Shown piece by piece: positions 1 through 64,000 of a DNA stretch of 64,000 nucleotides. Each line of letters opens with the position of its first letter. Position 1 is the stretch's first letter. The position numbers and the translations under genes were made by a program. The stretch is from Bacteroidota bacterium (GTDB taxonomy: Bacteria > Bacteroidota > Bacteroidia > Chitinophagales > Chitinophagaceae). The notes beneath the pieces were generated by a model. The model made no database searches and was not told the origin of the DNA. It saw only the letters and a program-made list of their open reading frames with translations. The DNA lies in NCBI GenBank assembly GCA_030706605.1, contig JAUZOE010000015.1, positions 1 through 64,000 of the forward strand. The letters run 5' to 3'.

Positions 1-144
1 GCTTTAGTGAAATAAAAAATTTGTTTTTAAGAAAAATACATGCAGTTACATTTAAAGGATTTTTGCTGAAACTATTAATGTTTATAGTAGCATTTACTTT
101 TAATAAACTGACTTAATAACTAGCAACTTGAATTAATTAAACTA

Positions 145-671
145 ATGGGAGGCAAAGCTCAATTTGAACTGATGCTCGATAGTTTGTTTACCCAGACTTC
201 GGAATTACTGGGTGAGGACACTGAAGATGTAACAGGTATGATTGGCCAGTATTCGCAGGGGAATGAGCCCGACCATAATTTCGCTTACCTATACGATTTT
301 ATTGACAAGCCTGAAAAAACACAATTCTACACCAACAAAATCATCAATACGCTCTACCTGGATTCGCCAGCTGGCCTGTCTGGCAATGAAGACTGCGGTC
401 AAATGTCAGCCTGGTATGTGTTTAGTGCCATGGGATCTATCCAGTTAATCCGGTGGATGGACGCTACTATTTCGGAAGCCCTCAGTTCGAAAAAGTTGAA
501 ATGCACTTGCCCAATGGCAAAACATTCACCATCAATGCAAAAAATGTATCAAGAGAAAATATTTATATCCAGTCAGTAAAGCTGAATGGAGCGCCACTAA
601 ATCGATTGTACGTCACGTATGATGAAATTGAAAACGGTGGCACACTGGATTTTGAAATGGGAGGCAAATGA
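145..671 (+). pseudogene. C-terminal remnant of a GH92-type alpha-1,2-mannosidase, 5'-truncated and frameshifted
   Basis: ORF 145-579 carries GH92-like 'TGMIGQYSQGNEPDHNFAYLYDF...LSGNEDCGQMSAWYVFSAMG'. The reading then continues in another frame (ORF 453-671) as 'DGRYYFGSPQFEKVEMHLPNGKTFTINAKN...YIQSVKLNG...LDFEMGGK'. Adding one T at 'atgggatctatcc' restores MGFYPVNPVDGRYYFGSP. Confidence 0.82.
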
Positions 672-737
672 AATAACCAAAGTTTGATAGAAGTTCAATT
701 GGAACAAAATATGTAAAGCAAAATGTCAAAAATAAAA

Positions 738-767
738 TGGTGATGGAAGAACTCAATCCCATCACCA
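738..767. terminator. Hairpin between the GH92 remnant and the phosphoesterase gene
   Basis: TGGTGATGG ... CCATCACCA inverted repeat between convergent coding regions; no strong T-tract. Confidence 0.45.
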
Positions 768-794
768 CAATAATTATTACTTAGTTTATTTACC

Positions 795-1706
795 TTACTT
801 TTCCCAGATATCTTTAATTACAAAAGCATTTGTGGTGTCAGTAACACGCAAATCATACATAGCTTCCATAGTATTGAGGATACTATAATGATCGATTTTT
901 TCATCATATTTACCTGGTTTGATATTGGCTCCTGCAAAAATAGTGAGAATATGATTTTGGGGAGTAAACTGGTCTTCATCATAAGTAAGAATCAATAAAC
1001 TGTTATGCGTTTTAGCCCATTCAACATAAGCGCCTAAGTTTTCTTTTAGCCAATCATCACCCCGTTTAATAGCTGCAGAATCTCCAGGTGTTCCAATATT
1101 ATGCATATCATGATCCTGGTCAGGGATAACAAAAGCTACAGTAGGTAGCTGATCAAAATCTTTGGGAAATGCAGTCATTGGCTGACTCACAGAATCGGGT
1201 ATATTATTCTCTTTATTTCCCTGCCAGTTTACCCATGGAGCATGTTTTCGTGCATATAACGTTCCGCCGGTTAAATCACCTTTTAGATAGCTACAATCAA
1301 GGAAACCCGGCGAAGGCATAGTTTGAGCAAAGCCCTTGAATGAATACCCGTTTTTGATTAATGCAGCACCAAGATTGGGAGTAGTATAAGGTGTTTTATC
1401 CTGGAGGCATTGATCATCAGGAATACCTTGTGTGCTTCCAGAAAAGAAAGCTAAGTAATTTGGTTGGCTGGGATGAGTTACTCCATGTGAGTTGGTAAAA
1501 ACAGCGCTCGTATTTGCTAGTTCATTAATATAAGGTGCGCTGGTTGATCCTATTATTTGATCATAGCCATGATTTTCTTCTATCACGATTATTATATGAT
1601 CGGGGACTATTATGCCAGCTTTGGCAATATTTTTTTTTGCCTGTTGATTGCAGGATGCTAATACGCCTGTAAGTGCCATACCTGCTAATAAGATAAAATT
1701 CTTCAT
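795..1706 (-). CDS. Phosphoesterase-family (PF04185-like, acid phosphatase/phospholipase C-like) lipoprotein
   Basis: Lipobox-like 'GVLASC'; 'DHIIIVIEENHGYDQIIGS...APYINELA...SHGVTHPSQPNYLAFFSGST' and 'LILTYDEDQ' are typical of this family. Confidence 0.75.
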   Translation of the reverse strand: MKNFILLAGMALTGVLASCNQQAKKNIAKAGIIVPDHIIIVIEENHGYDQIIGSTSAPYINELANTSAVFTNSHGVTHPSQPNYLAFFSGSTQGIPDDQCLQDKTPYTTPNLGAALIKNGYSFKGFAQTMPSPGFLDCSYLKGDLTGGTLYARKHAPWVNWQGNKENNIPDSVSQPMTAFPKDFDQLPTVAFVIPDQDHDMHNIGTPGDSAAIKRGDDWLKENLGAYVEWAKTHNSLLILTYDEDQFTPQNHILTIFAGANIKPGKYDEKIDHYSILNTMEAMYDLRVTDTTNAFVIKDIWEK

Positions 1707-1803
1707 TACTAATTTTTAAAATTAGCCGCTAAAGTACTTTTTCTTTTCTTGTTAAAAATATAGTATCCTGTAATTTGTCTTATTTTATTGTGAAAATATT
1801 CGA

Positions 1804-2466
1804 TTATGGAAGGTTCCCTATTAAATCAACAAATGAAATGAAATCACCATGGCCATTTTCATTTAATAATCTTTCAGTTTCTCTTTTAAAGATTTCAATA
1901 TACTTTTTCCCCCGTTCGTCTTTTTTAGCCTGGTGATCGTCATTTATCTTTTTTTGCATTTCATATTCAAGTAATGCACTCAATGATAAAAGCGTACCAG
2001 GAAAATCAACATAAAAACTAATCCCTGTTTTTGAATTACTGATTTCAAGAATATTTCTTCTATCACCAGCCTGCGAGATGGTGACTGTTTTTGTCTTGCT
2101 TGATAATGGAGATATATTCAGCGATGCTTTTAATACGTTCATCCTCGAAGCCTCAAAATCAGAAATTTTTTGGGGAATGAAAATATAGATTCTTTTCTGT
2201 TGACTAATCAATTGTTGAGCCAGCATGGCATCGATAAGTGGTCCGGCAAAATTTTTCACATATCCAACTGCGAGTAAATTCGCTGTTGAAAATTTTTCCA
2301 GTTTGTCTGACCGTATCTCTGACACCAATTTAAAAGCAACCGGCAAACAACCCAACCCTACAATGATGTGGTCAGGGTTAAAATGTATGACATCTATTTC
2401 CAGGAAAAAAATGAGAACTACCGGAACAATCGTAATGATTAATTCAAATACTTTATATCTTTTCAT
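1804..2466 (-). CDS. Probable transmembrane prokaryotic STING (TM-STING/Cap13-like): N-terminal TM helices plus STING cyclic-dinucleotide-binding domain
   Basis: Two hydrophobic N-terminal segments (VFELIITIVPVVLIFFLEI; HIIVGLGCLPVAFKLV). The remainder aligns by eye with the STING ligand-binding domain in order: 'LLAVGYVKNFAGPLIDAM', 'KRIYIFIP', 'GDRRNILEI', 'FYVDFPGTLLSLSALLEYEM', 'YIEIFKRETERLL' (human STING: 'GLAWSYYIGYLRLILPEL', 'QRLYILLP', 'DRVYSNSIYEL', '[20 protein letters not shown]', 'AKLFCRTLEDIL'). Confidence 0.7.
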   Translation of the reverse strand: MKRYKVFELIITIVPVVLIFFLEIDVIHFNPDHIIVGLGCLPVAFKLVSEIRSDKLEKFSTANLLAVGYVKNFAGPLIDAMLAQQLISQQKRIYIFIPQKISDFEASRMNVLKASLNISPLSSKTKTVTISQAGDRRNILEISNSKTGISFYVDFPGTLLSLSALLEYEMQKKINDDHQAKKDERGKKYIEIFKRETERLLNENGHGDFISFVDLIGNLP

Positions 2467-2601
2467 AGCAAAAATGATTCAAAATGGACAATGCTTAAAT
2501 ATATTTCTAAATGAAATATAGAAGAAATTTTTTTGATATAAAAATACAGCGGGGAAAAAGTCATACCCCATACCAAAAAGTATGAAAAAGATTAATCCTA
2601 C

Positions 2602-2629
2602 TTTGATTAAAATTAAAATTTTAATCAAA
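2602..2629. repeat. AT-rich perfect inverted repeat upstream of the STING gene
   Basis: TTTGATTAAAATT-AA-AATTTTAATCAAA: 13-bp arms, 2-nt centre, between two minus-strand genes. Confidence 0.7.
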
Positions 2630-2670
2630 TACTTTACAATTACGAAGTGAAAATGTCCAATTCAGATTTC

Positions 2671-3267
2671 TTAAAAAAGATTTATATTCATACCAATCAG
2701 TAACTGCCTGCTATACCATTTATAGCGATTATCAATATTATTTATATTTGCCACACCAAAAACATAATTGGCAAAAAATCTCACATTTAAGAGATCAGCT
2801 TGTACGCCAGTGGCTATTCCCACATCATTTCGTTTAAATGCTACAGCCTTATCATTTATAACCAGGTCCTCATTATCATAAACAAGAAAACTATATTGCG
2901 GACCTGCATTGACGGTTAATAATTTACTGACTTTGTATCCCATCAATATAGGAACACTTATATAACTCAACTTAATCTGATTACTAGCATCAGGATAACC
3001 ATTGACATTATAAAAATTAATAAAATTATTTGCCTTTTTACTGTTTACATAATTAAAAATTAATTCAGGTTGAATATCCCATTTTTTATTTAAGTTAATC
3101 CTGGCAAAGCCACCTCCAAACCACCCGGCATTATAGGAATCTTTAATTCCATTACCTTTTATATTGGTAAGATTGGCCCCAAGGCTAAGCCCATAATTCA
3201 CTGATTGAGCATAAGAGCCGAAAGCACAAAAAAGCGCGAAAGCGGATAATAAAATATTTTTTTTCAT
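2671..3267 (-). CDS. Outer-membrane beta-barrel protein (PorT-like family)
   Basis: Signal peptide 'MKKNILLSAFALFCAFGSYAQ'; 'GLSLGANLTNIKG...WFGGGFARINLNKKWDIQPELIFNY' alternating barrel pattern. Confidence 0.75.
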   Translation of the reverse strand: MKKNILLSAFALFCAFGSYAQSVNYGLSLGANLTNIKGNGIKDSYNAGWFGGGFARINLNKKWDIQPELIFNYVNSKKANNFINFYNVNGYPDASNQIKLSYISVPILMGYKVSKLLTVNAGPQYSFLVYDNEDLVINDKAVAFKRNDVGIATGVQADLLNVRFFANYVFGVANINNIDNRYKWYSRQLLIGMNINLF

Positions 3268-3579
3268 AATATAGTTTTCTATCGGTCAAAATTTAAATGA
3301 GTAAGAATGTGGCGCAAATGTGGATACAGGGATTGCAAATAAAACCTTAAAATCGACTGAATGACATAAATGATGTACAAAAGATATATTATTCATGCCA
3401 AAGTGTTTTTCTATTTATATTGAAAAGTAATTTAATAATAAGGAGATCACTTCTGTCTACAAACATATCTCAATATCATCTCAATCAATCATTTGCAACC
3501 AGAGATGTAAATCATGCCAAGGTATCTGTCGTCAAGATTCACTCAAAACAAACCAGTATTAACTATCTTTGCAGTTACA

Positions 3580-3727
3580 AACTCAAGGGGTGCCTTGCAG
3601 GATAATTGATTAAAAGATCAGTTATACCTGCTGAAAGTAAGGCTGAGATTATACCCATTGAAAGAAACCGGAACAAAACTGTTTCTTTCATGCACCTGAT
3701 ACGGATAATACCGGCGGAGGGAGGAGG
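3580..3727 (+). ncRNA. TPP (THI-element) riboswitch
   Basis: Consensus blocks in order: 'CTCAAGGGGTGCCTT' (3582-3596), 'AAGGCTGAGAttAtACCC' (3639-3656), 'ACCTGATaCGGATAATaCCGGCGgAGGGA' (3694-3722). Sits ~75 nt upstream of a PnuC-family gene. Confidence 0.95.
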
Positions 3728-3798
3728 AATATATTTCAGCACATCAAATTTGCTTTCAACCTGATTGAGTTAATTATAATTTATTCAACCAGTGCAAT

Positions 3799-4434
3799 AT
3801 GTCTTTACACGAATGGTGGAGTTTACTTTTTCAGCAAATAACAGAAACAAGTTGGCTGGAATGGCTGGCGGTGAGTTTGGGTATAGCAGAAGTATTGTAT
3901 GCCAAAACCAACAAAATATGGCTGTATCCAACCGGGATTGCAGGCACATTGCTTACCATCTATTTATTCTTTATGGCCGGTTTGTATGCCGAAGGATTGC
4001 TCAATGGATATTATGTAATAATGAGCGTATATGGCTGGTGGTATTGGATTAAAAAGAAAGATTTACCCCCGGTGAAAATCACCTATTGCAACCGGAAAGA
4101 ATGGCTGGCAATTGTTGGTATTGTTACTGGTAGTTTTATTATATTGTACCTGCTCCTTAAAAATTTTACCCCATCTACTGTTCCTTTTTGGGATGCCTGG
4201 ATCAGTGCAACTGCCTGGGCCGGTATGTGGTTGTTGGCTAAGCGCAAAATAGAAAACTGGATATTATTAAATATTTCCAATGCATTTGCCATACCTATAT
4301 TATTTTATAAACATTTATTATTGTACAGCGGCCTTACCATCTTTCTTTTTGTGGTAGCCATACAGGGATATTTTACATGGCGAAATATTACCAGGAAAGA
4401 AAATATAATTTCATTCACCACAGCAGCAGCATAA
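3799..4434 (+). CDS. pnuT: PnuC-family vitamin transporter, likely PnuT (thiamine) given the upstream TPP riboswitch
   Basis: Multi-TM protein; 'WLEWLAVSLGIAEVLYAKTNKIWLYPTGIAGTLLTIYLF..GLYAEGLLNGYYVIMSVYGWWYW' is typical of PnuC. Confidence 0.88.
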   Translation: MSLHEWWSLLFQQITETSWLEWLAVSLGIAEVLYAKTNKIWLYPTGIAGTLLTIYLFFMAGLYAEGLLNGYYVIMSVYGWWYWIKKKDLPPVKITYCNRKEWLAIVGIVTGSFIILYLLLKNFTPSTVPFWDAWISATAWAGMWLLAKRKIENWILLNISNAFAIPILFYKHLLLYSGLTIFLFVVAIQGYFTWRNITRKENIISFTTAAA

Positions 4435-4449
4435 CTAATTTATTAATTT

Positions 4450-5550
4450 ATGGATCTAAAAAAAATACCCCATCCTTCTTTTTTTATTGATACACAACTA
4501 ACTGATACCATACGCCATTTTGCACGAGATGCAGAAGGATTGGGAAGATTGCATCCTCAACAATTATCAATTATATATGAACAAAAATGGTTTAATTTAT
4601 TTGTGCCAACGTCCTATGGAGGATTGCATTTATCGCTCCCCGAAGGATTAAAAATAGAAGAATGCCTGGCATGGGCAGATGGGAGTACCGGCTGGACAGT
4701 AACCCTTTGCAGTGGCGCTAACTGGTTCATTGGTTTTTTACAAAAGGCGATTGCGGAAATTGTTTTTAATACCAATAAAGTATGCCTTGCAGGAAGCGGG
4801 CGAGCTTCAGGCATTGCCAAAATAGTTGGCGAAGATTATGAGATTACAGGCAATTGGAACTATGCCACAGGCACCGCGCATGCTACCGGATTTACTGCCA
4901 ATTGTATGATTGAAAAAGATGGAGAGATAATAAAGAATGAAGATGGTAGTCCAATGGTATCTTCATTTATATTTTTAAGAGAAGAAGTAACCATTCATGA
5001 AAACTGGAACTGCCTTGGTATGATTGCCACCTCCAGTAATGGTTTTGAAATAAAAGCTTTAAGAGTTAAAAAAAACAGGCGCTTTGAAATTGATCCAAAC
5101 GAGGCCATATTAAATAGTCCTGTTTATCAATACCCATTTCTACAGTTTGCGGAAGCTACACTTGCAGTAAACAGTTCGGGTATGGCACACCGTTATTTTG
5201 ACTTATGTGAAGCCCTGGTAAAAGAACGACAAGAAAGGAAAGACTTTAATACACCCTTGAACCCGTTGGCTAATTTACTGGGAGAAGCAAAAATACAGAT
5301 GGAAGGAACAAGAGAATTATTTTACCACACAGCACAGCTTTCATGGGAAGAATATATTAATAGCAAAACCTGTTCATCTGGCACATTAAAAAAGGTTAGC
5401 AAAACAAGCCGGGAATTGGCATCCAAGGCAAGACATCTCGTTGATGAATTGTATCCTTATTGCGGACTTAAGGCAGCCAACCCATCCACAGAAATGAATC
5501 GTGTATGGCGTAATTTGCATACAGTAAGCCAGCACCCCTTGCTGCTGTAA
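4450..5550 (+). CDS. Acyl-CoA dehydrogenase-like flavoprotein
   Basis: 'FVPTSYGGLHLSLPEGLKIEECLAWADGSTGWTVTLCSGANWFIGF', 'SGRASGIAKIVGEDYEITGNWNYATG': acyl-CoA dehydrogenase N/M-domain patterns. Confidence 0.72.
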   Translation: MDLKKIPHPSFFIDTQLTDTIRHFARDAEGLGRLHPQQLSIIYEQKWFNLFVPTSYGGLHLSLPEGLKIEECLAWADGSTGWTVTLCSGANWFIGFLQKAIAEIVFNTNKVCLAGSGRASGIAKIVGEDYEITGNWNYATGTAHATGFTANCMIEKDGEIIKNEDGSPMVSSFIFLREEVTIHENWNCLGMIATSSNGFEIKALRVKKNRRFEIDPNEAILNSPVYQYPFLQFAEATLAVNSSGMAHRYFDLCEALVKERQERKDFNTPLNPLANLLGEAKIQMEGTRELFYHTAQLSWEEYINSKTCSSGTLKKVSKTSRELASKARHLVDELYPYCGLKAANPSTEMNRVWRNLHTVSQHPLLL

Positions 5551-5639
5551 ATAGTTGATGTTGCTAAAATCATGAATAATGAAAAGGCTTTCCAGCCTCA
5601 TTCAGATACAAATAAAGGAACAGCATTTATCTTTTTACT

Positions 5640-5692
5640 GATATATATACCTGGCTAAAGAAATAATATTTCTTTAGCCAGGTATATATATC
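5640..5692. repeat. 53-bp near-perfect palindrome
   Basis: GATATATATACCTGGCTAAAGAAATA-a-TATTTCTTTAGCCAGGTATATATATC: 26-bp perfect arms around one base. Confidence 0.95.
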
Positions 5693-6154
5693 AAAATGTT
5701 TAGCCAATCAAAACATATTCCCATTTAAAAGAACAAACAAGCAAAAAAATATTCATAGTTACCCAACCTTTTTCAATAAATGATTCAACTTACTATTTAG
5801 TTTATAGTTTAAAAACTCATTTACACTATTAAATAATTAGCATGAACAGACAACAGTTCCAAGGGGGAATAGAAATAGTGAATACATTTTTGACTATGCA
5901 TCTTTATATATGCAACAAAAGTAACCAATTCTCACTGGCTCAGAATGTTGATTTTACTTTAAACCTTACAGATACAGCGACTGCCTTTTTAAAAAGGCGT
6001 GCGGATATATATACACAAATGGAGTAATTGTAGCCAAAATAAAATGGCATGATTATTGATTTTTTCACGTTGCTAATCATAAATAAGTTGAATTATATCT
6101 TCCCTAAGATGATATATAATCGAATTTTGATGTTAACCTTTTGAAACCGATCTT

Positions 6155-6574
6155 ATGAAAAAAACCATTAGAAAAGTACTTCTTATTTTTTCTATTATAA
6201 TGCTGGTATGCATATCCGGTATATGGTACTTTATTTTTTACCGACCAACCCATTATCAGAGAAATATACTGGCAGAAAATAGTATTTCTTTAACAGCTGA
6301 TGAATTGGTAAATAACTACAAAAACAATGAACACAAAAGCGATAGCCTTTTTTTAAACAAAGCAGTAACTGTAACTGGTAAGGTTACGGATGTAAGAAAA
6401 AACCAGGAAGGCAAAACAATCATTTTTTTAGGAAGTAAAGATCCAATGTCGAATGTTTCCTGCACTTTTAAATCACCGACAAACATCATTCCAGGCACTA
6501 ATGTTATCTTAAAGGGTATATGTGCCGGCTATCTGAGTGATGTCATTTTAATAGATGGGGTATACGTAAAATAA
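6155..6574 (+). CDS. OB-fold (tRNA_anti-like) membrane-anchored protein
   Basis: N-terminal TM, then 'NNEHKSDSLFLNKAVTVTGKVTDVRKNQEGKTIIFLG...VSCTF...GTNVILKGICAGYLSDVILIDG'. Confidence 0.65.
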   Translation: MKKTIRKVLLIFSIIMLVCISGIWYFIFYRPTHYQRNILAENSISLTADELVNNYKNNEHKSDSLFLNKAVTVTGKVTDVRKNQEGKTIIFLGSKDPMSNVSCTFKSPTNIIPGTNVILKGICAGYLSDVILIDGVYVK

Positions 6575-6595
6575 TAAAATCAAAATCAACATCTT

Positions 6596-7318
6596 ATGAA
6601 AAAACTATTTATAGCATTTTTTGCTGTAATGCTTACAATAATTGCGTGTAAGCATGAGATACTATCTCCGACCACTAATACTCCACCCATAATTATCGTT
6701 GACAGTGGGAATGGCAATACCGCCGGCAATAGTAATACAGGCGGTAGTACACCTAATGATAAAGTATGTTTTAACTCCCAGATATTACCTCTTTACCAGG
6801 GCTATTGCGGGAGCATTGGTTGCCACAGCGGAACAAGGCCCGCCGAGGGCGTGGATCTTACGACTTACGCCAACATCATGAGAGGAATCACGGCAAACAA
6901 CCCTTCAGGTAGCAGGTATTTTACGATATTAACAGGTAAAATGCCTCCCAGAAACAGTCCGCAACTAACTGCTGCCCAGATAGCCATTATACAAAAATGG
7001 ATTACAGAGGGTGCAACGAATACACAATGTGTTGTTACAGTTTGTGATACTACAAAATTCACTTATACTAACAGTGTACAGCTAATATATGCAACCTACT
7101 GCAACGGTTGTCATGGCGTAGCCCCAGGATCTGCAAATGTATTTTTAGGAGATTATGCCGGGGCGAAAAATATAGCTGTTACAATGCAACAACAATTACT
7201 TAATGCAATTAATTACACCTCAGCTTCTTCTGCGCAAAATATGCCTCCGGGGGGGAAATTGAGTACTTGTGATATTTCTACGATTACTAACTGGATAAAT
7301 AAAGGAACTCCTCAATAA
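6596..7318 (+). CDS. Cytochrome c-like lipoprotein with CX4CH and CXXCH haem motifs
   Basis: Lipobox 'MLTIIAC'; 'YCGSIGCHSG' (CX4CH) and 'YCNGCHG' (CXXCH), each followed by a 'I..WI..G' segment. Confidence 0.78.
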   Translation: MKKLFIAFFAVMLTIIACKHEILSPTTNTPPIIIVDSGNGNTAGNSNTGGSTPNDKVCFNSQILPLYQGYCGSIGCHSGTRPAEGVDLTTYANIMRGITANNPSGSRYFTILTGKMPPRNSPQLTAAQIAIIQKWITEGATNTQCVVTVCDTTKFTYTNSVQLIYATYCNGCHGVAPGSANVFLGDYAGAKNIAVTMQQQLLNAINYTSASSAQNMPPGGKLSTCDISTITNWINKGTPQ

Positions 7319-7384
7319 TTAATATTAATTAGCCTAACCTTTTATTAAAATAAAGAAGACAGAAAGAATAATTAAACAAACACT

Positions 7385-7762
7385 ATGAAAAAATTCTTGA
7401 TATTTACAACTATGTGTTTTATGATCGCCATATATACCGGCTGTTATTATGACAAGGCCGACCAAATATATTTACCCACCACAATCAACTGCGACACTAC
7501 TAATCTCAAATACGGTACAGATATAAATGCTATACTAAATACCTATTGCAATTCATGTCATGGCGGTAATGCTTCGTTAGGAGGAGGTATAAAATTAGAC
7601 ACTTACGCTTCTTTGCTACCCTATGTAAATAATGGACTCCTGCTAAACGATATTGAACAGAATCCGGGTTTTAATGCAATGCCAAAAGGGGGAGCTAAAT
7701 TATCTGATTGTGTAATCAACAAAATAGCCGCCTGGATAAAAAATACTGCACCTAATAATTAA
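7385..7762 (+). CDS. Small monohaem cytochrome c-like lipoprotein
   Basis: 'YTGCYYDK' lipobox; 'LNTYCNSCHGG' CXXCH; 'MPKGGAKLSDCVINKIAAWIKNTAPNN'. Confidence 0.78.
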   Translation: MKKFLIFTTMCFMIAIYTGCYYDKADQIYLPTTINCDTTNLKYGTDINAILNTYCNSCHGGNASLGGGIKLDTYASLLPYVNNGLLLNDIEQNPGFNAMPKGGAKLSDCVINKIAAWIKNTAPNN

Positions 7763-7778
7763 TTTGAAAATAAAATCT

Positions 7779-8324
7779 ATGAAAAAAATTGTCATGTTCT
7801 TTTCTGCACTGTTAGTTGTAGGTACAGCATCTATAAATGCCCAGAATCTGTATTCAACCCATACCGGGCAAATAAAGTTTTATGCAAGCACACCGCTGGA
7901 AAATGTAGAGGCAGTAAACAATGAAGTAGAAAGCAAAATGTTGCAGAAAAACGGGCAGATCATATTTGCTGTTTTAATTCAGGGCTTTCATTTTGCCAAT
8001 GCTCTCATGCAGGACCATTTTAATGAAAATTATATGGAGAGTACTAAATATCCCAAGGCCGATTTTAAAGGTTACATCACTAATATAGCTTCTGTAAATT
8101 TTAGCAAAGACGGAAAGTATAATATTACGGGTGAAGGCGATCTTACTATTCACGGGGTAACGAAAAAGATCAATACCACAGGTTTTTTGGAGATAGCAGG
8201 TGGTAAAGTATCTATAAACAGTGTATTTAAAATCGACCTTAAAGATTTTAAGGTTACAGGAAGCTACATCGGCACAAAGATAGCCGAGCAGGTACAGGTA
8301 ACTGTTGATTGCAAATACGATTAA
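7779..8324 (+). CDS. YceI-like domain secreted protein
   Basis: Signal peptide; 'HTGQIKFYASTPLENVEAVNNEV...MESTKYPKADFKGYI...YNITGEGDLTIHGVTKKI'. The provided ORF starts at a TTG at 7764; ATG at 7779 is preferred. Confidence 0.82.
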   Translation: MKKIVMFFSALLVVGTASINAQNLYSTHTGQIKFYASTPLENVEAVNNEVESKMLQKNGQIIFAVLIQGFHFANALMQDHFNENYMESTKYPKADFKGYITNIASVNFSKDGKYNITGEGDLTIHGVTKKINTTGFLEIAGGKVSINSVFKIDLKDFKVTGSYIGTKIAEQVQVTVDCKYD

Positions 8325-8346
8325 TCTATACATCAATCAGAATTTT

Positions 8347-9276
8347 ATGACAAGTCCAGTAAAAAAAATTTTATTATTTACATTTTCCATCATCTCCATG
8401 CAGATAGTATTATCACAGGATTCTACTAACCTTTTTAAAATGTTGGACGCTGAAACAGAAAATGATCTGAAGCAAAAAACCACTTATGCTACTTCCATTT
8501 TCAAGACCACCCGTCTCATCAACGGGCATTCCATTGAAAATTTAGGCAAAGGGATACTTGATGTAAAAATATCACACAGATTTGGCACACTTAACAGTGG
8601 GGGATACCAGCTTTTTGGTCTTGATGCTGCCACCATGAGAATGGGGGTTGATTATGGAATAACAAATTGGTTGATGATTGGTGCAGGGAGAAGTACATAC
8701 CAGAAAGAATATGATGCATTTGGCAAAATAAAACTTTTGAGACAGTCATCCGGAAAAGTCAATATGCCTATTTCAGTAAGTGTCGTTTCATCCGTGATGT
8801 TGAAAACACTTAAAAACAGTGACCCAACTATTAAAACATATTTCTCTGATAACCTCGCTTTTGCACAACAGGTATTAATTGCACGCAAGTTTAATGATTT
8901 TATTTCACTACAATTGATGCCCTCAATGATCCATTATAATATAGTTCCCGATCATACACTTCCTAATGATCTCTATTCTATAGGCGGTGGAGGGAGGATT
9001 CGCCTGAGCAAAAGGATCAATCTTACCGGTGAATACTATTACAGACTTCAGGGCTACCAACTACCAGGCAGCTATGATTCCTTTTCATTAGGCATAGATA
9101 TTGAAACAGGTGGCCACGTTTTCCAATTTCATGTTACCAATTCTACAGGCATGACAGAAAGAACTTTTATTGAAGAAACAAACGGACAATGGAGCAAAGG
9201 TGACATACACTTCGGATTTAATATTTCCCGTGTGTTTACCATCGTAAAGCCAAAAGATGTTTCTGCAGCATTGTAA
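8347..9276 (+). CDS. DUF5777-type beta-barrel protein, copy 1
   Basis: 'KISHRFGTLNSGGYQLFGLDAATMRMGVDYGITNWLMIGAGRS...LIARKFNDFISLQL...NLTGEYYYRL..FSLGIDIETGGHVFQFHVTNSTGM'; paralogous to 10032-11006 and 17209-18108. Confidence 0.8.
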   Translation: MTSPVKKILLFTFSIISMQIVLSQDSTNLFKMLDAETENDLKQKTTYATSIFKTTRLINGHSIENLGKGILDVKISHRFGTLNSGGYQLFGLDAATMRMGVDYGITNWLMIGAGRSTYQKEYDAFGKIKLLRQSSGKVNMPISVSVVSSVMLKTLKNSDPTIKTYFSDNLAFAQQVLIARKFNDFISLQLMPSMIHYNIVPDHTLPNDLYSIGGGGRIRLSKRINLTGEYYYRLQGYQLPGSYDSFSLGIDIETGGHVFQFHVTNSTGMTERTFIEETNGQWSKGDIHFGFNISRVFTIVKPKDVSAAL

Positions 9277-9345
9277 ACAATTAAAGATCTAAATGCAATT
9301 TGTATAAATTATTTCCTATTTAATTATTATTACTGGTAACATTCT

Positions 9346-9858
9346 CTATTTTTTAAAGTAAAATTCCAGCCCGGTATCAATGTTCATCATATCTACAAGT
9401 TCGGGTTCTTTTTTACCATCGAAAAGAAGGATACCACAAATATCATTTTTAGAATTAAGGTCTATACAGGTTGTTTTTTTATTGGCTTTAATAAACAACA
9501 GGTAGCGGGCTTTGGAAGTTTCGATGACATGTATCTGTGGCCAGTATTTTTTTAATACCATCCGGGCATTTCTCATTTGATAAAAGCAGTTATGAGTCAG
9601 GCTTTCATAAACCATTTTATTATTAACCGATTTAATTTTTTCAAGTTGAAGAGAATCAGGCTGATAAAATACTGCAGATGGGAATTGAATTGCAAGTGTA
9701 TCGCCAAATGAGGAAGGCGGTTTTTGGAGAAATTGTCTCTCCATGGATGCTTTTGATTTATCCTTGTTTTTGTTACCGGGTGTATGATTGCAGGCAAATA
9801 ATATTGGTACCAAAAAAAATACTCTAATGATGCCTATATTGATGTTATTTTTTTTCAT
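9346..9858 (-). CDS. Hypothetical lipoprotein
   Basis: Signal/lipobox 'FFLVPILFAC'; intact ORF; no family recognised. Confidence 0.5.
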   Translation of the reverse strand: MKKNNINIGIIRVFFLVPILFACNHTPGNKNKDKSKASMERQFLQKPPSSFGDTLAIQFPSAVFYQPDSLQLEKIKSVNNKMVYESLTHNCFYQMRNARMVLKKYWPQIHVIETSKARYLLFIKANKKTTCIDLNSKNDICGILLFDGKKEPELVDMMNIDTGLEFYFKK

Positions 9859-9951
9859 CTCTTTTTATTGAACTATTCAAAGACAAAACTAAAGACTTTC
9901 TTATTTTTCCGGTCTCATAAAAGCATTAAAGTATCGTCTATTAATTCAAAA

Positions 9952-9983
9952 AGAGCCTTTAATCAAAATGAATTAAAGGCTCT
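9952..9983 (-). terminator. Terminator downstream of DUF5777 copy 2
   Basis: AGAGCCTTTAAT...ATTAAAGGCTCT; the minus-strand 3' side reads TTTTTGAATTAA. Confidence 0.7.
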
Positions 9984-10031
9984 CTAAATTATTGCTGTCT
10001 TATCTTTCTGCTTAAATATAACAACATTATT

Positions 10032-11006
10032 TTAATAATTCCATAACCTGGTAATATTAAATCCTATCAGGAATTGCCCTCCTTTTACTTTTTTACCAGT
10101 AGCCTTATCCGTATAACCAAAAGGACTGTTGGTATTAAACATATTATCACGTTGCGGGCTCATATAAGAATAATTACCTAAAAAGAATTGAAAAGCATGC
10201 CCGCCAGTATTGAATTCTACTCCAAATGACAAATTGGGATTTGGATTATTGGTAGCATGTTTGGTTATTGGCTGATCATAATCTATCATAATTGCAGTCA
10301 CATCTGTTATCTTGTACCTACCGGAAAAGGAAAAGGCAAAATGATCGAATTTCATTTCTTTAAATATTGTTTTGCCGGTACTGTCATTTTTCGTGTAATA
10401 TCCATTTACAGAATTCTGATGAGAAACGCTACCCGATACCTGTAAAGAAAGCTTATCAGTAATTTTCCGGGCAACTAACAATTGGTTGAAAAAAGAGAAA
10501 CGCTGTGACCCATATTTAAATATTCCGTGATCAGGATCCTTCCGTGAATCCCATGCCATATTAGCATAATAGGAAACACTAACAGGATATTTCCCTTTTG
10601 TTTGGGTGATGATAGCATATTTAGCATTTCCATCTACTAACATATTGCTTTTGGTAATCCCAACTCCCAAGTTTAGTCCTTTAATAAAGGAATAATTGAC
10701 ACCAAGCCTTATATTGGACGGAGCAAAAAATCCCCAAAAATCCTGGTACCCGTTATTCACTGTACCAAACCTGTGTTGGATATCTACTTCAAGTGAGTTT
10801 TTCTGAGGCACCATTATAGTTTGATTATTCAGAATCCATATACTCTGGAATGTATTTTTTACAGGTTTTAATTTTACCGGGGCAGATGCTTCTTCCGCAG
10901 CACTATCAGCCTGTGCCTGAACTGTGCTATTTAAAATAAATAGACAAACAATGAGGCAGGAAACAAACCCCAACAGGCTTTTTATTTTATTGATACTACT
11001 TTTCAT
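10032..11006 (-). CDS. DUF5777-type beta-barrel protein, copy 2
   Basis: 'FQSIWILNNQTIMVPQKNSLEVDIQHRFGTVNNGYQDFWGFFAPSNIRLGVNYSFIKGLNLGVGITKSNMLVDGNAKYAI..FNTGGHAFQFFLGNYSYMSPQ..FLIGFNITRLWNY'. Confidence 0.83.
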   Translation of the reverse strand: MKSSINKIKSLLGFVSCLIVCLFILNSTVQAQADSAAEEASAPVKLKPVKNTFQSIWILNNQTIMVPQKNSLEVDIQHRFGTVNNGYQDFWGFFAPSNIRLGVNYSFIKGLNLGVGITKSNMLVDGNAKYAIITQTKGKYPVSVSYYANMAWDSRKDPDHGIFKYGSQRFSFFNQLLVARKITDKLSLQVSGSVSHQNSVNGYYTKNDSTGKTIFKEMKFDHFAFSFSGRYKITDVTAIMIDYDQPITKHATNNPNPNLSFGVEFNTGGHAFQFFLGNYSYMSPQRDNMFNTNSPFGYTDKATGKKVKGGQFLIGFNITRLWNY

Positions 11007-11031
11007 AATGAATTATTTTTTTAAAAGTCAT

Positions 11032-11415
11032 TTAATTATTCGGCGCACCATTTCTTATCCAGTCATATACCATTTGTCTGTCTTTAGCAGAAGGAATATG
11101 TTCTCTCATGTCTCCGTTTATTTCAAGATATAGTATGCTTGCTTTGGGAATATCAGTATTTACAAACCCTCCATTAATAATCTGCTGGTAAGATATATCT
11201 GTATTCATATACGGTTTATGTCCACCATCGACATGACATCCGGAAAGTGCACAATTAGTGTTAAACAAAGGAGCCAATTGAGTAGAAAAACTTACGGGTT
11301 GCGGAGGACCGTCCGGATCAACCGCTGCATCAGGAAGAATAACATCCTTATAGCAACTGGCTAAAGAAAATCCCATCGCTACTATCAGCCCAATATATAT
11401 TAATAATCGTTTCAT
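11032..11415 (-). CDS. Small CX4CH cytochrome-like lipoprotein
   Basis: Lipobox 'GFSLASC'; 'LFNTNCALSGCHVDGG'; 'IPSAKDRQMVYDWIRNGAPNN'. Confidence 0.75.
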   Translation of the reverse strand: MKRLLIYIGLIVAMGFSLASCYKDVILPDAAVDPDGPPQPVSFSTQLAPLFNTNCALSGCHVDGGHKPYMNTDISYQQIINGGFVNTDIPKASILYLEINGDMREHIPSAKDRQMVYDWIRNGAPNN

Positions 11416-11439
11416 TTTAATATCGTTTTAGGGTGTGAA

Positions 11440-12237
11440 TTATTTATTGTTGAAATTCATGTTGCACTCAATCTGCACATTATCAGAAATGCTGGTGCTG
11501 GTAATGCCATAATCTCTGCAATCGAACTGGAAGGTTAATTGTAAACCGAACACGTCATAAGCAGAAGCAGTTCCGGCGTTTACAGTTGCTCTTTTGATAT
11601 ATTTTAATCTGCCAACAAGAGATTCTGTAAGTGGCTGTGCAAGTTTGCCTTGCCAAGTAAGGTTAAGCGTAACAATATAGTCTTCGCTCAAAGGATCTAA
11701 TTCTATTTTAGTAGTTTTTATCTTAGCCAAATTAGTAACGGTCAGGTTTTGAGTTCCAGCTACAATTGGTACTGTACCCAGGCCGGAAATATTGCAGCCA
11801 CCATCCCTGGCTGGCTCTCCTGTATTGGATTGATTAATTTGTACATAACCATTAAAATAGGTTTTTGCAGGATCACTCTCATAAAATGCCCACGAAGTAT
11901 CCATCAAAGGCTGGCCGGTAGTCACATAATTTTGCATTTCTGCATCAGTTACATTATGCATTCCAAATTGGTTAAAGCGGCCGGTAAGTAATCCTGCGGC
12001 CCCCACATAATTGGTTTGCCATAATACACTGGAGTGAGCCTTGTCTAATTTCCATTGGGTAGTATCACCTACAACCATATTACCTGGAAGCAAAATTGCG
12101 GAACCCCTGTTGATAACAGCAGTAGTAGTAGCTGGTGCCGGTAAAATATCATTTTCATGTGTACAGCCGGCAATATATCCGTAACCACTAATAAGAACAA
12201 GCAAAGCGAGCAGGGTTTTATTATTAAACAGTTTCAT
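11440..12237 (-). CDS. YceI-like domain lipoprotein
   Basis: 'GYIAGCTHEND' lipobox; 'QWKLDKAHSSVLWQTNYVGAAGLLTGRFNQFGM...LTWQGKLAQPLTESLVGRLKYI' YceI pattern. Confidence 0.72.
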   Translation of the reverse strand: MKLFNNKTLLALLVLISGYGYIAGCTHENDILPAPATTTAVINRGSAILLPGNMVVGDTTQWKLDKAHSSVLWQTNYVGAAGLLTGRFNQFGMHNVTDAEMQNYVTTGQPLMDTSWAFYESDPAKTYFNGYVQINQSNTGEPARDGGCNISGLGTVPIVAGTQNLTVTNLAKIKTTKIELDPLSEDYIVTLNLTWQGKLAQPLTESLVGRLKYIKRATVNAGTASAYDVFGLQLTFQFDCRDYGITSTSISDNVQIECNMNFNNK

Positions 12238-12277
12238 AAATTGTAATTTTTTGTGAATAATTATTAAATAATTAACA

Positions 12278-12321
12278 CAAAACTAATCCCAGTTGTATTA
12301 CAATTTTATGACAATAATCAA
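12278..12321 (-). promoter_or_regulatory. Predicted promoter with FNR/CRP-like box, module 2
   Basis: Plus strand ATGACAATAATCAA (12308-12321), i.e. minus-strand TTGATTATTGTCAT. Minus-strand TAGTTTTG (12278-12285) matches the Bacteroidota -7 consensus TAnnTTTG. Confidence 0.55.
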
Positions 12322-12431
12322 ATGCAAATATGATGTTAATCAACAAGAGTAACGTTCATAAAATGACTCACTTTAATTGCCCTGAGGTGAATCAATAAAA
12401 TAAAAAATTGAGGATGAATAAAGAGTCTGCC

Positions 12432-12965
12432 TTAGTCGGAAGAAGTCTTCCGGCTTTCCCGGATTTTGCTCATAACAAACCAGAGTATTGCTATACATGC
12501 GAGATTAGCTGTGTTAAGTAATAGGCTGTCGGTATATACTTTCATATCGTTTTTAATTATCTCACTGTCTATGGAAGAAGTGATTAACATCCAGAAATCT
12601 TTAATCAACAAGAAAAAAAACACCAGACTATGGAACAAGCTATAAACAGGTTTTTTGCTTAGAGCAGGAATCCAAAATAAAACCGATAGAAGCCCCCATA
12701 TTTTTAAATATGGATTTTGAAATTGTTCAACAATATTTTGCAATGATAAATCAATTGATATATTTTTTAATACCATTCCCAAAAACAAAGTCCCCGTAAG
12801 CGCATAAGCATAAGGAAGTAACTTTGGTAAACAGTTAATAAAAGAACTTGTTTTTTTTCTTTGTTCGCCTTTTATAAAATGCACGAGAGCATAAACAATA
12901 GCATATCCAGCAAAAAAACCTATTAATTCAAGTTTTTGAATATAGGTTTCAAAATTATTCCCCAT
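12432..12965 (-). CDS. Hypothetical multi-TM membrane protein
   Basis: Hydrophobic segments 'LIGFFAGYAIVYALVHFI', 'LPYAYALTGTLFLGMVL', 'IWGLLSVLFWIPAL', 'LHSLVFFFLLIKDFWML'. Confidence 0.55.
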   Translation of the reverse strand: MGNNFETYIQKLELIGFFAGYAIVYALVHFIKGEQRKKTSSFINCLPKLLPYAYALTGTLFLGMVLKNISIDLSLQNIVEQFQNPYLKIWGLLSVLFWIPALSKKPVYSLFHSLVFFFLLIKDFWMLITSSIDSEIIKNDMKVYTDSLLLNTANLACIAILWFVMSKIRESRKTSSD

Positions 12966-13149
12966 AATAGTTTTATTTCACGAATTATGAAACACCAATT
13001 GCATACTCAAATATTATACTGGACTTTATCTGGCGTGTTAAAATCTTCATCCATTATTAAAAATAGAAAAATTACCCTGAAACTTTTCAAACGGGGAATT
13101 ATTTCGCTCAATTTAATAAATCATTGGATTAAAAATAAAACAATATCAA

Positions 13150-14082
13150 TTATATATCGTCAGGTTCATCAGAACCGTTTATCATCGCAAATTGTTTACC
13201 TAGTTTGCCAATTTTAATTATGCGAAACACGAGATAAATAAGAGTACCCCATATACCAATAGCAATAGAATAAACGGTAAAGAGCAACCAGTAAGGAGTT
13301 TTGAACCTGGTAGACCATAATGTACGTTGCTCAAAAAATGTGGTATTATGTTCAGTAACTTTCCCCCAGGGCACTGTTTTTTCCATCAAGAGGTTACCAA
13401 TTTCATCATTATCCTGAATTTTAACCGCCAGCACAAGATTCCCTTTTTGATCACCGGGCATACTGTCTTTCTTAAGTTCTACAGTTACCGAGCCGGTTGA
13501 GTCTGTTGTATAAGTTGGCTCATCTCCAGCAGAAACAATACCCACCAGGCGTTTTATACCAACCCTCATTTCCACATCAGAAATGGGTACCCATTCGCTA
13601 TTTTTCAGGTCCATTACCGTAGCTGTAATATTTTTTACCCCATCTACCGTTGATGTATCAATAGTAATTTTTGCTTTGGTAATGGTATAATCTGAAAGGA
13701 CTTCTTCATCTCCTTGCTTTACTATAAATGTATGCTGAGAAGAAGCATCCCATATAGATTTTAATGCAGGAGGTATAAATGCTTTGCCCTTCCCTTCCTC
13801 ATCAGTCGTCACACTGCTTACGAGATTTTTCTGAGCTGCACTGTCAAGGTATATCTCATAAGTCATTTTCGAATGGGGAGTAAATACTCTTCCATTTTTC
13901 AACAAACTTTCCAATACCAGGTATTGCATTTTGCCGTTAATATTGAAATAATGCAGCCGCACAACATTTTCCGGTTTTACAGAATCATTCTGAGCAGTAA
14001 GTGTATTATTGAACAGATTGAAGGAGATAAATAAAAACAGGAGAATAAATTTATTTTGATTCATCTTTTTCATTTTTTTCAT
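13150..14082 (-). CDS. Secreted protein with C-terminal TM anchor, co-transcribed with NrfD
   Basis: Signal peptide; C-terminal 'PYWLLFTVYSIAIGIWGTLIYLVFRII'. Overlaps the end of the NrfD gene; the actual start may be the internal MNQNKF. Confidence 0.6.
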   Translation of the reverse strand: MKKMKKMNQNKFILLFLFISFNLFNNTLTAQNDSVKPENVVRLHYFNINGKMQYLVLESLLKNGRVFTPHSKMTYEIYLDSAAQKNLVSSVTTDEEGKGKAFIPPALKSIWDASSQHTFIVKQGDEEVLSDYTITKAKITIDTSTVDGVKNITATVMDLKNSEWVPISDVEMRVGIKRLVGIVSAGDEPTYTTDSTGSVTVELKKDSMPGDQKGNLVLAVKIQDNDEIGNLLMEKTVPWGKVTEHNTTFFEQRTLWSTRFKTPYWLLFTVYSIAIGIWGTLIYLVFRIIKIGKLGKQFAMINGSDEPDDI

Positions 14083-15397
14083 TTAGTTCGTTTTGTTCAT
14101 CTATTGTTTCCTGGATAGGTATTATTGGATAAATTCTTGCAAAAAAGGTAATAACGAGTAAAGCTCCTGCCAGTGAGCCACCCGCGATTGCCCATTCCTC
14201 CCAACTTGGAAAATAATATTTAAAGTTTTCAGGGACATTCTGCATTGGTAAAAACGGATGTAATAATGTGGGTGTTACAATAATATATCTTTTAAACCAG
14301 GCGCCTACCACTACCATTATACCCACAATAAACATAGGGAGAGGCCTTCTTCCCTTTTTAAATACCAATATAATAATAGGGATGATCATGCCCACCAAAA
14401 TAGCAAACCAAAACATAGGTGCATATGAACCCACAAATAATTGCAAAATAAGAGACCTCTCTGATTCTTTCATTTTAAAAGCCGGAGTCAGAAATTCATT
14501 CACATTAAAATACAGGTAAACCAGCGCAAGCATAACTACTATTCTACCCATCCTTTCAAAGTGCATATCAGTGATATATTTTTCCAGTTTATACGCTTTA
14601 CGGAATACATACATGGCCACCGCTACAGCACCAGCCCCTGCCAGGAATGCTCCTGAAATAAAATAGGCTCCAAAATTGGTGCTATCCCAACCCGGACGAT
14701 AAGTGGTAGCAAATAACCAGGAGGTAACTGTATGAATCATAAATGCAACCGGTATTATAACTATACAAAGGATACTGATTGACCTATCACTTATATGCAT
14801 CTGCTCCTTTGTCCCTTTCCAGAATGAACCCTGAAAGCGATATAATTTATTCAATCTTTTCCCGGTTTGTTTTTTGAACTTTAATAGTATTTTAAGATCA
14901 GGTAATAACGGGAAATATAATAACAGAATACTGATAAAAAAATAAGTACTGATCACAATAACATCCCACAAAATAGGAGATTGAATACGCCCATGAAGTA
15001 CCAGGTTCATAAATCTTTCTGGGCGCCCCATATCTACCACTATAATAAGCGCTGCAAAGACGATATTTGATACAGCAATGATTTCAGCAATTCTGGTTAT
15101 TGGGGTTCTCCATTTTACATTGGTAAGCCTGAAAATGGCGGTAATAAGAGAGCCCACCAGGCTAATAGCAACAAAAAAAACGAAATTGGAGATATAAATG
15201 CCCCACGAAACATAATCGCGCATGTGGGTAACAATAAGGCCATATCTCAACTGCCGGGCATAAGCAAATAATCCGAAAAGGCTAACAACAATTAAAATCC
15301 CGGTCCAGATCATCCCACGTTTACCAAATTTTTGGGGAAGAAGGTCACGTGTAATTTGATCGGAGGTTAAAGTAGATATAGAAGTTGATTTTTCCAC
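14051..15397 (-). CDS. NrfD/PsrC/DsrP-type polytopic quinol-interacting membrane subunit
   Basis: Many TM segments; 'GLFAYARQLRYGLIVTHMRDYVSWGIYISNFVFFVAISLVGSLITA..R..IAVSNIVFAALIIVVDMGRPERF..LHGRIQSPILWDVIVIS' is a NrfD family pattern. Confidence 0.88.
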   Translation of the reverse strand: MEKSTSISTLTSDQITRDLLPQKFGKRGMIWTGILIVVSLFGLFAYARQLRYGLIVTHMRDYVSWGIYISNFVFFVAISLVGSLITAIFRLTNVKWRTPITRIAEIIAVSNIVFAALIIVVDMGRPERFMNLVLHGRIQSPILWDVIVISTYFFISILLLYFPLLPDLKILLKFKKQTGKRLNKLYRFQGSFWKGTKEQMHISDRSISILCIVIIPVAFMIHTVTSWLFATTYRPGWDSTNFGAYFISGAFLAGAGAVAVAMYVFRKAYKLEKYITDMHFERMGRIVVMLALVYLYFNVNEFLTPAFKMKESERSLILQLFVGSYAPMFWFAILVGMIIPIIILVFKKGRRPLPMFIVGIMVVVGAWFKRYIIVTPTLLHPFLPMQNVPENFKYYFPSWEEWAIAGGSLAGALLVITFFARIYPIIPIQETIDEQNELNEKNEKDESK

Positions 15398-15400
15398 GGC

Positions 15401-16372
15401 TTAATTTTTTTTAATTGAGAGTTTTGCATCTTCATATAAATGATCAGGTTTGTACTCATTTTCAAGACCTGATTCATAAGGAAAGTTTCTGTTTACAGGA
15501 GGTAAATAATAAACACTAGGCTTAGTCCCCAGGTCTTCCATTAATCTATATCCCGCTTTATCTTTTATAAGGTCACTAAAACGAAATGACTCGGCTCCGT
15601 TAGTTACTGAATCCTCATTCATATCACCAAACATAAAAACTCCATTAGGGCATGCCGATACACAATGAGGTAATTCACCCTTTCTACTCATATCGGGACA
15701 AAAATCACATTTACCTACTGTTCCTCTTTTTTGTGGCATGCTAGTTTCACAGGAATAAGGCTGGTCAGCAACTTCTTCAGTAAGTATAGGCTCCTCCCAA
15801 TTAAACACTCTTGTAGAATATGGGCAGGCTGCCATGCAAAAACGGCAACCAATACAACGATCACTGTCAATCAATACAATTCCATCCTGCCTTTTAAAAG
15901 TGGCATCTACAGGGCATACTTTTACACAAGGAGGCTCATCACAATGCATACAGGTGGTAGGCTGCCAGTAGGGCGCAGTGTGGTCAGCATCTTCCATTCC
16001 TAATACTTTTATCCAGTTTTGTCCGGGATGTACCTGGTGCATATGATTGCAGGCACTCTGGCATCTTCTCAAATTTTTACAACGTGACAAGTCAATCACC
16101 ATAACAAACTTTTTACCCGGAATTCCTCTTCTCTCTTCTGAATTGGATAATTGAGGAGTATCGGGTACAGGCTTCAGAAAAGCTTTATCTATTTCAATCA
16201 CTTCTCCGTCTACTGAAAGCAATTTTACTTTTTGACCTGTAAGCGCTACCTGATCTTCTGTAGAAAAAGGATTATTTTTATCACTGCATCCCGCTACTGC
16301 GGCAGAAGCCAATAACCCTGTCAGCAGGAACTCTCTTCTTGATTTATTAGTATTATCATTCATTGTTGACAA
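15401..16372 (-). CDS. 4Fe-4S ferredoxin-type electron-transfer subunit (DsrO/HybA-like), predicted Tat lipoprotein
   Basis: 'SRREFLLTGLLASAAVAGC' combines a Tat motif and a lipobox; four Cys clusters: CKNLRRCQSAC, CMHCDEPPCVKVCP, CIGCRFCMAACP, CDFCPDMSRKGELPHCVSACP. Confidence 0.88.
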   Translation of the reverse strand: MSTMNDNTNKSRREFLLTGLLASAAVAGCSDKNNPFSTEDQVALTGQKVKLLSVDGEVIEIDKAFLKPVPDTPQLSNSEERRGIPGKKFVMVIDLSRCKNLRRCQSACNHMHQVHPGQNWIKVLGMEDADHTAPYWQPTTCMHCDEPPCVKVCPVDATFKRQDGIVLIDSDRCIGCRFCMAACPYSTRVFNWEEPILTEEVADQPYSCETSMPQKRGTVGKCDFCPDMSRKGELPHCVSACPNGVFMFGDMNEDSVTNGAESFRFSDLIKDKAGYRLMEDLGTKPSVYYLPPVNRNFPYESGLENEYKPDHLYEDAKLSIKKN

Positions 16373-16376
16373 TTTA

Positions 16377-16604
16377 TTATTTTACCCATTGTTGTAATTC
16401 CTTATCACTGATTTGTTTTCCAGGTGAAGCCAGCAGTTTTTTATCTATTTCTACCAACTTGCCATCCTGTGTAAGCATTTTCACAGTATCGTTTTTTTTC
16501 TTCTTTGGTGTTCCTATGAATTTAAAAACTGTTGCCGAAGAAATGATTGTAGCACTCCACAGAAGAAATTTTTTTCTTGAAGTGGGTTTTTTAGATTCTT
16601 GCAT
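16377..16604 (-). CDS. Small membrane-anchored protein resembling the N-terminal linker of the adjacent Fe-S protein
   Basis: 'SRKKFLLWSATIISSATVFKFIG' Tat-like N-terminus; 'VKMLTQDGKLVEIDKKLL' parallels 'VKLLSVDGEVIEIDKAFL' in the downstream Fe-S protein. Confidence 0.6.
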   Translation of the reverse strand: MQESKKPTSRKKFLLWSATIISSATVFKFIGTPKKKKNDTVKMLTQDGKLVEIDKKLLASPGKQISDKELQQWVK

Positions 16605-16708
16605 AATATTGATGAGTTAAATAGAAAGGCTAAAATTACACGAGTATTATTTTTTATTTTATGAGCTATCCCAGTTATCAATATGATTTTAATCACCTGG
16701 TTACAAGC

Positions 16709-16742
16709 CAAAAAAAAAGCTCAATAAATGAGCTTTTTTTAG
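16709..16742 (-). terminator. Intrinsic terminator downstream of the monohaem cytochrome
   Basis: AAAAAAAGCTC-AATAAAT-GAGCTTTTTTT, T-tract on both strands. Confidence 0.85.
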
Positions 16743-16746
16743 ATTA

Positions 16747-17157
16747 TTATTTTAGTGTCCTTATAAAATTGACAAGGCTCCACCTGTCCTCTTCATCAGG
16801 TATTTTCTTTTTGAAAGAAGGCATATCATCTCTTCCTTCGGATAATCTATAAAATATTTCGCCGTCTGTCTGGGATTGCAAATCAGGTTTTGTGAAATCT
16901 CCCGGATCTGTTTTTAACTGGGAAGCTTTAGTACCATCACCTAATCCCTTTGCTCCATGACATGATTTACAATGGGTATTCCATAAAGATTTGCCAGCTT
17001 TAATTGACTCAGCATTGCTGGGCACTTCATTTTTTTTGGCTTTAGCAGCGGCAGGCACTGGCCATGGCTTCTTTTGATCACTTGTGTTTACATTTAAAGT
17101 AAAACTTGCAACTATAAAACCTGTGGCTAGAATTGTAATTATTCCTTTTGTTTTCAT
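16747..17157 (-). CDS. Monohaem cytochrome c
   Basis: 'AGKSLWNTHCKSCHGAKGLGDGTKA...DMPSFKKKIPDEEDRWSLVNFIRTL', class I cytochrome c. Confidence 0.9.
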   Translation of the reverse strand: MKTKGIITILATGFIVASFTLNVNTSDQKKPWPVPAAAKAKKNEVPSNAESIKAGKSLWNTHCKSCHGAKGLGDGTKASQLKTDPGDFTKPDLQSQTDGEIFYRLSEGRDDMPSFKKKIPDEEDRWSLVNFIRTLK

Positions 17158-17208
17158 TTGTATTTATTTTTTTAAGTTAAATATTAAAAATTAGACTAAT
17201 AAAATTAG

Positions 17209-18108
17209 CTAAAAATTCCATAAATGAGTAATATTGAATCCGATCACAAACTGTCCAACTGTATAGTCATTCTGATTAAACATGTTGTTACTCTGGGGTA
17301 CAATGCCATAATAATTGCCGGCAAATACCTGGAACGCATGTGAACTGGTAGTTGTTTCAAAGCCCAAACAGATATTAGGATGTGGATTATCGGTGGGATG
17401 CTGGGTTAGTGGTTGATCATAACCGGCTGTGATAGCAGATTTTTCAGATATCTTATATCTACCTGCCACTGATACAGCAAAATGGTAATTATGCATTTTT
17501 TCACGAATATTACCTTTGCTATCCACATAAGCTTCTACATTATTAAACCACGAAAAACTGGGTGCTACCTGCACAGAGAATTCATCAGTTATTTTTCGTG
17601 CAATGATCAACTGGTTAAAATAAGAGAACCTATCAACACTATTGCGGAAATTACTTTTATCCCTCGCATCAATTACTACGTTTCCAAAATAGGTTGCACT
17701 TACCGGCATAATACCAGGTGTCTGTTCGAGTAATGCATATTTTGCAAACATATCTACCTGCATCCTTTCTTTAGTAACTCCAGCACCAACTAATAACTTT
17801 TTGAGAGGTGCATAGCTAAGTCCTATCCTGATATTAGAAGGAGCAAATATTCCATAGAGGTCTTTTTTACCATTATCGACTGTTCCAAACCGGTGTTGGA
17901 TAGCCATTTCCAATGTCCCTTTTATGGGCACCATTACCGATTGATTGTCCATTATAAACACACTTCCAAAAGTGTTTTTTACTGGTTTTACTTTTTTAAT
18001 AACAGGAGCTTCTTCCGTTGAATCCTGTGCAAAAGATTGACCTGCAGAAAGCATCAGCAAGACAAATGCGGCAAGAAGTTGTAATAGAATTTTATTATAA
18101 TTTTTCAT
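17209..18108 (-). CDS. DUF5777-type beta-barrel protein, copy 3
   Basis: 'FGSVFIMDNQSVMVPIKGTLEMAIQHRFGTVDNGKKDLYGIFAPSNIRIGLSYAPLKKLLVGAGVTKERMQVD..GFETTTSSHAFQVFAGNYYGIVPQSNNMFNQ..FVIGFNITHLWNF'; closely parallels copy 2. Start MKNYNK chosen. Confidence 0.83.
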   Translation of the reverse strand: MKNYNKILLQLLAAFVLLMLSAGQSFAQDSTEEAPVIKKVKPVKNTFGSVFIMDNQSVMVPIKGTLEMAIQHRFGTVDNGKKDLYGIFAPSNIRIGLSYAPLKKLLVGAGVTKERMQVDMFAKYALLEQTPGIMPVSATYFGNVVIDARDKSNFRNSVDRFSYFNQLIIARKITDEFSVQVAPSFSWFNNVEAYVDSKGNIREKMHNYHFAVSVAGRYKISEKSAITAGYDQPLTQHPTDNPHPNICLGFETTTSSHAFQVFAGNYYGIVPQSNNMFNQNDYTVGQFVIGFNITHLWNF

Positions 18109-18118
18109 GTTGCTTTTT

Positions 18119-18511
18119 TTAATTGTTATTAGCACCTTGTGTTATCCATGCCAGAACGAGTGCCGCATAGTCCTTATTAACACCGCTTACAGGCATTGGA
18201 GTTCCCCGCTTGCCTGTCATCTTTTGATAAATGACACTATTTTGGGGATTTGCTTTATCAAAATAGTTACCTATAGTAAGTGAGTTATACGCATTTGTTT
18301 CAGTCAGGTTAGGTGACTGCCCACCTGTACTATGACAACCACTGGTATTGCAACTTTTATTGAAGATGGGAATAATATCCTGGGAGAAACTTACAGTTCT
18401 TGTTATTGCCGGGACATCTAAAATTACAGTTTTGTCCTTGTAACAACCCGACAGAAAGAAGATAATTCCCAACACTAGTATTAACCCTTCTAATGTTTTT
18501 TTATGAAACAT
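18119..18511 (-). CDS. Small CX4CH cytochrome-like lipoprotein
   Basis: Lipobox 'FFLSGC'; 'IFNKSCNTSGCHSTGG'; 'PVSGVNKDYAALVLAWITQGANNN'. Confidence 0.75.
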   Translation of the reverse strand: MFHKKTLEGLILVLGIIFFLSGCYKDKTVILDVPAITRTVSFSQDIIPIFNKSCNTSGCHSTGGQSPNLTETNAYNSLTIGNYFDKANPQNSVIYQKMTGKRGTPMPVSGVNKDYAALVLAWITQGANNN

Positions 18512-18554
18512 AATATTTAGTATTTTATGTGAAATATTCCCTCACACTTAACGG

Positions 18555-19907
18555 TTATTTTTGAAATTTCAATACCAGGTTAGGCTGAATGCCATGCTGA
18601 TAATTTGAATTATTCCAAATTGCAATTCCAAATACCTGGTCTTGTAAGCTTGAAAAATCAATATCCTGCTTCAATACATCCCCGGTTTTCAATGCTCGTT
18701 GGTATTCTAGAACCCATCCGCTCCCTGTATATTTTGCACCAGCAGTAATGTCTGCTCTTTCGCCAATTAAAGGAACTCCAATATAAGAGGGGATTGAATT
18801 TTTTGCAGTGGCACCGGTAGCAGTACCGGATCTTTGATAATCTGTACCCACATTAGGATCAATTGTGGAACCATCACTTAAAGTCAATACACCAGTTGAA
18901 CTTACTCCGGTTACTTTTTTTGCTTTACCACTTGTAGTATCAGCTACCAAAATATAACCTGCACTTCCGGCTCCCGGTATTACCCAAATTGGAACGTTAA
19001 CTTTTGCACCTGTGCCATCTAATAGCAAACTCTGCGAATTACTAACCTCACCTTGTGTAGGAGAACTTGTATAATTTGGCCTATATGGCCACGTTGCCGA
19101 GAAAGTGCCATCCGGAACAATACCGTCTACATGCCTTCCATTTCCATTACCACCTGTAATGTTGGTAAAAGCCGGGCCACCAGCCCAATCCTGGTAGTTA
19201 TCATCCATAAAATGCAGCGATTCATCTTTGCTTATATAACCTAAACGGCCCCACCACATGTCAATTTTTTCAGAGGCACCATTAGTATAATGGTTACCGC
19301 TTGCATTAGCTGTATAAACCGGTGGGTTTTTTGAATAATCCATATAAGGTGTAAATACATGGCAGCTGGCATAGCAAGTTTGGGAGATGAATTTTGGTGT
19401 GGAATTATCAATGTTCCAAAGCATTGCAACCCTATCCTCGCCGAAGCCATTTCTTGATAAGACTCCGCTTGCATTATAGCTATCACTTGAAGGTTCTTTT
19501 GCCCATCCTGTTTTTCCTGTTACATTCGCCGCAGGATCAAAATACCATGGAGCAACATTTACACTTTGAGTTAAATCCGGAATTTCTACTAAGAAATAAA
19601 TATTTTGGCCATCGTACATAGAACGGATTGTTGCAGGATATTTCTGACCACTATACCCGGCAAATAAACCATTCCCAGGATCTGGCACTGTTGGTGTAAT
19701 TTGTAATTTGGTCGCTTTATCCCACTCAGCATCAATTGTTCCATCAATGGTTGGAGGGGTAGTTATCCTTAAAGAAACCAAATCTGTGGAGCTATTAATC
19801 TGAGGTATATCCAATACCTGGTTATCTTTTGTACAGCTAACCACATAACCAATTGATAATACAATGGTTGTAATTACCCACATGTATTTTGTTTTGAGAA
19901 GTTTCAT
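18555..19907 (-). CDS. Ethylbenzene-dehydrogenase-related haem-binding lipoprotein (EB_dh-like)
   Basis: Lipobox 'GYVVSC'; 'PPTIDGTIDAEWDKATKLQI...MYDGQNIYFLVEIPDLTQSVNVAPWYFDP', 'FGEDRVAMLWNID...CYASCHVFTPY', 'KIDMWWGRLGYISKDESLHFMDD', typical of EB_dh/haem-b domains. Confidence 0.78.
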   Translation of the reverse strand: MKLLKTKYMWVITTIVLSIGYVVSCTKDNQVLDIPQINSSTDLVSLRITTPPTIDGTIDAEWDKATKLQITPTVPDPGNGLFAGYSGQKYPATIRSMYDGQNIYFLVEIPDLTQSVNVAPWYFDPAANVTGKTGWAKEPSSDSYNASGVLSRNGFGEDRVAMLWNIDNSTPKFISQTCYASCHVFTPYMDYSKNPPVYTANASGNHYTNGASEKIDMWWGRLGYISKDESLHFMDDNYQDWAGGPAFTNITGGNGNGRHVDGIVPDGTFSATWPYRPNYTSSPTQGEVSNSQSLLLDGTGAKVNVPIWVIPGAGSAGYILVADTTSGKAKKVTGVSSTGVLTLSDGSTIDPNVGTDYQRSGTATGATAKNSIPSYIGVPLIGERADITAGAKYTGSGWVLEYQRALKTGDVLKQDIDFSSLQDQVFGIAIWNNSNYQHGIQPNLVLKFQK

Positions 19908-19974
19908 AAACCTGTTTTAATTTGAAAAAAAAATTTTAAAGAAGAACTTGCATTATTTATATAAAATTGACAGT

Positions 19975-20018
19975 GCAAGATATTTCCAGCCCCATGATAA
20001 TTTCATGACAATTATCAA
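19975..20018 (-). promoter_or_regulatory. Predicted promoter with FNR/CRP-like box, module 3
   Basis: Plus strand ATGACAATTATCAA (20005-20018), differing at one position from 12308-12321. Aligns ungapped with 12278-12321, including a weak -7-like TATCTTGC. Confidence 0.5.
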
Positions 20019-20210
20019 TGCAAAAAGTGATTAGAATCATATCCTGAAAAAAGGGATTGATTGCAGATATACTAAAGAGCATTGTTTATCCGACAAAATT
20101 TCGCAAAACTAATATTGAGGTAATGGAACTCAAACAAAGGTGTTTCACAGGAATAAAAGAGGTGTATTTATTTTGTATTAGGCATATCCAACCTGCAAGG
20201 AACCTTCATA

Positions 20211-21647
20211 TCAACTGAATATCTTAAAAGCAATATGTAATAATTTTTTAACCATACTGAGCAAACTTTTTTCTTTATACAGTAAAATGATTTGCTGATT
20301 AATCCTTGCTGCTACAGGATAAGGATATATTTTATAGAAGAGCGCATTAACGGATAATTCACTGGTATTTGCCAAAATCAGTTCCTGAATGAGTTCCCCG
20401 GCATTTGGCGCTATCATAGTACCTCCTAATATTTTTTCGTTTTTAAACAAACGACGTTTACTGATGAGCAATACCAGTTTTGCATATTGATAATTATCAA
20501 CAACGGCCCTGTCATCATTCATGAAATTCTGCTCTAATTTTTCATAGGGAATATTTCTTTCTTTCAATTGCACCTCATTCAAACCAAAGGTGGCCAGTTC
20601 CGGGTCAGTAAAAGTTACCCATGAAAGATGATCATTATTTAATTTCTTTTTGAAGGGAGAAAAGAAATTATTAATCAAAATACGGGCATGAAATTCGGCA
20701 ACATGCGAGAACATAAGATCACCCGCAATATCACCACATACAAAAATATTCCTGTTGGTAGTTCTTAAATATTGATCCGCTATTATTTTGTCATCGCTGA
20801 TTTTTATTCCTGCTTTTTCCAATTGCAAAGGCTGCAAAACAAGTTCCCTTCCAATACCAACAAACGCTGCATCAAATGTGATGTTCTCCGTTTTGCCATC
20901 TTTATATTTTATAATGGCTTCATTAGCAGAAATAAAAGAATCGATTTCAGCATTGAACAAAAATGTAATTCCTTCCTGTTGCAATTGTTTTAAAAGTATT
21001 TCAGTCACGTCTTTATCATCATGCTCCAGTATCTTATCAGAATGTTGAACTACTGTAACCATACAACCCAACCGGCTTAACGCCTGTGAAATTTCTGTGC
21101 TTACAGGACCTCCGCCAATTACCAGCAATTTTTCTGGCAATTCAGCAGCATCAAAAATATTTTCATTGTCATAATATTTTATCTTATCTACACCGGGTAC
21201 TATCAATTTTACTGGCCGTGATCCTGTTGCCAATACTATCTTTTTCCCATGGCACTTTTTACCATTTACTTCAATTTCGTTTCTACCTGAAAAACCTGCC
21301 ATACCCAAAACAACATCAATCCCCTGCTCTTTCAACCACTGAGCATTTTCATGTTTACGGATAATCTCCTGTCTTTCATAAACATAATCCATCACCTTTT
21401 TTATATCAACTTTTCCACTAAACTCTAATCCAAATTGTGAAGATAGTTTTGCAATTTGTGTAAGCCTTGAAACGTGTAGTAAAGCTTTGCTCGGAACACA
21501 GCCCCCATTTAAACAATCTCCCCCAATATCCTGGTCACTTTTCGCAACCATTAGCACTTTAAAGCCTGCTTTGTTCATAAACAACCCCACACCCAATCCT
21601 CCTGAGCCTGCCCCAATTATAATGATATCATACAATTTATTACTCAT
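20211..21647 (-). CDS. Pyridine nucleotide-disulfide oxidoreductase (mercuric reductase/dihydrolipoyl dehydrogenase-like)
   Basis: 'YDIIIIGAGSGGLGVGLFMNKAGFKVLMV..DIGGDCLNGGCVPSKALLH' FAD site plus redox CLNGGC; 'RNIFVCGDIAGDLMFSHVAEFHARI'. Start MSNKLYD chosen. Confidence 0.9.
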   Translation of the reverse strand: MSNKLYDIIIIGAGSGGLGVGLFMNKAGFKVLMVAKSDQDIGGDCLNGGCVPSKALLHVSRLTQIAKLSSQFGLEFSGKVDIKKVMDYVYERQEIIRKHENAQWLKEQGIDVVLGMAGFSGRNEIEVNGKKCHGKKIVLATGSRPVKLIVPGVDKIKYYDNENIFDAAELPEKLLVIGGGPVSTEISQALSRLGCMVTVVQHSDKILEHDDKDVTEILLKQLQQEGITFLFNAEIDSFISANEAIIKYKDGKTENITFDAAFVGIGRELVLQPLQLEKAGIKISDDKIIADQYLRTTNRNIFVCGDIAGDLMFSHVAEFHARILINNFFSPFKKKLNNDHLSWVTFTDPELATFGLNEVQLKERNIPYEKLEQNFMNDDRAVVDNYQYAKLVLLISKRRLFKNEKILGGTMIAPNAGELIQELILANTSELSVNALFYKIYPYPVAARINQQIILLYKEKSLLSMVKKLLHIAFKIFS

Positions 21648-21649
21648 AA

Positions 21650-22492
21650 TTAAATATTTGCCCCGGCAGATTTTTCTTCTTCCGGAATACTTTTTTCCCA
21701 TGCACGCACAGACGAAAATGGAAGTTTTAAAAGAAACCCAATAGTAAGTTCTTTTTCATTATCATAAGAAGGTACACCAATAACCAATTGATCGGGTGGG
21801 GTATTAATTTTAAAAGTCCTGTGAACCCGGTCCCAAAAAGAAAAAATAACAGAAAAGTTAGAATCGGTTTCATCTTTTACCACAGAATGATGAATGCCAT
21901 GCATCCTTGGAGTAACTATTAAAGTATTCAAAACTTTCTCAAAATATAAAGGCAATTTCCAATTACTGTGATGAAATTGTGTGGCTGCTTCAAAAAGAAT
22001 CTCATAAACCAAAACGGCAAAAGGTGACACACCACTTAGTAAGGTAAAAGCGCCCCGGAAGAAAACAGAGCCAATCATTTCACCAAAATGAAAACGAAAA
22101 GCGGTAGTAATATCCAGATCAAGATCGGTATGATGTACCAAATGATAGCGCCATAAAAAAGGAAGTCTATGATTGATCACATGCCACAAATAATTACCAT
22201 AATCCAATATCAAAAAAGCAATTATTCCTTCTAACCAGACAGGTAGGTCATAAAGATAATTTAATCCAAAATGGAATATTTCATTTTTATAAGCCAACCA
22301 AACTATTACAGGCAAAAAAAGAAACCTTAGAAGTACAAACGCAGGTAAGGATACAAGCGAATTAATAATTCTTCTTTTCCACAAGCTCCCTACTCTTTTC
22401 CGCAATTTAAATTTGCGTTCAAGCAAAAAAAGAATATTGAAAATTACAATCAATACAGGAATACCAATAAGGTCGAAAACATAATGTATCAT
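21650..22492 (-). CDS. Sterol desaturase/fatty acid hydroxylase family protein
   Basis: His clusters 'HVINHRLPFLWRYHLVHHTD', 'HHSNW', 'HGIHHSVV'. Confidence 0.9.
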   Translation of the reverse strand: MIHYVFDLIGIPVLIVIFNILFLLERKFKLRKRVGSLWKRRIINSLVSLPAFVLLRFLFLPVIVWLAYKNEIFHFGLNYLYDLPVWLEGIIAFLILDYGNYLWHVINHRLPFLWRYHLVHHTDLDLDITTAFRFHFGEMIGSVFFRGAFTLLSGVSPFAVLVYEILFEAATQFHHSNWKLPLYFEKVLNTLIVTPRMHGIHHSVVKDETDSNFSVIFSFWDRVHRTFKINTPPDQLVIGVPSYDNEKELTIGFLLKLPFSSVRAWEKSIPEEEKSAGANI

Positions 22493-22519
22493 TCTTTATT
22501 AAGTTTATTCTTCCACCGA

Positions 22520-23215
22520 TCACAATTTGTGTTTATGAATGAGCTTTCTATGCAATTTCAACAAATGCTCCTGTGAATATCCTGAATAATATAGAAACCA
22601 GATAAGAAAAAAGATGACCTGTAGCCGGTAAATGCCATTATCCAAATATTTCCTGGCAGACGTGTTAATGGTTCCATTCATTACAACAAACTTTCCATAT
22701 TCTTTAATACGATGAATAATTTCCTGGTCTTCCATCATCAAAATATCTTCTTTAAACCCTCCGATACTTTGAAAAATTTTTTTTGTAACAAACAAACTCT
22801 GATCCCCAAACCTAACAGCATTTATATCAAACCTCGTAAACCAACAATTAGCTTTTAAAAACCAATGATCATAATCGAAAGAAAGCCTGAAACAGCCACT
22901 GGAAAAACCTTTAGCAAGTGCATCAATAATATAATTCGTAAAATTTACCGGGGGAATACTGTCGGCATGAAGAAAATAAAAAATGTCACCCTGTGCAACA
23001 GCAGCCCCTTTATTCATCTGGGCGGCTCTACCTTTATGTTCACTTAATACAGTTTTTACTCCACATTCCCGCGCAATAGAAACTGTATTATCCATACTGC
23101 CTCCGTCAACAATAATAATCTCCGTCTCATGATCTCCCCTGGCGGCAAGTGTTTTCCTGATTGTTTCTGCTATCTGGCTGGCTTCATTATAGGTAGGTAT
23201 AATAATGCTGATCAT
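22520..23215 (-). CDS. TIGR04283-type family 2 glycosyltransferase (radical SAM/selenodomain-associated transferase 2)
   Basis: 'MISIIIPTYNEASQIAETIRKTLAARGDHETEIIIVDGGSMDNTVSIARECGVKTVLSEHKGRAAQMNKGAAVAQGDIFYFLHADSIPP'. Confidence 0.88.
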   Translation of the reverse strand: MISIIIPTYNEASQIAETIRKTLAARGDHETEIIIVDGGSMDNTVSIARECGVKTVLSEHKGRAAQMNKGAAVAQGDIFYFLHADSIPPVNFTNYIIDALAKGFSSGCFRLSFDYDHWFLKANCWFTRFDINAVRFGDQSLFVTKKIFQSIGGFKEDILMMEDQEIIHRIKEYGKFVVMNGTINTSARKYLDNGIYRLQVIFFLIWFLYYSGYSQEHLLKLHRKLIHKHKL

Positions 23216-23814
23216 ATTACTAGCCTCTTTTTCTTCATATATTTCAAATCTTTTTCTTCATCCACATCGTCCAGTACAGGCAGCAATATATAACTAAGGT
23301 CTGAGCGCCTGCAGCGATCAATTGTTTGTGACAAAACCACGTCTGTACTCCACTCAACGTCTTTAAATAATCCCGCATGAAGTTTTTTCATCCCTAATAA
23401 ATAATAACCTCCATCGCTGGCCGGCCCAATTGCTACATCACATTTATTTAAAGTAACAAAAGCGCTTTTTATAATTTCTTCATTAATACCCGGGCAATCG
23501 CTTCCCATAATAACTGCTTTTTCATATCCTTCTTCAAAAGCAGAAGTGAAAGCGTGTTGCATTCGCTCTCCCAGGTCGTTTCCTTCCTGGATTTGTTTTT
23601 TAAAATCTTTAATATGCCAGTAATCATGTTCCTCTATATAGCTGGAATAAAAAACAATTTTGGCTGCATCAAGAGATTGGGTGATGTGGTTGGTATGTTG
23701 TAAAAGCTCTCCATAAATATTCAATGCGGCTTCATTCCCGATTGTAGCAGCGAGTCTTGTTTTGACTTGACCGGGAATTAAATTTTTTACAAAAATTAAA
23801 ACGGCTTCCCTCAT
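23212..23814 (-). CDS. TIGR04282-type glycosyltransferase/nucleotidyltransferase-like protein (radical SAM/selenodomain-associated transferase 1)
   Basis: 'LIFVKNLIPGQVKTRLAATIGNEAALNIYGELLQHT', 'GERMQHAFTSAFEEGYEKAVIMGSDCPGI', 'AIGPASDGGYYLLGMKKLHAGLFKDVEWSTDVVLSQT'. Confidence 0.88.
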   Translation of the reverse strand: MREAVLIFVKNLIPGQVKTRLAATIGNEAALNIYGELLQHTNHITQSLDAAKIVFYSSYIEEHDYWHIKDFKKQIQEGNDLGERMQHAFTSAFEEGYEKAVIMGSDCPGINEEIIKSAFVTLNKCDVAIGPASDGGYYLLGMKKLHAGLFKDVEWSTDVVLSQTIDRCRRSDLSYILLPVLDDVDEEKDLKYMKKKRLVI

Positions 23815-24633
23815 CTACAATGATTTTATACATTCAAATAAGAAAGAGGAAAGCTTCCCGTCAGCTTTGCCTGCGATGGCAATGATTTCTTCAATATTTA
23901 CCGGCTTTAAATTATCAGGATCACATTCATCAGTGACTACTGATACGGCCACGCAGGAAAGGTTCATATGATTGGACGCAATCACTTCCGGGACTGTAGA
24001 CATACCCACCAGGTCTGCACCAATAATTTTTAAATAACGATACTCGGCTTTTGTTTCAAGATTAGGGCCATTTACCGCGGCATAAACTCCCTTTTTTAAA
24101 GAAAGATTTAGTTCCCTGGCTTTCTGCTGCAAAAGGATTTTCAGAGTAGGATCATAAGGATTACTCATATCAGGAAACCTGGGACCGAAGTCATCAAAAT
24201 TTTGCCCGATTAAGGGATTGCCTGACTGTAAATTAATATGATCATCAATCAATACCAAATCACCTTTTTTAAAATTAAGATTAATACCGCCCGCTGCATT
24301 AGATAAGAAAAGATGTTGTATTCCCAATAATTTCATCACCCTGATTGGAAACACAATTTGTTGCATAGAATATCCTTCATAATAATGAAAGCGCCCTTGC
24401 ATGATCAAAACACTTTTGTTACCGATAGTTCCATAAATAAGATTGCCTTTATGAAACTCTACTGTTGATAATGGAAAGCCAGGAATAGCAGAATAAGCTA
24501 TAGTTTGTTTTATGGTAACATAATTTAATAATTGATGCAATCCTGTACCTAATACAATACCGGCATCTGCCTGCCTGATACCATTCGCCATAAGAAACTC
24601 TTTAGCCTCCTGTACCTGTTCAAATCTTTGCAT
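23815..24633 (-). CDS. Purine nucleoside phosphorylase
   Basis: 'AGIVLGTGLHQLL', 'QGRFHYYEGYSMQQIVFPIRVMKLLGIQHLFLSNAAGGIN', 'LIDDHINLQSGNPLIG', 'YAAVNGPNLETKAEYRYLKIIGADLVGMSTVPEVI'. Confidence 0.93.
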   Translation of the reverse strand: MQRFEQVQEAKEFLMANGIRQADAGIVLGTGLHQLLNYVTIKQTIAYSAIPGFPLSTVEFHKGNLIYGTIGNKSVLIMQGRFHYYEGYSMQQIVFPIRVMKLLGIQHLFLSNAAGGINLNFKKGDLVLIDDHINLQSGNPLIGQNFDDFGPRFPDMSNPYDPTLKILLQQKARELNLSLKKGVYAAVNGPNLETKAEYRYLKIIGADLVGMSTVPEVIASNHMNLSCVAVSVVTDECDPDNLKPVNIEEIIAIAGKADGKLSSFLFECIKSL

Positions 24634-24683
24634 TTAAAAAAAATTAAAAATTAGTAGAATATTGTAACTGATTAATGAAATAT

Positions 24684-25772
24684 TTACACAACTGCTCCAC
24701 CACAACTGCTTCCTGCGCCTGCTGTACAACCATAACAATGCTGCCCGACAATAATATCCCTGTTATTTAATTCATCCACGTTAAATTCACGAATATGCTT
24801 TGTTTTACAATTGACTTTCAATTCAAGCATCTGGTTAAAATCACAATCGTATAAATACCCATCCCATCCCACTGAAATAGTATTACGACACATAACATTA
24901 AATGCCGCAACAGGATTATACGCTGTAATTAACTTTTCCATATACATTTCATAATTATCGCTTTTCAAAAGATAATCCAGGAACCGGCTTATCGGAAGAT
25001 TGGTGATGGCAAACAAATTATTAAAATGAATATCATAATGGTGTAATAAAGCATCTTTATATTCTTTTTCCAGTGCCATTTGTGAAGGAGGTAAAAAAGC
25101 ACCTGCAGGATTATAAACCAGGTTTAATACAAGTCCTGAATTTTCTTTTCCATAACCCAATCCATTCAGCATTTGCAATGCCTTAATGCTATTTTCAAAT
25201 ACACCATCTCCACGCTGCCTGTCAGTTCTGTCCTGTGTATAGAATGGGAGGGAAGAAACTACTTCAATGTTGTGTTCTTTATAAAACTGTGGCAGGTCGT
25301 AATATTTTTTATTGGCCAAAATGATAGTAAGATTGCAACGAACGATCACATGCCTGCCTGATTTTTTAATTTCCTCCACAAACCATCTGAAGTTAGGGTT
25401 CATCTCAGGGGCTCCACCGGTAATATCTACTACATTTAACTGTACATTACTTTTCAAGATCTCAAGGCATTGTTGCATAGTCTCCCTGGTCATAATCTCT
25501 TTACGATCGGGACCAGCATCTACATGGCAATGTTTGCATACCTGGTTACACATCTTACCAATATTTAGCTGGAAAATCTCTATCTCTTTTGGTTTTAACG
25601 GATATAACCTGGTATCCTCTAATTTTTGATAAAAAGGCTCTGGCACCAAATTCCCCGATTGGATATGTTCAAGAATTTCTAATTGCTTATGGGCGTCAGA
25701 CAAATCATAGCCCCGGCCATGCAAAGATATTTTTCCTGTCTTTTCGTGTTTAATGGCTGTGTTTTCTGTCAT
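24684..25772 (-). CDS. arsS: Arsenosugar biosynthesis radical SAM protein ArsS-like (DUF3641 C-terminus)
   Basis: 'CNQVCKHCHVDAGP' radical SAM CX3CX2C; 'DITGGAPEMNPNFRWFVEEI'; C-terminal 'HCYGCTAGAGSSCGGAVV'. Confidence 0.88.
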   Translation of the reverse strand: MTENTAIKHEKTGKISLHGRGYDLSDAHKQLEILEHIQSGNLVPEPFYQKLEDTRLYPLKPKEIEIFQLNIGKMCNQVCKHCHVDAGPDRKEIMTRETMQQCLEILKSNVQLNVVDITGGAPEMNPNFRWFVEEIKKSGRHVIVRCNLTIILANKKYYDLPQFYKEHNIEVVSSLPFYTQDRTDRQRGDGVFENSIKALQMLNGLGYGKENSGLVLNLVYNPAGAFLPPSQMALEKEYKDALLHHYDIHFNNLFAITNLPISRFLDYLLKSDNYEMYMEKLITAYNPVAAFNVMCRNTISVGWDGYLYDCDFNQMLELKVNCKTKHIREFNVDELNNRDIIVGQHCYGCTAGAGSSCGGAVV

Positions 25773-25905
25773 ATTAAAGCGGGTCCGTAAAATTGACATC
25801 TCCTATCAGCAAAAGCTGAAAATTGATTCTATTTACCGAAGTATTATTTATCAATTCCGTGATTAAAAAAAAATCATTCAGATAAAAAGCAATGCTCCTC
25901 TTTAT

Positions 25906-26241
25906 TTACATCGCTATTTCTTTCACCTTATTCATCATTTGTACACCATGTACCAGGGAAGCACCTCCCCTGATAGCACAGGCTACATGCACTGCTTCCA
26001 TCATCTGCGCTTCGCTCCAGCCTTTTTCGTATGCATCACTGCTATAGGCATCTATACAATAAGGGCATTGTACTGCATGAGCCACGGCCAAAGCTATTAA
26101 AGATTTTTCCCTTGCCGTTAATTCACTGTCTTTAAAAACTTCACCATAATAATCAAAAAATTTATCAGCTAAGTTCTTCTGAAATTCACCAACATTTCCA
26201 AATTTTTTTAAATCTTCCGAGTTGTAATAATTATTATTCAT
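25906..26241 (-). CDS. AhpD/CMD-like arsenosugar biosynthesis-associated peroxidase-like protein
   Basis: 'FKDSELTAREKSLIALAVAHAVQCPYCIDAYSSDAYEKGWSEAQMMEAVHVACAIRGGASLVHGVQMMNKV'; adjacent to ArsS-like gene. Confidence 0.85.
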   Translation of the reverse strand: MNNNYYNSEDLKKFGNVGEFQKNLADKFFDYYGEVFKDSELTAREKSLIALAVAHAVQCPYCIDAYSSDAYEKGWSEAQMMEAVHVACAIRGGASLVHGVQMMNKVKEIAM

Positions 26242-26269
26242 TTCAACATTTTTATTTTTAATAAAATTA

Positions 26270-26284
26270 ACTGATTAAATCAGT
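26270..26284. promoter_or_regulatory. Palindromic operator candidate upstream of the arsenosugar-type operon
   Basis: ACTGATT-A-AATCAGT perfect palindrome, 29-43 bp upstream of the start codon at 26241. Confidence 0.45.
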
Positions 26285-26451
26285 AAAGTACAACAAGATC
26301 CGATTCAGGAATCAATTATCGGAAAACGACAAAGAATTACAAGATTCTAAAAAAGACCCTGAGATGAAGATTTTGCCAGGTCGCCATTATTATACTGCTT
26401 TATTAACTTTCCATTATTTTCATAGAAACTAAATTGTCAAAAAAAATAAAT

Positions 26452-27198
26452 ATGCACCAGTTAGTATCATCTGCCTTATCATTATTTTTATCCCCGCTTA
26501 ATTGGATAATTATTTTACTTATAACAGGATATTTTTTACGTAATGTTTCGCTCAAGAAAAAATGCAAATGGTTGGCACTATTCATTTTCCTGTTATTTAG
26601 TAACCAATGGCTTTTAGATAAATATGCAATGTATTGGCAGCCTTTGCCAATAGCAATTGATACCACTATTTCATTTAGCTGTGGAATTGTATCCGGAGGC
26701 TTTGCCAGCCCTGACAATAATGCAAACGGTTATTTTAATTCAGCCGCAGACAGGTTTATACAGGTAGTAAAATTGTATAAGCTCGGGGAAATCAAGCATA
26801 TATTAATCAGCGGCGGGAATGGAAAACAGGATGAAAAAAATTTCCGGGAAGGAGCCTGGGTAAAAAGTGAACTTAAAGCAATTGGAAGTCCAGACTCTGT
26901 GATCTTTGCAGAAGATAAATCAAATAATACTTCTGATAATGCCTACAACGCAAAAAAGATTCTTGACTCTCTGAAATTAAAACCTCCTTACCTCCTGATC
27001 ACCTCTGCACTCCATATCCCGAGAGCTTCACTGCTATTTAAGAAAGCCGGAATTTCTACCGTTCCATTTCCCTGTAATTATATTGCAGGCCGAGGCCCCT
27101 TTAGCCTTAGTTCCCTGTTGCCAACACCATCAGTACTCCTTGACTGGAATCCTTATTTAAAAGAAACAGCAGGGTATTTATGGTATAAGATAAAATGA
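26452..27198 (+). CDS. YdcF/SanA-like (DUF218) protein
   Basis: N-terminal TMs; 'GGFASPDNNANGYFNSAADRFIQVVKLYKLGEIKHILISGGNGKQ..FREGAWVKSELKAIGSPDSVIFAEDKSNNTSDNAYNAKKIL'. Confidence 0.88.
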   Translation: MHQLVSSALSLFLSPLNWIIILLITGYFLRNVSLKKKCKWLALFIFLLFSNQWLLDKYAMYWQPLPIAIDTTISFSCGIVSGGFASPDNNANGYFNSAADRFIQVVKLYKLGEIKHILISGGNGKQDEKNFREGAWVKSELKAIGSPDSVIFAEDKSNNTSDNAYNAKKILDSLKLKPPYLLITSALHIPRASLLFKKAGISTVPFPCNYIAGRGPFSLSSLLPTPSVLLDWNPYLKETAGYLWYKIK

Positions 27199-27403
27199 AA
27201 GCCACAAAGTATAACATATTATGAAAAAGGAGGCCTAATATGATACTCCCCGAAGAAATTCGTTTTATGTTTTTATTCATAAAAAATTAGCCTTCGGGCT
27301 AATGAGGATATCCAACTACCTTTCAATTTATAATTCATTTAATTCTTTATCATTTTTTATTGGTGTACAATTTGCGATACATCCAATTTATCAGTTTGGA
27401 AAT

Positions 27404-30400
27404 ATGGAATCAAAACAAGAAACAAAACATAAAAGATCAGTTTTATCAAAATCAGGAAGAATATTTGCCTGGATTCTGGCATCAGTGATCTTTCTGGTTT
27501 TTCTTGTTTTAATCTTCATTCAAACACCTTTTGTACAGAATTATGCCCGTAAAAAAATAGTCATTTACCTTGAAAATAAATTAAAAACCAAGGTTGAAAT
27601 TGGCAAACTGGACGTAGAATTTCCTACCTCAATTTCTTTACAAAATATTTTCCTTGAAGATCAATCAAAAGACACACTACTTTATGGAGGCGAAATAAAA
27701 TTGAGAATAAGTATGTTCCGACTTTTAAAAAATGATTTCCAGGTAAAGGAAATTGCTCTCAATAATATTGTAGCGAAAGTAAAAAAATCTCTGACAGATT
27801 CTGTTTTCAACTTTCAGTTTATAGCAGATGCTTTTGCTAGTGGTAAAGAAAAAGTATCTACGCAAAAGGATTCAACATCATTTAAAATGAATATCGAAAG
27901 GATTCTTTTAAACAATACTAGGATAATTTATCAAGATGCATCTGCCGGCAATGACATGGGTCTTTCGATTGGGCATCTTGATACCCAAATTTCCACATTC
28001 GATCCTTCTCATTTATTATTTAATATTCAGTCAGTAACACTAAAAGGGCTTTCAGGATATTTTTATAAATCAGGGCCTTCATCAAAATCATTAAGCAATT
28101 CCGTAAGCAAGTTGGCAGCAGAACCAGCAAATTATCTGCAACTAATTAATAAAGAAATGAATCTTTCTGATATCAATGTCGTTTATAAAAATGAGCCTTC
28201 CCATTTGAATTCATCTTTTATAATTAACCACTTTGTGGCACATCCTGAAATAATTGATCTCAAAAACAATTTGGTCCTACTCAAAGATGCGACCCTAATG
28301 AATTCAGACATTACAATAGAAACTGCTTCTAATAAAACAAATCCAATATCAAAAGACAGTGCACTTGCCGACGCATCTTCTACACCATTTAGAATTATCT
28401 CAGATAAAATAACGATCGGGCAAAGTAGCCTGAAATATGATGATCAATTTGCGCCTCACATTACAACTGGAATGGATTATTCGCATTTGTATCTTTCAGA
28501 CATTTCTCTATCAGCCTCTAAACTTGAATATAGCCCGGATACCATATTGGCTTCTATAAATTCTGCAAGCTTAAAAGAACAAAATGGTTTCGTGCTAAAC
28601 AATCTGAAAGTAGATTTTGGGATGAATCCCACGGGTGTTTCTTTAACTAATTTATTACTTACAACACCGGGATCAGAAATAAAGAATTCTGCTATTATTT
28701 CTTATCCTTCATTAGATACTATTACAAAAGATCCCGGATTATTGGGGCTAAATATAGATTTGCAAAATAGTAAAATAACTATAAAAGATTTGCTCACTTT
28801 TGTCCCACAGTTAAAAACACAAACCGCTTCTCTCCCACCCAATTCAACTTTATATATTGATGGCATCATAACAGGAAAAGTAAATAACCTAAATTTCAAA
28901 AAATTAATAATAAAGGGATTAAACGCTACCAATATAAATGCTACCGGCGTAGTACAGGGATTGCCCAATCTCAATAAATTATATACGGATTTAAAAGTCA
29001 TTCAATTTCATTCTTCCCAAAAAGACATTCTTTTATTCCTGCCGAAAAATACTTTACCAAACAATATTACATTACCCGAAAGCATTTCAGCATCAGGAAT
29101 AATAACAGGAAGTATAAACGATTTATACACCGACATTACCCTGAATAGTGATTTGGGAGATGCGAAAGTCAAGGGAACATTTGCCAATATCAATGACCAG
29201 GATAAAGCCCGGTATGACCTTAGTGCGAATGCCACGAATTTGCAGCTAAGTACTATTATGCAAAATCCAAAATTGGGTTTACTCACAGGAAATCTTACAA
29301 TAAATGGAAATAGTTTCAATCCCCAAACTGCTAATGCGACCTTCAAGATAAACGTCGAAAATATTACGCTGAACAATTACAATTACAAAAACATAAAAGC
29401 CAAAGGAAGCATTGCCAATAAAATATACAAAATAAGTGCTTCAGTTCTTGACCCCAACCTTGACGCCCATTTAACAGCAAATGGTGAGCTAATCAATAAA
29501 TTCCCCGCCATATATTTTAATGCAACCATTGACAGTATCAAAACTTTTGCTCTTCACCTTACTGCCGGCACCAACATTTATCACGGTGACATAAAAGGCG
29601 ACTTCGCAAATACAGACCCTGATAATCTTGCAGGAAATTTATTGGTTACACATTCTATTATTATAAATAATGGTCAAAGAATCGCTATAGATTCTATTTC
29701 CCTCGGTGCCGAAAATGACACCAAAAATAAGAGTCTTACTATAAAAACAGATTTCCTTTCTGCTTCTATAAAAGGTACATATAAACTCACCCAATTGGCA
29801 GATGTGTTTCAACAATCTGTTAATCCTTATTTTTCATTTACGGATAAAAAAAATAATGTAACTGTTGAACCTTATTATTTCAGCTTAACCGCTACAATAA
29901 TTGATAATCCAGCATTACAGGTATTATTCCCACAAATCACACAATTCAGCCCTATCAACCTCTCGGGGAATTTTTCAAGCGACAGCGGATTTAATATGTC
30001 AGCAGAAGGTCCCCATATTGTTTTTGGAACTTCTACTATTGATTCAATCAATTTGATGACCAATACTAAAAATGGAACGCTCATTTTCAATGTTTCACTT
30101 CGCCGGTTACAGAGCGGCAGTTCATTTAGCATGTATGCTACTACGTTATATGGAAAGATCAAAAATAACAATATTGATTTTACACTGAATATTAAAGATG
30201 AAAATGCAAAAAATAAATACAACTTAAGTGGCAATATTAATCAGCCTGTTTTGAATAAATATATTTTAAGTTTAACTCCTACAAACCTTGTATTAAATTA
30301 TAATAAATGGACTGCAGGTCCTGACAATACAATACAATATTTCAATAATGATTTGAATGCACACAATTTTGTTTTAAGCCAGGGAACCCAGGAGTTGAGC

Positions 30401-32542
30401 ATCAATAGTGCAGGTATGGGCATCAATGAACCTATGCAAATTAATTTCAAAAATTTTAAGATTGAGAACATAACAGGTTTTATTCAAAATGATTCGCTGA
30501 TGGTAGCGGGTCTGCTGGATGGAAATGTTCTCGTAAAAAACATACAGGCACAACCGACATTTACAACCGACATCACCATAACAAACCTAAGTGTTTACCA
30601 GGACACGCTGGGCACTCTTACTGCCAAAGTAAATAACAACCTATCCAATACGTATCATGCTGACATCAACCTCAAGGGATATGGGAATGAAGTAAATATA
30701 AACGGTGACTATTTTGTAAAATCCACTAACAGCAGTTACAATTTTATAGTAGATATTGCAAGCCTGCAAATGAAATCACTGGAAGGCTTTACCAAAGGTG
30801 AAATAAAAAATTCGCGTGGAAATATGTATGGCAAAGTCTCATTTAACGGGAGCCTGGAAAATCCGGATATCAATGGCAAAATCCAGTTCAACAATACCGC
30901 TTTTAATGTGAGTGCTCTCAATAATCTTTTCAAAATAGATAAAGAAGCTATTGCCATAATCAATAATAAAGGAATAGAACTCAACTCATTTACAATCCGC
31001 GATACAGCTAACAATGCTATCACGATAGATGGGGTTATCAATACAAAAGATTATTTAAATTATGGTTTTGGTTTAAAAGTAAAAGCAAGAAATTTCCAGG
31101 CCATTAATTCCAGCAGCACAGACAACCCTCTTTTTTATGGCAAAATGGTTTTTTCGACCGACCTTACAATTGAGGGAACTCCTGGCCACCCTATCGTTAA
31201 CGGAGATTTAACTATAAATGATAAAACCAATTTTACATTAGTGCTTCCCCAGAGCCAGCAAGGAATTGAAAGCAGAAAGGGAATAGTTCGTTTTGTGAAC
31301 AAAGATGCCACAGCAGAAGATTCCTTATTTACCGCTCCTTATGATTCGCTCACCACATCTTCTTTGCGTGGTTATGATATTTCGTTAAATATAAAAGTGG
31401 TCAAAGAAGCCATTTTTAATGTAGTAGTAGATGCCGGAAACGGAGATTTTTTACGACTAAAAGGTACTGGTCAGTTAACAGCAGGAATTGACGCAAATGG
31501 AAAAATGACTTTGGTAGGTTCTTATGACATTGAAGAAGGTTCTTATGATTTATCTTTCAATTTTCTAAAACGAAAATTTCTTATTCAAAAAGGCAGCAGC
31601 ATTGTTTGGACTGGCGAACCCACTACTGCAAAAATCGATATAACAGCCTTATATATTGCCAATACAGCGCCGATCGACCTGGTACAGGAACAGGTTAATG
31701 CTACTAATTCGGATATAAATATTTATAAACAAAAATTGCCTTTTGAAGTACATCTTTTATTACAGGGAGAACTATTAAAACCACAAATTAATTTTGACAT
31801 TATTTTACCTAAAGATAAAAACTATAATGTTTCAGATATCATTATTAGCACCGTTCAAACCAAATTAGCAGAGATACGCCAGGAGCCCGGCGAAATGAAT
31901 AAGCAGGTATTTGCCTTATTATTATTAAACCGGTTTATAGGCGAAGATCCTTTTAACAACAGCGGTGGGTCAGCAAATGCAGGTACCATAGCAATGCAAA
32001 GTGTCAGCAAACTCTTAACACAACAATTGAATCAACTGGCACAGAACCTGGTGCAAGGTGTTGATATTAATTTTGATGTTGCCACTACACAAGATTATAC
32101 TACCGGAAGTGAACAAAACCGGACAGACGTGAATGTAGGCATTTCCAAAAGATTACTGAGTGATCGCCTGACAGTAACCGTTGGCAGTGATTTCCAATTG
32201 CAGGGACCAATGCAAACTAATCAACAAAATAATAATGTAGCCGGTAATATCTCTGTTAATTATAAACTGAGTAAAGACGGTAAATATATGTTACGCGCCT
32301 ATCGAAAAAATGATTATTCCGTTGGTATAGAAGGGTATGTAATAGAGACTGGCATAGGTTTTATCATATCGGTTGATTACAACAAGTTTAAAGAAATTTT
32401 CAGCACCAAAGAACAACGCCTAAAGAAAAGAAAAATAAAAGAAGCCAATAAAAACAATATTCAGACTCCGGATAGTTCTTACAATGGAACCGGGCAACCG
32501 ATTACGACTCCTTTAAAAACAGATAAAAATAAAAATGGGTAA
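27404..32542 (+). CDS. tamB: TamB-type translocation/assembly module protein (DUF490)
   Basis: N-terminal TM, then ~1,650 aa of repetitive beta-helical sequence; C-terminus 'GQLTAGIDANGKMTLVGSYDIEEGSYDLSFNFLKRKFLIQKGSSIVWTGEPTTAKIDITALY'. ATG at 27404 preferred over 27302. Confidence 0.9.
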   Translation: MESKQETKHKRSVLSKSGRIFAWILASVIFLVFLVLIFIQTPFVQNYARKKIVIYLENKLKTKVEIGKLDVEFPTSISLQNIFLEDQSKDTLLYGGEIKLRISMFRLLKNDFQVKEIALNNIVAKVKKSLTDSVFNFQFIADAFASGKEKVSTQKDSTSFKMNIERILLNNTRIIYQDASAGNDMGLSIGHLDTQISTFDPSHLLFNIQSVTLKGLSGYFYKSGPSSKSLSNSVSKLAAEPANYLQLINKEMNLSDINVVYKNEPSHLNSSFIINHFVAHPEIIDLKNNLVLLKDATLMNSDITIETASNKTNPISKDSALADASSTPFRIISDKITIGQSSLKYDDQFAPHITTGMDYSHLYLSDISLSASKLEYSPDTILASINSASLKEQNGFVLNNLKVDFGMNPTGVSLTNLLLTTPGSEIKNSAIISYPSLDTITKDPGLLGLNIDLQNSKITIKDLLTFVPQLKTQTASLPPNSTLYIDGIITGKVNNLNFKKLIIKGLNATNINATGVVQGLPNLNKLYTDLKVIQFHSSQKDILLFLPKNTLPNNITLPESISASGIITGSINDLYTDITLNSDLGDAKVKGTFANINDQDKARYDLSANATNLQLSTIMQNPKLGLLTGNLTINGNSFNPQTANATFKINVENITLNNYNYKNIKAKGSIANKIYKISASVLDPNLDAHLTANGELINKFPAIYFNATIDSIKTFALHLTAGTNIYHGDIKGDFANTDPDNLAGNLLVTHSIIINNGQRIAIDSISLGAENDTKNKSLTIKTDFLSASIKGTYKLTQLADVFQQSVNPYFSFTDKKNNVTVEPYYFSLTATIIDNPALQVLFPQITQFSPINLSGNFSSDSGFNMSAEGPHIVFGTSTIDSINLMTNTKNGTLIFNVSLRRLQSGSSFSMYATTLYGKIKNNNIDFTLNIKDENAKNKYNLSGNINQPVLNKYILSLTPTNLVLNYNKWTAGPDNTIQYFNNDLNAHNFVLSQGTQELSINSAGMGINEPMQINFKNFKIENITGFIQNDSLMVAGLLDGNVLVKNIQAQPTFTTDITITNLSVYQDTLGTLTAKVNNNLSNTYHADINLKGYGNEVNINGDYFVKSTNSSYNFIVDIASLQMKSLEGFTKGEIKNSRGNMYGKVSFNGSLENPDINGKIQFNNTAFNVSALNNLFKIDKEAIAIINNKGIELNSFTIRDTANNAITIDGVINTKDYLNYGFGLKVKARNFQAINSSSTDNPLFYGKMVFSTDLTIEGTPGHPIVNGDLTINDKTNFTLVLPQSQQGIESRKGIVRFVNKDATAEDSLFTAPYDSLTTSSLRGYDISLNIKVVKEAIFNVVVDAGNGDFLRLKGTGQLTAGIDANGKMTLVGSYDIEEGSYDLSFNFLKRKFLIQKGSSIVWTGEPTTAKIDITALYIANTAPIDLVQEQVNATNSDINIYKQKLPFEVHLLLQGELLKPQINFDIILPKDKNYNVSDIIISTVQTKLAEIRQEPGEMNKQVFALLLLNRFIGEDPFNNSGGSANAGTIAMQSVSKLLTQQLNQLAQNLVQGVDINFDVATTQDYTTGSEQNRTDVNVGISKRLLSDRLTVTVGSDFQLQGPMQTNQQNNNVAGNISVNYKLSKDGKYMLRAYRKNDYSVGIEGYVIETGIGFIISVDYNKFKEIFSTKEQRLKKRKIKEANKNNIQTPDSSYNGTGQPITTPLKTDKNKNG

Positions 32543-34835
32543 TAGGACAACAATATTGATTTCGATTATTACAGTAATATTTATATCATGTAACAGCACT
32601 AAACTGGTTCCCAAAGGAGATGCCTTATATTCCGGGTCAACCTTAAAAATTGAAGATAGTGTCATTTCAGGAAAAGAAAAGAAAAGCATCAATAACCAGG
32701 TAAAAACATTACCACGTCCTTTACCCAACAGCAAATTTTTAGGAATCCCGTTTAAATTATTTTTATACAATCTTGCTGGTGATACATCCAAACATAATTT
32801 CGTCAGTAAATTTTTAAGAAAAGTTGGACAGCCACCGGTTTTATTGAGCCATGTAAATGTAGATTATAATATAAAAGTGCTTCAAAATTATATGGAAAAT
32901 ATTGGCTATTTCCAGGCAGAAGCTACCGGAAACAAAATCGTAAAAAAGAAAAAAGGACATGCTTATTATACAATTACTCCCAGGCAGGTCTACACGATTA
33001 AAAATATAAACTTTAAAACTGACAGCTCCGCTTTAGGAAAGGCAATTAAGAAAACTCAGGCCCAATCAATTCTTCATCCTGATGATCCTTTTAATCTTGA
33101 AGTAATTAAAACAGAGAGGTCACGTATAGATGCTATTTTAAAAGAAGAAGGTTATTATTTTTTTAATCCCGACTTATTAATTATAGATGCTGACAGTACT
33201 ATCGGTGGCCATAAAGTAAATATGGACCTGATGGTAAAAAAGAATACGCCTGCCATTGCACAAAAACCATATATCATTGATAACGTTTTTATTTATCCCA
33301 ACTATCGTCTTAATGCAAATCGACCAGATACTGCCAATGAAGACAAATATTTGTATAAAGGGTATTATATTATAGACCCGGATAAAAAATTTAAACCTCA
33401 ATTATTTCCTGCAATCATGCGTTTTGATTCAGGAGATATTTATAATCGTACAGATCATAATCTTACTCTTAGCAGATTGATCAACCTGGGCGTTTTTAAA
33501 TTTGTAAAAAACCGATTTGAAATTTCTCCCAATAACAAAGCTGATACAGGCAGGCTGAATACCTATTACTACCTTACACCGCTTCCTAAAAAATCTATCC
33601 GTGGAGAAATTTCAGGCAATACAAAATCGAATAATTACCTGGGTTCTTTAATTACATTAACATTTGGCAACCGGAATACTTTTCGGGGAGCCGAGCAATT
33701 GAATATTCATGCTAATGTGGGAAGTGAAGTCCAGTATAGTGGCGATCAAAATGGATTTAATACATACACACTTGGGGGAGGCGTTATTTTCACCATGCCC
33801 AAATTCGTAGTACCGTTTTTTAGATTTAATACCACTAATGCATTTGTTCCTAAAACTAAAATTGAACTGGGGTACGACCTTCTTAACCGCAGAAAATTAT
33901 ATACATTAAATTCTCTTAATGCACAATTAGGCTATGTATGGAAACCCAATATTAAGGTTACCCAGGAATTTAATCCCTTCTCTATAAATTATGTAAAAGC
34001 GATAAACGTAACTTCACTTTATCGTGATAGCATTTTAAATAATCCCATATTAAAACATGCAATTGATACACAATTTGTAGTAGGCTCCAATTATTCCTAC
34101 ACCATAGATCCCTTTGTAAATAGTCAAAAAGGAACTGGTTTTTTCTTTAATGGATTGGCAGATTTTTCAGGAAATATAGCTGGCTTACTAATACCTGAAG
34201 ACCCGTTTACCAAACAGAAACGAATTTTTAATGCTTCCATTTCACAATATATAAAAGCACAGACCGACCTGCGATATTACTGGGAAATGAATGCAAAAAC
34301 CCGGCTGGCCAATCGCCTGATATTGGGCTTTGGTTATCCACATGGAAATTCGCAGCAGTTGCCCTATATCAAACAATTTTATATTGGGGGTAATAATAGT
34401 CTCCGTGCATTCCGAAGCCGCTCCATTGGCCCGGGAACATATAGAGCGCATAATGCAGACAGCAGCAATTTTTTCCCTGATCAGTCGGGAGACATCAAAC
34501 TGGAAATAAATACAGAATTGAGATATAAGTTTAATAATATTTTGGAAGGCGCCATTTTTATAGATGCCGGGAATATCTGGCTTTATAATAAAGACACCTT
34601 AATGCCGGGAGCAAAGTTTTCAAAATATTTCATGAATGAACTGGCAGTAGGTACTGGTGTCGGTTTACGGATCAATCTTTCTATATTACTATTACGGCTT
34701 GATCTTGGGATGCCTTTAAGAGAACCCTGGTTGCCTCTAGGTCAAAGATGGATTCTTAACCAGGTAGATTTTGGAAACAGGGATTGGAGAAGAAAAAATT
34801 TAGTGTTAAACTTAGGTATTGGCTACCCATTTTGA
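32535..34835 (+). CDS. tamL: BamA/TamA-family outer-membrane lipoprotein (TamL-like)
   Basis: Lipobox 'IFISCNSTKLVPKGDALY'; C-terminal 'FYIGGNNSLRAFRSRSIGPGTY'. Overlaps the tamB stop by 8 bp. Confidence 0.88.
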   Translation: MGNRTTILISIITVIFISCNSTKLVPKGDALYSGSTLKIEDSVISGKEKKSINNQVKTLPRPLPNSKFLGIPFKLFLYNLAGDTSKHNFVSKFLRKVGQPPVLLSHVNVDYNIKVLQNYMENIGYFQAEATGNKIVKKKKGHAYYTITPRQVYTIKNINFKTDSSALGKAIKKTQAQSILHPDDPFNLEVIKTERSRIDAILKEEGYYFFNPDLLIIDADSTIGGHKVNMDLMVKKNTPAIAQKPYIIDNVFIYPNYRLNANRPDTANEDKYLYKGYYIIDPDKKFKPQLFPAIMRFDSGDIYNRTDHNLTLSRLINLGVFKFVKNRFEISPNNKADTGRLNTYYYLTPLPKKSIRGEISGNTKSNNYLGSLITLTFGNRNTFRGAEQLNIHANVGSEVQYSGDQNGFNTYTLGGGVIFTMPKFVVPFFRFNTTNAFVPKTKIELGYDLLNRRKLYTLNSLNAQLGYVWKPNIKVTQEFNPFSINYVKAINVTSLYRDSILNNPILKHAIDTQFVVGSNYSYTIDPFVNSQKGTGFFFNGLADFSGNIAGLLIPEDPFTKQKRIFNASISQYIKAQTDLRYYWEMNAKTRLANRLILGFGYPHGNSQQLPYIKQFYIGGNNSLRAFRSRSIGPGTYRAHNADSSNFFPDQSGDIKLEINTELRYKFNNILEGAIFIDAGNIWLYNKDTLMPGAKFSKYFMNELAVGTGVGLRINLSILLLRLDLGMPLREPWLPLGQRWILNQVDFGNRDWRRKNLVLNLGIGYPF

Positions 34836-34857
34836 TTTTTTTTGAATAATTTCAGGT

Positions 34858-35379
34858 ATGATAAAAGCAAAATTAACCGCTATTGCATTTATGGGTCTTG
34901 TCTTTTTTAGTTGCAATTCCAATGATAATGGAAAAGAAGAAGTGATTAATGAAGAAGTTCAGGATACTCTTTCCTCTTCTGGCAACTCGTCAGATTCATT
35001 GCAAAAAATAATTAACCGTCCCTTGATATGGTCCGTTGAAAGCGGGAAAAATAATGAAAAGGAAAAACTTAAAAAGCCCGAAGATGTAAAACTGGACACT
35101 TTCTCTTCTGTTCATCTCATCCAACTGATCAATAATAATTACCCCGATGTACAACTTGAACTAGAAAAAATTTCTCACGATACGATGTATGTAAAAATCC
35201 CGGACAGCAAAAAGCTAACAGAAGAAATGGGAAGCACCGGCGCTGAAAATTATATGGCTTCCGCCACTTATACATTGACCGAATTAAAGAATGTAAAATT
35301 TATAAACTTTGCAATGAAAATAGGAGACCATGCAGGACCAGGCGTTTTTAGCCGGGAAGATTTCCAAAAATTTCGCTGA
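34858..35379 (+). CDS. Hypothetical lipoprotein downstream of tamL
   Basis: 'GLVFFSCNSND' lipobox; intact ORF. Confidence 0.6.
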   Translation: MIKAKLTAIAFMGLVFFSCNSNDNGKEEVINEEVQDTLSSSGNSSDSLQKIINRPLIWSVESGKNNEKEKLKKPEDVKLDTFSSVHLIQLINNNYPDVQLELEKISHDTMYVKIPDSKKLTEEMGSTGAENYMASATYTLTELKNVKFINFAMKIGDHAGPGVFSREDFQKFR

Positions 35380-35441
35380 TGCCTGATTTATGTGAAAATA
35401 AGTAAATGGTTAACCCTATTTTTATACACAAACAAATTAGT

Positions 35442-35471
35442 AATAGCCCATGGTTTAAACCGTGGGCTATT
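35442..35471. terminator. Terminator-like hairpin
   Basis: AATAGCCCATGGTTT|AAACCGTGGGCTATT, one G-T wobble. Confidence 0.7.
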
Positions 35472-35596
35472 ATATTAAACATCAGATTAAGCCACCAGTT
35501 TTAATAGTTTATTTTTTCTGAATTGAAAAAATATATAACTATTTTATAGGAAGATTGGTTAATTAAAGTTTTAGTTTTGGTATCAATAAAATTGCC

Positions 35597-37225
35597 ATGA
35601 ACATAGAGATGAATAAAAATGAGGATGCTAATAAAATGGGGTGGGGCCATCTCAAAAGAATATTCGAAAAAATAGAAGAAGGCGGAGGAAAAAAAGCAAT
35701 TCAAAAACAAAGAGAAAGAAATAAATTAACCGCCAGGGAAAGAATTGCGTACCTCCTGGACAAGAATCACCCATTTCTTGAGATAGGCGCTTTTGCAGGA
35801 TATGGAATGTATGAAGAATATGGCGGATGTCCGGCAGGAGGAGTGGTTGCTGGCGTCGGTTATGTAAAAGGCAAACAATGTGTGATAGTTGCCAACGATC
35901 AAACTGTAAAAGCCGGAGCCTGGTTTCCCATTACAGCAAAGAAAAATCTCCGCATGCAGGAGATTGCTATGGAAAATAATTTGCCCATAATTTATCTGGT
36001 AGATAGTGCCGGCGTTTTCCTGCCTATGCAGGATGAAATCTTTCCTGACAAAGAACATTTCGGACGTATCTTTCGCAATAATTCAAAAATGAGCGCTATG
36101 GGCATCACCCAGATTGCTGCCCTAATGGGGCCTTGTGTTGCAGGTGGCGCTTATTTGCCCATAATGAGTGATGAGACATTGATGGTAGAAGGGAATAGCT
36201 CAATATTCTTAGCCGGACCTTATTTGGTGAAAGCTGCCATTGGAGAAATTACCGATAATGAAACCCTTGGTGGCGCAGAAACCCATACAGAAATAAGCGG
36301 CATTGCAGACTATAAATTTAAAAACGAAGAGGAATGTCTTGACCACGTTAAAAATATTATTTCCAAAATAGGAGATTTTCCAAAAGCAGGTTTCAATCGA
36401 ATAGAACCTGCTTCGCCTGCGAAAGACCCTTCCGAAGTTTACAGCATTTTTCCTGAAAGAAATCTGAAGCCCTATGATATGCATGAAATTATTGATTGCA
36501 TTGTTGATGCTTCTTCATTTTATGAATTTAAAGAAGGATATGGCAAAACCATTATCTGCGGCTATGCCCGCATTGATGGATGGGCTGTCGGCATTGTAGC
36601 CAATCAACGATTAAATATTAAAAACAAAAAAGGAGAAATACAAATGGGCGGAGTCATTTATAATGACAGCGCCGACAAGGGGGCAAGATTCGTAATGAAT
36701 TGTAACCAGAAAAAAATTCCGCTCATATTTTTACAGGATATTACCGGGTTCATGGTGGGCAGCAGAAGTGAACATGCAGGCATCATAAAAGATGGTGCTA
36801 AAATGGTAAATGCAGTAGCTAATTCAGTTGTTCCCAAAATCACATTTATACTAGGAAATTCTTATGGCGCAGGAAATTATGCCATGTGCGGAAAAGCCTA
36901 TGACCCAAGATTTATTTATGCCTGGCCATCTGCAAAAATTGCTGTTATGGGTGGCGAACAGGCAGCAAAAACTTTATGGCAAATAGAAGCAGCTTCTTTA
37001 AAGGCTAAAGGAAAAGAAATTACCCCCGAATATGAAAACCAATTTTTAAGGAAGATGACTGATAAATACGCCTCTCAAACTTCTGCATTATATGCCGCAT
37101 CCCGTTTATGGGTTGATGCCATTATTGATCCTAAAGAAACCAGGAATATTATTTCTGAAAATCTTGCCGCAGCTAACCATAATCCCCATACAGCCGAATT
37201 TAGAACCGGGGTATTCCAGGTTTAA
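35597..37225 (+). CDS. Acyl-CoA carboxylase carboxyltransferase subunit (methylcrotonyl/propionyl-CoA carboxylase beta type)
   Basis: 'TARERIAYLLD', 'GGVVAGVGYVKGKQCVIVANDQTVKAGAWFPITAKK', 'QIAALMGPCVAGGAYLPIMSDE', 'KITFILGNSYGAGNYAMCGKAYDPRFIYAWPSAKIAVMGGEQAAKTL'. Confidence 0.93.
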   Translation: MNIEMNKNEDANKMGWGHLKRIFEKIEEGGGKKAIQKQRERNKLTARERIAYLLDKNHPFLEIGAFAGYGMYEEYGGCPAGGVVAGVGYVKGKQCVIVANDQTVKAGAWFPITAKKNLRMQEIAMENNLPIIYLVDSAGVFLPMQDEIFPDKEHFGRIFRNNSKMSAMGITQIAALMGPCVAGGAYLPIMSDETLMVEGNSSIFLAGPYLVKAAIGEITDNETLGGAETHTEISGIADYKFKNEEECLDHVKNIISKIGDFPKAGFNRIEPASPAKDPSEVYSIFPERNLKPYDMHEIIDCIVDASSFYEFKEGYGKTIICGYARIDGWAVGIVANQRLNIKNKKGEIQMGGVIYNDSADKGARFVMNCNQKKIPLIFLQDITGFMVGSRSEHAGIIKDGAKMVNAVANSVVPKITFILGNSYGAGNYAMCGKAYDPRFIYAWPSAKIAVMGGEQAAKTLWQIEAASLKAKGKEITPEYENQFLRKMTDKYASQTSALYAASRLWVDAIIDPKETRNIISENLAAANHNPHTAEFRTGVFQV

Positions 37226-37310
37226 TTTTTCTTTATTTTTAAAAAGAAAAAGTATATTTCTAAACTAAAGCATAACCAAATTACTAAATTCATTTCTTCA
37301 TTTATTATCA

Positions 37311-37787
37311 ATGAAACAAAATATAATCAATATTTATACCGACGGATCTTCGCGTGGAAACCCCGGCCCTGGAGGTTATGGCGTAGTGATGATTTGGGGA
37401 AATATAAAAAAAGAATTATCACAGGGATACAGGCTTACTACCAATAACCGTATGGAATTAATGGCGGTAATTGCCGCTTTGGAAGCATTGAAGAAAAATG
37501 AACTTGACTTAATGATTTACTCAGATAGTAATTATGTGGTAAAAGCAGTAATGCAGGGCTGGCTTAATAAATGGATAAAAACCAATTTTAAAGGCGGTAT
37601 TAAAAACAGTGATTTATGGCTGAGGTACCATGCACTCTCAAAAATGCATAAAATTCATTTTACCTGGGTAAAAGGTCATGCAGAAAATGCAATGAACAAT
37701 CGATGTGATGAACTGGCAACAGAGGCTGCCGATGGGAAAAATTTGTTGGCAGATGAAGGGTATGAAGCGGTAATCAAAAAAAACTAA
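37311..37787 (+). CDS. rnhA: Ribonuclease HI
   Basis: 'IYTDGSSRGNPGPGGYGVVM', 'TTNNRMELMAVIAALEAL', 'YSDSNYVVKAV', 'WVKGHAENAMNNRCDELA'. Confidence 0.97.
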   Translation: MKQNIINIYTDGSSRGNPGPGGYGVVMIWGNIKKELSQGYRLTTNNRMELMAVIAALEALKKNELDLMIYSDSNYVVKAVMQGWLNKWIKTNFKGGIKNSDLWLRYHALSKMHKIHFTWVKGHAENAMNNRCDELATEAADGKNLLADEGYEAVIKKN

Positions 37788-37871
37788 GCATATCCTGTTT
37801 GAATAGGCATTTGCTGTAACTAGAAATAGATTTAAAAAATTATATTTCTTACTTTTGCCAAAATACTCAGC

Positions 37872-38447
37872 ATGAAAATTAGCAAACAGATATTAGGCAG
37901 CTTTATATTACTAATCATTATTGCCTCTCTTTATAGAATTATGCCGGGACGCCCTTATGGTTTTGCCCCTCAGATTGCTATGGCTATTTTTGGTGGAGCT
38001 ATTATTAAAGATAAAAAATTAGCATTTATACTTCCACTCTTATCGATGTTTGTTTCAGATTCATTGTATCAATTATTATTCATCAATGGAGTGGGTAATA
38101 TCCCCGGTTTTTATGAAGGTCAGCTCATGAACTACTTATTATTTGCCGGACTTACTGTATTTGGATTTTTCATTAAAAACTTAAATGTCAAAAGTATTGC
38201 GTTAGCTTCCCTTACTGCCCCCACAGCTTATTTTTTAATCTCCAACTTTTTGGTGTGGATCAGTTCTTCACCATTGGCAGGCCTGCAGAGACCTAAAACT
38301 TTCAGTGGACTATTATTGTGTTACAGTGATGGGTTGCCTTTTTATCCCTGGAGTGTTGCGGCTACTTTTGTTTTCTCTGCTGTTTTATTTGGAAGTTTTT
38401 ATTTTATGACCAAGCCATCAAAAAAATTAGCTACTACCCAAAAGTAG
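37872..38447 (+). CDS. DUF6580-like multi-TM membrane protein
   Basis: 'RIMPGRPYGFAPQIAMAIFGGAIIKDKKLAFILPLLSMFVSDSLYQ' and further TM segments. Confidence 0.65.
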   Translation: MKISKQILGSFILLIIIASLYRIMPGRPYGFAPQIAMAIFGGAIIKDKKLAFILPLLSMFVSDSLYQLLFINGVGNIPGFYEGQLMNYLLFAGLTVFGFFIKNLNVKSIALASLTAPTAYFLISNFLVWISSSPLAGLQRPKTFSGLLLCYSDGLPFYPWSVAATFVFSAVLFGSFYFMTKPSKKLATTQK

Positions 38448-38530
38448 TTATTGATAGATTAGTGAGAATGGAAGATAAGTTGATTGCTGAATATCAATTC
38501 CGGCTATTTGATGTCTGATCCTCTCAACAA

Positions 38531-38890
38531 ATGGCACATCACAATCAAACAGGATTTCTTGGCGAAAAAATGGCTGAAGAATATCTTCTGCAAAAAGGCT
38601 TTTTAATACTTCATCAAAACTGGCGTCATGGCCATTGGGAAGTAGATTTCATAGCTTCATTAAACAATACCTTACATTTTATAGAAGTAAAGACGAGGAG
38701 AACAAAAAAATTTGGTTATCCCGAAGAAGATGTTACCAAAAAAAAGATAACCAATCTTATTAATGCTTCAGAAGAATATTTATATCTAAATCCAGAATGG
38801 AAGAATATTCAATTTGATATTTTATCCATCAACTTATTAAAAAATCAACCTCCTGCATTTTTCTTTATAGAAGATATATATATTTCTTAA
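38531..38890 (+). CDS. YraN family (UPF0102) endonuclease-like protein
   Basis: 'TGFLGEKMAEEYLLQKGFLILHQNWRHGHWEVDFIASLNNTLHFIEVKTRR'. Confidence 0.93.
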   Translation: MAHHNQTGFLGEKMAEEYLLQKGFLILHQNWRHGHWEVDFIASLNNTLHFIEVKTRRTKKFGYPEEDVTKKKITNLINASEEYLYLNPEWKNIQFDILSINLLKNQPPAFFFIEDIYIS

Positions 38891-38968
38891 TTTTAAGAAA
38901 TATTTGAAAGAGCCAATATCATTGCAATTTTACGTCTGACCAATATTTATATAATACCGACTTTTCTT

Positions 38969-41900
38969 ATGAAAAGAATTTTATCTACATTTTTCCTATT
39001 TCTTTTTATTAGCCCGTTTGCTTTGTGCCAGGTGCATCCTGTTGAAATCCTCAAAGGAAATCTTACGGGCATAAGTGAACAACTCAGAAACTTACCTACC
39101 TCATCCAAAGGAAAGATTAAAGAAAAAGAAGAGGATGAGCGTATTAATAAAAGAGTGAAATTTAATGTGGATAATGCCAATGCAAAATCTGCTGATGGAG
39201 CCTTACAACGTATTCAGTCTATTTCGGGAATACAAAAAACAACTTCAACCTCACCTGAAATCACCTTCAACGGAAACAGCCAGGCAGATAATAATGCATT
39301 AGGACTGGCAGTTGTTCCTCCGGACCCTGTAATGGCAGCAGGGCCAAACAACGTAGTACAGATGATCAATTTATGCCATAGTGTTTTTGACAAATCGGGA
39401 ACCAGGATTAGTGGGCCTGTTAAATTCAGTTCAATAGCTCCCGGTGCCACTGATAACGGAGACCCGATTGTGATTTATGATAACCTGGCAGACCGTTGGG
39501 TGTTAATGCAATTTTCTGATGTATTAACAGGAGATGATAAATTAATTATTTGTGTTTCTAAAACAAATGATCCCGCAGGCGCTTATTACATATATACCTT
39601 TCCATTCACCAATATATTGCCAGATTATCCACATATCGCTGTTTGGAATAACAGTTATGTTATCACGACACATGAGTTCAACTCTCCTTCAGGTTCGGGA
39701 TATGTCGGGCAGGGCTTTTATGCTGTTGACCGGGCCAAGATGTTAGCAGGATTTCCTACCTCTACCCTGATACGATTTAGCGTAAGCAATGATGGTGGCA
39801 ATTTGCCAGCATCAATAGAAGGCATGAAAACACCTGAACCGAATTCACCTACAATGTTTTTTACTTGGGATTCTGATGAAACAGGAGCGGCAACAGACCG
39901 CCTGCAAGTGCGAACTATGAATGTGGATTTTGATAACCCGGCATCTTCCACTCTAAGCAGTCCTGTTATTCTGAATACTTCAGCATTTGACGGAAGATCA
40001 CCATCAGTTGCCGGAGCCATAGAACAATCAGGATCATCAAATGATTTAGATGCCATTGCAGACAGAATGATGAGCCGTGTAGTTTATCGCAGATTTGATA
40101 ATTATGAATCGGTAGTAATGAATTATACGGTAAACATTAGTGGTGTAAATCCAACAAAAGACTCTACCTACCAAAGCGCAATACGCTGGTATGAATTAAG
40201 AAGAAGTACGCCTGCTTCCCCCTGGACAATTTATCAACAATCAACTTATGCACCTGATGTTATTGACCCTGTAAATGGATTCAATAATTGGATGGGCTCT
40301 ATCGATATTAATCAAAAAGGAAATATTGGAATTGCCTACAGCCGGTCGGGAAAAACAGGATTCCCGGACCTATACTATGCGATAAGAAAAAACACGGATG
40401 CACTCTCTACTATGGAGCCACAGCAGGTATTTTATGCATCAGAAGGTTCACAAACTTCTTCCAGTCATCGCTGGGGTGACTATTCGTCTATGAATATAGA
40501 TCCCGCTGATGATGAATCTTTCTGGTTTACCGGTGAATATTATCCATCTACCACTTCTACCGGATTTAGAACAAGGATAGGAAAATTTTTAATTACAGAC
40601 ACATCTGCAACTCCCACGGTGCATTTTAAATTTGGTGGTACCATTGCAAGATTATCGGAAATAACCAATTTAACAAGCGGTTCATCCTGTATTACCTATA
40701 AAGATTACCCCATAACACTGGTAGTAGATCAGGCTCCTTCTCAACCTGCAACAATTTCATTGAGTGCAAGTGGAACAGCTACACAGGGTGTAGATTATGA
40801 TCTTATTTACGCCTCTCCATTAACATTGAGTGCTGGTAATTTATCTCAACAAATCACTTTGAGAGTTTATGATGCAGCACAAAGTGAACCAGATAAATTT
40901 ATTGATCTTTCTTATTCAATAAATGCAAACGGTGGAAATGCGGTAGCTGCAGCTTATAATCAAAAAAATCGTATAACTATAATTGGTAAAGCTGCCATAG
41001 ATCCCTTAAATTTTGTAACCCCTGTCTATGGAACACCTACTACTATTTTTTCAGATAATTTTGATACAGTTACTACCAGTTTGGGTGCCTGGAAGGAACA
41101 GGTTATAAATACTGCAACCGGTAATGTCAATCATTTTAAAGTAGGAACTAATGCAGGGAATGGATTCAGTAATCAAGCGCTTTATATCTCCAATAATGAT
41201 GATACTATTAAATATAGCAATACTGCAAGTGGCACACTAATATTAAGAGCTGTTTCTCCAATTATCAATGCGACTGGTAAGGAAAAAATTTCTGTCTCAT
41301 TTAAATATAAGTGCCTGGGCGAAACCCCTGCTGTTGATTACGGCTCTTTATATTATTCAACCGACGGAGGAACCACCTGGACGGAAGCTGATCCCAATAA
41401 TAAACTTATTTCAAATACTACTGTTGTAACTAAAACCATAAATCTACCCCCTGATGCTGATAATGCATCTAATTTGCAAATTGCTTTCCAATGGAAAAAT
41501 GACAACTCAACGCAAAACCAACCTCCATTAGGTGTTGATTCAGTAGTGGTAAACGGTACTCCTGTTTTTTATAACTCTGCTATTCAGACAGCAATAAATA
41601 CAAGTACTATAGGCACTTTCAGCCTGGGACCATCACAAACGGTATCTTTTATTGATACTGCTTCTAATAAAATAATGGCTACTATAATTAATAATTCCTC
41701 CTTTAATTTTGGCTGTACAAAAGTAGAAGTTGACCGTGCCGGAACAAGCGCTGTTAATTTCAATACCACTAATGCTTCAGAAAGAGTAGCTTCCAAAACT
41801 TTTAAAATTACACCGCAATTTAACAACCCAACAGCCTCCTACACGCTTCGCCTTTATTATACCGAAGCAGAAATCGCCGGATGGGAAGCTGCTACAGGAC

Positions 41901-42646
41901 TAAACAGGAGCCAGATTCAACTTGTAAAAGTTGATGGCAACAACAGGATTCAAGACGTTACCCCTGCTAATCAAACCAGTTACAGTTATTCAATCAATAG
42001 CACTACACCTTCCTCCCTGGGATCAGATGGAATTATTTATGAACACACGTTTGCATCTAATAGCTTGCTAGCCGGGTTGGGTATCGGCACTCCCCCCACT
42101 TTGTTAGCAGTACCAATCACTCTTTTAGAATTCAGCGGTATATATCAAAAAAATAAGGGTAACCTACTATCCTGGAAGGTTACCAACCAGCTAAATGTAA
42201 ATTTATATGAATTAGAATCTTCAACAGATGGAATCCATTTTAAAGGAACCGGTACTGTGACTCCAATCAATACAAATAACGGGGACATTTCCTATGATTA
42301 CCTGGATCAGAATTATGTGCAGGGCGATAATTTTTACCGGTTAAAAACCTCATATAATAACGGAACCTTCGAATATTCTTCTATTGTATTGATCAATGTG
42401 AATGATAATGGAAATAGCATCATTATTTATCCCAACCCGGTAAATGACATACTATTTTTGAATTATAAAGGCACCTCAAAAGATATAAAAATCCAGGTGA
42501 TTGATGCTACTGGCAGAACCGTATACATGTCCAAAACAATCGTCAATAACCCTTTAAAAATCCCAGTTCACAATCTAAGTCCGGGAGAGTATATTTTAAG
42601 AGTTTATGACGCGACAGGAGTATACAGCACTAAGTTTATCAGGTGA
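38969..42646 (+). CDS. Large secreted protein with T9SS type A sorting domain
   Basis: Signal peptide; C-terminus 'IIYPNPVNDILFLNYKG...IQVIDATGRTVYMSK...IPVHNLSPGEYILRVYDATGVYSTKFIR'. Confidence 0.88.
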   Translation: MKRILSTFFLFLFISPFALCQVHPVEILKGNLTGISEQLRNLPTSSKGKIKEKEEDERINKRVKFNVDNANAKSADGALQRIQSISGIQKTTSTSPEITFNGNSQADNNALGLAVVPPDPVMAAGPNNVVQMINLCHSVFDKSGTRISGPVKFSSIAPGATDNGDPIVIYDNLADRWVLMQFSDVLTGDDKLIICVSKTNDPAGAYYIYTFPFTNILPDYPHIAVWNNSYVITTHEFNSPSGSGYVGQGFYAVDRAKMLAGFPTSTLIRFSVSNDGGNLPASIEGMKTPEPNSPTMFFTWDSDETGAATDRLQVRTMNVDFDNPASSTLSSPVILNTSAFDGRSPSVAGAIEQSGSSNDLDAIADRMMSRVVYRRFDNYESVVMNYTVNISGVNPTKDSTYQSAIRWYELRRSTPASPWTIYQQSTYAPDVIDPVNGFNNWMGSIDINQKGNIGIAYSRSGKTGFPDLYYAIRKNTDALSTMEPQQVFYASEGSQTSSSHRWGDYSSMNIDPADDESFWFTGEYYPSTTSTGFRTRIGKFLITDTSATPTVHFKFGGTIARLSEITNLTSGSSCITYKDYPITLVVDQAPSQPATISLSASGTATQGVDYDLIYASPLTLSAGNLSQQITLRVYDAAQSEPDKFIDLSYSINANGGNAVAAAYNQKNRITIIGKAAIDPLNFVTPVYGTPTTIFSDNFDTVTTSLGAWKEQVINTATGNVNHFKVGTNAGNGFSNQALYISNNDDTIKYSNTASGTLILRAVSPIINATGKEKISVSFKYKCLGETPAVDYGSLYYSTDGGTTWTEADPNNKLISNTTVVTKTINLPPDADNASNLQIAFQWKNDNSTQNQPPLGVDSVVVNGTPVFYNSAIQTAINTSTIGTFSLGPSQTVSFIDTASNKIMATIINNSSFNFGCTKVEVDRAGTSAVNFNTTNASERVASKTFKITPQFNNPTASYTLRLYYTEAEIAGWEAATGLNRSQIQLVKVDGNNRIQDVTPANQTSYSYSINSTTPSSLGSDGIIYEHTFASNSLLAGLGIGTPPTLLAVPITLLEFSGIYQKNKGNLLSWKVTNQLNVNLYELESSTDGIHFKGTGTVTPINTNNGDISYDYLDQNYVQGDNFYRLKTSYNNGTFEYSSIVLINVNDNGNSIIIYPNPVNDILFLNYKGTSKDIKIQVIDATGRTVYMSKTIVNNPLKIPVHNLSPGEYILRVYDATGVYSTKFIR

Positions 42647-42694
42647 ATGATGAATCCAATCTAAATTCACCATTTTAAGACAGGTTATTATTTT

Positions 42695-43681
42695 TTATTT
42701 TTGAGCTAGCAAATCAGCCAAAACTATTGCTGTTACTGCTTCCAGAACCACCGGAACTCTTAAAGCAATACAAAGATCATGGCGCCCTTTCACAGAAAAA
42801 GGCTCTACAGTACCGGTTTCAACATTCAATGTTTGCTGCTCTTTTGATGTAGAGGAAGTGGGTTTTACCACTATACGAAATATCAAATCATTACCATTAG
42901 TAATTCCGCCGACAATTCCCCCGGCATTATTGGTTGCCGTAGTGCCATCCGCATTTATAAGAGAATCGTTATGATCACTTCCAAACATTTTTGCCGCTGC
43001 GAATCCGGCACCAAACTCAATTCCTTTTACAGCAGGAATCGAAAAAACAGCATGACTCAGCAATGATTCCGCAGAATCAAAAAATGGTTCGCCAAGGCCA
43101 ATTGGTAAATTGGTAACTCTACATTCTACGATTCCTCCAACAGAATCTTTGGCCTCAATAGCTTTTTGCAATCCTTTTTCCAGGTCTTTTTCTCCTCCTA
43201 TTTCAAGAATGGTTGAATTAATTTGTATCTTTTTATCCGCAGAATAGGATTCAATTACTTTTTTAGCAACAACTCCGGCAGCGACTAAAGCAACCGTCAG
43301 CCTTCCGCTGAAATGCCCGCCACCACGATAGTCTTCAAATCCATTAAATTTTTTATGGGCTACAAAATCAGCATGCCCTGGGCGGGGAACGGCTCTTTGC
43401 TTTTCATAATCGCCACTCCTGGTATTGCTGTTTTTAAATAGAATAGTGATAGGTGAACCTGCGCTCTTTCCGTTAAAAACGCCGCTGATAATTTCCGGTA
43501 CATCATCTTCTTTTCTTGGTGTAGTACCTTTTGCACCCGGTTTTCTCCTGTCTATATCTTCTTTAAAATCTTCCGGCGCAATCCCAATCCCCGGCGGGCA
43601 GCCGTCAATTACGATCCCTACATATTCGCCATGCGATTGGCCTAATATCTGCACTCTGAAATTTTTCCCAAAAGAATTCAT
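42695..43681 (-). CDS. aroC: Chorismate synthase
   Basis: 'GQSHGEYVGIVIDGCPPGI', 'RPGHADFVAHKKFNGFEDYRGGGHFSGRLTVALVAAG', 'NNAGGIVGGITNGNDLIFRIVVKPTSS'. Confidence 0.97.
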   Translation of the reverse strand: MNSFGKNFRVQILGQSHGEYVGIVIDGCPPGIGIAPEDFKEDIDRRKPGAKGTTPRKEDDVPEIISGVFNGKSAGSPITILFKNSNTRSGDYEKQRAVPRPGHADFVAHKKFNGFEDYRGGGHFSGRLTVALVAAGVVAKKVIESYSADKKIQINSTILEIGGEKDLEKGLQKAIEAKDSVGGIVECRVTNLPIGLGEPFFDSAESLLSHAVFSIPAVKGIEFGAGFAAAKMFGSDHNDSLINADGTTATNNAGGIVGGITNGNDLIFRIVVKPTSSTSKEQQTLNVETGTVEPFSVKGRHDLCIALRVPVVLEAVTAIVLADLLAQK

Positions 43682-43822
43682 CTTGTTATTTTTAGCCCTA
43701 CTTCCCTTCAGCGGAAGGTATTATGGCAAGTTTATAAAATTTAAATATTCGTGCTACTATCAAAAATATATATTATCTGTAAGCCCCAGTCAAAAATCTA
43801 TACTCCAAATTTTCGAAATCAA

Positions 43823-44689
43823 TTAATATCCATATTCACGTAATTGCAATTCGTTGTCCCTCCATTTGGGTCTTACTTTTACAAATAATTCAAGGAAAAC
43901 CTTTCTACCTATAAACTCTTCGATATCTTTCCTGGCCATTGTACCCAATTGCTTGATCATTTTCCCTTCATGCCCTAAAACAATTCCTTTCTGGGTTTCT
44001 CTCTGCACAATAATATCTGCTGAGATTTTAGTCAATGTGTTTTTTTCTTTAAATTCCTGCACGAGAACCGTTGTTGAATAAGGAATTTCCTCAGAATATA
44101 AATAAAATATTTTTTCCCTGATCATCTCACTTACAAAAAATTTCATTGGAAGATCACTCAGGTTATCGCCCATATAAAACGGTTCCCCCTCAGGCAACAT
44201 GGCAATAATTATTTTCAATAATTCTTCAACACCCTTATTTTTTAAGGCAGAAATCTCAGCTACTTTTTTACAATATTTTTTATCGGTAAAAAAAGCATTA
44301 GCTTTTTCAATCGTTTCTTTACCGGCCACATCAGTTTTATTAAGAACAACCAACGCAGGTACTTTCAGTGAAAGGTTTGAGAATATTTCATCTGCCTCCT
44401 GCAAATCATCTTTAATATCTACAATCAGCAATGCCACATCAGCGTCTTCCAAACTGCCTTTTACCGCCTGCATCATTTTTTCATGCAACTTGTATTTTGG
44501 ATCGATAATTCCCGGAGTGTCCGAAAAAATGATTTGATAATTTTCCTGAGTAAGTATGCCTTTAATCCGGTGCCGCGTGGTTTGAACTTTTGGTGAAACG
44601 ATAGCCAGTTTCTCTCCCATCAACGCATTGAGCAGGGTACTTTTACCGGCGTTGGGCTTCCCAAAAATATTTACAAATCCTGATTTCAT
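43823..44689 (-). CDS. era: GTPase Era
   Basis: 'GFVNIFGKPNAGKSTLLNALMGEKLAIVSPKVQTTRHRIKGI', 'DTPGIIDPKYKLHEKMM', 'VLNKTD', C-terminal KH 'IKQLGTMARKDIEEFIGRKVFLELFVKVRPKWRDN'. Confidence 0.97.
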   Translation of the reverse strand: MKSGFVNIFGKPNAGKSTLLNALMGEKLAIVSPKVQTTRHRIKGILTQENYQIIFSDTPGIIDPKYKLHEKMMQAVKGSLEDADVALLIVDIKDDLQEADEIFSNLSLKVPALVVLNKTDVAGKETIEKANAFFTDKKYCKKVAEISALKNKGVEELLKIIIAMLPEGEPFYMGDNLSDLPMKFFVSEMIREKIFYLYSEEIPYSTTVLVQEFKEKNTLTKISADIIVQRETQKGIVLGHEGKMIKQLGTMARKDIEEFIGRKVFLELFVKVRPKWRDNELQLREYGY

Positions 44690-44827
44690 AATTCCTGCGA
44701 AATTAATCCATTGAAAATTAAAACAGGGAAATCACTTTTTGAACGAACGTAATTTTTATTCCCCCAAAATCTATTGAATTTTATACTGCCATTTCTAAAA
44801 AGGTACCGAGAAATTAAAATCAAATTA

Positions 44828-45649
44828 TCAGTTATTTTTTTGTGCATCACTCCCCCATCCCCATTTCAAAAAATCAGGAAAGGCACGAGCCCATGTTACC
44901 ACATCGTGTTTACCATCTGCAAATTCAAGATATCGAATATCACTTTCAGCATCATAGCCCTTTTTTACCAATTCGTCTATTAATGATAAAGTATCATCAA
45001 TGGAATCAATAATCCCATTATTATTCCTGTCGGCAGTTTCGTCAAGTGTGCCCGTCTCAAAAAAAAATTTCAGACCGGGAAAATAATTGCCATTTCTTAT
45101 CTCATTATGCATAATCCTGTGATCTTCTTCTTTAAAAGAAGGATCATCCTGCGATAAGGAACGCCACCATAATGAACCACTGAATACACCTACTTTTGAA
45201 AAGGTCTCAGCATGATTCCACACTATATCCAAAGCGCTTAATCCTCCAAGCGAAAAACCACAAAATGATTTTTCTTTAAAGGAATGAAAAGCATATTCTT
45301 TTTTAATAAAAGGCAATAATTCTTCAAAAATAAATTGAGTATATAATGCAGCTTTAATGCCAAGCCCCTGGTAATCGGGAATATTGGCTGTTCCATATTC
45401 ATTCTTCCTGTCGGAGCCACAATGAATACCCACACATAATAAAGGTGCTATGGTCTGTCCTGCGTACAATCCTTCCAGGATATCTTGAAAATGCATTGTC
45501 ACCAGGTCCTGCCCATCATTTACTAAAAGCAGGTTTAATTCCTTAACACCTGTATTTTGCGGTGGTAAATAACAATCAATATTTACTTCTCTTTTTAAAT
45601 ATCCCGATAGTATAGTGTAAGACTGAATGATAATTTCCCCCATTTTCAT
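44828..45649 (-). CDS. Esterase-family (esterase D/enterochelin esterase-like) alpha/beta hydrolase
   Basis: 'DCYLPPQNTGVKELNLLLVNDGQDLVTM', nucleophile elbow 'CGFSLGGLSALDIVW', 'FADGKHDVVTWARAFPDFLKW'. Confidence 0.83.
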   Translation of the reverse strand: MKMGEIIIQSYTILSGYLKREVNIDCYLPPQNTGVKELNLLLVNDGQDLVTMHFQDILEGLYAGQTIAPLLCVGIHCGSDRKNEYGTANIPDYQGLGIKAALYTQFIFEELLPFIKKEYAFHSFKEKSFCGFSLGGLSALDIVWNHAETFSKVGVFSGSLWWRSLSQDDPSFKEEDHRIMHNEIRNGNYFPGLKFFFETGTLDETADRNNNGIIDSIDDTLSLIDELVKKGYDAESDIRYLEFADGKHDVVTWARAFPDFLKWGWGSDAQKNN

Positions 45650-45819
45650 ATGGTTTCAAAAATAGGCAAATTAAGCCCATCAAAGAATCTACTTTTATTA
45701 TATTCATCTTCGGTCAATCATTTCGGGCGAAATTAATTTTGGTATATTAGCAATCAAAAGATAAATTTAGAAGCGAATAATTTCACCTCCACCGTTTTCC
45801 TTAATTCAAAAAAAATATT

Positions 45820-46776
45820 ATGAAAAAGATTGGAATACTATTCGGTAGAGAAAGAAGTTTCCCCGATGCTTTTATTGAAAGAGTCAATGATAAAAATATC
45901 AATGGGATTAAAGCAGAAGCGGTACACATTGACAAAGTAATACAGGGAGAGAGCAGTGGTTATGCAGTAATTATTGATCGCATTTCCCAGGATATTCCAT
46001 TCTATCGGGCTTATTTAAAAAATGCGGCTTTGTGTGGGACTGCTGTCATCAATAATCCGTTTTGGTGGAGCGCCGATGAAAAATTTTTCAATAATTGCCT
46101 TGCAACAAAAATCGATGTTCCGGTTCCAAAAACAGTGATCATTCCCTCCAGTAAATTACCCGCAGAAACTACCGATCAATCTTTTTCCAACCTGGCATAC
46201 CCCATCGATTGGGAAACTATTTTTAATTACATTGGGTTTCCGGCTTACATGAAACCTCATGCTGGTGGAGGCTGGAAAAATGTTTATAAAGTAAATAATG
46301 TCGACGATTTTTTTACCAAACACGGCGAAACCGGCGAGTTGGTAATGATGCTGCAGGAAGAAATTATTTTTGATGAATATTACCGTTGTTATTGTATAGG
46401 AGGAAATGATGTACACATTATGCCTTATGAACCGCGCAATCCTCATCATCTTCGCTATGTTGCCGATTTTAAACCGGATCAAAAAAGGTTGGATTTAATG
46501 ACAGGTATCGTTTTGCGAATATGCAATTACCTGGGTTATGATTTCAACACTGTAGAATTAGCTTTGCGCGATGGGATTCCTTATGCCATTGACTTTTGTA
46601 ATCCGGCGCCAGATGCTGAATTGACAAGCGTGGGCAGGGAAAATTTTGATTGGGTAGTAGAAACCTCTGCCAATTTTGCCATTGCAAAAGCGCAATCGGT
46701 GGAGGAAGGAAAAAATAATTTGACATGGGGAGAATATGTAACAAGAATGATAAAAGGGAAATTTATAGTTGACTGA
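45820..46776 (+). CDS. ATP-grasp family protein (RimK-like)
   Basis: 'IGFPAYMKPHAGGGWKNVYKVNNVDDFF', 'LMMLQEEIIFDEYYRCYCIGG', 'VELALRDGIPYAIDFCNPAPDAE'. Confidence 0.78.
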   Translation: MKKIGILFGRERSFPDAFIERVNDKNINGIKAEAVHIDKVIQGESSGYAVIIDRISQDIPFYRAYLKNAALCGTAVINNPFWWSADEKFFNNCLATKIDVPVPKTVIIPSSKLPAETTDQSFSNLAYPIDWETIFNYIGFPAYMKPHAGGGWKNVYKVNNVDDFFTKHGETGELVMMLQEEIIFDEYYRCYCIGGNDVHIMPYEPRNPHHLRYVADFKPDQKRLDLMTGIVLRICNYLGYDFNTVELALRDGIPYAIDFCNPAPDAELTSVGRENFDWVVETSANFAIAKAQSVEEGKNNLTWGEYVTRMIKGKFIVD

Positions 46777-47039
46777 TTGGCCAATAAAACCGGCAAGAGT
46801 AAATTAACTCAAGACATTAAAACTGTTGATTTTATTTGGCTCATTAAAGAATTGATGGCTGATGAGCTGCGGGATAGAAGTGGAAAGCCCGGTGAAGATT
46901 TTGTGCGAAGCCACTGCGCCGGACTTGTAACAAATAGCCCGTAAATATGGATGAAAAAATTATATAAAGAGGATAGCCCAAACAATATTTCACTTTTTAA
47001 ATAAGAGCTTTATTTCTACTGAATGAAAAATAATTAATT

Positions 47040-48152
47040 ATGGCAGGTATTTCTTACAAACATTTTACAATAGGCATCGAGGAAGAATACATGGTATTGG
47101 ACCCTACGACAAGAGAGCTTAAAAGCCATGAGCAAAGGATTGTGCAGGAAGGTGAAAAAGTGATTAAAGATAAAGTGAAAGCAGAAATGCACCAGGCAGT
47201 TGTGGAAGTGGGCACAGATATTTGCCAGGATATTGATGAAGCTTTTATGGATGTAGCCACGCTCAGAAAAACAATCAGCGGTATTGCAGGAGATCTTGGC
47301 CTTTGGGTAGGCGCTTCAGGCACTCATCCTTTCAGCCATTGGGAAAGTCAATTAATTACAGATCATATTCGCTACAGTGAAATTATAAAAGAATTACAGG
47401 AAGCTGCAAGAAGTAATTTAATTTTCGGACTTCATGTTCATGTAGGCATGGAAAGCCGTGAAATGGCAATACATATTGCTAATACTGCCCGGTATTTTTT
47501 ACCACACGTTTATGCTTTAAGTACCAATTCTCCATTTTGGGAAGGAAGAGAAACGGGGTATAAATCTTATCGCACAAAAGTGTTTGACAAATTTCCACGT
47601 ACAGGTATACCCGATTTTTTTGAAAGCATCGAATCTTATGATAATTACGTGAAGCTGCTGGTAAAAACCAATTGTATTGATAATGCCAAAAAAATATGGT
47701 GGGACTTAAGAGTCCACCCGTTTTTTAATACAGTAGAATTTCGCATTTGTGATGTGCCGATGACAGTACAGGAAACCATTACCCTTGCTGCCCTGTTCCA
47801 GGGCATCTGTGCCAAAATTTATAAACTGCGTAAAGAGAACCTAAACTTTATTATTTACCCCCGGGCTTTAATTAATGAAAACAAATGGCGCGCCAGTAGG
47901 TATGGAATTGAAGGCAGCATGATTGATTTTGGAAAAGAAACTGAAGTGAACACGCGGGTACTTATTTATGAACTCCTTGATTTTATTGATGATGTAGCAG
48001 GCCCCTTGCGCATCAGAAACACAATCAACTATGTACATAAGATACTTGAAGAAGGTACAGGCGCTGACAGGCAATTAAAAGTATTTGAACAAACGCAGAG
48101 TCTTACTACAGTGGTAGATTATATCCATTCGCAATTTTTGATGGGGCTGTAG
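47040..48152 (+). CDS. YbdK-like carboxylate-amine ligase (GCS2 family)
   Basis: 'FTIGIEEEYMVLDPTTRELKSHEQRIVQEG', 'MHQAVVEVGTDICQDIDEA', 'FGLHVHVGMESREMAIHIANTARYFLPHVYALSTNSPFWEGRETGYKSYR', 'TVEFRICDVPMTV'. Confidence 0.93.
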   Translation: MAGISYKHFTIGIEEEYMVLDPTTRELKSHEQRIVQEGEKVIKDKVKAEMHQAVVEVGTDICQDIDEAFMDVATLRKTISGIAGDLGLWVGASGTHPFSHWESQLITDHIRYSEIIKELQEAARSNLIFGLHVHVGMESREMAIHIANTARYFLPHVYALSTNSPFWEGRETGYKSYRTKVFDKFPRTGIPDFFESIESYDNYVKLLVKTNCIDNAKKIWWDLRVHPFFNTVEFRICDVPMTVQETITLAALFQGICAKIYKLRKENLNFIIYPRALINENKWRASRYGIEGSMIDFGKETEVNTRVLIYELLDFIDDVAGPLRIRNTINYVHKILEEGTGADRQLKVFEQTQSLTTVVDYIHSQFLMGL

Positions 48153-48315
48153 GTATTGTATCTAAAGAATTTTGTAATTGAAAAAATTTACCTTGCACGC
48201 ATTACTCCTTTCTACTCCGGTTGTTGTCTTTCTTTTATTAAATCATATATCAAATCATTTTTTAGTAAAAAAATAAATCAAAATCATCTCTTACAATCAA
48301 CCATAAAAACCGCAA

Positions 48316-49569
48316 ATGAAACGTAACTACTACATTGTAAGCCTCATCATGCTTACCTTCTTTGTAATCTCTTTTCTTACAAATATTCTCGGAGCTCTTA
48401 ATCCTAACTTATCTAAAAGCTATAATCTTACAGAGACTATGGCCGGGTTTTTACCCTTCGCTTTCTTCATTGCCTATGGTGTGATGTCAATTCCTTCCGG
48501 TTTGCTCGTGGAAAAATGGGGCGAGAAAAAAATGATGATATTGGCTTTTGCACTCGCTTTTCTTGGGACACTTGTGTTTGCGATTCACCCATCCTTTAAT
48601 GTTTTTGTGATTTCTTTATTTACCGTTGGCACCGGCATGGCAGCCTTGCAGGTGGTCATTAATCCACTTTTGAGGGTATCCGGCGGAGAGGCACATTTTG
48701 CATTCAACTCTGTTTTAGCTCAGCTTATTTTTGGATTAGCTTCTTTCATTAGCCCACAAATGTATTCATACCTGGTGTCTAATATTGACAAAGGCAATTT
48801 ACAAAAACCATTTGTCGGCACGTTAAGTAGTTTGGTACCCCCAACAATGTCGTGGGTTTCAGTATATTGGGTATTTGCTGTGATCGGGGTGGTAATGATC
48901 TTAATTATTTTACTGGTAAAATTTCCGGTGGTAGAATTAAAAGAAGACGAAAAGATTGGATCGAAAGCCAGTTACTTCGAATTATTTAAAAACAGGTATG
49001 TTATTCTTTTTTTTCTTGGCATATTCTGTTATGTAGGTACCGAACAAGGCATCTCTTACTGGATGTCAAAATTTTTAAAAACATATCATGGATTCGATGC
49101 CGACACTGTGGGTGCAGATGCGGTTTCATACTTCTGGGGCCTCATGACGGTTGGTGGCATGTTGGGGCTACTTCTTCTTAAATTTTTCGATAGTAAACTA
49201 GTATTGCGTTGGTTTACTCTTTTGGGCATCATCTGTCTTGCTTTTGGATTGTGGGGCAGTGATCACGTTTCTTTATGGGCCTTTCCTATAGCAGGATTTT
49301 TTCTTTCCGTGATGTATCCTGTAATAGTATCTCTCGGCCTCAATTCCGTTTCAAAACATCATGGCTCTTTCGCAGGCATCCTAATGACAGGAATTGCCGG
49401 CGGAGCTGTTGTACAAATATTAATTGGAGCAATCAGCGATATGTTTTCACTCAGAACCGGGATGGAATTTTTATTCATCACCCTTGGCTATATTCTAAGC
49501 ATAAGTTTTTGGGCAAAGCCTATTATTACCAATAAAACGATTCAACTTTCCGGTAAAAAGAAGAAATAG
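48316..49569 (+). CDS. MFS sugar transporter (FucP-like)
   Basis: 12-TM-like MFS; 'NPNLSKSYNLTETMAGFLPFAFFIAYGVMSIPSGLLVEKWGEKKMMILAFALAFLG', 'GISYWMSKFLKTYHG', 'HGSFAGILMTGIAGGAVVQILIGAISD'. Confidence 0.88.
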   Translation: MKRNYYIVSLIMLTFFVISFLTNILGALNPNLSKSYNLTETMAGFLPFAFFIAYGVMSIPSGLLVEKWGEKKMMILAFALAFLGTLVFAIHPSFNVFVISLFTVGTGMAALQVVINPLLRVSGGEAHFAFNSVLAQLIFGLASFISPQMYSYLVSNIDKGNLQKPFVGTLSSLVPPTMSWVSVYWVFAVIGVVMILIILLVKFPVVELKEDEKIGSKASYFELFKNRYVILFFLGIFCYVGTEQGISYWMSKFLKTYHGFDADTVGADAVSYFWGLMTVGGMLGLLLLKFFDSKLVLRWFTLLGIICLAFGLWGSDHVSLWAFPIAGFFLSVMYPVIVSLGLNSVSKHHGSFAGILMTGIAGGAVVQILIGAISDMFSLRTGMEFLFITLGYILSISFWAKPIITNKTIQLSGKKKK

Positions 49570-49732
49570 CCACACACTTTTCTGTATCATTTTATGGCTA
49601 CAAAATAATACGGACATTAATAAAAAAGAGACGGCACATAACCGTCTCTTTTTTTATTTTCAATATTCTAAGAATAGCTGAGTGAAATTTTCTAAAGATT
49701 TAAAAAGATTTCTTAGAAAAATATTTATTATA
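49489..49732. repeat. ~244-bp direct repeat, copy 1 (MFS 3' end, terminator, last codons of the ATP-grasp gene)
   Basis: Aligns with 51550-51792 at roughly 90% identity by eye. Confidence 0.9.
49622..49655. terminator. Intrinsic terminator downstream of the MFS gene
   Basis: AAAAAGAGACGG-CACATAA-CCGTCTCTTTTTTT. Confidence 0.9.
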
Positions 49733-49734
49733 CT

Positions 49735-49957
49735 CCCACTGGACAGATATACAGCAAGGGAAAAGAGGCGTTGGCGTATCTGTGCCAATAAATTAATGAG
49801 CGATATATTATAAAGCCTTTTCTTATATTTATGAATGAGTAAGAAATATAAATTTGCTAATAACGATAAAATTTATTTTGTAAGCTTTGCAGTTCCTATA
49901 GAAAGGCACAGATACCCAGCCACACAAAAGCTATGCTGCATATCTGCGCCAGTTGGG
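49735..49957. mobile_element. MITE-like internally deleted derivative of the RAYT element at 50824-51546
   Basis: Starts CCCACTGGaCAGATATaCAGC and ends GCTATGCTGCATATCTGCGCCAGTTGGG. Retains 'atgagtaagaaatataaatttgctaataacgataaaatttattttgtaagctttgcagtt' (RAYT N-terminus), then jumps to the right end. Confidence 0.82.
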
Positions 49958-50060
49958 AGCTCTGGACCCTGATAAGCTGATGCGCCATTCTAATTCTCCA
50001 GAAGAAGGTGTAATACCAGATACGATTATTTATCAACCTTTTAATAAATCCAATTAATAA

Positions 50061-50816
50061 ATGTCTAACAAAATTCTTTGTATACCTCTTTTAATGATTA
50101 TTTCCGCTTGCAACATTAAATCTCAAATGAAAATTATTAGATTAAAAGGGCCAGATGGGATAATATCAGAAGGAAAATATTTTGAAGATTCACTTTTTGA
50201 TGGTAAGGTGAAATACTTTGATTCTTTAAATGAATATTTAGGGTACTCTACCTATAGATATGGAGTAAAAGATGGCCCTGAAGTAAGTTATTTTAAAAAT
50301 GGAAAAATATCAGACAGCTCCTTTTACCATGATGATTTGCGTAATGGATTTGCGTATAGATATAACAAAAATGGAACTTTAGTCTATAAAAGCTATTATA
50401 TAAATGATCGCCCTTTTGGCCATTTATATGAGTATGATTCACTTGGAAGAATAACTCATTATTATTTTATAAATTTTGAAAGAAAAATAATTTTTGAAAC
50501 TTTTAAGAAAGATACTGTAGATTATGCAAAGGGAGAGGAGATACAGGGAAATACTTATTCTGAAGATGCGGGACAAGGTGATGATGATTTTTTGTTTCTT
50601 TATCTTTTTGCCAATCCTTTTCTTAAAAGCCATTATGAAATTGGGATTGTAGATTCAAGTAAAAAAATCATTTCCTCAAAGTTGATTTATTCGAAAGATT
50701 GTTATTATGAACAAGAATTAAAAATTCTTCCGAATGGAGAGAAATATGCAATTATTTTACACACCTATAACCCATACAAAAAGAAGGATGATTTAAAAAT
50801 TCGAATCATTGAATAG
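50061..50816 (+). CDS. YwqK/MORN-repeat-like lipoprotein
   Basis: Lipobox 'LMIISAC'; 'GKYFEDSLFDGKVKYFDSLNEYLGYSTYRYGVKDGPEVSYFKNGKISDSSFYHDDLRNGFAYRYNKNGTLVYKSYYINDRPFGHLYEYDSLGR'. Confidence 0.7.
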   Translation: MSNKILCIPLLMIISACNIKSQMKIIRLKGPDGIISEGKYFEDSLFDGKVKYFDSLNEYLGYSTYRYGVKDGPEVSYFKNGKISDSSFYHDDLRNGFAYRYNKNGTLVYKSYYINDRPFGHLYEYDSLGRITHYYFINFERKIIFETFKKDTVDYAKGEEIQGNTYSEDAGQGDDDFLFLYLFANPFLKSHYEIGIVDSSKKIISSKLIYSKDCYYEQELKILPNGEKYAIILHTYNPYKKKDDLKIRIIE

Positions 50817-50823
50817 AATGCCC

Positions 50824-51546
50824 CCCACTGTCGCAGATATGCAGCTAAGATAATGTGGCTATTGGCGTATCTGTGCCAATAACTCAATGAGCCATATATT
50901 ATAAAGCCTTTTCTTATATTTAAGAATGAGTAAGAAATATAAATTTGCTGATAACGATAAAATTTATTTTGTAAGTTTTGCAGTTACCAACTGGATTGAT
51001 TTGTTTATAAGAAATGAATACAAAGAAGAAATTTTAAACAGTATCCAATATTGCCAGGCAAATAAAGATATGGGACTGTATGGGTGGTGCATAATGACAA
51101 GCCATGTGCATCTCATTATTGGCACAAAAGAAAATCCATTACAAAATATAATGCGGGATTTAAAGCGGCATACTTCAGAAGCATTGCATAGGAGCATTCA
51201 AAATAATCCTACTGAAAGCAGAAGAGAATGGATGCTTTGGATGATGGAAAGAGCTGCAAAGAGAAACAGTAATACTGCAAAATTTCAGTTGTGGCAACCG
51301 GAAAGCCACCCAATACAATTAATCAATAATAAAATGGCGCATCAAAAACTGGATTATATTCATTACAACCCCGTGGAAGCAGGGTTTGTTACCAAGGTTG
51401 AAGAATGGAAATACAGCAGTGCAATAGATTACTATGGAGGTAAAGGACTTTTAGAAATTATAAAGCCGGATACATTAATTACGTATGGTATTCAATAGCA
51501 CAGAGAGCCTGCCACACAAAAGCTATGCTGCATATCTGCCAGTGGG
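50824..51546 (+). mobile_element. RAYT (REP-associated tyrosine transposase-like) element with imperfect terminal inverted repeats
   Basis: Left CCCACTGtcGCAGATATGCAGC; right GCTGCATATCTGCCAGTGGG; encloses the Y1-type transposase ORF. Confidence 0.82.
50926..51498 (+). CDS. REP-associated tyrosine transposase (Y1_Tnp/IS200-like)
   Basis: 'YGWCIMTSHVHLIIGTKENPLQNIMRDLKRHTSEALHRSI' (HVH HUH motif), 'KLDYIHYNPVEAGFVTKVEEWKYSSAIDYYGG'. Confidence 0.93.
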   Translation: MSKKYKFADNDKIYFVSFAVTNWIDLFIRNEYKEEILNSIQYCQANKDMGLYGWCIMTSHVHLIIGTKENPLQNIMRDLKRHTSEALHRSIQNNPTESRREWMLWMMERAAKRNSNTAKFQLWQPESHPIQLINNKMAHQKLDYIHYNPVEAGFVTKVEEWKYSSAIDYYGGKGLLEIIKPDTLITYGIQ

Positions 51547-51549
51547 TGT

Positions 51550-51792
51550 TATATTCTAAGCATAAGTTTTTGGGCAAAGCCTATTATCTCCAATAAAACG
51601 ATCCAACTTTCAGGTAAAAAGAAGAAATAGCCACACACATTTCTGTATCATTTTATGGTTACAAAAAAGTAAGAACATTCATAAACAAAGAGACGTCACA
51701 TAAGTGCCTCTTTGTTATTTCAAAATTCTAAGAATAGCTGAGTGAAATTTTTTAAAGATTTAAAAAGATTTCTTAGAAAAATATTTATTATA
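51550..51792. repeat. ~243-bp direct repeat, copy 2
   Basis: Contains 'tatattctaagcataagtttttgggcaaagcctattat..ccaataaaacgat.caactttc.ggtaaaaagaagaaatag' (MFS tail) and continues into the intact ATP-grasp gene. Confidence 0.9.
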
Positions 51793-52905
51793 AACTTTGA
51801 AACACCGGGAAACCAAATGGGGTAAAGGATCTCTTAATGAAAATTCTATAAAAGAGTGGTCGAAATACAGATCTTTTTGTTTTCTATTGAGAATACGTTT
51901 TGCCAGTAATTTAATTGCGGCCCCTGATCTTACAACGCGTTTAGGTTGAAATTCATTTTCAGGGAAATTCTTTTTTAAAGCAGCAAGGCAGGACATGAAA
52001 GGAAAATTTACTCCCGCAAAAGTAGAGGCGCATACAGTGGCCCAAAAACGTGGATTCATTTCAATTACCTTTACCCGATCTTCCTGTTGGTCATATCTCA
52101 AATCAATATGAACTATTCCCGACCAATTAAATTTTTCCACCAAATCCTTTACCACATTGTATATCCTTAAATCATAAAGAAAATCAATACCTGAAGGCCA
52201 TGAAACCTTTTTATCCTCAAACAGGAACCCTTTTTGAATTGTATACGACAAAATTTTACCTTCCTTGCATAACACACTACAGTCAATATCATAGCCGTTA
52301 ATAAAGTATTGAATAATGAATTCTTCAGACTTGACATGTTCTTTGCAGAAACCATAAAGTGCTGAGGAATTATCGAAGAATTCTATTCCCACCCCACCAG
52401 ATCCCTTCCTGGGTTTAATTAAAACTGGAAAAGAAATTTTAGAAAGTTCCTGATCAAAACCATCATCCGTTCGATATAAAATGGTAGAAGGACAAGGAAT
52501 GCTGTTTTCATTAAGCCATAAATAAAGTAGCCATTTATCTTCAGCGATATCCATATCGCCAATTTTGGGCACAGGGATAATTGTAGTCATCTGCAATAGA
52601 GTACCTGGATTGGAAGACAATAATCGCATTGTTTGAGAGTCGACAGGCAAAACAACGTCAGCTCTTGTCTTTTTTACCGCATCAGTAATAGCAGTTAAAC
52701 GGTCCTCATTGCCATTCACATTCGTATAGCTAATGAATTGAATAGGATAACGTGAAAAACGGACCCGTGCCCACGGGTCATCTGAAAGAATAAAAAGCCT
52801 TACATTTTTTTTTTGAGATAAACATTGCAATACAGATAGGGCATAGTTGCTCTCCCCATCAGGAATCAATACTGAAAAAGACTCTTCATTATGATCAAAA
52901 TTCAT
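51760..52905 (-). CDS. ATP-grasp domain protein (carboxylate-amine ligase fold)
   Basis: 'FPVLIKPRKGSGGVGIEFFDN', 'EEFIIQYFINGYDIDCSVLCKEGKIL', 'WSGIVHIDLRYDQQEDRVKVIEMNPRFWATV'. Confidence 0.87.
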   Translation of the reverse strand: MNFDHNEESFSVLIPDGESNYALSVLQCLSQKKNVRLFILSDDPWARVRFSRYPIQFISYTNVNGNEDRLTAITDAVKKTRADVVLPVDSQTMRLLSSNPGTLLQMTTIIPVPKIGDMDIAEDKWLLYLWLNENSIPCPSTILYRTDDGFDQELSKISFPVLIKPRKGSGGVGIEFFDNSSALYGFCKEHVKSEEFIIQYFINGYDIDCSVLCKEGKILSYTIQKGFLFEDKKVSWPSGIDFLYDLRIYNVVKDLVEKFNWSGIVHIDLRYDQQEDRVKVIEMNPRFWATVCASTFAGVNFPFMSCLAALKKNFPENEFQPKRVVRSGAAIKLLAKRILNRKQKDLYFDHSFIEFSLRDPLPHLVSRCFKVYNKYFSKKSF

Positions 52906-53017
52906 TCTAATTATTTATATTTATTTCTATAACTCTTAAATTAGTTTTTTATTGCAAGTTAATAATTTTTTGTTTTTGGTATAGAATGTTACATGAGAAA
53001 ATTTGAAAAGGAATTCC

Positions 53018-53038
53018 CTTCCATTATAAATGGAAGGC
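53018..53038. repeat. Short inverted repeat upstream of the ATP-grasp gene
   Basis: CCTTCCATT-ATA-AATGGAAGG. Confidence 0.6.
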
Positions 53039-53251
53039 TTAGTTTTTGCAAGGTCTAGTTTTGCCAAAATTGGTATTACCCACCTATAAATCAAAATATT
53101 ACAAAGTTAAAAAAGACTGACTATTTCTGTTCGTGCGGGTCGTTCTGTGGCCAGGCAATCACCAACATCAGTAGCCCATTTAATTATATTATACCATCCA
53201 GTGCATGGCATTTTTCTTTATTATTGTTCCAAAATAATAAGGACATTCATA

Positions 53252-53286
53252 AAAAAAGAGACGGCACATAACCGTCTCTTTTTTAA
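53252..53286. terminator. Third copy of the AAAAAGAGACGG terminator
   Basis: 'aaaataataaggacattcataaaaaaagagacggcacataaccgtctctttttt' nearly matches 49601-49655, including sequence flanking the hairpin. Confidence 0.9.
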
Positions 53287-53306
53287 AATTCTTTTTTCTA
53301 TTCCAA

Positions 53307-54047
53307 TTATCTCCTGTTTCCAAATAAACGAAGCAAAAACAGGAAGATATTGATAAAATCGAGGTATAAATTTAAGGCTCCGAGTATGGACATTTTTTTG
53401 GTATCCTTAGCAGATACACCATCATATTCTAATCCCTCACCAATTCTTTTTAATTTTTGTACATCATAGGCAGTAAGCGCAGTAAAAACCATTACGCCAA
53501 TTATGCTGATGATATAATCTAACTGGCTGCTGTGAAGAAAATAATTAATAACCATAGCAATCAAAACACCAATGACACCCATCATCAGGATGCGGCCAAA
53601 TTTGGAAAGATCCTGGTCAGTAGTATATCCCATAAATGCCATTACACCAAACATGGCTGATGCAGAAAGAAAACAACCCAGAACAGAGCCCGGAGTGAAA
53701 GCCAATAAAATAAAACTGAAACTTATTCCATTAATTACAGCATACGCCATAAACAGCCCCATAAGAGCAGGCGCAGAAAGTCTTTGATATCCGAAGGACA
53801 TAAGCAACACGAAACCTAATGGAGCAAAAATGGTTATTTTACCCAAACCTGTTAACCCGGTAGAAGATACCATATAACTCAATAATGTTTGGCTTGTTGA
53901 AAATTGCCAGGCTACTAATGCCGAAACGCCAAGGGCAATAAACATCAACAAAAATACATTTGCCAAAAAAGACCTTGATCCTGCCTGCTCACCGGTAGGC
54001 ACATAAGTAATGTTGGAAGTATTTGAATTTCTATTTGTTAATTCCAT
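53307..54047 (-). CDS. Bax inhibitor-1/YccA family membrane protein
   Basis: 'SFLANVFLLMFIALGVSALVAW', 'FAPLGFVLLMSFG', 'YDVQKLKRIGEGL....KMSILGALNLYLDFINIFLFLLRLFGNRR'. Confidence 0.95.
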   Translation of the reverse strand: MELTNRNSNTSNITYVPTGEQAGSRSFLANVFLLMFIALGVSALVAWQFSTSQTLLSYMVSSTGLTGLGKITIFAPLGFVLLMSFGYQRLSAPALMGLFMAYAVINGISFSFILLAFTPGSVLGCFLSASAMFGVMAFMGYTTDQDLSKFGRILMMGVIGVLIAMVINYFLHSSQLDYIISIIGVMVFTALTAYDVQKLKRIGEGLEYDGVSAKDTKKMSILGALNLYLDFINIFLFLLRLFGNRR

Positions 54048-54191
54048 AGTATAAATTTTTAGTAAAAGTATTAAGGATTTGCTTTAAAAATGAAAAAATA
54101 AATCAGAAATAAGAAAAAATTAACCAAGTATTTTTAGCTGCTATGCATTAATCGGGCTTACTTACATTATATAAATAAAACAATCCGGGAA

Positions 54192-54578
54192 CTACGCCCC
54201 TACTTCAAACCAGACTTTTTTTTCATCATTCCAATCGCCATTGTAATTTATGGTAAGTTCCTCTCCTTCTTTTATTTCCCTGACTGTTTTTACCTGGATG
54301 ATGGCCTCGTCAAAATTCATAAAATATTCACAATTGCTGGCATAGCTGTGATTGTACATAGGTACCAATCCTAAAGCCATGCAGCATTTATCTTTATCAA
54401 CGCCCCATTCAAAAATATAATCATGTAATAATGTTTTATCTAACAACTTTCTGTCATCCGCACTCATAACGATTACCGGTGACTCTTCGATAATGGTTCC
54501 GGGGCCTATTTTTTCTTTGGTAAATACACCCCTCCCCTTCGTACCAGTTGTTTTCAAAAATAAAAAGGGTTTTATCAT
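54192..54578 (-). CDS. SET domain-containing protein
   Basis: 'LKTTGTKGRGVFTKEKIGPGTIIEESPVIVM', 'MALGLVPMYNHSYASNCEYF', 'REIKEGEELTINYNGDW': SET N-H-S and E-E-L-T-x-N-Y motifs. Confidence 0.88.
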   Translation of the reverse strand: MIKPFLFLKTTGTKGRGVFTKEKIGPGTIIEESPVIVMSADDRKLLDKTLLHDYIFEWGVDKDKCCMALGLVPMYNHSYASNCEYFMNFDEAIIQVKTVREIKEGEELTINYNGDWNDEKKVWFEVGA

Positions 54579-54646
54579 ATCATTATCAGGCTGATTAAAT
54601 GTAAAATAAATTAATTTGCACCATTATCTGAAAGAAACAATAGCAA

Positions 54647-56047
54647 ATGACAGAAGAAGAAGTTTCAGTACAGGAACAATATGAAGCAATTCTGAAAGAG
54701 AATGATTTCGCCGCACTTTCAGAATTTCTGAATAACCAGAACATTAGTGATGTTGCTGATCTCATTTACGAAAATGAAGACCAGGAGATAGACATTTTAC
54801 TTCACCTCTCTATACACCGGGCTACCAGCCTGTTTAAGATTTTAGAACATTCTACCCAGAAACGGATTATCAAGAATCTTCCACCCTATAAAAGTGCCGA
54901 ACTCCTGAATGAAATGCAACCGGATGACAGAACTTCCTTCTTCGAAGATCTGCCAAACGAAGTAGTAAGAGAATTAATAAAAACACTTCAGCCTGAGGAA
55001 AGAAAAATCACGCTCTCTCTTTTAGGATACCCCGAAAACAGCGTAGGACGATTAATGACACCGGATTATGTGTATGTATACGAGTACAATACCGTAGCAC
55101 AAGTTTTAGATATCATCCGGAGTGTAGGAAAAAATACAGAAACTATTGATGTAGTTTATGTGATTAATAAGCACGGAGAATTACTGGATGATCTTAGAAT
55201 AAGAGAATTTATCCTTGCCTCACCCGAAACTAAAGTAAGTGAGATGATGGATGGCCGGTATATTGAACTCAATGTAAATGATGACCAGGAAACTGCCAAT
55301 GAGGTTTTTAAAATGAATAACCGTGTAGCCTTACCTGTAGTGGACGATTACAATGTGTTATTAGGCATTGTTACTATTGATGATGTACTCTGGGTAACCA
55401 ATGAAGAATTCAGTGAGGATATTCAAAAAATAGGTGGTGCCGAAGCATTGGATCAGCCTTACCTGGAAACTCCTTTTTTCGGGCTTGTTAAAAAAAGAGT
55501 GGGCTGGCTTACTATACTTTTTTTTGGAGAAATGCTTACCGCTACCGCTATGGCTTTTTATAATGGCGAAATGGCAAAAGTGATTATTTTGACTAATTTT
55601 ATTCCACTCATCATAAGTACAGGAGGTAACAGTGGCACACAGGCTTCCACATTAATTATCCAGGCAATGGCTTTGGGCGAAGTGGAAGTTGCAGACTGGT
55701 GGAGGGTAATGAGGCGAGAAATTTTATCAGGACTCATGCTGGGACTCATACTCGGATGTATTGGTTTCCTGAGAATTACTTTGTGGAGTACATTAATGCA
55801 CCATGGTATTTTGACAGACATTTATGGAATTCACTGGATAAAAATAGGCTTTACTGTGTTCCTGTCATTAATCGGTGTCGTACTTTGGGGATCGCTTATA
55901 GGCAGTATGTTGCCACTACTCCTTAAAAGGTTAGGAGCCGATCCTGCCTCATCCTCAGCCCCTTTTGTAGCAACTCTTGTAGATGTTACAGGTCTTGTTA
56001 TCTTTTTTAATGTTGCTCTTTTTACATTAAAAGGAACTTTACTTTAA
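54647..56047 (+). CDS. mgtE: Magnesium transporter MgtE
   Basis: N-domain, CBS pair ('PDYVYVYEYNTVAQVLDIIR', 'LPVVDDYNVLLGIVTIDDVLWV') and TM domain 'STGGNSGTQASTLIIQAMALGEV'. Confidence 0.95.
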   Translation: MTEEEVSVQEQYEAILKENDFAALSEFLNNQNISDVADLIYENEDQEIDILLHLSIHRATSLFKILEHSTQKRIIKNLPPYKSAELLNEMQPDDRTSFFEDLPNEVVRELIKTLQPEERKITLSLLGYPENSVGRLMTPDYVYVYEYNTVAQVLDIIRSVGKNTETIDVVYVINKHGELLDDLRIREFILASPETKVSEMMDGRYIELNVNDDQETANEVFKMNNRVALPVVDDYNVLLGIVTIDDVLWVTNEEFSEDIQKIGGAEALDQPYLETPFFGLVKKRVGWLTILFFGEMLTATAMAFYNGEMAKVIILTNFIPLIISTGGNSGTQASTLIIQAMALGEVEVADWWRVMRREILSGLMLGLILGCIGFLRITLWSTLMHHGILTDIYGIHWIKIGFTVFLSLIGVVLWGSLIGSMLPLLLKRLGADPASSSAPFVATLVDVTGLVIFFNVALFTLKGTLL

Positions 56048-56222
56048 TGGAATAGTTTACTGATCATTTACAACCGGCAAATTGAATCTTTACCGCTGAT
56101 TTTCCTTTACTCACCGAAAAGGAGGAATCCAAATATTCAACCTGAAGTATTTTTACAAAAGGTCTATTAAAATTTTTAATGCATAATAAGAATATCTTTA
56201 TCTCTTTCTGAAAATTATTTGA

Positions 56223-57965
56223 ATGAAGCCACAAGCAACAGATAAGAAACCCCGTAAGCCTAATATTTTTAAAATCCTGAAACCCTATTCAGGAATGATC
56301 AGCGCGCTGTTATTTTTTGCATTATTGAGTAATGCCCTTAACCTGGTAATCCCCAAAATTATCCAGTTTGGCATTGACGATTTTTCTAAAGGAACTTTCA
56401 GTATGCAAAAAATTATTACCTGGTTTGCTATCGCCGCGGTTTTAATTTTTATTTTCACCTATGTCCAAAGTATCCTCCAGACTTTTGCTTCTGAAAAAGT
56501 AGCGCGGGATATGCGTAAAAAACTGGCTTCTAAAATTTCACAACAGGATTACATTTACATACAGGAAACCACGCCGGGCAAGCTTCTTACAAATCTTACT
56601 TCCGATGTGGACGCGATAAAAATGTTTGTATCTCAGGCCATTGTCACCATCGTTTCCTCAATAGTTTTAATTATTGGCGCGAGCATCTTATTATTGAATA
56701 TTAACTGGCGGCTTGGACTAATAGTCTTATTAATTATCCCAATCATCGCAACCACTTTTTTCCTGGTTTTCAAAAAAGTAAAAACCCTTTTCAGAAAAAC
56801 CCAGGAAGTTATTGACTGGCTAAACAAAGTGATTAATGAAAGCATTTTGGGGGCCGCATTAATTCGTGTGCTCAATGCTCAATTTACAGAGTACAATAAA
56901 TTTATGGACGCGAATACCGAGGCAAAAAACCTGGGCTTATCCATTTTGCGTTTGTTTGCTACGTTAATTCCTATTATCGTTTTAACTTCAAACCTAGCGC
57001 GGCTTACCGTATTGAGTTTGGGCGGCCATTTTGTAATTGGTGGCAGCATGACTTTAGGCGAATTTGCAGCCTTCAACAGCTATATTGCAATTTTAATTTT
57101 CCCGATTATTATGATTGGCTTTATGAGCAATGTAATTGCGCGGGCTTCCGCCTCTTACCAACGCATTCATAAAACGCTTGAAACTCCTGATTTTGTTGAC
57201 AAAGGAACAGTAAATAAACAATTAAACGGGAATATTAATTTGCAAAATGTAAGTATGTTTTATGGAGAAAATCCGGCCTTAAAAAATATTTCATTCACTA
57301 TTGAAGCAGGAACAAGAACTGCCATCATAGGGCCGACCGCCGCAGGGAAAACGCAAATTCTTTATTTATTAACTACGCTGATAAAGCCAAACGAAGGGCA
57401 AATATGTTATGATGATATCAACATTACTGAATACAACAGGGGCTCTCTTTTGAGCCAGATAGGCCTGGTTTTCCAGGATAGCATTATTTTCAATTTAACG
57501 CTCCGTGAAAACATTGCATTCAATTCTGAAGTAACCGAAAAAGACCTGCAAAAAGCTATTGAAACAGCCGAGTTGGAAGATTTTATAAAAACACTTCCTA
57601 ATGGATTGGAAACAATTGTATCTGAACGCGGAACAAGTCTTTCGGGCGGGCAAAAACAGCGTATCATGCTGGCACGTGCATTAGCGATTAATCCTAAAAT
57701 TTTATTGCTCGATGATTTTACAGCGAGGGTAGATACTTTAACGGAAGAAAAAATATCACTAAATGTAAAACAAAATTATCCTGGAATAACATTGGTTTCA
57801 GTTACACAAAAAATTAACCCGGTAAAAGATTATAACCAGATCATTGTGGTAATGGAAGGCGAACTAATTGCAAAAGGCAAGCATGATTTTTTAATGCAAA
57901 ATTCACCGGAATATGTACAGATCTATCAATCGCAAAAAAGCACAACCGATTTAACGGTAGCATAA
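56223..57965 (+). CDS. ABC transporter ATP-binding/permease, degenerate-site half of a heterodimer
   Basis: Walker A 'GPTAAGKTQ', signature 'LSGGQKQR', Walker B 'ILLLDDFTARVD' (D at the catalytic Glu position), switch 'VSVTQKI' (Q at the H-loop position). Confidence 0.92.
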   Translation: MKPQATDKKPRKPNIFKILKPYSGMISALLFFALLSNALNLVIPKIIQFGIDDFSKGTFSMQKIITWFAIAAVLIFIFTYVQSILQTFASEKVARDMRKKLASKISQQDYIYIQETTPGKLLTNLTSDVDAIKMFVSQAIVTIVSSIVLIIGASILLLNINWRLGLIVLLIIPIIATTFFLVFKKVKTLFRKTQEVIDWLNKVINESILGAALIRVLNAQFTEYNKFMDANTEAKNLGLSILRLFATLIPIIVLTSNLARLTVLSLGGHFVIGGSMTLGEFAAFNSYIAILIFPIIMIGFMSNVIARASASYQRIHKTLETPDFVDKGTVNKQLNGNINLQNVSMFYGENPALKNISFTIEAGTRTAIIGPTAAGKTQILYLLTTLIKPNEGQICYDDINITEYNRGSLLSQIGLVFQDSIIFNLTLRENIAFNSEVTEKDLQKAIETAELEDFIKTLPNGLETIVSERGTSLSGGQKQRIMLARALAINPKILLLDDFTARVDTLTEEKISLNVKQNYPGITLVSVTQKINPVKDYNQIIVVMEGELIAKGKHDFLMQNSPEYVQIYQSQKSTTDLTVA

Positions 57966-57998
57966 ATAATTAAGCAGATCAAATTTGATTAAAAAAAA

Positions 57999-59753
57999 AT
58001 GGATTACAATCTCTATAAAGAAAATAAAACTTCAACAGGTGCAGCCATCAAAAAGATGCTCCAGTTCATGAAGGGTGAAAAAAGAAATTTGATAATAGCC
58101 TTTGTTGTAATGGCTTTGAATTCCGGGCTTTCTATGCTCACTCCCTACCTGATAGGTTACACAATTGATGATTATATCCAGACAAAACTATACCACGGAT
58201 TATTGGTATTCACAGGTTTCTTATTGATAATCTTTATTATCTCTGCCGCTACAGATTATTTGCAAACAAAAATTATGGGCAGTATTGGGATACGCATGTT
58301 GTATAGCTTACGAACTGCAGTTTTTAATAAAATCCAAGGATTGCCCATCGCTTTTTTTAATCAGAATAAAGCGGGCGATTTAATATCACGAATAAACAAT
58401 GATACCGATAAAGTAAACCAGTTTTTTTCCCAATCACTCATGCGTTTTGTGGACAGCATTTTTACAATGTTGGGCGCTGCTATTTTTCTTTTAGCCATAC
58501 ACATAGAACTTGGGGCAGCGGCTTTGCTTCCGTCCGTATTTATTTTAATTTTTGTTAGCATTATTTCACCGTGGGTGAAAAAAAAGAATGCCGCCAGCCT
58601 GAAGAGTACCGGCGGTTTAAGTGCGGAAATACAGGAAGGGCTTGGTAATTTTAAAACCATCATCGCCTTTAACCGAAGAGATTATTTCAGGGAAAAATTT
58701 AACCTGGCAAATGCAATCAATTACAAAGCCTCAGTAGGTGCGGGTTTAGTAAATAGCATATTTGCACCTGTATTTACGTTGTTTTCTAATATTGCCCAAT
58801 TAATAGTTTTGGCTTTTGGAATTTATTTAATTTCAAAAGGAAATTTTAGTATCGGGTTATTGATCAGTTTCATCGCGTATGTACAATATTTTTATCAACC
58901 GCTTCAGCAACTTGCCACACTTTGGGCAAGCTTTCAAACTGCAATGGCAGCCTGGGACAGAATCTCTGTAATCTTAAATTTAGAATCAGATATGCCGCAA
59001 AAGAAAGGCATCAATTCTAATCATATTCAAAATGGTTCTTTGATAAATTTCAAAAATGTTTCCTTTCAATATCCCGGAGGAAAAAAAGTTTTACATAATA
59101 TTAATTTCAAGTTGGAGCATGGAAAAACATACGCTTTTGTTGGCCCTACCGGCGGCGGAAAAACCACAACTGCTTCTTTAATTTCAAGATTGTATGATCC
59201 CTCTGAAGGCGAAGTTTTCTTAAATGGAACTGATTTAAGAAGTTATGATGCAGCGGAACTCAGCAAAAAGATCGGGTTTATTTTACAGGAACCATTTTTA
59301 TTTAATGGCACAGTCCGCGATAATATTTTGTATGGGAATGAAACGTATAAACTTTTTGATGAAGCACAATTAAATAAAATACTTTCAGATGAGGGATTGG
59401 GAAATTTAGTAGATAGGTTTGAAAACGGGTTAGATACCAAAATTGTTTCCGGAGGAGATTCCATGAGCCTGGGAGAAAAGCAACTGATCGCATTTATAAG
59501 GGCCGTATTGCGCAAGCCGGAGTTGTTGATTTTAGATGAAGCTACCGCCAACATTGATACCATAACAGAAAAATTATTAGAAGATATTTTGCAAAAATTA
59601 CCGACTTCCACCACCAAAGTAATCATTGCTCACCGGCTGAATACAATTGAAAATGCCGATGAAATTTTCTTTGTCAATTCCGGAGAAGTTACTGCTGCGG
59701 GTAATTTTGAGAATGCATTGCATTTACTTTTAGAAGGAAAAAGAGAAAGTTGA
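57999..59753 (+). CDS. ABC transporter ATP-binding/permease, partner half
   Basis: Walker A 'GPTGGGKTT', noncanonical signature 'MSLGEKQL', Walker B 'LLILDEATANID', H-loop 'IIAHRLNTI'. Confidence 0.92.
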   Translation: MDYNLYKENKTSTGAAIKKMLQFMKGEKRNLIIAFVVMALNSGLSMLTPYLIGYTIDDYIQTKLYHGLLVFTGFLLIIFIISAATDYLQTKIMGSIGIRMLYSLRTAVFNKIQGLPIAFFNQNKAGDLISRINNDTDKVNQFFSQSLMRFVDSIFTMLGAAIFLLAIHIELGAAALLPSVFILIFVSIISPWVKKKNAASLKSTGGLSAEIQEGLGNFKTIIAFNRRDYFREKFNLANAINYKASVGAGLVNSIFAPVFTLFSNIAQLIVLAFGIYLISKGNFSIGLLISFIAYVQYFYQPLQQLATLWASFQTAMAAWDRISVILNLESDMPQKKGINSNHIQNGSLINFKNVSFQYPGGKKVLHNINFKLEHGKTYAFVGPTGGGKTTTASLISRLYDPSEGEVFLNGTDLRSYDAAELSKKIGFILQEPFLFNGTVRDNILYGNETYKLFDEAQLNKILSDEGLGNLVDRFENGLDTKIVSGGDSMSLGEKQLIAFIRAVLRKPELLILDEATANIDTITEKLLEDILQKLPTSTTKVIIAHRLNTIENADEIFFVNSGEVTAAGNFENALHLLLEGKRES

Positions 59754-59818
59754 CTTTCCGGGCATTTAATGACTAATATCTTTTTTCTTAATTTGCATTC
59801 ATACAAAACAGAAATTTT

Positions 59819-61657
59819 ATGTGTGGAATTGTTGGATATATCGGACCAAGAGAGGCTTATCCCATTATTATTACAGGTCTCAAAAGACAGGAATACCGTG
59901 GATATGACAGTACCGGTGTGGCATTAATCAATGATTTGGGTTTAAAAGTTTATAAGAAAAAAGGGAAAGTAGCAGGATTGGAAGAATCATTGCTGGGGCA
60001 ACCTTTACATGCCAATATTGGAATAGGCCACACCCGATGGGCCACTCATGGAGAGCCAAGTGATGTGAATGCCCATCCTCATCAAAGCAATAATGGTAAA
60101 CTCGCAATGATCCACAATGGAATTATTGAAAATTATGCACAATTAAAAAAAGAATTAATCAAAAACGGTTACACTTTTAAAAGTGAAACTGATACAGAAG
60201 TGTTACTGAACTTTATAGAAGATATCCAAAAAAATACCCAATGCCCTCTTGAAGAAGCAGTTCGGATTGCTTTAAAAAGAGTTTCGGGAGCTTATGTGAT
60301 TTTATTGCTGGACCAGGACAACCCTGATACAATTATTGCAGCAAGAAAAGGAAGCCCATTGGTAATTGGCATTGGCAAAGGCGAACATTTCCTGGGCTCA
60401 GATGCCACACCTATGCTGGAATACACCAAAGAAGTGGTTTATGTAAATGATTATGAGATTGCTATTATCAAAGCCGATGAACTGATTCTTAAAAATCTCG
60501 GCAACGAAAGGCAAATGCCCTATATTACCCGGCTTGACATGGAATTAGCGGCTATTGAAAAAGGAGGCTATGATCATTTCATGCTGAAAGAAATTTTTGA
60601 GCAACCCATTACTATTTATGATTGCTTACGGGGAAGATTAGACGCTAAAGAAGGGACCATAACGATGAAGGGTATCCAGGATAATATTGAAGCGCTTACC
60701 AATGCCCCACGCTATATTATTATTGCCTGTGGTACCAGTTGGCACGCCGGGTTAGTCGCAGAATATGTAATTGAAGAACTTTGCAGGATACCCGTAGAAG
60801 TAGAATATGCTTCTGAATTCCGTTATAGGAACCCAATCGTGAATAAAGGAGATGTTATTATTGCTATTTCGCAAAGTGGCGAAACTGCAGATACCCTGGT
60901 AGCCATTGAAAAGGCAAAACAACAGGGCGCTTTCATTTTCGGCATTGTGAATGTGGTAGGCTCTTCTATTTCCCGTGCATCACATGCAGGCGCCTACACA
61001 CATGCAGGCCCCGAAATCGGCGTAGCATCTACCAAAGCGTTTACAGCTCAATTAGCTGTATTGATGATGATTGCCTTAAAAATTGCGAAAGAAAAAGGGA
61101 CTATTACAGACTCAAGATATACAGAACTATTAACTGAATTAGAAAACATTCCTGACAAAGTAGAGGCTATTTTAAAGAATGCTGATTTATTAAAACCTAT
61201 CGCCCAAAAATATAAAAATGCAAATAATGCGCTTTACCTGGGCAGGGGTTATAATTTCCCTATCGCTCTTGAAGGAGCCTTAAAATTAAAAGAGATTTCT
61301 TATATCCATGCAGAAGGCTATCCTGCAGCAGAAATGAAGCATGGGCCTATTGCTTTAGTCGATAACAATCTGCCTGTAGTTTTTCTCGCTACCAAAGATG
61401 AGTTTCATGCAAAAATTGTAAGTAATATCCAGGAGATAAAAGCACGGAAAGGAAACGTAATCGCCATTATTACTGAAGGGGATGAAATAATACCCGCCAT
61501 GGCAGACGATGTATTCGTTATACCACCCGCAAATGAAGTAATAGCTCCAATTTTAAGCGTGATCCCAATGCAATTGCTTTCTTATTATATAGGGGTTGAA
61601 AAAGGTTGTGATGTAGATAAACCAAGAAACCTGGCAAAGTCAGTGACGGTAGAATAA
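59819..61657 (+). CDS. glmS: Glutamine--fructose-6-phosphate aminotransferase (isomerizing)
   Basis: 'MCGIVGYIGPREAYPIIITGLKRQEYRGYDSTGVA', 'GHTRWATHGEPSDVNAHPH', 'MLKEIFEQP', C-terminal 'DKPRNLAKSVTVE'. Confidence 0.98.
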   Translation: MCGIVGYIGPREAYPIIITGLKRQEYRGYDSTGVALINDLGLKVYKKKGKVAGLEESLLGQPLHANIGIGHTRWATHGEPSDVNAHPHQSNNGKLAMIHNGIIENYAQLKKELIKNGYTFKSETDTEVLLNFIEDIQKNTQCPLEEAVRIALKRVSGAYVILLLDQDNPDTIIAARKGSPLVIGIGKGEHFLGSDATPMLEYTKEVVYVNDYEIAIIKADELILKNLGNERQMPYITRLDMELAAIEKGGYDHFMLKEIFEQPITIYDCLRGRLDAKEGTITMKGIQDNIEALTNAPRYIIIACGTSWHAGLVAEYVIEELCRIPVEVEYASEFRYRNPIVNKGDVIIAISQSGETADTLVAIEKAKQQGAFIFGIVNVVGSSISRASHAGAYTHAGPEIGVASTKAFTAQLAVLMMIALKIAKEKGTITDSRYTELLTELENIPDKVEAILKNADLLKPIAQKYKNANNALYLGRGYNFPIALEGALKLKEISYIHAEGYPAAEMKHGPIALVDNNLPVVFLATKDEFHAKIVSNIQEIKARKGNVIAIITEGDEIIPAMADDVFVIPPANEVIAPILSVIPMQLLSYYIGVEKGCDVDKPRNLAKSVTVE

Positions 61658-61691
61658 CTTTCAATTTACATGGTTTGAAAAATATGATCCT

Positions 61692-61726
61692 CCAGGAAAC
61701 CTTTGTAATGCAAAGGTATATCCTGG
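61692..61726. terminator. Hairpin between convergent glmS and DUF1501 genes
   Basis: CCAGGA-a-ACCTTTG-taatg-CAAAGGT-ata-TCCTGG. Confidence 0.7.
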
Positions 61727-61737
61727 CATAATAAAAT

Positions 61738-63162
61738 TTATGCGAATAACTCCATCTCAGCCTTACCTTTTCCATCGGGTGTTGTATAAAAAGGCCTTTT
61801 TTCAACCACGTAATGACAATCTTCAGGAATCCCTAAAGCATGATAAATAGTCTGGTGAACCTGGTCTATTACAATAGGCTTTTCAATCGTCTTACAGGGG
61901 CGTTCATCAGCGGTCTTTCCATATACATATCCTTTTTTTATTCCTCCACCGAACATTAACATAGAAACACCATCAGTAAAGTGACGATGCATCCCATAAA
62001 ATTTAATATCGTTAATAATATCAGGTTGATTTACCTGTTCCTTGACTTTAAGTCCGGGCCTTCCCTCTACCATCATATCCCTGCTGAATTCACTGGCCAA
62101 TATCACTAAGGTCCGATCCAGGTGGCCGGTTCGTTCAAGATCTTTTATCAATTGAGCTACCGGCTGATTGATCTGCTTCTTCATACCAATCATCCGGGTA
62201 TATCCATTATCGTGCGTATCCCAGTTTTTAAACGGTTCATATTCTGTAGTAACACTAATAAACCTTGCTCCCTGTTCTGTAAGCCGGCGGGCCATGAGGC
62301 AACCCAAACCAAACTTCCCGGTATTATAAATATCATAGCTCTCTTTGGGTTCTTTACTAAGATCAAACGCTGCGGCTTCAGGAGATTTTAAAAGCATATA
62401 TGCCTGTTCCATAGACCTGCGCAAAGACTCTTTCTGATAATCGCTTCCAAATTCACCTACCGCACTTTGATTCATCAGGTCATTATACAATTTATTTCTT
62501 CTTTCAAATCTCATAGAAGACATACCTACGGGTGGTTTCACCGTTTCTAGACCGGAAGAAGGATCAGGTATCAGGAAAGGTCCATATTCATTCCCCAAAA
62601 ATCCGGCAGTATGAAATGCTTTTAATTCTTCACCCTCTCCCAATGTAAATCTTTGACCGATGTCAATAAAAGCAGGTATAACAGGATTTACAGGCCCCAG
62701 TTCTTTTGAAATCCATGAACCGATATGAGGAGCTGCAACTGACTGAGGCGGCTTATAACAGGTATGCCAATGATACTGGTGTCGCGAATGCAAAATATGT
62801 CCCATATCTGCTGCTACATAAGAACGGATAGCTGTTCCCCTATTGATGACGCTGCCTATAGCCTCCAGTCCTTCAGAAAAATAAACGCCATCCAAAGCTG
62901 TGGGTACAGGCTTAAAAGTACTCAGTACACTATTTGATTGCATCCCTTTAGTATAAGGGGTATATTTTTTGGGATCAAATGTATCCGTATGAGCCATTCC
63001 CCCAGCCATCCATAATAAGATTACCGTATCGGCTTTGGAATTGGTTTTTTTCCGGTTGCAGGAAGATAAAAGACTGGTCAAGGGAACTCCTGCAGCAAGT
63101 GCGGCCATTGTGGCGGCACTGCTTGTTTTTAAAAATTGCCTTCTGTTCCATTTACTATCCAT
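61738..63162 (-). CDS. DUF1501 domain-containing protein (Tat-type N-terminus)
   Basis: 'WNRRQFLKTSSAATMAALAAGVPL', 'TVILLWMAGGMAHTDTFDPK', 'TVILASEFSRDMMVEGRPGLKVKEQVNQPDIINDIKFYGMHRHFTDGVSMLMFGGGIKKGYVYGKT'. Confidence 0.9.
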   Translation of the reverse strand: MDSKWNRRQFLKTSSAATMAALAAGVPLTSLLSSCNRKKTNSKADTVILLWMAGGMAHTDTFDPKKYTPYTKGMQSNSVLSTFKPVPTALDGVYFSEGLEAIGSVINRGTAIRSYVAADMGHILHSRHQYHWHTCYKPPQSVAAPHIGSWISKELGPVNPVIPAFIDIGQRFTLGEGEELKAFHTAGFLGNEYGPFLIPDPSSGLETVKPPVGMSSMRFERRNKLYNDLMNQSAVGEFGSDYQKESLRRSMEQAYMLLKSPEAAAFDLSKEPKESYDIYNTGKFGLGCLMARRLTEQGARFISVTTEYEPFKNWDTHDNGYTRMIGMKKQINQPVAQLIKDLERTGHLDRTLVILASEFSRDMMVEGRPGLKVKEQVNQPDIINDIKFYGMHRHFTDGVSMLMFGGGIKKGYVYGKTADERPCKTIEKPIVIDQVHQTIYHALGIPEDCHYVVEKRPFYTTPDGKGKAEMELFA

Positions 63163-63190
63163 ATTGAAAAATTTATACTAAATAATCGCG

Positions 63191-64000
63191 CTAATAAATA
63201 ACCTGAAATTCAGGAAGCAGCAAAATAGCCCAGAACAAATCCTGGATAGAATTTGCATCGGGGTTATTACCCAAAAGTTTTTTGGCTATGCCATATTCTT
63301 TAGGATCTGCCTCCCTGTTAAATGCCCTGCTATAAATCTCTTTAATAATGGCATCACTATTCTTATACTTTTGCCTCCAGTTTGCAGCGCCTTTTTTCAG
63401 CGCCGAATTAAATCTTTCTCCATTCGTCAGTTCCAACGCCTGTAAAAGATTGGCCTGCGATTCCCTGCTGGTAGAAACAGTTTCCCGGTTTGGCCTGCCC
63501 AAAGCAGTAAGGAAGCTGTTATTAACTACCAATGAGGCCCTTGCAAAAAGATGATTTGATGGATCATAACCAGGTAATTTAGCTGGGTTGTACCCCTCCA
63601 GCGAATCCGGGAAAAGAGGCCCGACAACCATTCCTACTGCATCAGCAAATTGTTCTGCTGTCATCCTTTTCCTTAGCATACCGGTAAATTTGTAATCTAC
63701 TGACACTATCTTATTAGGATCCTTAAAGCCCACAGAAGGCAATTGGTAAGTTTCCGAAGTAGTAATGAGATAAATCAGTTCTTTGATATCACTTTTGTTT
63801 TGCTGAAAATTGTAAGCCATCCAGTCCAGGAGATCCTGGCTCCATGGATCGTTATCCATCACATCCACAGGTTCAACAAGGCCACGCCCCATTAACTGCG
63901 CCCAAATCCGGTTTACAAGCGTGCGGTAGAGGCGGCCATCCTCTGGCTTGATAATATTCGCGGCCAGTTGTGCCATTTTTACGGACCTGGGAGCAGCACT
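63191..64000 (-). CDS. DUF1553 domain-containing protein, partial at window edge
   Basis: 'LYRTLVNRIWAQLMGRGLVEPVDVMDNDPWSQDLLDWMAYNFQQNKSDIKELIYLI', 'GRPNRETVSTSRESQANLLQALELTNG'. No in-frame stop between 63976 and 64000, so the ORF continues beyond the window. Confidence 0.9.
   Translation of the reverse strand, partial: SAAPRSVKMAQLAANIIKPEDGRLYRTLVNRIWAQLMGRGLVEPVDVMDNDPWSQDLLDWMAYNFQQNKSDIKELIYLITTSETYQLPSVGFKDPNKIVSVDYKFTGMLRKRMTAEQFADAVGMVVGPLFPDSLEGYNPAKLPGYDPSNHLFARASLVVNNSFLTALGRPNRETVSTSRESQANLLQALELTNGERFNSALKKGAANWRQKYKNSDAIIKEIYSRAFNREADPKEYGIAKKLLGNNPDANSIQDLFWAILLLPEFQVIY

Follow-up and report, generated by a model that had tools for sequence, protein, structure and literature searches.

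Across the Bacteroidota, we found a widespread gene set in which an outer-membrane barrel of the DUF5777 family is encoded together with small haem lipoproteins; we found no description of this gene set in the literature searched, and no paper there names DUF5777. The window, a 64,000-nucleotide stretch of a Chitinophagaceae genome, holds three such sets. On our preferred reading, which we hold at about even odds, the barrel and a monohaem lipoprotein would form a two-piece, Cyc2-like redox unit of the outer membrane with an exchangeable head protein, which in sets 2 and 3 would be wired to menaquinol by NrfD and Fe-S subunits. An undescribed role in electron transfer at the outer membrane, as proposed earlier from the DNA alone, is plausible.

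All ten open reading frames that this sequence-only reading had assigned to the three sets were recovered at the positions given. On the forward strand, set 1 comprises a lipoprotein whose paired cytochrome domains carry a CX4CH and a CX2CH motif (6596–7318; CGSIGCH and CNGCH; PF13442, E = 1.7e-9), a small monohaem cytochrome lipoprotein of the CX2CH type (7385–7762; PF13442, E = 1.7e-6), a YceI lipocalin with an ordinary signal peptide (7779–8324; PF04264, E = 1.2e-14), and a DUF5777 barrel (8347–9276; PF19089, E = 3.5e-94). It is headed by a previously overlooked gene for a membrane-anchored OB-fold protein (tRNA_anti-like, 6155–6574; PF12869, E = 1.9e-20), and OB-fold-like ORFs stand 5' of the cytochrome, YceI and barrel genes in many relatives. 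Sets 2 and 3 lie on the reverse strand as the two ends of one 10-kb operon-like run. Set 3 consists of an EB_dh-type haem lipoprotein as head (18555–19907; PF09459, E = 7.2e-22), a small CX4CH lipoprotein with a Met-Pro distal motif (18119–18511), and a barrel (17209–18108; PF19089, E = 8.6e-72). Set 2 consists of a YceI-type lipoprotein as head (11440–12237; PF04264, E = 7.3e-7), a small CX4CH lipoprotein with Ile-Pro instead of the usual distal Met-Pro (11032–11415), and a barrel (10032–11006; PF19089, E = 3.8e-76).

The earlier account identified the barrel and lipoprotein genes correctly and missed the inner-membrane half of the module. Between sets 3 and 2, also on the reverse strand, the run encodes a periplasmic monohaem cytochrome c (16747–17157; PF13442, E = 5.5e-11), a 75-aa protein with a Tat-like start (16377–16604), a Tat-type lipoprotein Fe-S subunit (15401–16372; PDB match PsrB 2vpw, E = 1.1e-30), and an NrfD-like quinone-site membrane subunit of the ActC type (14051–15397; PF03916, E = 1.1e-33). 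The position of the small Tat-like protein between the cytochrome c and Fe-S genes is conserved, with an ORF of 70–118 aa in its place in relatives. Three further overlooked reverse-strand genes are each without a Pfam match: one for a protein with a signal peptide, a periplasmic domain and a C-terminal membrane helix (13150–14082), found in 25 relatives and always adjoining NrfD; one for a membrane protein 5' of the set-2 head (12432–12965), conserved in 9 relatives; and one for a conserved 170-aa lipoprotein (9346–9858), usually 3' of a Y2-type barrel and with similar ORFs in loci L069, L074, L078, L080, L082, L083 and L084. A promoter scan gave 58 sites against 59.0 in shuffled sequence, no excess.

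The three sets had been described as a triplicated module of uniform composition, which overstates the kinship of set 1 to the others. The barrels of sets 2 and 3 share 48% identity and their small cytochromes 35%, as expected of sister paralogues, whereas the set 1 barrel shares only 26–27% with either and is placed in another clade by the barrel tree. These identities and the tree rule out a simple triplication and indicate one duplication plus one old relative. The composition is likewise only partly uniform, the small cytochromes of set 1 being mixed in motif type.

To assess how regularly the barrel and its partners occur together, we surveyed 135 distinct DUF5777 loci flanked on both sides by 1.4 kb or more of sequence; barrels of this family occur in 46 of 84 sampled Bacteroidota genera. 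At 114 of these loci the gene run of the barrel also encodes a redox partner, be it a small cytochrome, some larger haem protein or a Rieske protein. Among unlabelled genes, ORFs with haem motifs make up 174/639 (27%) at three or fewer positions from the barrel versus 28/548 (5%) at six or more. The linkage rule left 21 loci with no redox partner; one of these is the fusion, and at three loci scored as partnerless (L089, L096 and L178) a cytochrome is present behind a spurious ORF. In some lineages a Rieske lipoprotein takes the place of the cytochrome; in two of them it matches PF00355 above cut-off.

A few relatives encode barrel and cytochrome as a single chain. A CX4CH cytochrome with the MP motif is fused N-terminal to a DUF5777 barrel at L196/L218, L219 (PF19089, E = 2.7e-48) and L220; these fusions are 46–55% identical, span three genera of three families, and account for only 3 of 188 barrels. 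An azurin gene stands 5' of one of them (PF00127, E = 1.3e-14). A BLAST search with the fused protein showed that about 24 other genomes encode its two halves separately, in neighbouring genes no more than about 3 kb apart. The fusion of barrel and haem lipoprotein suggests that the two very probably work jointly in moving electrons at the outer membrane. The linkage and the three fusions bear out the earlier view of barrel and small haem lipoproteins as a conserved unit.

The small lipoproteins look haem-binding, as had been supposed, and we predict them to be c-type cytochromes, inferring haem attachment from a conserved motif site and from profile matches. The PF13442 matches of both set 1 cytochromes clear the cut-off of that family. 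The CX4CH lipoproteins of sets 2 and 3 reach the cut-off of no Pfam family but show homology to one another (35%, E = 1e-19) as well as to the two-domain protein of set 1 (E about 1e-7). CX4CH and CX2CH alternate at one alignment site, where C-H is invariant in 21/21 sequences. Searched against the PDB, the small-cytochrome profile matched only c-type cytochromes and haem proteins, including FoxE and cytochromes c6 (E = 0.001–0.07). A fold search with a small-cytochrome model built without haem gave no cytochrome or other useful match.

All three barrels match PF19089 above the curated cut-off. The AlphaFold model of the set 3 barrel has 12 strands (mean pLDDT 81, pTM 0.75), and hydrophobicity alternates clearly between inside and outside in 12/12 of them; its nearest solved folds are NanC, FapF and COG4313 channels, with VhGalP also among the small-solute porins. 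The most conserved residues (H72, F74, H257, F259, F291 and R295) face the lipid in the model, and the near-invariant lipid-side positions map to strands 11, 12 and 1. Such conservation is hard to explain by a pure solute pore, and it may in part reflect an assembly signal in the last strand. A bis-His site inside the barrel, formed by the invariant H72 and H257, was rejected, as both residues are lipid-facing and lie near opposite strand ends.

That heads are exchanged between copies and between lineages, as had been proposed, is evident from the barrel tree. The EB_dh head carries a covalent-haem motif of the form CX3CH (C178, C182, H183), invariant along with H438 in 20/20 relatives. It shares the EB_dh fold family with the nitrite oxidoreductase subunit NXR-C and the ethylbenzene dehydrogenase gamma subunit, and differs from them in being a lipoprotein, in its invariant CX3CH and in having no molybdoenzyme partner. 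Lysine stands at position +3 in 11/13 EB_dh heads versus 23/122 other lipoproteins, and, more weakly, in 47/119 small cytochromes, all counts that ignore relatedness. This lysine matches 7/7 SusD lipoproteins of the same genome and also resembles the known export signal C-X-K-(D/E)2, which hints that the EB_dh head is exposed at the surface.

The inner-membrane genes resemble parts of alternative complex III (ACIII) and PsrABC: the NrfD subunit is ActC-like, the Fe-S subunit PsrB/ActB-like and the cytochrome c weakly ActE-like. The best PDB match of NrfD is ActC 6f0k (E = 3.4e-46), within a range of 3.4e-46 to 3.6e-40 for ActC of four ACIIIs. A complete, separate ACIII is encoded elsewhere in the genome (G000:C23); NrfD is 27.5% identical to its ActC, and the cytochrome c is 22% identical to its ActE (E = 3e-8). 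Unlike those complexes, the run of sets 2 and 3 lacks ActA, ActD, ActF and PsrA, and its ActB-like gene is short. The Fe-S subunit has four cluster motifs, of which motif I has only three cysteines (Cys counts are 23/23, and position 101 is never Cys), whereas the ActB of the same genome is short of a cysteine at another motif. In the barrel tree, those linked to NrfD group in a single clade (support 1.0) whose heads are EB_dh, YceI or hexahaem proteins; the hexahaem head gives an MtrC/MtrF-domain match below cut-off (E = 1.3e-6). No paper in the literature searched joins YceI, NrfD, Bacteroidetes and a cytochrome.

In the two-piece model, the barrel would be a narrow 12-strand pore with the cytochrome at its mouth, on the periplasmic side by analogy with the fused versions. 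The cytochrome would swap electrons with a small soluble partner reaching through the pore or with a bound head protein, and the substrate to be oxidised or reduced would depend on whether that head is YceI, EB_dh or a di- or multihaem protein. For sets 2 and 3, electrons would pass from menaquinol through NrfD, the Fe-S lipoprotein and the cytochrome c to the outer-membrane unit; set 1, without an inner-membrane partner of its own, would probably draw on general periplasmic carriers. We infer this topology, the electron path and its outward direction. Fused cytochromes are expected to face the periplasm while the EB_dh head is hinted to lie outside, a mismatch that counts against a complete trans-membrane path. 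As in Cyc2, a monohaem cytochrome–porin fusion that oxidises Fe(II), the fused forms have a single c-type haem domain preceding an outer-membrane barrel at its N-terminus, the pore is narrow, and periplasmic carriers, including a cupredoxin, adjoin. Cyc2, however, has 16 strands (PMC8406198) and CXXCH, whereas the DUF5777 unit has 12 predicted strands, mostly CX4CH or CX2CH, and in the window its haem domain is on a separate lipoprotein. The Cyc2 motif P-x-F-A-R-[QK]-[TY] occurs in 0/252 small haem ORFs and 0/3 fusions; given its absence and the different strand number, we rejected membership in Cyc2 itself.

The earlier suggestion of a conduit of the MtrCAB type, with cytochromes threaded through the barrel, is very improbable. 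As in MtrCAB, PioAB and MtoAB, an outer-membrane barrel is encoded with haem proteins, here adjoining lipoproteins, and two loci (L048 and L170) have a hexahaem head. Those systems, however, place 26 strands (MtrB; PMC8406198) round a decahaem wire, whereas the partners in the window are monohaem, apart from the two-haem protein at 6596–7318, and a predicted 12-strand barrel leaves too little room inside for a multihaem wire. In the model a haem unit can sit at the mouth of the barrel and cannot thread it; a barrel too narrow for a haem protein is one of the findings that the earlier reading had named as speaking against it. We also consider it improbable, to a lesser degree, that the barrel is a porin admitting a substrate such as an oxyanion, which periplasm-facing lipoprotein enzymes oxidise or reduce using NrfD/Fe-S electrons, with no electrons crossing the outer membrane. 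The small-solute porins among its nearest folds would fit, as would the best PDB match of the EB_dh head, nitrite oxidoreductase subunit C (E = 0.0016). But among the genes scanned in the 10-kb run none was recognised as encoding a molybdenum catalytic subunit or one with any other known active site, a porin has no need of a cytochrome fusion, and barrel and cytochrome stay constant while heads vary.

A serious rival, though less likely in our estimate than the two-piece model, is repair of envelope quinones or lipid radicals. Here YceI would shuttle between the outer membrane and a redox protein with an isoprenoid quinol or an oxidised lipid as cargo, an outer-membrane-anchored cytochrome or Rieske protein would recycle that cargo, and the barrel would either bind lipid on its outside or hold the complex in place. 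In the Bacteroidota, such a system would correspond to the Burkholderia BcnA (YceI)–LcoA (cytochrome b561) system. YceI is the commonest partner of the barrel (93/135 loci), YceI lipocalins bind ubiquinone-8 or octaprenyl compounds, membrane lipid peroxides build up in bcnA and lcoA mutants (PMC9113575), and the near-invariant barrel residues are lipid-facing. The gene sets resemble the BcnA-LcoA-PsrA lipid peroxyl radical system in placing a YceI lipocalin beside an envelope redox protein; the latter, however, is a cytochrome b561 there and a cytochrome c or Rieske lipoprotein with a DUF5777 barrel here, and among the genes scanned beside the barrels none was recognised as encoding a cytochrome b561. 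Many loci, moreover, have EB_dh, MauG-like or hexahaem heads instead of YceI, and the protein fused to the barrel is a cytochrome, not YceI.

More tentatively than the two-piece model, we propose that DUF5777 barrels and monohaem lipoproteins may constitute a phylum-wide porin–cytochrome family of the Bacteroidota, with interchangeable heads and parts far smaller than those of MtrCAB, carrying electrons at the outer membrane or through it, and driven in one clade by a dedicated NrfD/Fe-S menaquinol oxidase. If the unit does exchange electrons at the outer membrane, it would be a compact redox gate in a phylum that is large, common and not known to have such gates. Its modular heads would make the substrate testable, and the barrel–cytochrome fusions offer ready single-chain proteins for spectroscopy and structural work.

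All ten genes that the sequence-only reading had assigned to a triplicated module were found in place with the domains proposed for them, and the genome's DUF5777 barrels number exactly three, every one inside the window. The three sets are real, but only sets 2 and 3 are duplicates: their barrels (10032-11006 and 17209-18108, both minus strand) are 48% identical and their small CX4CH lipoproteins (11032-11415 and 18119-18511) 35% identical, whereas the barrel of set 1 (8347-9276, plus strand) shares 26-27% identity with either. In a tree of 188 barrels, barrels 2 and 3 share a 37-leaf clade (support 0.99) nested in a larger one of 45 leaves (support 1.0), whose barrels go with heads of the EB_dh, lipoprotein-YceI or hexahaem type, and barrel 1 groups with the YceI-type majority. 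These identities and tree positions argue that set 1 is an old relative of the other two, and that the branch of set 2, which has a YceI head (11440-12237), arose by duplication and head exchange inside the EB_dh-type clade.

The minus strand from 19907 down to 9346 reads as a single gene run: the EB_dh head (18555-19907), then the small CX4CH lipoprotein and barrel of set 3, a cytochrome c, a small ORF of Tat type (16377-16604), the Fe-S protein (15401-16372) and NrfD. After these come an unnamed protein bearing a membrane helix at its C-terminus, a membrane protein, the YceI lipoprotein, small CX4CH lipoprotein and barrel of set 2, and lastly a 170-aa lipoprotein. Expression of the run may be divided, since a hairpin flanked by T-rich ends lies at 16712-16740. 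The best relative of NrfD is ActC of alternative complex III (ACIII; E 3.4e-46), and that of the Fe-S protein is PsrB. Motif I of the Fe-S protein lacks its second Cys in 23/23 relatives and His112 is invariant, both features unlike ActB of the same genome. Because a full ActABCDEF, followed by cytochrome oxidase genes, lies elsewhere in this genome (locus L123, 1815-10443) and is only 22-29% identical to the run's proteins, the run is a smaller ACIII relative separate from the full complex.

Structure prediction covered one barrel, that of set 3, and gave 12 strands (mean pLDDT 81, pTM 0.75, 27 sequences), with NanC, FapF and a COG4313 channel as the closest solved folds; across the family, inside/outside alternation of hydrophobicity is clear in 12/12 strands. 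Barrels that enclose multihaem wires, as in MtrCAB-type systems, have 26 strands, and Cyc2 has 16 (PMC8406198). A cytochrome could cap a barrel of the predicted 12 strands but not thread it, which argues against the porin-cytochrome conduit logic first suggested for these genes. The near-invariant residues H72, F74, H257, F259, F291 and R295 face the lipid on adjacent strands 11, 12 and 1 of the model. They may mark a site for docking or for lipid, and the last strand's assembly signal may account for part of the pattern.

DUF5777 occurs in 51/61 relatives and, phylum-wide, in 63/149 genomes and 46/84 genera, and gene maps show identical partner types recurring around the barrels. Among 135 distinct barrel loci with adequate flanks, with haem motifs counted by pattern and gene runs defined by a simple ORF rule, a small cytochrome lies within the barrel's run in 105, a larger haem protein in five and a Rieske protein in four; YceI is present in 93 and EB_dh in 21. 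The rule leaves 21 of the 135 partnerless, including one fusion and three loci (L089, L096 and L178) where a cytochrome is present behind a spurious opposite ORF. A fourth barrel type, divergent from the EB_dh set, occurs at loci L034-L038 (about 2900-6100, minus strand); the head that goes with it is 396-420 aa long and has two CX4CH motifs.

At L196 (also L218), a single chain comprises a signal peptide, a CX4CH cytochrome domain and a DUF5777 barrel. A search with this fusion returned two more from genomes G263 (55% identity) and G224 (46%), so that natural fusions are found in three families (L196 6337-5072, L219 155-1477 and L220 363-1595, all minus strand), and, counted by hand, both halves as distinct adjacent genes in about 24 genomes. 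Rieske lipoproteins (PF00355) replace the small cytochrome beside the barrel in some loci (L125/L201 and L139/L202, Pfam-confirmed; L177, L189 and L205, by pattern only), and an azurin gene lies upstream of one fusion; this exchange and the azurin neighbor speak for electron transfer as the small partner's role. Cupredoxin-like proteins also occur near the barrel at L128 and L132, adjoining the OB-fold gene. CX4CH and CX2CH share one alignment site, so the CX4CH spacing very likely binds haem as well; a fold search with the small cytochrome model gave no match. In the set-2 small cytochromes (11032-11415 in the window), Ile-Pro replaces the usual Met-Pro, and four residues before it stands a conserved Met. 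These cytochromes may therefore have a displaced sixth haem ligand or none.

The CX3CH motif and H438 of the EB_dh head are invariant in 20/20 relatives, and within the PDB this head is matched best by subunit C of nitrite oxidoreductase. Of 13 EB_dh heads, 11 have Lys at position +3 of the mature protein (a statistic that ignores relatedness), as does each of the seven SusD lipoproteins detected in the genome; with the Capnocytophaga lipoprotein export signal C-X-K-(D/E)2 (PMC5080379), this hints that the head is surface-exposed. Other lineages have di-CX4CH, MauG-like or hexahaem heads. The hexahaem lipoproteins (L048 6337-7410; L170 519-1601, with a collagen-like linker) lie upstream of an NrfD-linked barrel, and the L170 head matches MtrC/MtrF domains below the cut-off. 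An EB_dh-type head at L088 (9238-10614, minus strand) has a CX2CH cytochrome domain inserted.

The best reading, in our view, is a Cyc2-like redox unit of narrow barrel and monohaem partner, here in two pieces: the barrel, the monohaem lipoprotein at its mouth and the exchangeable head would act as one unit, tied in sets 2 and 3 to menaquinol through NrfD and the Fe-S protein, via periplasmic cytochrome c. An outward direction of electron flow is suggested only by the kinship with ACIII. The main rival is a YceI-centred role in protection against lipid peroxyl radicals. YceI lipocalins bind ubiquinone-8 or octaprenyl compounds, and in Burkholderia the YceI member BcnA, with the cytochrome b561 LcoA, guards membranes against such radicals (PMC9113575). 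Set 1, with YceI (7779-8324) and without an inner-membrane partner, would suit this role well. The redox unit and the YceI-centred role may each hold true for different branches of the family.
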